This document shows positions 1-33,056 of a DNA stretch of 33,056 nt, in pieces. Both the position numbers and the translations under genes were made by a program. Under the pieces are notes generated by a model. It searched no databases, was not told the origin of the DNA, and saw nothing but the letters and a program-made list of their open reading frames with translations. Origin of the DNA: Vicinamibacteria bacterium (GTDB lineage Bacteria; Acidobacteriota; Vicinamibacteria; Marinacidobacterales; SMYC01). Positions within the stretch are counted from its first letter, which is position 1. Each line of letters starts with the position of its first letter. The stretch spans positions 1 to 33,056 of the forward strand of contig DASPGQ010000382.1 in assembly GCA_035620555.1 (NCBI GenBank), given 5' to 3'.

Positions 1-196
1 TCGCGTTCGAAGCATCGAGCTCGTTGAAGGCGTGCTGGACCGTCGCCCGGAAGAAGAGCAGCTCGGGATGATCGCCGATGGTTAGGCCGTCGAGCCGGTC
101 TCGCAACGTGAAGTAGTCCCGGCTTTCCCGAAGCGCTCTGAGTTCGGCGAGCGATGCCTCGTCCAAAGTCGAGTCGCAACGAGCGAGAACCGCCAT
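1..196 (-). CDS. N-terminal part of an exported protein, cut by the left edge
   Basis: An open minus-strand frame runs off the left end of the window. From the ATG at 196 it reads MAVLARCDSTLDEASLAELR and goes on through a charged, helix-rich stretch ending near PELLFFRATVQHAFNELD. The frame stays open upstream and adds a hydrophobic run (RALVFVLGMAVLA), which would make a signal peptide. A GTG at 211 or a start further upstream is therefore as likely as the ATG; I see no clear ribosome binding site. The pattern of an alpha-helical segment containing LRxxRDYFTLRDRL and FFRAxVxHAFN recalls the N-terminal part of some exported retropepsin-like aspartic protease proteins, but the protease domain would lie outside the window. 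That assignment is a guess from memory of the family. What is visible is only a short exported N-terminus. Confidence 0.5.
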   Translation of the reverse strand, partial: MAVLARCDSTLDEASLAELRALRESRDYFTLRDRLDGLTIGDHPELLFFRATVQHAFNELDASNA

Positions 197-383
197 CCCG
201 AGAACGAACACGAGCGCTCGCCCGATGCTAAACCGGGGCGTCGGCGTTCCGGTCGCCAGCGAGGCTTGCGGCGACCGTCTATGAAGGCTGAGCCGAGCGG
301 TCACGATGACAGCGGCGAGAATAGCACGAGCTTCAATAAGTCCAGCCTTCGCTCGGCGCGCTTCTTGTCCTTGACCTTAAGAT

Positions 384-411
384 TTGCCAGATCGATTTCT
401 CCTTGTAGAAT
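384..411 (+). promoter_or_regulatory. sigma70-like promoter for the AbrB antitoxin gene
   Basis: TTGCCA (384-389) and TAGAAT (406-411) are separated by 16 bp; each matches the consensus hexamer at five of six positions. Predicted transcription would start near 418, about 15 nt before the ATG at 433. The surrounding bases are also more AT-rich than the average for the window. Confidence 0.45.
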
Positions 412-432
412 GCGATTACTCTTCGTAGGGTC

Positions 433-669
433 ATGCGTACGACGATTTCTTCTCGCGGGCAGACGGCAGTGCCGGCTGAGATTCGACGCAGGTTCGGCCT
501 GTCGGAACACTCTCAGCTCGAATGGCTGATCGATGGCGACCTTATCACCGTCCTTCCCGTACCCGCCAATCCCGTCCAAGCCTTCCGTGGTTCACTGAAG
601 GGCCGGTACTCGACGAAAGCTTTGGTCAAGGAGAGGGCTCGCGAACGCTCCCGAGAGCGGCGTGGCTGA
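433..669 (+). CDS. AbrB/MazE/SpoVT-type antitoxin
   Basis: This 78-aa protein starts MRTTISSRGQTAVPAEIRRR, the swapped-hairpin AbrB fold signature (thr-Ser-(K/R)-G-Q-x-x-(V/I)-P-x-x-(I/V)-R) over residues 1-48. A basic, probably disordered tail (KGRYSTKALVKERARERSRE) follows, of the kind antitoxins use to bind the toxin. Members of this family bind operator DNA as dimers and usually repress their own operon. The natural partner is a PIN-domain ribonuclease encoded directly downstream. Here the reading frame that follows carries only a PIN start and then breaks, so the antitoxin looks orphaned. The start at 433 is the only one that gives a complete domain; a GGG lies unusually close to the ATG, so initiation may be weak. 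The family assignment is firm; the role as a currently working antitoxin is doubtful. Confidence 0.85.
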   Translation: MRTTISSRGQTAVPAEIRRRFGLSEHSQLEWLIDGDLITVLPVPANPVQAFRGSLKGRYSTKALVKERARERSRERRG

Positions 670-752
670 CGCCAACCGTCATACCGGACACGTTGGCGTT
701 TATCGCCTATCTGAGCCACGAGCCCGGAGCCGCTCGGGTGCAAAGTTGTTGA
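663..752 (+). pseudogene. truncated, frameshifted PIN-domain toxin remnant
   Basis: Directly after the antitoxin, one frame reads TVIPDTLAFIAYLSHEPGAARV. This fits the start of a VapC-like PIN ribonuclease (typical pattern VLDTSALIAYLxxEPGAxRV), including the first catalytic aspartate in the DT motif. The likely original start, GTG at 663, overlaps the antitoxin stop by a few bases, as is usual in toxin-antitoxin operons. It is in a different frame from the PIN segment, and one base removed around codon 5 would join them. The PIN frame ends at TGA 750-752 after about 30 residues, so the remaining acidic active-site residues are missing. I see no PIN sequence further on before the next gene at 784. 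The resemblance is by eye, but the match is dense enough to call a decayed toxin. Confidence 0.6.
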
Positions 753-783
753 TGAGGGCTGAACCTCGCCGCGCCCGCGCCTG

Positions 784-1020
784 ATGATGCACTTCGATAT
801 ACTGGGCGAAGTAGGCGAGATTGAAACGATCGCGACCGGACGCGGGATCCGAGATCGCGATCGACTCCAGAAGCGATACGGTGATGGGAACTGGAGAAAG
901 ATGAAGGGTGTGGCGCTGATTCGCCTTCGCAGCGGCCGAGTTCGGAAGGCTGAGATTCATTGGTACGAGGCTCACGGCATCGGCAAGAAGGAAATCAAGC
1001 GCAAACGCTATCTGGACTGA
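784..1020 (+). CDS. small basic conserved protein of unknown function
   Basis: This 78-aa protein is strongly basic. It has an N-terminal half FDILGEVGEIETIATGRGIR, a central RLQKRYGDGNWRKMKGVA segment, and a C-terminal motif WYEAHGIGKKEIKRKRYLD. I recognise the ending EAHGIGKKExKxKRxLD as recurring in small hypothetical proteins of many bacteria, but no function is known to me. ATG codons stand at 784 and 787, and neither has a clear Shine-Dalgarno sequence. It is followed after 5 nt by another small gene of opposite charge, so the two probably form a two-gene unit. A toxin-antitoxin or small complex role is possible from the arrangement only; no catalytic motif is visible. Confidence 0.7.
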   Translation: MMHFDILGEVGEIETIATGRGIRDRDRLQKRYGDGNWRKMKGVALIRLRSGRVRKAEIHWYEAHGIGKKEIKRKRYLD

Positions 1021-1025
1021 CGGTC

Positions 1026-1253
1026 ATGACAAATCAAGAGCCCCGGTTTGCGGTCTGCGTGCGAAATGAAGGGTACGAGGCATCCCTCGAACTGCACAAG
1101 ATCTATCGCATCGTTCCCGATCTTGAGGCGGACAAGGAGGGAGATGTTCGCGTTCTTGACGAGAGTGGTGAGGACTACATCTACCCTGCAGAGTGGTTCA
1201 TCCAGATCGAAGTGCCCGAGGCGGTCCAACAGTCTCTTCTCCACGCGTCCTGA
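1026..1253 (+). CDS. small acidic conserved protein of unknown function
   Basis: This 75-aa acidic protein begins MTNQEPRFAVCVRNEGYEAS and continues with LELHKIYRIVPDLEADKEGDV, then VRVLDESGEDYIYPAEWFIQI. The pattern suggests a compact beta-rich fold in which a KxY..(L/V)PD element is followed by RVxDESGEDYxYP. I have seen this pattern in unnamed hypothetical proteins but know no function. The ATG at 1026 lies 5 nt after the stop of the basic protein. An in-frame extension upstream would overlap that gene in a different frame and gives no family-like sequence. The opposite net charge and tight linkage suggest that the two products interact. Confidence 0.7.
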   Translation: MTNQEPRFAVCVRNEGYEASLELHKIYRIVPDLEADKEGDVRVLDESGEDYIYPAEWFIQIEVPEAVQQSLLHAS

Positions 1254-1329
1254 CTCCACGTCATCGTCGTCTAACAAGGCGGGGATGAAGTTACCGAGGC
1301 CAAACGAGACCCATTCGGCAAGGGTTCTC

Positions 1330-2214
1330 TTACCGTCGGGGATCGATGCCGAGCTCGGAGAGAAGCCGCCGGTTCTCACGCCAGTCGGCGCGGACTTTGA
1401 CGTGCAGTCCCAGGAAGACGCGGGTGCCGAGAAAGGCCTCGATGTCCTTCCGCGCCGCGGTGCCGATGTGCTTCAGCATCACCCCTCCCTTTCCCACGAG
1501 GATGCCCCGCTGGGAGGCGCGCTCCACGAGGATCGTGGCCTCGATCCGGGTCAGTTCGTTCCCTTCTTCCCAGGAGTCCACGAGCACCGCCGCGGCGTAG
1601 GGAACCTCGTTCCGGGTCGACTCCAGAACCTTCTCCCGCACGATCTCGGAAACGAAGAAGCGCTCGGGAAGATCGGTGAGGGCATCCGGGGGATAGAGCG
1701 GTTCGCCCTCGGCGAGGTGCGACGCCAGGACATCGACGAGCACGTCGACACCTTCGCCTTCGAGAGCCGAGCAGGGCACGATATCGACGAAGTCGTGCTC
1801 CGTCCGGTAGCTGTCGATGACGGGTAAGATGCGCGGCCGCGCGACGCGGTCGATCTTGTTGATGGCAAGAACGGCCGGTGTCTCGATGTCCCTCAGCTGT
1901 TCGAGCACGTAGGCATCGCCCCGTCCGAGAGGCTCGGTCACGTCGCAAACGAGCAGAATGACGTCGACCTGCTTCAGGCTCCGAAGGGCCGTCTCGACCA
2001 TCCTGCGATTCATCTCGTGATGAGGCTTGTGGATCCCCGGCGTGTCGAAGAAGACCATCTGGGCGCCGGGAAGATTGGCGATGGCCAGAACTCGATTCCG
2101 CGTCGTCTGGGGCTTCGCGGTGACGATGGCGACTTTTTGCCCCACGATGCGATTGAGGAGCGTCGATTTTCCGACGTTGGGGCGGCCGACGATGGTTATG
2201 AATCCCGATCGCAT
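1330..2214 (-). CDS. era: GTPase Era
   Basis: Era is a 16S rRNA-binding GTPase needed for maturation of the small ribosomal subunit. This copy is 294 aa, the usual length. The GTPase domain shows G1 GRPNVGKS near residue 10, G3 DTPG, G4 NKID and G5 SAL. The C-terminal KH domain has the GKGG loop (GILVGKGGVMLKHIG), which binds the 3' end of 16S rRNA. The start at 2214 (MRSGFITIVGRPNVGKS) is chosen over an upstream in-frame ATG because the longer version would run into the preceding gene and adds non-family sequence. It is the last gene of the phoH operon, 19 bp after the CBS-domain gene. That neighbourhood with ybeY and phoH is conserved in many bacteria and supports a shared job in rRNA processing. 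Confidence 0.97.
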   Translation of the reverse strand: MRSGFITIVGRPNVGKSTLLNRIVGQKVAIVTAKPQTTRNRVLAIANLPGAQMVFFDTPGIHKPHHEMNRRMVETALRSLKQVDVILLVCDVTEPLGRGDAYVLEQLRDIETPAVLAINKIDRVARPRILPVIDSYRTEHDFVDIVPCSALEGEGVDVLVDVLASHLAEGEPLYPPDALTDLPERFFVSEIVREKVLESTRNEVPYAAAVLVDSWEEGNELTRIEATILVERASQRGILVGKGGVMLKHIGTAARKDIEAFLGTRVFLGLHVKVRADWRENRRLLSELGIDPRR

Positions 2215-2233
2215 CAGAGGAGAGCGCTCGGTT

Positions 2234-3478
2234 TCAGGCGGCCGGCCCTGGAGGCTGCATGCGGAAGCGAACCCGGTGGATTCGCTGCTCGTCGGCGTCC
2301 ACCACCTCGATGCGGACGTTGTCACGCTCGATCACCTCGCCGGGGCGGGGGATCCTGCCCAGAGCATCGAGCACGAACCCCGAGACCGTCTCGAACCCTG
2401 AACCATTGACCACGAGCTGGAGCTCCTCACGCACGTCGTCGATATCGGCTCGACCGCTCACGAGAAAGACCCCCTCCTTCTCCTTGACGATCTCCTGATC
2501 GACCTCGTCGAACTCGTCGTGGATCTCGCCGACGATCTCCTCGAGGATGTCTTCCACGGTCACGAGACCCGACACGCCCCCGTACTCGTCCACCACCATC
2601 GCCAGGGTCTGTTTGTCTTTCTGGAACTCGCTCAGCAGCTCACGCACTTTCTTGGTCTCGGGCACGAAGCTTACTTCCCGCACCAGCGGCTCCAGGGGCG
2701 ACTGGGGATCGGTATCGGGAGCCGCCACGAGATCGATGGCGTAAACGAGACCCTCGACGTGATCGAGATCGTCGCCGAACACCGGCACGCGGGAATACTT
2801 TTCCTCGGCAAAGAGGGCGCGGAGCTCGCCCAGGGTCGCGTCTTTGCGTATGGCGACGATCTCCGGCCGGGGCGTCATCACCTCGCGGACGACCTTGTCT
2901 CCGAGGCGAACGATCGACTGGACCATACGCCCCTCGTCCCCTTCGAGGATGCCTTCGTCTTCACCCGCCTCGATGTAGGCCTGAACGTCCTCATGGGTGA
3001 CCACCTCCTCGTCATTGACCCTCACGAAGACGCTCACGAGACCGGAGAGCGGCCGGCTTATCGGCGTCAATAGCTTCGAATAAACGCGAAAGGCGGGCAA
3101 GAGAACCAGGAGCACTTTTTCGGGGTTCTTCCTGGCCACGATCAGGGGAACGGCTTCGCGAAAGACGAGAAAGACGACGAGCATGGTGACGAACGCCGCG
3201 AGCAGCGGCTGGGGAGCGCTCGAGAACAGATAGAGCATGGTGACCAGGACGGTAATGGCGATGAAAGATCCCTGGAGGCCAATTCGCAGAGGGAGCAGAA
3301 GACTCATGGGATCTTCGAGAGAGTGCGTCAGAAAGTCGGTCTTCCAGCTGTGCTCCTCCCGGTAGGTTCGAAGCGATATCTTGTTGAAGTAATCGAACGC
3401 CACGTCGATGAGCGCGAGAAAGGTCGCCAGCGCGAGCAGGAGCGCGACCGCCGTCAAGGCCAGTGTCGTCGAGATCAT
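2234..3478 (-). CDS. CNNM/DUF21-CBS transporter-associated membrane protein (HlyC/CorC family)
   Basis: This 414-aa inner-membrane protein has three parts. The N-terminal membrane domain (about residues 1-150) has several hydrophobic helices, the first being TLALTAVALLLALATFLALI. A tandem CBS pair follows (about 195-320), starting VMTPRPEIVAIRKDATLGEL and containing VDEYGGVSGLVTVEDILEEI. The C-terminal CorC/HlyC-associated domain (about 335-405) contains VSGFVLDALGRIPRPGE. Related proteins are implicated in Mg2+ or Co2+ handling, and the CBS pair would sense adenine nucleotides. The start overlaps the ybeY stop in ATGA, which implies translational coupling. E. coli has a CBS/CorC protein (ybeX) in the same ybeZ-ybeY neighbourhood, so position and family agree. 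Ion specificity cannot be read from the sequence. Confidence 0.9.
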   Translation of the reverse strand: MISTTLALTAVALLLALATFLALIDVAFDYFNKISLRTYREEHSWKTDFLTHSLEDPMSLLLPLRIGLQGSFIAITVLVTMLYLFSSAPQPLLAAFVTMLVVFLVFREAVPLIVARKNPEKVLLVLLPAFRVYSKLLTPISRPLSGLVSVFVRVNDEEVVTHEDVQAYIEAGEDEGILEGDEGRMVQSIVRLGDKVVREVMTPRPEIVAIRKDATLGELRALFAEEKYSRVPVFGDDLDHVEGLVYAIDLVAAPDTDPQSPLEPLVREVSFVPETKKVRELLSEFQKDKQTLAMVVDEYGGVSGLVTVEDILEEIVGEIHDEFDEVDQEIVKEKEGVFLVSGRADIDDVREELQLVVNGSGFETVSGFVLDALGRIPRPGEVIERDNVRIEVVDADEQRIHRVRFRMQPPGPAA

Positions 3479-3948
3479 CGGCGCGCCCTGGTTCGGGTCA
3501 GGAGGAATTTACGCCTCATCCGGTATTCGAGCCGGCGCATCTCTCCGCTATCGGACTCGTGGTCGTAGCCCAGCAGGTGAAGGAATCCGTGCAGAGTCAG
3601 AACCTGGAGTTGAAGCGCCAGAGTCGTGCCGCGCCTCTTCGCCTGGCGCTCGGCGGTATCGACCGAGACGACGATGTCCCCGAGATAGGGTGGCGGTGAC
3701 GGAAAGGACAGGACGTCGGTGGCCTCGTCGAAGCCGCGGAACCGCCGGTTGAGCTCCCGGATGCGCTCGTCGCCGACGAGCGCGAGGGTCGCGTCGGACT
3801 CGCAAGCGCCCAGCGACGACGCGACCTCGGCGAGGAATCCCGCCAATCGGCTTCGATCAATCGGATGACGCCTTTGCAGGTTCCGAACGACCAGCTCTGA
3901 CTCTCTCCCGCTCGCCCTTGGTGGGCCCCGGTCAGGATCGTCGTTCAT
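3475..3948 (-). CDS. ybeY: endoribonuclease YbeY
   Basis: YbeY is a metal-dependent RNase involved in 16S rRNA 3'-end maturation and 70S ribosome quality control. The 157-aa product carries the UPF0054 signature LxLHGFLHLLGYDHE, with the three zinc-binding histidines at 120, 124 and 130 (HxxxHxxxxxH). The upstream family elements ELNRRFRGFDEATDVLSFP and GDIVVSVD are also present. The 5' end begins 3 nt after the HD-hydrolase stop and the 3' end overlaps the next gene by 4 nt, so it sits firmly inside the phoH-era operon. The first ~12 residues are polar and not conserved, which is normal. Nothing looks degraded. Confidence 0.95.
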   Translation of the reverse strand: MNDDPDRGPPRASGRESELVVRNLQRRHPIDRSRLAGFLAEVASSLGACESDATLALVGDERIRELNRRFRGFDEATDVLSFPSPPPYLGDIVVSVDTAERQAKRRGTTLALQLQVLTLHGFLHLLGYDHESDSGEMRRLEYRMRRKFLLTRTRARR

Positions 3949-3951
3949 TTC

Positions 3952-6273
3952 TCATCGGCTGTTTTGAAGCACGACCGGCTCAACCTGTTTCTCGAAATCG
4001 AATCCGGGATAGCTCACGCGATGGTGGTGGATCCCCATCAGTACCCTGAGAAAGCTCTGCGCGATCTTCTCCAGATCACGCAACGTCAGGGCGCACTCGT
4101 TGAGTTGCCCGTCGAGGAAGACGTAATCGATGATCTGACGAATCAGTCCCTTGAGCCGCGCCGGGCTCGGATCATCGAGCGTTCGTGAGGCCGCCTCGAC
4201 CGCGTCCGCCAGCATGATGATGCCCGCTTCCTTGGTCTGGGGCTTCGGGCCGGGGTAGCGGTACTCCTCCTCCGTCACCGCGCCGAGCGCCGGATCCTGA
4301 TTTACCTTGGCTTTCTCGTAGAAGTAGGTAATGAGCTTCGTCCCGTGGTGCTGGGGGATGATGTCGATGATCTCCTGAGGAAGATTCATCTCCTTTGCCA
4401 TCTCGATGCCCTCTTTCACATGGCTGCCGATGATGAGGGCGCTCATGCGGGGGGAAAGATTGTCGTGCTTGTTCGGGCCGATCTGATTTTCCACGAAGTA
4501 ATTGATCTTCGTCAGCTTTCCGATGTCATGGTACATGGCGGCGGTTCTGCAGAAGACGGAGTTCGCACCAATCGACTCGGCAGCGGCTTCGGCGAGCGAA
4601 CCGACGACCATGCTGTGATGGTACGTTCCCGGCGCTTCGAGCGCTAGCCGCCTCAACACCGGAACGTTCTGATTGGAGAGCTCGAGCAGACGAATATCGG
4701 TCGTGCGATGGAACAGGAGCTCGAATGCGGGCAACAAGAAGGATACGACGACGGAAACACTGGCACCGCCGACGAACGCGCAGAAGAGATCGAAACTGAA
4801 GGTGCTGGGGGGGAAATACCGTCCGGTGAGCAAATCGATTGCCAGAACGGTCACGAAGTTGACGCTTCCCACCAGAAGCCCGAGCTTGAAGAGCGCGGTG
4901 CGCCGCTTGTATTGGAACAATCCCAGGATCGCGGCGAGACAGGACACCAGCGAGAAAATCGCGATCTGCAGATTGCCCGTCATGATTCCCAGCGCGACGC
5001 CGAAGATCACCGAAGCCAGGAGCGCGGTGGGAGTGTGCTCGAGCAATAGGACGAGCACGGCGACCGCGGCGAAGGGCACGGCGTAGAAATACGAGCTCGC
5101 GTTGTTGAACGGCACCATGATCATTTGCTCGGCGAACAAGCGGGCGACGAAGAAAGTCACCCGGGCGAAAGCGAGATGGCCCACCACGACGAGGCCCACC
5201 ATGGCGAAACTTTGACGCCGCCAGGCATCGCCGACGCGAACGGGCCGGAGAAGATACCACTGGACGAAGAGCAACACGCCGGCGAGAAGCGCCGCACCGA
5301 TCAGCCCGGCAAGGCCCCAATGGCTGGTCTCCTTGGCGAGGAACTCGAGCTGACGCAAAACGTTCGGAGTGATCTCGTCACCGGCCCGAACGATGGTCTT
5401 GCCGCGCCTCACGTGGAAGTAGACCGGATCCACCTCCTCGCGCGCTTGCGCGCGAAGTCTCTCGGTCTCGGCATAGTCGAATCGGAGGGTTGGCTCGATC
5501 AGGCGAGAACCGAGCTCGCTCAGCGCTCGCCATTCGGCTTGGCGCAGATCCGAAAGGCTCGCCATCTGCACTTGGAGCAGCTCGTGCGCCTCTTCGGTGG
5601 TCAGCACGTTCGAGAAGTCACGCCGGATCTGAGTCGTCTTGGCGACGTCCCTTCTCCTCCTTATCGGCCGACCCGAAGCCAGCAACCGCTCCTTGTTGCC
5701 AACGATGTCCCGCGCCAGGACGTTCGTCACCGCCCGGGTGAGGACCTGTTCGACCTCGATCGAGAACTCCTTGTCGAGAAGAAACTCGAGATCCTTCTCG
5801 CCTACCGTGACCCCGAGTCTCTCCCGGAGAACCCCCATAAGCTCCGCCAGGGCGCTCTCGAGCTCTTCGCCTTTCAACGATTCGAGCGCCGCCACCGAGG
5901 CGCGGCCTGCCTCGAACGCCGAGGCGATGCGGTTTCGGGCGTCGGTCGTCGCCGCGTCGTTGAAATGGTAGACCTCCAGGACGGCTTGGGCCGCTTCCTC
6001 TCGCCGCGCGGCCGTGGTGACCTCGTCCTCGTAGCTGAAATCATGAGGAGCGCGAACGGTCACGGTGGCGATTTGCCCGAGCTCGCTGGGCTGCACGCGA
6101 TAGATCAACCCCGGAGTGAGGAGCGCCGTAGTGGCGCCCAGGAAGAGGCCCACCCACGGCCACGGCGAAGAATAGGCGAGATCGAAGAAATCTCGCCGGC
6201 GAAAACCTTTTCGTCCGCGACGGGAGGTTTCCCGTTTCTCCTTCTTCGCCTTGGATCCGTTCTCGACGCTCAT
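3952..6273 (-). CDS. pgpH: 7TM-HD phosphohydrolase, PgpH/YqfF-like
   Basis: Proteins of this type (7TMR-HDED extracellular domain, 7TM region, cytoplasmic HD domain) hydrolyse c-di-AMP in the bacteria where they have been studied. From the ATG at 6273 (MSVENGSKAKKEKR) the protein is 773 aa. It has a basic cytoplasmic N-terminus, a first membrane helix near 38-58, and a long extracytoplasmic region to about residue 360. A bundle of hydrophobic helices follows (e.g. VLVLLLEHTPTALLASVIFG), then the HD domain containing APGTYHHSMVVGSLAEAAAE and the HD pair at H582-D583 (MYHDIGKL). A longer reading frame from 6396 is rejected because it overlaps phoH. The start lies just after the phoH stop (TGATATG). 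The c-di-AMP assignment comes from the family; no c-di-AMP cyclase is in the window. Confidence 0.93.
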   Translation of the reverse strand: MSVENGSKAKKEKRETSRRGRKGFRRRDFFDLAYSSPWPWVGLFLGATTALLTPGLIYRVQPSELGQIATVTVRAPHDFSYEDEVTTAARREEAAQAVLEVYHFNDAATTDARNRIASAFEAGRASVAALESLKGEELESALAELMGVLRERLGVTVGEKDLEFLLDKEFSIEVEQVLTRAVTNVLARDIVGNKERLLASGRPIRRRRDVAKTTQIRRDFSNVLTTEEAHELLQVQMASLSDLRQAEWRALSELGSRLIEPTLRFDYAETERLRAQAREEVDPVYFHVRRGKTIVRAGDEITPNVLRQLEFLAKETSHWGLAGLIGAALLAGVLLFVQWYLLRPVRVGDAWRRQSFAMVGLVVVGHLAFARVTFFVARLFAEQMIMVPFNNASSYFYAVPFAAVAVLVLLLEHTPTALLASVIFGVALGIMTGNLQIAIFSLVSCLAAILGLFQYKRRTALFKLGLLVGSVNFVTVLAIDLLTGRYFPPSTFSFDLFCAFVGGASVSVVVSFLLPAFELLFHRTTDIRLLELSNQNVPVLRRLALEAPGTYHHSMVVGSLAEAAAESIGANSVFCRTAAMYHDIGKLTKINYFVENQIGPNKHDNLSPRMSALIIGSHVKEGIEMAKEMNLPQEIIDIIPQHHGTKLITYFYEKAKVNQDPALGAVTEEEYRYPGPKPQTKEAGIIMLADAVEAASRTLDDPSPARLKGLIRQIIDYVFLDGQLNECALTLRDLEKIAQSFLRVLMGIHHHRVSYPGFDFEKQVEPVVLQNSR

Positions 6274-6274
6274 A

Positions 6275-7264
6275 TCAAGCCTCGACCTCGGTCCGTTCTT
6301 TTTCGCCGACGCTGACGCGCCGTGGTAGCTTTCGGCGCTCATAGGCCCGGATGATGGACTGTACCAGAGGGTGACGTACGACGTCGGTCTCGTCAAAATG
6401 AACGAACTCGATCCCCGAGATGTTCCCCAGCAGATCCATCGCTTCGACGAGCCCGCTCACTTTCCCGTGGGGAAGATCGATTTGGGTCACGTCTCCGGTC
6501 ACGACCGCCTTTGACCCGAACCCCATCCGGGTCAGGAACATCTTCATCTGTTCCGAGGTCGTGTTCTGCGCCTCGTCCATGATGACGAAGCTATCGTTCA
6601 GAGTGCGCCCTCGCATGAAAGCAATGGGAGCAATCTCGATGGCGCCCCGCTCGATGAGACGCACGACTTTCTCCGCATCCATCATGTCGTACAAAGCGTC
6701 GTAGAGCGGCCTCAGATAAGGGTTGATCTTCTCTTGGAGGTCACCGGGCAGGAAGCCGAGCTTTTCACCCGCCTCCACGGCGGGCCGGGCCAGAATGATG
6801 CGGTTGACCTTCTTCTCGTTGAAAGCAGCTACCGCCATCGCCACCGCGAGGTAGGTCTTTCCCGTTCCCGCGGGCCCGATGCCGAGCACCATGTCGTTCG
6901 ACTGAATCGCGCGGATATAAGAGAGCTGATGGACGCTTCTCGGCATCACTCGTTTCGTCTTCGATGGATGCAGTACGGCGTGCACGAAGAAATCTCTGAG
7001 CGAGACGTCGGGATCCTGCCGCAGAAGCCTCAAGGCGACTCGCAGGTCGCCAGCGGTGATGCGGTATCCGTCTTGGGACAGCTCGGAGAACTGATTGAAT
7101 ATGTTTTCGAGTTTGGCGATTTGTTTCTCGTCGCCGTCGACGATGAGCTGATCGCCCCGCGAGACGATCGAGACGCCGAGCCACTTCTCGACCGACTTCA
7201 GATTCTCGTCGTGAACGCCCAGAAGCGCCAGGGCGCCTTCCTCAGGGACGGAGATCTTCTTCAT
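6275..7264 (-). CDS. phoH: PhoH-family ATPase
   Basis: This 329-aa protein of the YbeZ/PhoH family is a P-loop ATPase related to RNA helicase cores and often linked with YbeY in rRNA processing. The N-terminal ~70 residues form a small KH-like region (GVHDENLKSVEKWLGVSI). The ATPase domain has Walker A GPAGTGKT at 130-137 and Walker B FVIMDEAQ with D230-E231, followed by GFGSKAVVTGDVTQIDLP. Length and motifs match the family. It is the first gene of the operon and starts about 128 nt downstream of a good promoter that overlaps the end of aspS. Symbol phoH is the usual name; ybeZ is equivalent here. Confidence 0.94.
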   Translation of the reverse strand: MKKISVPEEGALALLGVHDENLKSVEKWLGVSIVSRGDQLIVDGDEKQIAKLENIFNQFSELSQDGYRITAGDLRVALRLLRQDPDVSLRDFFVHAVLHPSKTKRVMPRSVHQLSYIRAIQSNDMVLGIGPAGTGKTYLAVAMAVAAFNEKKVNRIILARPAVEAGEKLGFLPGDLQEKINPYLRPLYDALYDMMDAEKVVRLIERGAIEIAPIAFMRGRTLNDSFVIMDEAQNTTSEQMKMFLTRMGFGSKAVVTGDVTQIDLPHGKVSGLVEAMDLLGNISGIEFVHFDETDVVRHPLVQSIIRAYERRKLPRRVSVGEKERTEVEA

Positions 7265-7343
7265 TTAAGAAACGGGTATTACCTCCGCAGGCACCTGGTC
7301 AGATTAAATGATGGGGGTGGTGAAGGAGCCTGGCCGGGCCCCC

Positions 7344-7366
7344 GGCTCGGACTCTACTGCCGAGCC
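7344..7366 (-). other. 7-bp stem-loop in the phoH leader
   Basis: GGCTCGG (7344-7350) and CCGAGCC (7360-7366) form a perfect 7-bp stem with a 9-nt loop. A second G/C-rich run (GGCCGGGCCCCC) lies alongside. It sits between the predicted phoH promoter and the phoH start. No T-run follows on the minus strand, so it is not a classical aspS terminator. It may be a leader structure or a Rho-type boundary. Confidence 0.4.
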
Positions 7367-7398
7367 GATTCGAAAGTCGTGGCCCATATTCAAAGTCG

Positions 7399-7427
7399 AA
7401 CGTAGCACAGGGCTCGGGGGGCGTCAA
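7399..7427 (-). promoter_or_regulatory. sigma70-like promoter for the phoH-era operon
   Basis: On the minus strand TTGACG (7427 to 7422) and TACGTT (7404 to 7399) are separated by exactly 17 bp. The -35 element contains the aspS stop codon (7426-7424). Predicted transcription begins near 7392, leaving a leader of about 128 nt before the phoH ATG. The hexamers match consensus at five and four positions. Confidence 0.5.
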
Positions 7428-9214
7428 CTCGGCACGGGGCCGATCCGGTTTGGCTGCTTCAACGCGATTCCCAGCTCATCGAGCTGGCGCTCGGAGACCT
7501 CCGACGGGGAACCAGTCATCAGGTCCAGCGCCGAGGTCGTCTTGGGAAAGGCGATGACGTCCCGGAGGCTCGCGCCCCCCGCCGCGATCATGGCGATGCG
7601 GTCCACGCCCAGGGCGATCCCCCCGTGCGGAGGCGTACCATATTGAAGAGCTTCGAGGAAGAAGCCGAATTTCTCTCGAGCTTCCGACTCCGAAAGCCCG
7701 AGCGCGCGAAAGATACGCTCCTGCAGGTCGGCGCTATGAATCCGAATGCTTCCGCCGCCGAGCTCGTAACCGTTCGCCACGACGTCGTAAGCGAGGGAGC
7801 GAACCGAAGCCGGGTCACTTTCGAGCCGGTCCAGGTCGTCGGGATGAGGCGAGGTAAACGGGTGATGTCTCGCCTCGAGCCGGTCCTCGGCCGCAGAATA
7901 CTCGAAATACGGGAAATCGGTTACCCAGAGAAAGGCCGGTGTGGCGCCTTCCGGGATCCATCTCTCGCGTTTGGCGAGAACGGTGCGCATCGCCCCCAAA
8001 GCGGTGGATGCCACGTTTGCGTCGCCGGCAACGACCAGAAGGAGATCGCCCACGGCACCCCCGGCCAGAGCGAAAGCTTTCCTGAGAGTGTCATCACCCA
8101 GATGCTTCGCCAGCGGCGATTTCAGCTCGGTCTCGGTCCATTTCGCCCAGCCGAGACCCGCGGCACCGAGCTCCTTGATTTGCGAGTCGAGCTCGTCCAC
8201 CTCCTTCCGCGAGTATCGTGCCAGACCAGGGGCGACGAGGGCACGGACCGCTCCTCCTTCTTCCAGGATGCGGTCGAAGACTCCGTAGCCCGAGCCCCGG
8301 ACGAGCTCCGAGAGATCCCGGATGTCGCAGCCGAAGCGCAGGTCGGGCTTGTCGGTTCCGTAGCGGGCGATCGCCTCGGGATAGCCCAATCGGGGAAAAG
8401 GGGAGGGGAGCTCGATGCCGGTCGCGCGAAACATGGCGACGAAGAGGTCTTCCACCAGAGCGTAGATGTCCTCCCGGTCGATGAAAGACATCTCGATATC
8501 CACTTGAGTGAACTCCGGCTGGCGGTCGGCCCTCAAGTCCTCGTCACGAAAACAACGCACGATCTGGAAGTAGCGTTCCATGCCGGCAATCATCAGGAGC
8601 TGTTTGAACAGCTGGGGCGATTGCGGCAGCGCGTAGAAGGAGCCACGGTGCACCCGACTCGGTACGAGGTAATCCCGCGCTCCTTCCGGAGTCGATTTCG
8701 TCAAGTAGGGAGTCTCGACCTCGTGGAATCCCTTTTCCACCAGGTGGCGGCGCGTGGCGAAAGTAAGGCGGCTCCTGGTCTCGAGCCGTCTACGGACCGA
8801 GCCGCGTCTGAGGTCGAGGTAGCGGTACCGCAGCCTGAGGTCCTCGCTGGCTTTGACGTCGTCGTCGATCTCGAAAGGCGGGGTCTTGGAGGGAGAAAGC
8901 ACCTCGATTTCCGACGCCTTCACCTCGATCTCGCCGGTCGAGATATTGCGATTCACCGTGCCGGCGCTGCGCTCGATGACGGCGCCACGCACAGCAATCA
9001 CCCACTCGGACCCCACCCGTTTGGCCGCACCAACCACGCTTTCGCCCGCGTCGGGCCCCACGAGAATCTGGGTGACTCCCTCGCGGTCGCGAAGATCGAT
9101 GAAGGTGATGCCTCCCAGATCGCGAACGGTATCGACCCATCCCGCGAGGACGACCTCGGAGCCGACGGCGTCGCGTCCGAGCGCACCGCAGCTGTGGGTT
9201 CTCGTCCATTTCAT
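7424..9214 (-). CDS. aspS: aspartyl-tRNA synthetase
   Basis: AspRS charges tRNA-Asp with aspartate. The 596-aa length is that of the bacterial type. Domain order: an N-terminal OB-fold anticodon-binding domain (about 1-105, including GWVDTVRDLGGITFIDLRDR), then the class II catalytic core with motif 2 FRDEDLRADRQPEFTQVD, the bacterial GAD insertion (about 290-420), and motif 3 near the end (GIALGVDRI). The start at 9214 (MKWTRTHSCG) is chosen because it begins the family sequence and overlaps the carbonic anhydrase stop as ATGA. A longer in-frame version adds only arginine-rich shadow sequence. Whether the enzyme is discriminating or also makes Asp-tRNA-Asn cannot be decided here; no gatCAB genes are in the window. 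Confidence 0.97.
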   Translation of the reverse strand: MKWTRTHSCGALGRDAVGSEVVLAGWVDTVRDLGGITFIDLRDREGVTQILVGPDAGESVVGAAKRVGSEWVIAVRGAVIERSAGTVNRNISTGEIEVKASEIEVLSPSKTPPFEIDDDVKASEDLRLRYRYLDLRRGSVRRRLETRSRLTFATRRHLVEKGFHEVETPYLTKSTPEGARDYLVPSRVHRGSFYALPQSPQLFKQLLMIAGMERYFQIVRCFRDEDLRADRQPEFTQVDIEMSFIDREDIYALVEDLFVAMFRATGIELPSPFPRLGYPEAIARYGTDKPDLRFGCDIRDLSELVRGSGYGVFDRILEEGGAVRALVAPGLARYSRKEVDELDSQIKELGAAGLGWAKWTETELKSPLAKHLGDDTLRKAFALAGGAVGDLLLVVAGDANVASTALGAMRTVLAKRERWIPEGATPAFLWVTDFPYFEYSAAEDRLEARHHPFTSPHPDDLDRLESDPASVRSLAYDVVANGYELGGGSIRIHSADLQERIFRALGLSESEAREKFGFFLEALQYGTPPHGGIALGVDRIAMIAAGGASLRDVIAFPKTTSALDLMTGSPSEVSERQLDELGIALKQPNRIGPVPS

Positions 9215-9717
9215 CTGCGGTAGTCGTCCTTGAGCTCGCGGTACACGGCCGAGGCGCGCTCGAGCCGGTCGAGCTCCTCGTTGGAAAGAGCCCGAACAAT
9301 GCGCGCGGGAGCGCCGAGTGCGAGCTTGCCCGCCGGGACCACGGTCCCCGGGCTTACCAACGAGCCGGCCGCCACGAGCGCCCGCTCTTCGACGACGACG
9401 CCGTCGAGAAGAAGAGCGCCCATGCCGATCAGCGAGCCGGACTTCACATGGCACCCATGGAGGATGGCCCGATGGCCGATGGTTACGTCGTCCTCCAGGA
9501 TGGTTGGGCTCTCCCCGTGATTGACGTGTATGACCGTCAAGTCCTGCACGTTCGTTCGTGCCCCGATGCGGATGATGTTGACGTCGCCCCGAACGACGGC
9601 ACCGAACCAGATGCTGGAGTCGGCACCGACGGTGACGTCGCCGATCACGTGAGCGCTCTCGGCGACGAAAGCGGTGTCGTGTACGGCAGGACTCTTGTCG
9701 CGATAGCGGTGGATCAA
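9211..9717 (-). CDS. gamma-type carbonic anhydrase-like hexapeptide protein
   Basis: This is a 168-aa left-handed beta-helix protein of the gamma carbonic anhydrase/YrdA/PaaY family. Hexapeptide repeats cover about residues 10-140 (HVIGDVTVGADSSIWFGAVV). Metal-binding histidines are visible in VIHVNHGES and VTIGHRAILHGC. A short C-terminal helix (ELDRLERASAVYRELKDDYR) completes the usual architecture. The start is a TTG at 9717 inside the stop of the preceding gene (TCTTGA), with AAGGTGG about 4-5 nt upstream. The upstream part of the longer open frame is arginine-rich and overlaps the protease gene. Members may be true carbonic anhydrases or acyltransferase-like proteins without that activity. 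Confidence 0.9.
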   Translation of the reverse strand: MIHRYRDKSPAVHDTAFVAESAHVIGDVTVGADSSIWFGAVVRGDVNIIRIGARTNVQDLTVIHVNHGESPTILEDDVTIGHRAILHGCHVKSGSLIGMGALLLDGVVVEERALVAAGSLVSPGTVVPAGKLALGAPARIVRALSNEELDRLERASAVYRELKDDYRR

Positions 9718-10586
9718 GATTCCACCTTTACCAGCCAGATTCGATCCCGGGCGAAATCGTAGGTAATGGCCGAGGAGAGCAGCAGATCCGCTCCGAGAAC
9801 GCCTACCGGCTGACCGTCGTAGGGAAGCTCGTTCATGACGCCGAGCAGGACGCGAAACCCTTGGGCCTCGAAGCTTCCGATCTGCATTCTCTCGATGGTC
9901 GCGCTCGTCGCGTCTTTGGCGGCGAGACCCACGTCCGTGGCCCATTTCCGATCGATAACGGTATTCGACGTTCCCGCATCCACGACGAAGAGCACCTCCT
10001 CCACCGCTTCGCCCTCGGTGGTCAACAGAACCGGCACCATGAGAAACCGCCCCGCGGACTCGAAGGCGACCCCTCCCTCCGGCACCTCGTCATCGGGAGA
10101 GGCCTCGAGATAGAGGAGCCTCCGGGGGTAATGAATCGTGAGACGAAGCGGTTCGAGGAGCTCCCGGCCGATCCGACCGTAGCTCCGGATTCCGCCGATG
10201 CCGGTCCCATCCTCTCCTTCGACGAGCAAAGTGCGGACGCCCTGAAACTCGACCGCGCCGATCTGGAGCTGCTGGAGGTAGGCAACCGACACTTTTTCCT
10301 TCTGGCCGTAGAAATCGATCTCGGCCACCTCCCCTTTGTCGACGAGCTTCAGACCGCTTCCGTCGACGATCGTCGTATCCAGGACGAAGTCGTTGAACCC
10401 CGCATCCAGAACGAGACGGTGGCCTCCCGAACCGTTGAGCCGAGCCCGGACGATTGGAAGAGCGGACTGGTCGATGGTCTCGAACGAAAGCCACCTCTCT
10501 TCCCCGGAGGCGACGTGACTCTCGCGGCTGACGGAGCTCCCAACCACGACAAGGCCTGCGGCGATCCAGCGCCGGAATCGTTTCAT
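9714..10586 (-). CDS. exported retropepsin-like aspartic protease homologue
   Basis: This 290-aa protein has an N-terminal signal sequence (MKRFRRWIAAGLVVVGSSVS) and two retropepsin-type lobes. The first contains HRLVLDAGFNDFVLD with Asp61. The second contains LFVVDAGTSNTVIDRKWA with Asp203. Later GVLGADLLLSSAITYDFARD is the usual closing segment of bacterial retropepsin-like domains. Both active-site triads read Asp-Ala-Gly instead of the commoner Asp-Thr/Ser-Gly. The start at 10586 is chosen over 10616 because GAGGAAA lies upstream of it and it begins a clean signal peptide. It overlaps the carbonic anhydrase start by 4 nt. The substrate is unknown, and the Ala in both triads leaves activity uncertain. 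Confidence 0.8.
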   Translation of the reverse strand: MKRFRRWIAAGLVVVGSSVSRESHVASGEERWLSFETIDQSALPIVRARLNGSGGHRLVLDAGFNDFVLDTTIVDGSGLKLVDKGEVAEIDFYGQKEKVSVAYLQQLQIGAVEFQGVRTLLVEGEDGTGIGGIRSYGRIGRELLEPLRLTIHYPRRLLYLEASPDDEVPEGGVAFESAGRFLMVPVLLTTEGEAVEEVLFVVDAGTSNTVIDRKWATDVGLAAKDATSATIERMQIGSFEAQGFRVLLGVMNELPYDGQPVGVLGADLLLSSAITYDFARDRIWLVKVES

Positions 10587-10643
10587 GGCTTTCCTCGCGT
10601 TTCGGAACGATAGCAAATTTGGTGGCGGAATGCTGCTTCGAGC

Positions 10644-11612
10644 TCAGAAGTCTTCGGGAACGGGAAGTTCGTTGGCGATCGAGACGCCGCGGACGATGGC
10701 CGTCTCCACGAGTCGCGCCGCCACGCTCCCGACGATGTTGACATCCACGGCTTGAGTGGGTCTTCCCAGGGTCGACAGGGCGAAGACCACGTCGCCGTCG
10801 AACATCGTATGCGAGGGTCGAACCACGCGGGGGATGCCGTCCTGGGCCATCATCGCGATCTTCGTGATCTGCTCGCGCGTGAACGCACCGTCGGTGGCGA
10901 CGACGCACAGAGTCGTGTCCATCCCGAAATACCGGGTCGCGAGCTCGGTCTGACCGAAGATATAGGACTCGGTATCGAGGAAGCGTTCGGGATCGTCGGG
11001 CTGTCTCGCTCCGGCGAGGATTTGACCGGTTCTCGGATCGACGACGTCTCCCCAGGCGTTGCAGACGGCGAGGGCTCCCACCGTGACCCCGTTCGCGAGC
11101 CGCACCGAGGCCGTCCCCAACCCTCCACGCATGGCCGAGTCGCTTCCGAGGACCTTGCCAACCGTCGCCCCGATACCGGCCCCCACTCGCCCCTCGGGCG
11201 AGGCGTCCTCGGTCGCTCCTTCGCTCGCGGCGAGACCCATGTCGCGGTCGGGGTAGATCCGCGGCTTTCCCACGTCGAGATCGAAGATAACCGCCGTGGG
11301 CACGATGGGGACGATCACTCCGGTCGAGGCCGTGAACCCGATGTCACGTTCTTGCAGGAACTGCTGGACCCCTCCCGCCGCGTTGAGGCCGAACGTGCTT
11401 CCCCCGGTGAGCAGCACCGCGTGGATTCTCATGACCATGTTGGTCGGATTCAGCATCTCCGTCTCCCGCATTCCCGGGGCGGAGCCGCCGATATCGAGGC
11501 CGGCGATGGCGCCCCGCTCGACGAGAATCACGGTGCAACCCGTATGACCCACCGTGCTCACCGCGTGACCCACGCGGATTCCGGGAACGTCAGTGATGCA
11601 GTGCTTCAGCAT
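10644..11612 (-). CDS. P1-family (DmpA/NylC-like, S58) N-terminal nucleophile peptidase
   Basis: This 322-aa protein starts MLKHCITDVPGIRVGH. It shows the family sequence throughout: GCTVILVERGAIAGLDIGGSAPG, HAVLLTGGSTFGLNAAGG and a later SHTMFDGDVVFALST. Enzymes of this group are made as one chain and cleave themselves to expose a Ser or Thr nucleophile. They act as aminopeptidases, D-esterases or nylon-oligomer hydrolases. The likely self-cleavage site is at residues 232-234 in GMDTTLCVVATDG, where the residue before the Thr is Asp instead of the Asn I would expect. A GTG at 11639 would add nine residues; the ATG at 11612 begins the conserved part. It is the first gene of the run leading to aspS, 57 bp ahead of the protease homologue. 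Confidence 0.9.
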   Translation of the reverse strand: MLKHCITDVPGIRVGHAVSTVGHTGCTVILVERGAIAGLDIGGSAPGMRETEMLNPTNMVMRIHAVLLTGGSTFGLNAAGGVQQFLQERDIGFTASTGVIVPIVPTAVIFDLDVGKPRIYPDRDMGLAASEGATEDASPEGRVGAGIGATVGKVLGSDSAMRGGLGTASVRLANGVTVGALAVCNAWGDVVDPRTGQILAGARQPDDPERFLDTESYIFGQTELATRYFGMDTTLCVVATDGAFTREQITKIAMMAQDGIPRVVRPSHTMFDGDVVFALSTLGRPTQAVDVNIVGSVAARLVETAIVRGVSIANELPVPEDF

Positions 11613-11694
11613 GGTCGCCTCGCCGCCTCGCGTGCCCACAATGTTGCCAAATGAGCCGGCTATTTTCCAAAGGTTAGGAACTCGCCTCGAGCTC

Positions 11695-11830
11695 CGCTCG
11701 ATCTCGCATTTTTTTTCGGGTTCGAAGCAAATTTTTTTCTACATGTAAGGATAAAGACGCGAGAGCTTGCAAAATTAATTCGTCCACGATACATTCTTGT
11801 ATTGACTCTACTCCGTGAACATCGACGTAA
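11695..11830 (+). promoter_or_regulatory. AT-rich divergent promoter region between the P1 peptidase and asnB
   Basis: Between the divergent starts at 11612 and 11876 lies a clearly AT-richer stretch with T8 and T7 tracts near 11710 and 11737. For asnB, TTGCAA (11767-11772) and TACATT (11790-11795) are spaced by 17 bp. A second TTGACT at 11802 has no good -10. The region presumably serves both transcripts; the exact elements are only suggestive. Confidence 0.35.
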
Positions 11831-11875
11831 GAGGCGCGCCCGAACAAGCACGATCGCGTTTGGGGCCGATGAGGT

Positions 11876-13414
11876 ATGTGCGGAATCGTAGGGATGTTCG
11901 GGGACGAGCACCCCGACACGTTGAAGCGAATGCTGGACGCGACCTCCCATCGCGGGGAGGACAGCACCCGATACGAGTTCTGGGACGGCCGCTGCGGTCT
12001 CGGCATCAACCGTCTCAGCATCATGGATCTCGAGCGCGGCGAGCAGCCGATTCACGACGAGAGTCACGACGTCCAGGTCGTCTGTAACGGGGAGATCTAC
12101 AACCACTCGGCCCTCGTGGGCGATCTGCGTGATCGACACGACTTTTGCACCCGCAGCGACGTCGAAGTCATCGCTCATCTCTACGAGGACCATGGCGCGG
12201 ACTGCGTCAACTTTCTCGATGGGATGTTCGCATTTCTCGTCTACGACCGCCGACGCAAGACATTCCTGGCCGCGCGAGATCCCCTGGGGATCAAGCCGTT
12301 CTACTACGCTCGCGACGGCCACCGATGGTATTTCGCTTCGGAGGCGAAGGGGATTCTCGAGACCGGTGTGGATCCTGCCTGGATCCGGATGCTGCCTCCC
12401 GGTTTCCGTCTGACGCCCGAGCGGGGTCCGGAGCAGTATTTCTATCTGGCCACCCACAAATCGATCCCCAACCCGGGGATGGTTCGCGAGCTTCTCGCAC
12501 ATGCCGTGGAAAAGCGCATGATGGCGGACGTGGAGGTCGGAACGTTCCTTTCGGGAGGAGTCGACTCGAGCCTGGTCACCGCCATTACCGCCGGACTGAA
12601 ACCCGACGTGAAAGCGTTCACCGTCGGCGTCGAGGGGGCGCCCGATGTCGAGGCGGCGAAAATCGTCTCCCGACATCTGGGAATCCGGCATTACGTACGG
12701 GCATTCGAGGTCGACGAGCTGGTCGATCTTCTCGGCGAGACCATCTGGCACGTCGAGAGCTACAACCCATCCATGGTGACCGGCTCGGTGGTGACTCTGA
12801 TGGCCGCCAAACTGGCCAAGGAAGAAGGCGTGAAGGTCGTTCTTTGCGGCGAAGGGAGCGACGAGATCTTCGGCGGATATCTCGCGCTGCGCGAGCTCGA
12901 GTTCCAGGACTTGCATGATGCCTCGTGGCGCTTGATCGAGAATCTCCACAAGACAGAGCTCCAACGGCTGGATCGCATGAGCATGGCAGTCTCTCTGGAA
13001 GCCCGCGTGCCCTTCCTCGATCGGGATCTCGTCGAGTACGCTCTCAACCTGCCGGCGTCGGCGAAGATAAAGAACGTCGACGGTCGGAAGATCGAGAAGT
13101 GGATTCTCAGAGAGGCCTTCGACGGCATCATCCCGAGTGAGATTCTATGGCGGGAGAAACTCCCATTCGATCAGGGCAGCGGCGCTCGGGCCTTGATTGC
13201 CTATGCGGAGAGCCAGGTCAGCGACGACGAGCTTCGCGAAGCTCGGGAGCGGTGGCCCGACGCGGGCATCGTCTCGAAGGAGATGCTCTTCTACTACAAC
13301 ATCTGGCGCGAGCACTTTGGCGAGATGGGGGGCCACAGGCGTTTCGATCTCTTCGGTGATTATCCCGGGATGATGGATCGCATCGAGACTCGCACGGCAA
13401 CGAGCGGGAGCTAG
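11876..13414 (+). CDS. asnB: glutamine-dependent asparagine synthetase
   Basis: AsnB converts aspartate, ATP and glutamine to asparagine. The 512-aa protein has the class II glutaminase domain with nucleophile Cys2 (MCGIVGMFGD) and NGEIYNH at 71-77, then DPLGIKPFYY. The synthetase domain has the PP-loop SGGVDSS at 226-232, GEGSDEIFGGY and SLEARVPFLD. The C-terminus follows the E. coli AsnB pattern (QVSDDELREARxRxP) but stops about 40 residues earlier. The usual glutaminase motif HRGPD reads HRGED here (residues 25-29). It heads a plus-strand run with an Fn3-like/TM protein, a symporter and a microprotein, all with short gaps, so it may supply or use a solute moved by that symporter. A GAGG lies very close to the ATG. 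Confidence 0.93.
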   Translation: MCGIVGMFGDEHPDTLKRMLDATSHRGEDSTRYEFWDGRCGLGINRLSIMDLERGEQPIHDESHDVQVVCNGEIYNHSALVGDLRDRHDFCTRSDVEVIAHLYEDHGADCVNFLDGMFAFLVYDRRRKTFLAARDPLGIKPFYYARDGHRWYFASEAKGILETGVDPAWIRMLPPGFRLTPERGPEQYFYLATHKSIPNPGMVRELLAHAVEKRMMADVEVGTFLSGGVDSSLVTAITAGLKPDVKAFTVGVEGAPDVEAAKIVSRHLGIRHYVRAFEVDELVDLLGETIWHVESYNPSMVTGSVVTLMAAKLAKEEGVKVVLCGEGSDEIFGGYLALRELEFQDLHDASWRLIENLHKTELQRLDRMSMAVSLEARVPFLDRDLVEYALNLPASAKIKNVDGRKIEKWILREAFDGIIPSEILWREKLPFDQGSGARALIAYAESQVSDDELREARERWPDAGIVSKEMLFYYNIWREHFGEMGGHRRFDLFGDYPGMMDRIETRTATSGS

Positions 13415-13419
13415 ATCGA

Positions 13420-13797
13420 GTGCCACCGAGCCTCCATTGTCCGGGCTCGACGAGCGACACGGGCGCATACCGGATTGCCTGGAGTGGCACCGACGGGACC
13501 GTCGTTCGTGTCGAGGAGAACGGGTCGGTCCTCTATGAGGGCGTGCAGGACGCGACCACGGTGAGCGGACGCCCCGCGGGCGACTACGTCTACCGCCTGG
13601 GATTGATGGAAGGGGGGAACGTCGCCTGGAACGACTCGTGCACCGTCACCGTGGCACCGCCGTCTCTTGCTCTGGCGGGCTTTCTTTTCGCCGTCGGATT
13701 CTCCGTTTTCGCTTCCTTGCTGGTCGTCGTCGTTCGCGGACACCGTGCGCATCGCAGCGGAGAGCTGTATGGCCGCCCTCACGACACCAGCCATTGA
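13420..13797 (+). CDS. small single-pass membrane protein with an Fn3-like beta domain
   Basis: This 125-aa product starts at GTG 13420, 5 nt after asnB, with GGGAG about 9 nt upstream. No earlier start is available because an in-frame stop lies at 13357. Residues ~10-78 look like one beta-sandwich repeat (YRIAWSGTDGTVVRVEENG, then AGDYVYRLGLMEGGNVAW) and resemble a fibronectin type III domain. Two cysteines (CPGS and NDSC) bracket it and could pair. Residues ~80-106 form one membrane helix (LALAGFLFAVGFSVFASLLV) followed by a basic tail (RGHRAHR), so the beta domain should face outside. There is no cleavable signal peptide. It lies between asnB and the symporter and may be an accessory of the transporter. 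I do not recognise a named family. Confidence 0.65.
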   Translation: MPPSLHCPGSTSDTGAYRIAWSGTDGTVVRVEENGSVLYEGVQDATTVSGRPAGDYVYRLGLMEGGNVAWNDSCTVTVAPPSLALAGFLFAVGFSVFASLLVVVVRGHRAHRSGELYGRPHDTSH

Positions 13798-13807
13798 TCA
13801 TTGATCG

Positions 13808-15244
13808 ATGACGGCACCGGTCCTTTCGGCAGAGCTGGGCTGGCTCGTCATCGGCATTTTCTCGATCGTCTGGATTGCGCTGGGCTGGTTCTGGGGTCGT
13901 CACAGCACGTCCTTCGATGACGACGTCCTCGCCGGGCGGAACGTGGGCCTCGCGCTCGGCACCGCCACCGCCGTGGCTACCTGGGTGACGTCCAACACCA
14001 CCATGGCGGCCCCGCAGCTCGCTTATCAACTCGGCATCTGGGGCATGGTGGGCTACTCTCTCGGCGCGGTCGGGCTGATGATGTTCGCTCCCCTCGCGGA
14101 GCGCATCAAGGAAGTCATGCCGGGTGGGTACACGAGCGGTGACTTCGTTCGCGTCCGTTACGGTCGCGCCAACTGGGGGATCTTTCTTCTCATCTCGTTC
14201 TTCTACGGTGTTGGCTGGCTCGTCAGCATGGGAATGGCGGGCGGCATCCTGCTCGAAGCTCTGACCGGCATCCCCTATCACGTGGGAATGGTCGTCATCG
14301 TGGTCGTCTGCGTCGGCTACACGCTCCTGGGCGGACTACATGCCGTCATTGGAACCGACTTCGTGCAGAGCGTCCTGATCCTCCTTGGACTGGTCGTGGT
14401 CGGAGCCGTCTTGTTGACGACCATCACCCCCGCGGAGATCCACGCGGCGCTGAGCGCCGACCGGCCGCAGCTCCTGACGATCTTGATGCCGGCATCGATC
14501 ATGTTCTTGTTCAACAACCTGCTCTTCGGGCTCGGGGAAATCTTCCACTCCAACGTGTGGTGGTCGAGAGCGCTGGCGTTTCGGCAAGGCACGGGCTTTC
14601 GCTCTTATCTCGTCGGCGGCCTCATGTGGCTTCCGGTACCGGTGGCCGCGGGCGGCATCGCGCTCGCCGTGCCCGCCCTCGGAGTCAACGTCCCCGCTCT
14701 GGACATGGTGGGCCCTCTGGTGGTGGGAGAGCTCATGGGGGCGGCGGGTGCGCTACTGATCCTCATCATCGTCTTCTCGTCACTCGCTTCGTCTCTCGAC
14801 TCCCTGCTGGCGGCGACGAGCGATCTTCTGGTCGAAGACGTCTACCGCCAGTTGCTGAGACCGTGGGCCACCGAACTCGAGCTCCGGCGCATGGCGCGGC
14901 TCATCGTGCTGGGTCTCGGTGCGCTGGCCATCGTGCTGTGCTGGGGCCGGATCACCACGCTGGCCGAGCTCATTCAGTTCACCGGAGCTTTCGTCGCTTC
15001 GACCATCTGGCCCATCGTGGCCGGACTCTACTGGAGCACGACCAATCGCTTCGCCGTCGGACTCGCGTTGAGCCTCGGTTCGCTCGCGGGCTTGACCGCT
15101 TACTTCACCATCGGCTTCTACACCGCGGCGCTCGTGGGCGCGTCGGTGTCGATGGTCTGCGTCTCGGTCGGGACCTGGATTCGACCCGAGCCGTTCGATT
15201 GGAGTCACCTTACGGCCATGCGGCGAGCGGGAGAGACCCCGTGA
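13808..15244 (+). CDS. SSS-family sodium:solute symporter
   Basis: This 478-aa polytopic inner-membrane transporter has about 13 hydrophobic helices. Family marks are LAGRNVGLALGTATAVATWV after the first helix, the SSS signature GGLHAVIGTDFVQS at about 175-188, and the sodium-site helix FSSLASSLDSLLAATSDLL at about 323-341 with its Ser/Ser/Asp residues. It resembles the urea/Dur3-like side of the family (AGRN motif, and a C-terminal EPFDWSHL), but the substrate cannot be fixed from sequence. It starts 10 nt after the Fn3-like gene. Its last codon overlaps the start of a 39-aa membrane microprotein (GTGA). Linkage to asnB suggests an amino acid, amide or related nitrogen compound as cargo; this is an inference. 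Confidence 0.9.
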   Translation: MTAPVLSAELGWLVIGIFSIVWIALGWFWGRHSTSFDDDVLAGRNVGLALGTATAVATWVTSNTTMAAPQLAYQLGIWGMVGYSLGAVGLMMFAPLAERIKEVMPGGYTSGDFVRVRYGRANWGIFLLISFFYGVGWLVSMGMAGGILLEALTGIPYHVGMVVIVVVCVGYTLLGGLHAVIGTDFVQSVLILLGLVVVGAVLLTTITPAEIHAALSADRPQLLTILMPASIMFLFNNLLFGLGEIFHSNVWWSRALAFRQGTGFRSYLVGGLMWLPVPVAAGGIALAVPALGVNVPALDMVGPLVVGELMGAAGALLILIIVFSSLASSLDSLLAATSDLLVEDVYRQLLRPWATELELRRMARLIVLGLGALAIVLCWGRITTLAELIQFTGAFVASTIWPIVAGLYWSTTNRFAVGLALSLGSLAGLTAYFTIGFYTAALVGASVSMVCVSVGTWIRPEPFDWSHLTAMRRAGETP

Positions 15245-15360
15245 TCTCGGTTACCGTCTTCGCTTGGGGTCTCTGGACCGCCTACATCGTGGTGGCCGCG
15301 GGCGCGCTCTACTTGCTCGCGGTGCTCGCTCGCGAGTGGTGGGGGGGAAAGCTCTGGTAG
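15241..15360 (+). CDS. 39-aa membrane microprotein coupled to the symporter
   Basis: A GTG at 15241 overlaps the symporter stop as GTGA and opens a 39-codon frame ending at TAG 15358-15360. The product has one hydrophobic helix (FAWGLWTAYIVVAAGALYLL) and a tryptophan-rich end (REWWGGKLW). Several transporters of the SSS and NSS classes are known to have tiny one-helix partner proteins encoded immediately downstream. The 4-nt overlap, coding-like composition and position make this a real gene in my view, although it is short enough to be missed by most gene callers. I do not recognise the family. Confidence 0.7.
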   Translation: MISVTVFAWGLWTAYIVVAAGALYLLAVLAREWWGGKLW

Positions 15361-15388
15361 CTCGGGGCGTGCCGATTCGAGGCGAGGG

Positions 15389-15925
15389 CTAGGACTCCTC
15401 GCCCTCCTCTTGCCCGGTGAGAAAATCGGCGGTCTCCTCCGCCGACACACCAACAGGACCCGATACGAGGACGGGTGAGGCCTCGATGTCCTGGGCGCGC
15501 ATCATCTCCGCGACCCTCTGGAGCGTTGACAGGATCTGCGTCTGCTCCCAGTCCGCGAGCCTTTGGAGCTCCTTGACGAAGCGCTCCTGGAGCAACGGAG
15601 GCGCTTTCTCGAGAGCATCCCGACCGGCGGCGGTCAGCTCGTTGATGACGCGACGCTTGTCCGCCTTGCTACGGCGTCGTTCGATGAGGTTTTTCCTTTC
15701 CAGCCGCTCGAGGATGTCGGACAGAGTTGCCTGCCCCAAAGACACTCCCCGGGCGAGCTGACTCGTCGTTTGCGGCCCGTGCTGCTCGATGAACTGCAGC
15801 ACGACGAGCTGGGGTCCGGTGAGACCGTACCTCTGGGCGAGAAACTTCGAGTGCCGATCCACGGCGCGGATGATCCGTCGCAAGGCAGCGATGATTTCGT
15901 CGCGGGTATCGAAGCTCCCGTTCAC
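15389..15925 (-). CDS. MarR-family transcriptional regulator
   Basis: This 178-aa winged-helix protein belongs to the MarR family. The HTH region is about residues 45-105: LVVLQFIEQHGPQTTSQLAR, GQATLSDILERLERKNLIER and the wing RRRSKADKRRVINELTAAGR. N- and C-terminal helices would form the dimer. The C-terminal ~30 residues (VLVSGPVGVSAEETADFLTG) are an extension beyond the usual ~145 aa. The start is a GTG at 15925 with a weak TAAGG upstream. It converges on the asnB-symporter cluster, separated by only 28 bp. A 15-bp imperfect palindrome just ahead of its start may be its own operator. The inducer and regulon are unknown. Confidence 0.9.
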   Translation of the reverse strand: MNGSFDTRDEIIAALRRIIRAVDRHSKFLAQRYGLTGPQLVVLQFIEQHGPQTTSQLARGVSLGQATLSDILERLERKNLIERRRSKADKRRVINELTAAGRDALEKAPPLLQERFVKELQRLADWEQTQILSTLQRVAEMMRAQDIEASPVLVSGPVGVSAEETADFLTGQEEGEES

Positions 15926-15939
15926 GACCTTATCGTACG

Positions 15940-15954
15940 TTCACGTCACATGAA
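15940..15954 (-). promoter_or_regulatory. candidate MarR operator palindrome
   Basis: TTCACGTCACATGAA is a 15-bp inverted repeat with six of seven arm positions paired. It lies 15-29 bp upstream of the MarR GTG start. MarR proteins usually bind 16-20 bp palindromes overlapping their own promoters, so autoregulation is plausible. No second copy was noticed near asnB. Confidence 0.35.
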
Positions 15955-15999
15955 ACGGCCACTGGTCGTGTGGAGCTTTTTCTCTCTCTAGTGTTCAAT

Positions 16000-16037
16000 G
16001 CCGTGGCGGGACCCGTGATCGATCGAGCCGCCACGGC
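16000..16037. repeat. perfect 10-bp inverted repeat
   Basis: GCCGTGGCGG (16000-16009) is exactly matched by CCGCCACGGC (16028-16037) around an 18-nt loop. No T-run follows on either strand, so it is not a standard intrinsic terminator. It lies in the gene-poor stretch between the MarR gene and the small gene at 16115. Confidence 0.5.
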
Positions 16038-16085
16038 TCAGGCTGCTTACGGCGCGGCAGGCGCGCCGGGCTCGCTCCGCTCGCG

Positions 16086-16114
16086 CAGGGTGGGCTGATT
16101 TTTTGATCACCCTG
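16086..16114. other. stem-loop directly after the 72-aa gene
   Basis: CAGGGTG (16086-16092) pairs with CACCCTG (16108-16114) around a loop containing T6/A6. An alternative TGAT/ATCA pairing is possible inside. On the minus strand it follows the stop of the small gene at once, so it may end or protect that transcript, but it lacks a trailing T-run. Confidence 0.35.
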
Positions 16115-16333
16115 CTATTGCTCGCAGGTGGACTCGGGCTCGTGAAACCAGCCGTTCTCGTGGAGCGTGCGCGTGCTGGGGCCGACTCGATCGCTCGAGC
16201 CATTCGGCTCGCGATGCTGAAGCACGGATGGACCCGGTACGAGCCAACGATTGACGAGGTAGCGCCAGTAAAAGCAACGCCAATGGAGCTCTTCCGCTTC
16301 GGACCACTCTGCTTTGTGAATCGTGTGTGCCAT
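16115..16333 (-). CDS. putative 72-aa protein of unknown function
   Basis: An ATG at 16333 has a strong Shine-Dalgarno sequence (GGAGG, 7 nt upstream) and opens a 72-codon frame. The product begins MAHTIHKAEWSEAEELHWRC and contains an aromatic, basic patch FYWRYLVNRWLVPGP, then a polar tail ending WFHEPESTCEQ. It has no signal peptide or membrane helix, and I recognise no family. A stem-loop follows its stop directly. Start signal, length and terminal hairpin argue for a gene. Against it, the surrounding 600 bp is otherwise non-coding and the opposite strand is also open here. Confidence 0.4.
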   Translation of the reverse strand: MAHTIHKAEWSEAEELHWRCFYWRYLVNRWLVPGPSVLQHREPNGSSDRVGPSTRTLHENGWFHEPESTCEQ

Positions 16334-16457
16334 CGTGGGTCCTCCGTCTTTCGTGTCTCTCGATGGTGCAATGGGCGTGCCACGATGTTTCGGCGAACCC
16401 GAGTCCGTAACTTGCCAGATGCGAAGAAGTTGAGACCCCTGGGGAAAGCTCCCCTCC

Positions 16458-16483
16458 AAAACGCGTAGTAAAAAGCCTACGCG
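16458..16483 (-). terminator. intrinsic terminator after fadJ
   Basis: On the minus strand, CGCGTAG (16483 to 16477) and CTACGCG (16468 to 16462) form a 7-bp stem with an 8-nt loop. TTTT follows (16461-16458). It lies 37 bp beyond the fadJ stop. The short T-run makes it a modest terminator. Confidence 0.5.
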
Positions 16484-16519
16484 GTGATGGGACACTCCCA
16501 GTCCTCGTGAACCGGTTCG

Positions 16520-18595
16520 CTAGGCGGTGCGAGCTCGCTCGAGGAGAGACGCAGGAGGCTCGAACCGAGATCCTTCTTTGTCGCGCCACTGGGCCAGATC
16601 GTCGGCAACGCGATCGATCCCGTAGGTTTCGGCATATCGAAGGAGCCCGCCGCGAAACGGTGGAAACCCGGTGCCCAGAATCATCGCGAGGTCCAGCTCG
16701 TCGCCGCTCGCCACCACTTCCTCGTCCAGGCACCGATAGGCCTCGGCGATCATGAGACCGAGAGCGCGCCGGAGCGCCTCGTCCGCTCGGAGCGGTCTCG
16801 ACGACGACGCTCCGAGGATCGAGCAGACCTCTGGATCGGGCACCGCGCGTCTGCCGTCGTATCGATAGAACCCGGCGCCCGTCTTCTTCCCGAGCCGTTT
16901 CACGGCAACGAGCTTCTCCAGAACTCCCGTCGGCCGGGCACGAGTACCGAACGCCTTGCCGAGCACCGCACCCGCCTTGTACGCGACATCGATTCCGACA
17001 TCATCGAGGAGCCTCAGCGGCCCCATCGGCATTCCGAACTCGAGGAAGGCTCGGTCGATCCCCTCGATATCGGCCGTCTCCAGGAGAAGCTTGGTCGCCT
17101 CGTTGAGGTACGGAGCGAGAATACGGTTCACGACGAAACCCGGCGCGTCGTTCACGACTACGGGCGTCTTACCGAGACGCTGGGCCATCCAGACGAGTTT
17201 TGTTACGACCCTCTCGTCGGTCCTCTGTCCGCGGACCACTTCGATGAGCGGCATGCGGTCTACCGGATTGAAGAAATGAAAGCCCGCCATCCGCTCGGGA
17301 TGCTCGAGCACCGTCTGCATCTCGCTGACGGAAAGAGTGGAGGTGTTCGTCACAATGAGACACTCGCTCGACACATGGGCTTCGAGCTCGCGAAGCACCG
17401 ATTTCTTGATGTCGATGTCTTCGACGATCGCCTCGATGACCAGATCGGCGACGCCGAACCCGCTCCAGTCGAGAGTGGGGGTGATGAGCCCCATCTTCTT
17501 CTCGAGCTCCCAGCTGCTCAGGCGCCGTCGCTTGCGCCGCTGCTCGAAGACGGCTCGCGCCGCAGCGAGACCCGCCCCCAGCGCCTCGGGGCTTACGTCC
17601 TTCAAACGAACGGCAACGTCCCGGGAAGCGAGAAGCCTGGCGATACCGCCCCCCATGGTCCCGGCGCCGAGAAGCCCCGCGGATTCGACCCGCGGCGGCT
17701 CGCCCTCGGGAGTCCCCTTCGCCCGGTCCGCGAGAAAGAAAACCCGCACGAGGTTCTTCGAGACCTCACCGGGAAGGAGCCGGCTGGCGTGCTCCCGCTC
17801 CAGCTCGAGCGAGCGAGCTCTGGACCTCGACCCCCGGCGCATCACGTCGAGAGCCGCTAGGGGCGCGGGGTAGTGCCCCTTCGTCTTCTCGAGCACCCGC
17901 TTGCCGGCCTGCCAGAAGAGAAACCAACGGCCGATCGGGTTACCCTCGAGGAGGAAGGACCTCCGCGGCCGCCGAGGTCTCCGGCCTTGGATCAGCTGGT
18001 CGAGGAGCTCGAGGGCACGCCGGTCGAGCTCCGGGTGGGAGACCGCGCGGTCGACGAGACCAATGCGCTCGGCTTTCCCCGCATCGATGGCGCGCCCGGT
18101 GAGGATCAGGTCCATCGCCTGGCGAATTCCGATGAGTCGCGGAAGGCGTGTCGTGCCGCCCCATGCTGGCAGGATGCCGAGGTTCACTTCGGGAAAACCG
18201 ATCTGGAATCTGGGGTGGTCCGAGCCCACGCGGCCGTGACACGCGAGGGCCAGCTCGGCGCCCCCTCCGAGGCACATGCCCCCGATCGCGGCAACGACGG
18301 GGAAGTCCAGCATCTCGATGCGATCCATGATGGCCTGCCCCGTCCGGACCGCCTCCGCCGTTTCCTCACCAGTCTGGACCGTCCGGATCTCGTTGACGTC
18401 CGCGCCCGCGATGAAAACTCCGTCCTTTCCCGATCGAACGACCGCCCCCCGGACGTCCCGCGCCTCGAGCTCCTTCAGGACCTCGCTGAGCCGCTCCATT
18501 ACCGCACGGGAAAGCAAATTGACTTTCTGTCCGGGCAAATCGAAGGTGATGCGCGCGATCCCGTCCTGGAGGTCGAGCTCGACCGGTGAGTCCAT
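16520..18595 (-). CDS. fadJ: 3-hydroxyacyl-CoA dehydrogenase / enoyl-CoA hydratase (FadJ/FadB type)
   Basis: This is the multifunctional alpha subunit of beta-oxidation. The 691-aa protein has an N-terminal enoyl-CoA hydratase/isomerase domain (about 1-185). It carries the oxyanion and acid residues in GGMCLGGGAELALACHGR and GFPEVNLGILPAWGGTTRLP. The NAD-binding domain begins near residue 305 with GLLGAGTMGGGIA. The dehydrogenase catalytic region contains AGFHFFNPVDRMPLIEVV, and two C-terminal helical domains follow (e.g. PGFVVNRILAPYLNEA). Length is close to E. coli FadJ (about 714). The thiolase partner (FadI/FadA) is not in the window. It is transcribed away from the TonB-family gene, with only 72 bp between the two starts, so they share a promoter region. 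fadB or fadN would be equally acceptable names. Confidence 0.92.
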   Translation of the reverse strand: MDSPVELDLQDGIARITFDLPGQKVNLLSRAVMERLSEVLKELEARDVRGAVVRSGKDGVFIAGADVNEIRTVQTGEETAEAVRTGQAIMDRIEMLDFPVVAAIGGMCLGGGAELALACHGRVGSDHPRFQIGFPEVNLGILPAWGGTTRLPRLIGIRQAMDLILTGRAIDAGKAERIGLVDRAVSHPELDRRALELLDQLIQGRRPRRPRRSFLLEGNPIGRWFLFWQAGKRVLEKTKGHYPAPLAALDVMRRGSRSRARSLELEREHASRLLPGEVSKNLVRVFFLADRAKGTPEGEPPRVESAGLLGAGTMGGGIARLLASRDVAVRLKDVSPEALGAGLAAARAVFEQRRKRRRLSSWELEKKMGLITPTLDWSGFGVADLVIEAIVEDIDIKKSVLRELEAHVSSECLIVTNTSTLSVSEMQTVLEHPERMAGFHFFNPVDRMPLIEVVRGQRTDERVVTKLVWMAQRLGKTPVVVNDAPGFVVNRILAPYLNEATKLLLETADIEGIDRAFLEFGMPMGPLRLLDDVGIDVAYKAGAVLGKAFGTRARPTGVLEKLVAVKRLGKKTGAGFYRYDGRRAVPDPEVCSILGASSSRPLRADEALRRALGLMIAEAYRCLDEEVVASGDELDLAMILGTGFPPFRGGLLRYAETYGIDRVADDLAQWRDKEGSRFEPPASLLERARTA

Positions 18596-18667
18596 CGGAG
18601 CGGAGTCTATACTGTGATCCTTCCTCTTGCATCGTCGTTGGCCGCAGAGGAGAATTAGGTAGGTGGA

Positions 18668-19588
18668 ATGAATAAACTCGTCGCCTGGCTCAAGGAGAAC
18701 TTCCGTAACGACGATATCCTGAGCCCGCTGACCGGCGAAGCCGTCGAGCCTCCGTTCTTCGACCCGAGCCGGAAGCGGAAGACGGAGGTCGCCACGGCGG
18801 TAGGCTACGTCCTGGTGTTTGGCGGCGCACTCCTCCTGTCGACCATACTTCCGGCGCCCCCGCAGCTCGATGGCGTGCGGGACCTACCGAACTTGATTTT
18901 CGTCATGCAGCCGGGACCGGGCGGTGGCGGCGGCGGCGGTGGCGAGCAAGCCGAGGAGCCGCCTTCGGTACAGAAGATCGAAGGCGAGGATCTCGCCAAG
19001 GTTGCGGTGAACACCGAAGCGCCTAAAGAGGAGCTCGTCTACGACAATCCCGATAGGCCCAACGAGATCGAGGAAGAAAATCCTCCCGAGGAAGAGACCG
19101 CGCCCGAGATTCTGGCTCCAGTCGTCGCGCAGGCGCCCGATGAACTGGATCAGAAAGGCATCCTCGAGGGGATGGAGCAGCTTCTCGATTCGGCGGGGTC
19201 GGGAAACGGGGGTGGCGCCGGCACCGGTGAAGGAACCGGAATCGGTGAAGGCCAGGGCTCCGGTCTCGGCGACGGCTACGGGGGCGGCTACGGCGGTGGT
19301 GCCTATCGATTGGGCAGCGGCATCAGCACTCCGATCGTCGTCCGGCAAGTGCAGCCCCAGTTCACCGACGAAGCGCTCGCGCGCAAGATCGAGGGCGAGG
19401 TGGTCGTCGAGGTGGTCATCCTCAAAGACGGCTCGGTGCAGCCCCTCCGCGTTCTCCAGGGGCTCAGTGCCGATCTCAACTCGAAGGCCCTCGAAGCGGC
19501 CGCTCTGTGGAAGTTCATCCCAGGAAAGCTCCAGGGCCAGCCGGTGGACGTGATCGCCGAGATCATCGTCAGCTTCAATATCCTCTAG
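18668..19588 (+). CDS. TonB-family energy transducer with glycine-rich linker
   Basis: This 306-aa protein has a ~40-residue basic cytoplasmic N-terminus and one membrane helix at about 44-61 (VGYVLVFGGALLLSTIL). An acidic, proline/glutamate-rich periplasmic part follows, then a glycine-rich linker at about 178-213 (GSGNGGGAGTGEG and GYGGGYGGG). The TonB C-terminal domain covers about 220-306: VVRQVQPQFTDEALARKIEG, VVVEVVILKDGSVQPLRVLQ and ALEAAALWKFIPGKLQGQPV. TonB passes proton-motive energy to outer-membrane receptors; the Gly-rich linker replaces the usual Pro-rich spacer. AGGTAGGTGG precedes the ATG. The stop overlaps that of the kinase gene on the other strand at a CTAG palindrome. No exbBD or receptor gene is nearby, so its partner is unknown. 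Confidence 0.85.
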   Translation: MNKLVAWLKENFRNDDILSPLTGEAVEPPFFDPSRKRKTEVATAVGYVLVFGGALLLSTILPAPPQLDGVRDLPNLIFVMQPGPGGGGGGGGEQAEEPPSVQKIEGEDLAKVAVNTEAPKEELVYDNPDRPNEIEEENPPEEETAPEILAPVVAQAPDELDQKGILEGMEQLLDSAGSGNGGGAGTGEGTGIGEGQGSGLGDGYGGGYGGGAYRLGSGISTPIVVRQVQPQFTDEALARKIEGEVVVEVVILKDGSVQPLRVLQGLSADLNSKALEAAALWKFIPGKLQGQPVDVIAEIIVSFNIL

Positions 19589-21522
19589 CTCATCAGCTCG
19601 CGGGCGATTGCTTCGTCCACGTCCTCGATCGCGTCGACCTCGTGGCGTATGTCGGTCAACCTCGAGCTCAGCTCGGGAACCGGTGCGCTCGACGCTTCCG
19701 CACGAGACAGGTCGAGACGGAGCTGCCGGAGTTGATGCTCGGCCACGTCCTGCCGCACCTTGAGGCGCTCGAGGACCCCGAGTGCTTTCTCGATCGCACG
19801 GCGCCGGTCGCGCACCACGTCGAGCTGACGCTGGTAGAGCTTGCGGTCTCGCGCCGTTTGGGCTGCTTCCGCTCGAACGCGCGCCTGCTCCTCGAGATGC
19901 TCGAGCCTTAGCCGCTCGTCTTCCGAAGTTTGCTCCTCCAGATCCTTCTGCTTCGAAGCGAGGTCGGCCACGCGCTCGACGATGGCATCCACCTCATGCA
20001 AGAGCTCGGAGTCGGTACCGCGCCGCTCCAGCAGCACTCGTACGCGCCCCACCTCCTCACGAAACGAGCCGGATAAGAGCTCCATCTTCTTCTCACCCGA
20101 GCCGAGCGGCTTCGGCTCGGCGACGCGAGCGAGGCTTTTTTTCCGGAACAGCGAGACGAATGACGGCGCCGTTCCTACCGCATGGGCCGCGAGACCGACT
20201 CCCCAAAAACCCATCCAATCCGGAAACGAGCCGGTATTGAGGGTCCAGATGATGCCGAAAACCGTGAAGACGCAGAGGTGCTGGCAGAATCCCAGCACCT
20301 TGCGTTTGGCGACCCAGTCACCCGGGTCCCCTCGAGAGGGCACCTCGTCTCGGAAAATGCGGCTCTCATAGAGCGGCGTCCAGTCGCGTTCGCCCTCGCG
20401 GCGAACCAGCTCCGCGCCCGAAAGGCGATTGCGGCGCAACGCTTTCCGCAGACGCGCCTCCGAGAGGGCCCGGGTGTGACCGCTCGATCGAACCTGATAG
20501 ACCTCCGAGCTGAAGGCCTCGCGCAGCTCACGATCCACCTCGGAGAGTACGCCTCTCACCTCGCGCTCGACGTAGCTTCCGATTCCCATCGGGTCCCGGG
20601 TTGCCGACCGAGGCGTCGTCTTTTCCGCCCGCACGCCATCGCGGGCGAGCTTCTTGAGCTCGACCACGATCTCGCCCGTGTCTTCGAATCGCCCTGCGGG
20701 GTCCTTGGCGAGGCAGCGACCCACGAGGGTCTCGAGCTTTCTCGGGCACGACGGGTTGGCCTCGGCCATGGGCGCGGGCTCGCTCTCGATGATCGAGGCG
20801 AGGGTCTGTGCCGCGGTGTCGCGCCGAAACGCGAGCCGTCCGGTCACCATCTCGTAGAGGATGAGACCGAAAGAGAACTGGTCCGAGCGATGGTCGACGT
20901 TTTTTCCCGCCGCCTGCTCGGGTGACATGTACTCGACCGTTCCCAGGAGCACGCCGTGACGCGTCCCCTCGCGAGCGAGAGTGGCCATCTCGGAGTTCGC
21001 CTCGAAAGGAAAAGATAGGAGCTTCGCCAGACCGAAGTCGAGAATCTTCACGAACCCATCGTTCGTCACCATGACGTTCTCGGGCTTGAGGTCGCGATGT
21101 ACGATTCCCGCGCCGTGAGCTTTCGCGAGGGCGGCGGCAATGGGAATCGCGATCTCGTACAGCCGCTCTCCCAAAAAAGGCGCCTCGGTGAGAACCTCAC
21201 GGAGCGTTCGACCCTCCACGAGCTCCATGGCGATGTAGTCCGGTTCGGCTGCATCACCCTCGGCCGCGCCCGAGCCCCGACGAACGTGCACGTCGTAGAT
21301 GTGCACGATGTTGGGGTGATTCAAGGCGGACGCGGCGAGAGCTTCTTGCTCGAAGCGCCGGAGCCGTTCCGCGTCCTGGGAGAACTCACTCCGGAGGACT
21401 TTGATGGCCACCTTGCGCCCGAGCTTGAGGTCCTTCCCCCGGTACACCTCCCCCATGCCGCCCCGCCCGAGCGAAGCGGCAATCTCATAGGAGCCGAGAC
21501 GGCTACCGGCAGCGAGTGTCAT
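19585..21522 (-). CDS. Pkn-type Ser/Thr kinase with 2TM segment and C-terminal coiled coil
   Basis: This 645-aa protein has a complete bacterial Hanks-type kinase domain (about 12-290). It contains a GRGGMGEVYRG P-loop, VAIK with Lys41, HRDLKPEN at 142-149 with catalytic Asp144, DFG at 162-164 and SPE at 200-202. A short disordered insert sits at 81-94. A linker follows, then a region at ~335-395 (LSEARLRKALRRNRLSGAEL) that resembles a GYF-2-like module. A hairpin of two membrane helices lies at ~403-455 (KRKVLGFCQHLCVFTVFGII, then GVGLAAHAVGTAPSF) and fits the 2TM pattern. The rest, ~475-640, is a long charged coiled coil. It is the last gene after icd-mdh-sucCD-ndk-dut, 37 bp behind the dUTPase-like gene. 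Substrates are unknown. Confidence 0.9.
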   Translation of the reverse strand: MTLAAGSRLGSYEIAASLGRGGMGEVYRGKDLKLGRKVAIKVLRSEFSQDAERLRRFEQEALAASALNHPNIVHIYDVHVRRGSGAAEGDAAEPDYIAMELVEGRTLREVLTEAPFLGERLYEIAIPIAAALAKAHGAGIVHRDLKPENVMVTNDGFVKILDFGLAKLLSFPFEANSEMATLAREGTRHGVLLGTVEYMSPEQAAGKNVDHRSDQFSFGLILYEMVTGRLAFRRDTAAQTLASIIESEPAPMAEANPSCPRKLETLVGRCLAKDPAGRFEDTGEIVVELKKLARDGVRAEKTTPRSATRDPMGIGSYVEREVRGVLSEVDRELREAFSSEVYQVRSSGHTRALSEARLRKALRRNRLSGAELVRREGERDWTPLYESRIFRDEVPSRGDPGDWVAKRKVLGFCQHLCVFTVFGIIWTLNTGSFPDWMGFWGVGLAAHAVGTAPSFVSLFRKKSLARVAEPKPLGSGEKKMELLSGSFREEVGRVRVLLERRGTDSELLHEVDAIVERVADLASKQKDLEEQTSEDERLRLEHLEEQARVRAEAAQTARDRKLYQRQLDVVRDRRRAIEKALGVLERLKVRQDVAEHQLRQLRLDLSRAEASSAPVPELSSRLTDIRHEVDAIEDVDEAIARELMS

Positions 21523-21559
21523 CGAGACCCTGCCTGCGGAGTTTAGCAGAGCAACGGGG

Positions 21560-22075
21560 CTATTTGTTCTCGTTCTGGTAGCGGCCCGCGTAGGTCTTCG
21601 CCGCGGGCACGTCGAGAGCGAAGAAGACGAGCTGCAGGACGCGGGCGTTTCTCTTCAAGACGATGCCGGCGGGATTGTGGACGACGAGAAGCGAGCCGCT
21701 CCTTCCCGAGTAACCTGAATCCCACAGTGCGGTTCCGATTTGAGCTCCGCACCTGAGAACGCTCGAACGGGTACGGGCTAGGCCGAACATGTCGGCGGGG
21801 ACGTTCACGACCTCGTTATAGACGATCCAATAGGGGCCGGGACGAAGACGCCAGCAGGAGGACTCATCGGGCGGAATGGCCTGAGTCGAAGGGGTACGCC
21901 TCCCGGAGTTGTCGAAATCGATCACTCCCGGTTCGTCCCCGAAGCGAGACACTTCCCTCAAGGTGAAATCGACGCCGTTCATCTGAATCTGAGTCTCGGG
22001 ATCGACGAGGTGCTCGACGAGAGGGGGAACGGCCGAAAGCCGCTCGCGAAGAGCCGCTCCCTCGACGAGCTTCAT
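21560..22075 (-). CDS. dUTPase/dCTP deaminase-superfamily nucleotidohydrolase, probably dUTPase-like
   Basis: This 171-aa protein of the dUTPase/dCTP deaminase fold keeps the phosphate-binding RSSVLRCG motif and a later ALWDSGYSGR motif with an Asp as in dUTPase motif III. The glutamate that dCTP deaminase uses for catalysis (LEF/LEL after this motif) is replaced: the sequence reads SGSLLVVHNPAG. This favours dUTP hydrolysis over dCTP deamination. The ATG at 22075 lies just after the ndk stop (1-nt gap). The longer open frame upstream overlaps ndk and is a shadow. Pairing with ndk fits a role in keeping dUTP out of the dNTP pool. Function is inferred from motif comparison by eye. Confidence 0.75.
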   Translation of the reverse strand: MKLVEGAALRERLSAVPPLVEHLVDPETQIQMNGVDFTLREVSRFGDEPGVIDFDNSGRRTPSTQAIPPDESSCWRLRPGPYWIVYNEVVNVPADMFGLARTRSSVLRCGAQIGTALWDSGYSGRSGSLLVVHNPAGIVLKRNARVLQLVFFALDVPAAKTYAGRYQNENK

Positions 22076-22076
22076 C

Positions 22077-22496
22077 TCACAGGATGAGCTGCAGGGTGGT
22101 GAAGAAATAGGGAATCTCCACCGCGGATGACCCGGCTGAATCCGAGCCATGGATGGCATTCTCCTCGACCGAGGTGCCGAACTCGCTGCGCAGGGTGCCC
22201 GGCTCAGCCTTGGCCGGGTCCGTCGCCCCCATGAGCTTGCGCAAGTCATCGATCGCGTTCTTCTTTTCCATGGCGATGACGATGCACGGGCCCGAGCTCA
22301 TATAGTCGGTCAGGCTCGAGAAGAAGGCCTTGCTCCGGTGAACGGCGTAGAAGCCTTCGGCCTGGCGTTTGCTCATCTGGATCATCCGCAGGCCGAGGAT
22401 CCTGAAGCCGGCCTCTTCGATCCGAGCCAGGATTTTGCCGGCGACGTTCTGGCGAACGGCGTCGGGCTTGATGATGGCAAGCGTGCGCTCGGTCAT
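22077..22496 (-). CDS. ndk: nucleoside diphosphate kinase
   Basis: Ndk transfers the gamma phosphate of ATP to other nucleoside diphosphates through a phosphohistidine. The 139-aa protein starts MTERTLAIIKPDAVRQN. It contains the active-site histidine in NAIHGSDSAGSSAVEI, preceded by GATDPAKAEPGTLRSEFG. Length and motifs are typical of the bacterial tetrameric enzyme. It sits 34 bp after sucD; succinyl-CoA ligase and Ndk are known to interact or to be co-encoded in many bacteria. The ribosome binding region is a tandem duplication of a 15-bp GGGGGAG-containing unit. Confidence 0.97.
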   Translation of the reverse strand: MTERTLAIIKPDAVRQNVAGKILARIEEAGFRILGLRMIQMSKRQAEGFYAVHRSKAFFSSLTDYMSSGPCIVIAMEKKNAIDDLRKLMGATDPAKAEPGTLRSEFGTSVEENAIHGSDSAGSSAVEIPYFFTTLQLIL

Positions 22497-22497
22497 G

Positions 22498-22532
22498 GTC
22501 TCCCCCGTCCTTGTCTCCCCCGTCCTTGTCTC
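22498..22532 (-). repeat. tandem 15-bp repeat carrying the ndk ribosome binding site
   Basis: On the minus strand the unit AAGGACGGGGGAGAC occurs twice in perfect tandem (22527-22513 and 22512-22498). A partial third copy reaches into the sucD stop region. The ndk ATG begins one base further. Each copy contains a purine-rich stretch that can act as a Shine-Dalgarno sequence. Confidence 0.75.
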
Positions 22533-23406
22533 ACTGACTCACCAGGATCCTGGCCATCGTCTCGCCCATGTCGGCGGGGCTCTCGACCACGGTCACGCCC
22601 GCTCGGCGAAGGGCCGCCATCTTGTCAGCCGCCGTTCCCTTGCCGCCCATCACGATGGCGCCCGCGTGGCCCATGCGTCTTCCCGGAGGGGCCGTCTGCC
22701 CGGCGATGAACGAGACGACGGGCTTCGTGAACTTCTGCTCGATGTATTCCGCGGCCGTCTCTTCGGCGCCGCCGCCGATCTCACCGATGAGGATGACGGC
22801 CTCGGTCTCGTCGTCCGCCTGAAACAGCTCGAGAGCATCGACGAAGGTGGTCCCGATCACCGGGTCTCCACCGATGCCGATGCACGTCGACTGGCCGATC
22901 CCTCGCCGCGTCAGCTGGTCCACCGCCTCGTAGGTCAAGGTTCCGCTTCGGGAAATGACTCCCACGGGCCCTTCCTTGTGGATGTGGCCGGGCATGATCC
23001 CGACCTTCGCGCGGCCGGGCGAGATGACCCCAGGGCAATTAGGGCCCACCAGGCGGGAGGTGGTCTCCTCGACGACCCGCATCACCTCCACCATATCCAT
23101 CGCGGGAATGCCCTCGGTGATGCATACGACGAGAGGAATCTCCGCGTCGACCGCCTCGAGAATCGCATCGGCCGCGAACGGCGGCGGAACGAAGATGACC
23201 GAGGCGTTTGCTCCCGTCTCCCGAACGGCCTGCTTGACCGTGTTGAATACGGGAACGCCATCGAACGTCTCGCCGACCTTGCCCGGCGTCACCCCCGCCA
23301 CGACCTTCGTGCCGTAGTCGATGGCGCCCCGAGCATGGAACTGCCCCTCGCGACCGGTGATCCCCTGGACGAGGAGCCGCGTGTTCTTGTCGACGAGGAT
23401 GCTCAT
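22531..23406 (-). CDS. sucD: succinyl-CoA ligase alpha subunit
   Basis: The alpha subunit of succinyl-CoA synthetase binds CoA and carries the phosphohistidine. The 291-aa protein has the CoA-binding Rossmann domain at the N-terminus ([20 protein letters not shown]). It also has [20 protein letters not shown], and the active-site histidine in [17 protein letters not shown] at about 250. Its ATG overlaps the sucC stop by 4 nt, so the two subunits are made in a coupled way. The complex interconverts succinyl-CoA and succinate in the TCA cycle with NDP phosphorylation. Confidence 0.97.
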
Positions 23407-24569
23407 GCGGAGCCCTCTGCCGCCTTTACGACCCGCTGGGCCGCATCCTTCATGCTGTCGGCGGTGATGAAGGTGAATCCCGATTCGGCGAGCATCTTTC
23501 TCCCGAGCTCGACGTTCGTCCCCTCGGCGCGGATGACGATCGGGATCCGCACGCCCAGCTCTTTCACCGCGGCGATCAGACCCTCGGCCAATCGGTCGAC
23601 TCGGAGAATGCCGCCGAAGATGTTGATCAAGACGGCCTTGACCTGCGAGTCCGACATCAGGATGCGGAACGCATTCTTGACCTGTTCGGGACTCGCTCCC
23701 CCGCCCACGTCGAGGAAGTTGGCCGGGGCCCCGCCGGCGTGCTTGATGATGTCCATCGTCGCCATCGCGAGCCCCGCTCCGTTCACCATGCAGCCCACGT
23801 TTCCGTCGAGCTTGATGTAGCTCAAACCATGTTTCGACGCTTCCACTTCGAGCGGAGACTCCTCGTCGGTGTCGCGGAGCTCGAGGAGGTCCTGGTGTCG
23901 AAACAGGGCGTTGTCGTCCAGATTGACCTTGGCGTCGAGAGCCAGGACGTCGCCTTGCCGGGTCACGAGACAGGGATTGATCTCGACCTGCGAGGCGTCG
24001 AGGCCGATGAAGGCCCGATACAATCCCATGAGGAACGAGACGGCCTTCTTCGAGACGTCGCCCTCGAGACCGAGACCGAAAGCGAGCTCGCGAGCCTGGT
24101 AGTGCATCAACCCCACGGCGGGATCGACGGTGACGCGGAGAATCTTCTCCGGGGTCTCGGCGGCGACTTTCTCGATCTCGACCCCACCGGCCGCACTGGC
24201 GATGACGATAGGTCTTCCCTCGCTGCGATCGACGAGCAAGCTGACGTAGAGCTCTCGGTCGATGTCGAGGCCCTTTTCGATCAAGAGACGGCGGACGATC
24301 TTGCCTTCGCCCCCCGTCTGCGCGGTGACGAGCTCCATCCCAATCATCCGTGTCGCGATGTCCGCAACCTCGGACTCCGTCTTGGCAAGCTTGATCCCGC
24401 CGGCCTTGCCCCGCCCCCCCGCGTGGACCTGAGCCTTGACGACGACGGGAAGGCCCAGCTCTTGGGCCGCTTCGACCGCTGCCTCGGCCGATCGTACGGG
24501 CTTTCCCGGTGGGACCTGGACCCCGTAGCGTAAGAGGAGCTCTTTGGCTTGGTACTCGTGCAGGTTCAT
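23403..24569 (-). CDS. sucC: succinyl-CoA ligase (ADP/GDP-forming) beta subunit
   Basis: This 388-aa ATP-grasp subunit begins [20 protein letters not shown], the usual N-terminus. It carries [16 protein letters not shown] for nucleotide binding, [10 protein letters not shown] with the metal-binding Asn/Glu region, and [18 protein letters not shown] plus [16 protein letters not shown] in the C-terminal domain. Length equals E. coli SucC. It lies 28 bp after mdh. Whether ADP or GDP is preferred is not decided by what I can read. Confidence 0.97.
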
Positions 24570-24597
24570 TGGCTACCCAGTGGCGGGGGAAGACGCA

Positions 24598-25527
24598 TCA
24601 AACGCCGATCTTGTCCACCAGCTCCTGTACCGCTCCGGCGGATTTCTGGAGCGCCGCCCGCTCCTCGTTCGTGAGCGAGATCTCGATGACTTCCTCGACG
24701 CCCGAGGATCCGAGCTTGACCGGGACTCCCATGTACAGCCCGTTGATCCCGTACTCGCCCTCGAGGTAGGCCGCGCAGGGCAGGATCTTCTTCTTGTCCT
24801 TCAGGATGGCATCCACCATCTCGACGATGGCCGCCGACGGCGCATAGTAGGCCGAGCCCGTCTTCAAATAGCTGACGATCTCCCCACCGCCTTTGCGGGT
24901 GCGCTCGACGATCCGATCGATCGTCTCCTGGGACATCAGGTCGGGTAGCGGGATTCCCGCCACCGTGGAATAACGGGGCAGCGGAACCATATCGTCGCCG
25001 TGGCCCCCGAGCACGAAGGCATGGACGTTCTCGACCGAGACTTTCATCTCCATGGCGATGAAGGCGCGCATGCGCGCCGAGTCCAGCACCCCGGCCATTC
25101 CCATGACCCGCGCTTTGGGGAACCCGCTCACTTTGAACGACGTCTGCACCATCGCGTCCAGCGGGTTGGACACGACCACCAGGATGGTTTCGGGAGAGTG
25201 TTTGACGACCTGCTCGGTCACTCCCTTGACGATCTCGTAATTCTTGAGGAGTAGATCGTCCCGGCTCATCCCCGGCTTTCGCGGCAGGCCGGCGGTAATG
25301 ACGACGACGTCGGAACCGACTGTGTCCCGATAATCGTTCGTCCCCCGGACATGCACATCCGCCCCCGACACCGGGCAAGCCTCGAGCATATCGAGGCCTT
25401 TGCCCTGAGGGATACCCTCGAGGATGTCGATCATCACGACGTCGGCGATCTCGGCGTCAGCGATACGCTGCGTCGCCGTGGCGCCAACGTTTCCCGCTCC
25501 CACGACCGTGACCTTGAATCTCCCCAT
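24598..25527 (-). CDS. mdh: malate dehydrogenase, LDH-like type
   Basis: Mdh oxidises malate to oxaloacetate with NAD+. The 309-aa protein is of the lactate dehydrogenase-like MDH type. It has [17 protein letters not shown] as the NAD-binding loop and MIDILEG with an acidic residue after beta-2, favouring NAD over NADP. Substrate-binding arginines are in [14 protein letters not shown], and the catalytic histidine is in [12 protein letters not shown] near 175. AAGGAG lies about 10 nt ahead of the ATG. It follows icd by 18 bp in the same transcript. LDH activity is less likely because of the Arg in the RKPGMSR loop. Confidence 0.95.
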
Positions 25528-25545
25528 GACCTCGTACTCCTTGCG

Positions 25546-26940
25546 TCACATGTTCTCGATCATCGCGGTGGCGAACTCCGACGTTTTCAGGAGCGTCGCG
25601 CCCTCCATCAAACGATGAAAGTCATACGTGACACGTTTTTCGGCAATCGTCTTCTCCAGGCTCGATTCGACGAGGTCGGCCGCCTCGTTCCACTTCATGT
25701 GACGGAACATGAGGACGCCGGACAGGATGACCGAGCCGGGATTGACCTTGTCGAGATCGGCATATTTCGGTGCGGTTCCATGGGTCGCCTCGAAGATGGC
25801 GTGGCCGGTCACGTAGTTGATATTCCCGCCCGGAGCGATGCCGATGCCCCCGACTTGAGCGGCCAGTGCGTCGGAGAGATAGTCTCCGTTCAGGTTCATG
25901 GTGGCGATGACATCGAAGCTCGAAGCGCGGGTGAGGATCTGCTGCAACGTAATGTCCGCGATCGCATCCTTGATCAAGAGCTTCTTCTTCCACTGTCCGT
26001 CCCCGTGGCTCCTCCACAGGTTCGCGAGCGTCGTCTCGACGTCGGACCGGACCGAAGCTTTCCGCTCCTCGGGCATGAGGTCGTATCCGGGCTCGATGGC
26101 GCGCGCGTTCTCCACTACGGAGATGCCCGCGTTGTCCTCGCGGTTGCCGAGAATCCAGGTCTCCCGCTCGCTGACGGTCTCGTCGCGGAACTCCCTTGCC
26201 GCGAGAGCATAGCCCCAGTCGCGGAACGAGCCCTCGGTGAACTTCATGATGTTCCCCTTGTGGACGAGGGTTACACTCTTCCGCCCATGGTCGAGCGCGT
26301 ATCGGATGGCCGCGCGCACCAGCCTCTCCGTCCCTTCGCGGCTCACCGGCTTGATGCCGATTCCGCTCGTCTTGGGAAACCGGATCTTTCGGACCTTCAT
26401 CTCCTTCTCGAGAAAATCGATGAGCTTCCGCGCCTCGCCGGATTCCGCCGGGTACTCGATACCGGCATAGATGTCTTCGGTGTTCTCCCGGAAGATGACC
26501 ATGTCCACATCGCCTGGCTTTTTGACCGGGCTCGGCACGCCCGCGTACCACTTGACCGGCCGAAGGCAGACATAGAGGTCCAGCTCCTGGCGCAGGGCGA
26601 CGTTCAAAGAGCGGATGCCTCCACCGACCGGCGTGGTGAGCGGACCCTTGATCCCTACGAGGTAGTCGCGGAACGCGCTCAGCGTTTCGTCGGGAAGCCA
26701 GTTCCCGGTCTCGTTGAACGCCTTCTCGCCGGCGAGGACTTCATACCAGCGAATGCGGCGCTTGCCGCCATAGGCTTTCTCGACGGCGGCGTCGAAGACA
26801 CGCTGGCTGGCTCGCCAGATGTCGCGGCCGGTGCCGTCGCCCTCGATGAAGGGAATGACCGGGTCGTCGGGAACCTGTAGTACTCCGTTCTCGATCTCGA
26901 TGCGTCCGCCTTCGGGCGGCGCGTTCGGGCTCGTGCTCAT
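25546..26940 (-). CDS. icd: isocitrate dehydrogenase, NADP-type
   Basis: This 464-aa protein is of the E. coli Icd type, somewhat longer than the 416-aa reference because of an insert around 280-310 ([20 protein letters not shown]). Substrate-binding residues lie in [20 protein letters not shown], where the Ser corresponds to the regulatory phosphorylation site of E. coli Icd. [15 protein letters not shown] and [15 protein letters not shown] are conserved. [17 protein letters not shown] keeps the Lys-Tyr pair associated with NADP specificity. The ATG has AGGAG 4 nt upstream. It starts the metabolic run icd-mdh-sucCD-ndk and lies 75 bp behind the porin gene. No aceK-type kinase is in the window, but a Ser/Thr kinase is at the end of the run. 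Confidence 0.96.
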
Positions 26941-27015
26941 GGAACTCCTGTCGGAACGATGGGATGTGTGATCGCGCTGGACGCGAGTGAAAACGCAAGT
27001 TTATCATCGCTCGAC

Positions 27016-28263
27016 TCAAAGCCGAAACGCGAACCCGAGGCTGAAGGTGGCGAGGTCCTGGCCGAGCTCGATCGCGGTTCCAGGTATCTCGAGGATGGTT
27101 CCCCGGTTGGTATGCCGCAGCGCGTACACGACGCTCCCGACGATATCGACTCGCTCGGTCAGCGCCACGGTGAGCCCTCCCGAGAAAGCGAGCTCGTTCA
27201 CCGCCGGCAACTGGATGTTGAACAAAGTCGCGGCGTCGGGAATGGGGTTGCCGTTCCAGGAGAAACCCGCTTGCACGTCGATGAGCGAGCTGAGCGGGCG
27301 TTTGGCCCCGACCGCAATCGCCCAGATGCTCTTCCACCCTAGCCCATCGTTAGCAGGCGTGGTACCGAAGAGCTTCGTGTTGGCGTAATCGAAGTACCGA
27401 ACGTCCACGGCCAAGACCGTATCTTCGAACCCGTGATAAGCGGCGCCGAGAGAGACGATCCAGGGAAGCTGGAGCTCCAGGGAAAGCTGGCGCGGATTGC
27501 CTTTCTCGTCCTTCGAGTTGTAGTCGAATCGCTCGAACCACTGAGGGCTCTTGTACGACGCGCCGAAGCTCCACGGGGTACCGGGTCGATACAAGACTCC
27601 GAGCTGAAAGCCCGCTCCCCAGTAGGAGCGGCCCTGGGTCGCCGGGGGAAAGAGTCCACCCGGATTACGCTCGGCGAACAGCGCCGGATCGAGCGCCAGG
27701 AACATCGACGTGACCTGGGCCCCCACTCCGACGGAGAGAGTCTCGGAAACGTCCTTCGACATCACCGGTGCGATCTGAAGGCCGGAGACTCGAGACGACA
27801 CCGGGCCGAGACCGAATGACCGCGGCGGATCGAACGGCTTCAACACCGGATTGAACTCGCTCGCGGGAAAGTCGATCGTACGGCCCACGAGACCATAGAC
27901 GCCGAGCCCGTAGGTGTAGGAAGAGTTCTCCGGGCGACTCACGACGCCGAAAGCCGGCGCGGCGGCGAGTCCACTATCGCTGCGATTGCTTCCGAATTGA
28001 CCGGTCGACTCGACCGAAGAATCGAGATAGGTATCGCCGTACACGAAGTCCACGCCGACGAAGATCTCGCCGTCGACCATGGCCGCCATCGCGGCTGGGT
28101 TCCAGTAGACCGCTCCCGCCGCGTCGAATGGCGCCGCCGTCGAAGCGCCCGCCATCGACCGATGCGTCGCTCCCGCGCTCGGAAAGACGATCCCCTGTGC
28201 TCGACTGTCGCTCACCCACGAAAACACGAACGCAACCAGAACGAATGACCCCAGTTTGCTCAA
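27016..28263 (-). CDS. FadL/OmpP1-family outer-membrane protein
   Basis: This 415-aa protein has an N-terminal signal peptide (MSKLGSFVLVAFVFSWVSDS, likely cut after SRA). It is followed by the FadL hatch-like region (AGATHRSMAGASTAAPFDAA, then GAVYWNPAAM), which is diagnostic for this family. Alternating beta strands follow, ending in the C-terminal aromatic residue pattern FSLGFAFRL. FadL-type channels take up long-chain fatty acids or other hydrophobic compounds. The start is a TTG at 28263, chosen for AAGGAG 6 nt upstream and the clean signal peptide. A more upstream ATG in frame lies before the promoter -10 box and would lack both. It may link with the beta-oxidation gene elsewhere in the window. 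The substrate is not known. Confidence 0.85.
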   Translation of the reverse strand: MSKLGSFVLVAFVFSWVSDSRAQGIVFPSAGATHRSMAGASTAAPFDAAGAVYWNPAAMAAMVDGEIFVGVDFVYGDTYLDSSVESTGQFGSNRSDSGLAAAPAFGVVSRPENSSYTYGLGVYGLVGRTIDFPASEFNPVLKPFDPPRSFGLGPVSSRVSGLQIAPVMSKDVSETLSVGVGAQVTSMFLALDPALFAERNPGGLFPPATQGRSYWGAGFQLGVLYRPGTPWSFGASYKSPQWFERFDYNSKDEKGNPRQLSLELQLPWIVSLGAAYHGFEDTVLAVDVRYFDYANTKLFGTTPANDGLGWKSIWAIAVGAKRPLSSLIDVQAGFSWNGNPIPDAATLFNIQLPAVNELAFSGGLTVALTERVDIVGSVVYALRHTNRGTILEIPGTAIELGQDLATFSLGFAFRL

Positions 28264-28287
28264 TGCCCGCTCCTTGTTTTTCACCGG

Positions 28288-28317
28288 ACGATAGCAGAAG
28301 GGCCCGGTTCGGGTCAA
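28288..28317 (-). promoter_or_regulatory. sigma70-like promoter for the FadL-type gene
   Basis: On the minus strand TTGACC (28317 to 28312) and TATCGT (28293 to 28288) are separated by 18 bp. The start codon TTG at 28263 is about 25 nt beyond the -10 box, so the leader is short. The promoter lies between the Fis-type gene and the porin gene. Confidence 0.45.
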
Positions 28318-28342
28318 GATGTTGTGTTCTTTTTTGCGGAGG

Positions 28343-28816
28343 CTACTTGATATGGGGGTTCAAGTGCGCGTCGAGCTCCGACTCGGGGACGTCCAGGATC
28401 CTGGCGGCGGTCACTCGATCTCCCTGGCACTCGTCGAGCACGCGCCTCACATGGGCCCGTTCTGCCTCGCGAAGGGTCATCGGCGCACCGTCGTCCGACG
28501 ACTCGGGCGGGAGCGACTCGAGCCCGAGAAAGCTCCACACGTCCTGCCCAACCCGGTCCTCGAACGTATCCGAGAGCGAGGGAACCGGTCCGACGGCTTC
28601 GTCCTCGTCGATGCGCTCCACACGGTGGAGCGGAAAGAACACCGTCGAAAGCTGCATATCCGTCTCTCCGCGTGCGACCGCTCGGCTCCAGTCGTCGAAC
28701 GAGTTCAGATGGATGCCCCGAAGCGTGATTCCGCTCGTCTGGACCGAGAGAAGGATTCCCCACACTTTCTCGCGAGGATTCTGGAGGCTGACGAGCACCG
28801 CCGAGAGCGTCTTCAT
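28343..28816 (-). CDS. small protein with a C-terminal Fis-type helix-turn-helix
   Basis: This 157-aa protein has an N-terminal beta-rich domain (about 1-75) starting MKTLSAVLVSLQNPREKVWG, with RGIHLNSFDDWSRAV and VFFPLHRVERI. An acidic linker follows, then a Fis-type HTH at about 114-153: TLREAERAHVRRVLDECQGD and TAARILDVPESELDAHL. Fis-type HTHs bind DNA in sigma54 activators and nucleoid proteins, but no AAA+ domain is present. I recall similar stand-alone proteins in Acidobacteria; their function is unknown to me. The ATG overlaps the aminotransferase stop as ATGA, so the two are translationally coupled. It is the last gene of the recG-rsmD-coaD run. Confidence 0.8.
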   Translation of the reverse strand: MKTLSAVLVSLQNPREKVWGILLSVQTSGITLRGIHLNSFDDWSRAVARGETDMQLSTVFFPLHRVERIDEDEAVGPVPSLSDTFEDRVGQDVWSFLGLESLPPESSDDGAPMTLREAERAHVRRVLDECQGDRVTAARILDVPESELDAHLNPHIK

Positions 28817-29985
28817 CGAGACCGAAAGAATCGCTGGAGTCGGCGAATACCCTCCTCGATCCGCTCCCGCGAGGTCGCGAAGCTCACTCGCCAGTGCCCA
28901 TCGCAGCCGAATGCGAGACCGGGCACGACGGCGACGCGCTCCTCGTTCAGCAGGGCACCGGCGAGATCCGTCGCCGTCTGGCTCCGGGGAACGAAACGGG
29001 AGACGTTGGGAAACAGATAGAACCCCCCGCCCGGCTCGGCACACGTCAGCCCCTCGATGGAGAGGAGTCCCTCGCGCAGCCTCTCCGAGCGCCAACGATA
29101 TTCGGACACCATCTCCGCGAGCCTCGCCTGATCCGATCGCAGAGCGGCAAGCGCGGCGCGCTGCGAAATCGAGCTCGGATGGGACGTCATGTGGCTTTGG
29201 AGCGCGTCGCATCCGGCTATGAGATCGGGGGGACCGAGCGCCCACCCCAGGCGCCATCCGGTCATCGCATAAGCTTTCGATGCCGTTCCCGCGACGACGA
29301 AACGCTCACCGAGCCGCCGCTGAAGCGTGGCAAAAGCTCCCCCGGGCGCGGGCTCGAACATGAGTCGTGCGTAGGTGTCGTCCCAGATAAAGAAGATGTC
29401 ACGTCCCTCGACGAGATCGCCGAGCGCTTCGAGCTCTTTCCTGTCGATGACCGCTCCGGTGGGATTCGAAGGAAAGTTGAGCAGCAGAACCCGAGTCTTG
29501 TCCGAAAGCGCCGGGCGGATGGCTTTCGCGGTCGTCCGAAACCCGTCGGCCTCTGACGTCATCGCGAAGGCGGGCTCTCCGCCCGCCAGTCGAACTTGCT
29601 CGGGAAACGTGCTCCAGTAGGGAGTGGGAATGATGACTTCGTCGCCCTCGTCCACGATGGCGAGGATCAAGTTCAGGAGCGCATGCTTGCCGCCACTCGT
29701 GACCAGAACGCCGGATGGTTCGAACTCGAGCCCGTAGTCCTGCCGATATCGGTCGGCAATCGCCTTCCGCAGCTCGGGCGTTCCCGAATTTGCCGTGTAG
29801 CGGGTGAAATTGCCGGCGATGGCCTGGATGCCCTCGTCTTTGATGTGCTCCGGCGTGGCGAAGTCGGGCTGTCCCGCGGAAAAATCCACGATGTCTTCGC
29901 CCGCCGCGCGAAGCCGCATCGCTTCCGCCATTACCGCCATCGTCGGTGATGGCTGGATCAAACCGACGCGACGGGCGAGCCTCAT
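28813..29985 (-). CDS. class I PLP aminotransferase, aspartate-type
   Basis: This 390-aa fold type I aminotransferase has FSAGQPDFATPEHIKDEGIQ near the N-terminus, NFPSNPTGAVI for substrate/PLP binding, the PLP lysine in GTASKAYAMTGWRLGW near 237, and an arginine in WRVSFATSRE near the C-terminus. It resembles the 1-beta aspartate aminotransferases, some of which also act on prephenate or aromatic acids. The exact substrate cannot be fixed. It starts inside the coaD stop (ATGA overlap) and ends inside the Fis-type gene start. aspC would be a reasonable name but is not proven. Confidence 0.92.
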   Translation of the reverse strand: MRLARRVGLIQPSPTMAVMAEAMRLRAAGEDIVDFSAGQPDFATPEHIKDEGIQAIAGNFTRYTANSGTPELRKAIADRYRQDYGLEFEPSGVLVTSGGKHALLNLILAIVDEGDEVIIPTPYWSTFPEQVRLAGGEPAFAMTSEADGFRTTAKAIRPALSDKTRVLLLNFPSNPTGAVIDRKELEALGDLVEGRDIFFIWDDTYARLMFEPAPGGAFATLQRRLGERFVVAGTASKAYAMTGWRLGWALGPPDLIAGCDALQSHMTSHPSSISQRAALAALRSDQARLAEMVSEYRWRSERLREGLLSIEGLTCAEPGGGFYLFPNVSRFVPRSQTATDLAGALLNEERVAVVPGLAFGCDGHWRVSFATSRERIEEGIRRLQRFFRSR

Positions 29986-30476
29986 GTTCTGGATCCTCGT
30001 ACTTTCTCCAAGAGTCTCCTCTCCACGCCGTCGGGCACCAGCCCATGCACGCTCCCGCCAAGGCTCGCGACCTCTTTCACCAGCCGCGAGCTCACGTACG
30101 AGTAATCTTCCGCGGGCATCATGAACACGGTCTCGATGGTCGGGGCGAGGCGCCGGTTCATCAGTCCCATCTGGAACTCGTACTCGAAATCGCTGATGGC
30201 GCGAATGCCGCGGACGATCGCCGTGGCCTTCCGGCCCGCGGCGTAGTCCACGAGAAGCCCACTGAAGGCGTCAGCCTCCACGTTGCCGCCGTGGGCGAAG
30301 GCTTCACGGATCATCTCCAGACGCTCTTCGACGGTGAACAGCGGCTTTTTTTCCACGTTCTCGAGCACGGCGACGATGATGGTGTCGAAGAGCGAGCTGC
30401 CTCGTTGAATGATATCCACATGGCCCAGGGTCAGCGGGTCGAAAGATCCCGGGTAAATGGCAATCCGCTCGGACAT
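29982..30476 (-). CDS. coaD: phosphopantetheine adenylyltransferase
   Basis: CoaD catalyses the penultimate step of coenzyme A synthesis, making dephospho-CoA from 4'-phosphopantetheine and ATP. The 164-aa protein has the nucleotidyltransferase motif GSFDPLTLGHVDII with the T/HxGH element, VRGIRAISDFEYEFQM and YSYVSSRLVKEVASLGG. All match the bacterial enzyme. It lies 33 bp after rsmD, the usual neighbour in many bacteria, and overlaps the aminotransferase by 4 nt. Confidence 0.97.
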   Translation of the reverse strand: MSERIAIYPGSFDPLTLGHVDIIQRGSSLFDTIIVAVLENVEKKPLFTVEERLEMIREAFAHGGNVEADAFSGLLVDYAAGRKATAIVRGIRAISDFEYEFQMGLMNRRLAPTIETVFMMPAEDYSYVSSRLVKEVASLGGSVHGLVPDGVERRLLEKVRGSRT

Positions 30477-30509
30477 CGCGGAAAGCGTAACACATCCGTT
30501 CGTCGGGAA

Positions 30510-31055
30510 TCATTCGGTCAGGGCGAATAGGGTGAAACAGCTCTCTCCCGCCCGAATCATCCGTTGGCTCACCAGGTTTCCGATGCGATCGGGAAGCTCC
30601 CGTTTGTGATGATGCTCGAGGACGACGAATGCCGAATCCGACAGAATCGTGCCCCTTCCGAGAAACCGCAGGAGCTTCTCGGGTTCCATCGACCGGTAAG
30701 GTGGATCGGCGAAGACCACGTCGAAACGTCCCGAAAGGCGCGAAAGGGTGGAGAGGACGTCCTTCCTGATGACTTCGGCTCGGTCTAGGAGTCCGAGCTC
30801 TTCGATGTTTCTGCGGATCGCTTCCGCCGCCGCTCGACGCCGCTCCACGAGCACGGCGTGGGCCGCACCTCGTGAAAGGGCCTCGATGCCGAGCGATCCC
30901 GCCCCGGCGTAGAGGTCCAGAACCCGAGCTCCTTCGAGACGGCTCGCCAGGACGTCGAAAAGGCTCTTCTTCAACCGTCCGCTGGTCGGGCGGGTCTTCG
31001 TCCCGTGGGGAGCCACGAGCTTGCGGCCCCGAAGTGCGCCACTTCCGATGCGCAC
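30510..31055 (-). CDS. rsmD: 16S rRNA (guanine-966 N2)-methyltransferase RsmD
   Basis: RsmD methylates G966 of 16S rRNA. The 181-aa protein has the family N-terminus MRIGSGALRGRKL, RPTSGRLKKSLFDVL, the SAM-binding VLDLYAGAGSLGIEALSRGA, and the catalytic DPPY motif (VVFADPPYRS). The start is a GTG at 31055, 3 nt after the recG stop, so it is probably coupled to recG. The pair rsmD-coaD is common in bacteria, often with recG upstream. Confidence 0.95.
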   Translation of the reverse strand: MRIGSGALRGRKLVAPHGTKTRPTSGRLKKSLFDVLASRLEGARVLDLYAGAGSLGIEALSRGAAHAVLVERRRAAAEAIRRNIEELGLLDRAEVIRKDVLSTLSRLSGRFDVVFADPPYRSMEPEKLLRFLGRGTILSDSAFVVLEHHHKRELPDRIGNLVSQRMIRAGESCFTLFALTE

Positions 31056-31058
31056 GGG

Positions 31059-33056
31059 TCAACCAGCCTCCACCAGATCGAATCGCTCTCCCCAGTGGTC
31101 GATGACCTGGCGCAACAGACGCTCGCCGGATGGCGTGCGCGACTCCGCCGAGCTCAGAAACAAAGCCGCTTCACGCTTCGCGTCCTCGAGGATTTTCTTG
31201 TCCCGCGACAGGTCGGCGATTCGAAACAACGGCGTTCCCGACTGGCGCGTACCGAAGTACTCGCCCGGCCCGCGGATGTCGAGGTCGCGCTCGGCGATGG
31301 CGAACCCGTCGTTCGTCTCGAGCATCGCCGCGAGACGTTTCTCCGCCTCGTCGGTCGTGGGTTCGTAAGTCAGGAGGATCGCTCTCGAGGCGGCTGTCCC
31401 TCTGCCGACACGGCCCCGAAGCTGATGGAGCTGCGAAAGCCCGAAGCGTTCGGCGTGCTCGATCACGATGAGCGTCGCGTTGGGGACATCGACTCCCACT
31501 TCGACCACGCTCGTCGCGACCAGTACGTCGACAGAGCCGTTGCGGAACGCTGCCATCACTTCTTCCCTTTCCGGCGGAGCCATGCGGCCGTGCACCAGCG
31601 CCACCCGACGATGGCGGAGGATGCCTTTTGCCAGCGATTCGTAACGCTCCACCGCCGCTTTCAGATCCATCTTCTCGGACTCCTCCACCAGCGGGCAGAC
31701 GTAGTAGACCTGATGTCCACCGGAAACCTCCGCCTCGATCGTTCGAAACACCCGCTCGATGTGCCCCGATGACACCCGCTCGGTTCGAATCGCCGGTCGC
31801 CCGGGTGGAAGCTCGTCGAGCACCGAGTTGTCGAGATCGCCATAGAGCGACATCGCCAGACTGCGGGGAATGGGAGTTGCCGTCATGAACAGGAGGTCGC
31901 AGCCGTAGCCCTTCTGTCGAAGCTCGGCCCGCTGGATGACGCCGAAACGGTGCTGCTCGTCGATGATGGCGAGGCCGAGCTCCTTGAAGGTCACGTCTTC
32001 CTGGATGAGAGCGTGCGTTCCCACGACCATGTCGACGTCTCCCGCGGCGATCGCCGTGACCCGAGCCTCGCGGTCGACTTTCTTCAGTCGCGAGCTGAGA
32101 AGGGCGACTTCGATCCCCGCGGGCTCGAGCAGTCGATGGATGTTCTGGAAATGCTGCTCGGCAAGAAGCTCCGTCGGCACCATGAACGCGACCTGGGCGC
32201 CGTTCTCGATCACGATGACCGCAGCGAGGACGCCCACGATGGTCTTCCCCGATCCTACGTCGCCCTGGACCAGGCGTCTCATCGGGACGGTCGACTCGAG
32301 ATCCTCGGCGATGGTCTTGAGCACTTCGCGCTGGGCGCCGGTCAGACGGAACGGAAGAATCTTCCGAACGACTTCCCGGATTCGATCGTCGACGGGGAAC
32401 GATCGCCGCTTGGGAAGCTCCTGGTTTCTTGCCCGTCTCAGCCCCTGGGCGAGAAAAAAGAGAAAGAGCTCTTCGAAGATCAGCCGCTTCTGCGCGGGAG
32501 CACGAAAACGAGCGTAGAGATCGAGCTCGGATCCCTCTTCGGGAAAATGGACTTTCTCGAGGGCTTCGGCATGTGTCGGGAGCTCGTGGCGTTTCCGGAT
32601 GTCTTCGGGGAGGAGCTCGGGGACGTTTCGCGGCATGCCAGAGACGAGAAAGTGGAGAACGCGGCGCAAGACCTTGGGGCTCATCGCTCCGATGCGTTCG
32701 TAGACGGGAACGATTCGCCCCGCGTGAGTCGGGACGTCTTCCCCGCCCGATTCCACGAGCTCGAACTGAGGGTTCGTTACTTCGGGGAAGAGGCTGAAGC
32801 CGCTGCGCTCGAACTTGCCGAACAAGAGCACCCTCCGGCCCTGGGTCAACGTATCCTTGAGATAGTCCTGGTTGAACCAGACGGCTTTCACACTGCCGGT
32901 CTCGTCCTTGGCCATCATCTCGACGAGGGTGAAGTTGCGACGTCTCGTTTTGCGGATGTGCACCGACTGCACGACGACTTCGACGGTGGCTTCTTGTCCC
33001 GGCTCGAGCTGGGTCACCTTCAGGCGGCGGCTGCGGTCCTCGTAGCGGAAGGGAAG
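31059..33056 (-). CDS. recG: ATP-dependent DNA helicase RecG, 5' end outside the window
   Basis: RecG remodels stalled replication forks and Holliday junctions. The visible part is 665 codons and continues past the right edge. It already begins with LPFRYEDRSRRLK, the start of the wedge domain in many RecG proteins, so probably only a short N-terminal segment is missing. Features: OB-fold wedge (about 1-150), Walker A QGDVGSGKT, Walker B IIDEQHRFGV, motif III TATPIPRSLA, motif VI QLRGRVGRG, and the C-terminal LDIRGPGEYFGTRQSG element. The GTG at 33017 that would give a shorter product is not the start, because conserved sequence precedes it. rsmD follows after 3 nt. Confidence 0.96.
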   Translation of the reverse strand, partial: LPFRYEDRSRRLKVTQLEPGQEATVEVVVQSVHIRKTRRRNFTLVEMMAKDETGSVKAVWFNQDYLKDTLTQGRRVLLFGKFERSGFSLFPEVTNPQFELVESGGEDVPTHAGRIVPVYERIGAMSPKVLRRVLHFLVSGMPRNVPELLPEDIRKRHELPTHAEALEKVHFPEEGSELDLYARFRAPAQKRLIFEELFLFFLAQGLRRARNQELPKRRSFPVDDRIREVVRKILPFRLTGAQREVLKTIAEDLESTVPMRRLVQGDVGSGKTIVGVLAAVIVIENGAQVAFMVPTELLAEQHFQNIHRLLEPAGIEVALLSSRLKKVDREARVTAIAAGDVDMVVGTHALIQEDVTFKELGLAIIDEQHRFGVIQRAELRQKGYGCDLLFMTATPIPRSLAMSLYGDLDNSVLDELPPGRPAIRTERVSSGHIERVFRTIEAEVSGGHQVYYVCPLVEESEKMDLKAAVERYESLAKGILRHRRVALVHGRMAPPEREEVMAAFRNGSVDVLVATSVVEVGVDVPNATLIVIEHAERFGLSQLHQLRGRVGRGTAASRAILLTYEPTTDEAEKRLAAMLETNDGFAIAERDLDIRGPGEYFGTRQSGTPLFRIADLSRDKKILEDAKREAALFLSSAESRTPSGERLLRQVIDHWGERFDLVEAG

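Follow-up and report, generated by a model that had tools for sequence, protein, structure and literature searches.

The window, a stretch of 33,056 nucleotides from a Vicinamibacteria bacterium (contig DASPGQ010000382.1), contains a MarR-linked operon that may serve to import and turn over a neutral compatible solute with an amide cap, either carbamoyl-glutamine-amide (CGA) or a close relative, and a wider family of operons with the same type of symporter may encode the CGA pathway. This is the reading favoured here, with slightly less than even confidence. The locus consists of four plus-strand genes with gaps of 5, 10, and -4 nt (Table 1), and this arrangement, including the position of the MarR gene, is as the sequence-only reading had described it. 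The amidotransferase, symporter, and regulator identities given in that reading are also upheld, with the matches to PF00733/GATase_7, PF00474 (97.5 bits, gathering score 22.8), and PF01047 (57.3 bits, gathering score 24.6) all above their cut-offs. The four genes stand as a module, but the amidohydrolase gene on the other side of asnB, which had been left out, is part of it as well.

Table 1. Features of the window locus
Feature	Position	Strand	Basis
S58-family (DmpA/ThnT/nylon-hydrolase-like) N-terminal-nucleophile amidohydrolase	10644-11639	-	PF03576; divergent from asnB
AT-rich divergent intergenic region, S58/asnB	11640-11875	none	Sequence; likely regulatory
AsnB-like glutamine amidotransferase (asnB), 512 aa	11876-13414	+	Pfam PF00733/GATase_7 above cut-offs
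Fn3-like/TM protein, 125 aa	13420-13797	+	Predicted fold; no Pfam/NCBIfam family
SSS-family sodium:solute symporter, 478 aa	13808-15244	+	PF00474
One-helix microprotein, 39 aa	15241-15360	+	ORF in 79/80 related loci; 4-nt overlap with symporter stop
MarR-family regulator	15389-15925	-	PF01047; 28 bp from 39-aa gene

This amidohydrolase scores 159.7 bits against PF03576 (gathering score 23.9), and in three other genomes (L033, L035, and L049) a symporter of the type seen here is linked to an S58 gene 60-73% identical to it. Its relatives in the PDB, the polyamide hydrolase and ThnT, cleave amides. Many S58 enzymes, however, take substrates with a free amine, of which CGA is not one, and this speaks against the favoured reading. 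MarR genes 43-59% identical to that of the window adjoin about a dozen related operons, and MarR may regulate the window operon. Searches for a consensus promoter or a palindromic operator, including in the region between the S58 gene and asnB, gave nothing clear.

The window AsnB shares the two-domain architecture, cysteine nucleophile (Cys2), PP-loop (SGGVDSS), and GEGSDE motif of E. coli asparagine synthetase B (1ct9), to which it aligns with an E value of 2e-80, but differs from it in the acceptor-site stretch, where the canonical ETYDVTTIRAS is replaced with ESYNPSMVTGS. The motif ESYNPS(M/L)VTG(S/A) is common to all four window-type genomes (the window genome, L035, L033, and L049); the T-T-x-R of canonical enzymes is S-M-x-T in these proteins, or S-L-x-T in L035. 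In human ASNS, the T336I substitution at the first threonine of this stretch nearly abolishes activity (PMC6748925). A more distant homologue, L139, retains the arginine of the stretch and has its locus apart from the module, and was therefore rejected as a further window-type AsnB. Because the stretch is changed in four genomes, T336I has this effect, and L139 keeps the arginine, it is likely that the window AsnB is an amidotransferase for another carboxylate. Although it passes the general model for glutamine-hydrolyzing asparagine synthases (TIGR01536, 409.9 bits, cut-off 267.1), it is below the cut-off of the asparagine synthase B equivalog (NF006949, 463.1 bits, cut-off 499), and with the acceptor motif replaced it is unlikely to be an ordinary asparagine synthetase. 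Likewise, it does not reach the cut-off of the model for the N-acetylglutaminylglutamine amide (NAGGN) amidotransferase (TIGR03104, 241.6 bits, cut-off 570.1), and a NAGGN operon was rejected on this basis.

The symporter scores far below the cut-offs of the NCBIfam models for PutP (93 of 515 bits), PanF (64 of 328), and ActP (20 of 1099), and identities as a proline, pantothenate, or acetate symporter were rejected. Its closest solved structures are the DUR3 urea symporters, also of the SSS family (E value 7e-33), with choline and glucose transporters far behind. DUR3 differs in its length, approximately 700 aa, whereas the window protein has 478, and the latter has two small partners and its own operon context. 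CGA is itself a ureido compound. Of the 154 positions with a conservation of at least 95% in the wider family, the window symporter departs at eight (about 95% kept), and just two positions separate the four window-type symporters from that family. Because so few conserved positions differ, the solute of the window symporter should be the same as that of the wider family, or close to it. A point against the favoured reading is that the four window-type symporters are on deep branches of the tree; a single clade is allowed but not demonstrated (AU p 0.504).

Small membrane partners are known for other SSS symporters, as in YjcH-ActP and YhdT-PanF, where the partner is co-encoded with the symporter as it is in the window. 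The window family differs in that its partner has 39-42 aa, a single helix, and a DWKxGxLW end, in that the window has a separate Fn3-like/TM protein in addition, and in that neither partner matches a Pfam or NCBIfam family above cut-off. For the 125-aa protein, structure prediction from 55 sequences (pLDDT 92.5) gives a sandwich of seven strands and then one long helix, the only transmembrane helix and at the C-terminus, and Foldseek comparison with the PDB returns Fn3 and Ig domains, including the chitinase Fn3 domain 1k85. The label 'Fn3-like/TM' from the sequence-only reading is therefore borne out. Of the 80 related loci, 69 have a recognisable copy of this protein. The window copy has neither the signal peptide found in its relatives nor the family's conserved HH motif, which counts against the favoured reading and may be a real divergence or a base-level assembly error. 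That the 39-aa ORF is a real gene follows from its counterparts: 79 of the 80 related loci have an ORF, mostly of 39-42 residues, at the same place, and in 43 of them it overlaps the symporter stop by 4 nt. All relatives end in tryptophan and have aspartate eight residues from the end, a position taken by glutamate in the window microprotein (EWWGGKLW).

The window-type module (AsnB, fn3, SSS, 39-aa, and S58 genes) is present in four genomes, all metagenome-derived, which belong to three phyla and are not closely related. In the Planctomycetota genome L035, AsnB-fn3-SSS-micro is in the order of the window, and S58 lies on the opposite strand. In two Kiritimatiellae (L033 and L049), AsnB, fn3, and the start of S58 are at a contig end and the symporter contig opens with the remainder of S58, after which come SSS and the microprotein gene; the order AsnB-fn3-S58-SSS-micro, with the contigs joined, is therefore likely. 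The linkage of the four genes thus extends beyond the window genome, intact in the one case and split over contigs in the others. The other three S58-type genomes each have an AsnB orthologue (53-58% identity), which the three checked SSS-bearing genomes of the other type all lack. Of the 193 genomes of the class, the 192 apart from the window genome gave no symporter orthologue at E<=1e-40; vertical inheritance within the class was rejected on this basis. In the phylum sample, the symporter is present at E<=1e-60 in three of 396 genomes and AsnB at E<=1e-110 in the window genome only. Horizontal acquisition is the simplest inference; a plasmid collection searched with AsnB and OTC, the transcarbamylase-family protein of the wider operon, gave no matches.

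Symporter relatives at 54-66% identity are many, in halophilic and marine bacteria; cultured hosts include Pseudidiomarina and Kangiella. Gene content was tabulated for 80 loci, 62 with enough flanking sequence. Of these 62, 54 have both OTC and a 676-aa AsnB-like amidotransferase (ASNh), accompanied by an M20 amidohydrolase in 49 and by an isochorismatase-family hydrolase (ISO) in 38. The symporter is therefore not one whose relatives lie in operons without an AsnB-like gene, and in at least six of seven unlinked loci that are not window-like the synthesis genes are elsewhere in the genome. Eight well-flanked loci have no OTC: seven from Ectothiorhodospira, Thioalkalivibrio, and Thiorhodospira, and the window-like L035. 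In the seven, an OTC orthologue (61-63% identity) is present elsewhere in the genome, where it adjoins ASNh, ISO, and M20 in all except Thiorhodospira. A betaine-type BCCT transporter adjoins the operon in Thiodiazotropha, which fits the favoured reading.

The OTC protein aligns with aspartate carbamoyltransferase (ATCase), and the carbamoyl-phosphate motif STRTR and the equivalents of Lys84 and Arg167 are retained in all 76 distinct orthologues. In ATCase, the substrate aspartate is bound at its side-chain carboxylate by Arg229 and Gln231 and at its alpha-carboxylate by Arg167 and Lys84 (PMC4581275). The Arg229 position, in the RxQxER motif of the 240s loop, is alanine, serine, or threonine in 76 of 76 OTC orthologues and arginine in none, so that OTC lacks this signature of aspartate carbamoyltransferase. 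With the alpha-carboxylate anchors kept and Arg229 gone, the acceptor is expected to be an alpha-amino acid whose side chain carries no carboxylate. The M20 protein is closest to N-carbamoyl-L-amino-acid hydrolase and to the N-carbamyl-L-glutamate amidohydrolase ErtE, although below the cut-off of the ErtE model, and the nearest relatives of ISO are biuret-hydrolase-type cysteine hydrolases.

CGA, an odd salt-protection solute known since 1991, has been reported from Ect. marismortui (PMC1224877; PMC3857566), of which the type strain DSM 4180 is record FOUO (PMC8877833). Three related loci (L066, L093, and L126) are in this strain, with an M20-ISO-OTC-ASNh cluster at L126 and fn3-SSS-micro at L066. 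The operon related to that of the window thus encodes just the kinds of enzyme that CGA would need, and on gene content and residues the wider operon is a candidate for the CGA pathway. No assignment of genes to CGA was found in the open literature; there may be an earlier one in subscription literature.

In the proposed pathway, OTC would convert glutamine to N-carbamoylglutamine and ASNh would convert this to its 1-amide. The symporter, the Fn3-like one-helix membrane protein, and the 39-aa one-helix protein would together form a sodium-coupled three-protein importer that takes up the solute, and in breakdown ISO would deamidate it and M20 would decarbamoylate it. In the window variant, which differs in having no carbamoyltransferase, the AsnB with the changed acceptor site would make the amide and the S58 Ntn-hydrolase would break it. 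The window operon would in this way set one enzyme that makes an amide and one that breaks it next to the transporter, much as the wider operon does with ASNh and ISO. The category 'candidate CGA operon', as defined in this analysis, comprises the symporter with its 39-aa and usually its fn3 partner, all present in the window, and a carbamoyltransferase orthologue and isochorismatase-type amidase in the genome, of which the window genome has neither. Its matches to OTC are at 31-32% identity only (E values in the 1e-20 range), an orthologue is likewise absent from the L033, L035, and L049 genomes, and ISO has no match in the window genome. The window genome would therefore be unable to make CGA by the proposed route, and its solute may differ. 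Four M20 amidohydrolases of the N-carbamoylase/allantoate type are encoded elsewhere in this genome, with 39-42% identity to the operon M20.

An osmolyte that is amide-capped by an AsnB-family (AsnO-like) amidotransferase with a linked hydrolase is known in NAGGN, and the proposed window system resembles its operon in these respects. It differs, in addition to the TIGR03104 score, in having no adjoining acetyltransferase or ligase gene and in having its own transporter with partners. Of the earlier claim of dedicated uptake and conversion of an amino acid, amide, or osmolyte, the amide or osmolyte class is supported by the linkage and by the AsnB-like gene of the related operons, and the exact solute can only be inferred.

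Several other explanations were weighed against an operon for CGA or a close relative. It is possible, but rather unlikely, that the solute made and recycled by the window module is a different amide, undescribed so far and formed without carbamoylation, and that the likeness of this product to CGA is the reason why the transporter was retained. The absence of an OTC orthologue from all four S58-type genomes, the conservation in these of an AsnB motif (ESYNPSxVTG) unlike that of canonical AsnB, and S58 in place of ISO are consistent with this, whereas the few conserved positions at which the symporter departs from the CGA-type family suggest the same or a very similar substrate. Nitrogen scavenging is a little less likely again. 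In such an operon a ureido or amide nitrogen source would be imported, the hydrolases would release ammonia, and the substrate would induce MarR; two hydrolases are present in most related operons, the symporter's closest solved structures are urea transporters, and the window genome has its N-carbamoylase/allantoate-type M20 proteins. However, scavenging needs neither OTC nor an ATP-using amidotransferase, yet both are linked in those 54 of 62 loci, and AsnB, which it does not need either, is in all S58-type genomes. Many hosts are also halophiles, one of them the known CGA accumulator.

An ordinary asparagine synthetase beside an amino-acid symporter is improbable. The TIGR01536 match and the E. 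coli alignment would fit it, but the equivalog shortfall, the T-T-x-R change in four of four genomes at a site where a human substitution leaves the enzyme nearly inactive, the arginine retained in the distant homologue, and the PutP, PanF, and ActP scores all argue against it. That the genes are chance neighbours with no common function can practically be dismissed: the class and most of the phylum are without these genes, so that vertical conservation is of no use here, but other phyla have these genes side by side as well, the gaps are short, and one pair overlaps by 4 nt, and this conserved linkage refutes it. The CGA-type reading can also be extended, more speculatively and with a probability well below even, to a wider operon that is the CGA pathway of several phyla, with a glutamine-specific carbamoyltransferase and the three-protein importer, and a window operon that is its carbamoylation-free sister, making, importing, and recycling an undescribed amide osmolyte by means of an AsnB of new specificity together with an S58 amidase.

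If the favoured assignment to CGA or a close relative is correct, a solute that has been without genes in the searched literature until now would have candidate genes, named in the cultured type strain Ect. marismortui DSM 4180 and in the easily grown Pseudidiomarina and Kangiella, and therefore directly testable. The results also suggest a carbamoyltransferase with a new specificity, two new protein families that act as symporter partners, and, in three further phyla, a second form of the system that is carbamoyl-free.

In a genome of the same phylum as the window (G230, locus L124), a symporter 48 % identical in sequence has no partner genes near it and is possibly the nearest outgroup transporter. 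In Thiorhodospira sibirica (L041), the symporter lacks both the fn3 partner and the 39-aa partner, and in the stretches read around the orthologue of the carbamoyltransferase OTC (L127/L137), ASNh (AsnB-like amidotransferase), ISO (isochorismatase-type amidase) and M20 (amidohydrolase) were not recognised. This symporter/OTC system looks like one that is decaying or rearranged.

Within the window, the row from the Era-like GTPase to PhoH is a conserved bacterial cluster of ordinary kind. The protease and hexapeptide-repeat ORFs overlap as listed, therefore the true start of the latter is probably more internal. Beyond the marR gene, the longest ORF at 16107-16733 has no Pfam family.

Feature coordinates in the window and related loci
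Feature	Locus	Position	Strand
Era-like GTPase, CorC-like, YbeY, 7TM-HD phosphohydrolase, PhoH (consecutive)	window	1330-7264	-
Hexapeptide-repeat protein, gamma-carbonic-anhydrase-like	window	9211-9945	-
Retropepsin-like aspartyl protease, signal-like N-terminus	window	9714-10616	-
Longest ORF at this position	window	16107-16733	-
Overlapping ORF, possible small gene within (start MAHTIHKAEWSEAEELHW)	window	16115-16495	-
Symporter	L124	7779-9242	-
Symporter	L041	5905-7422	
BCCT transporter	L011	10708-12300	-

In Thiodiazotropha-type genomes (L011, and likewise L012 and L017), a BCCT (betaine-type) transporter is convergent to the candidate carbamoyl-glutamine-amide (CGA) operon, a position in keeping with osmoregulation.
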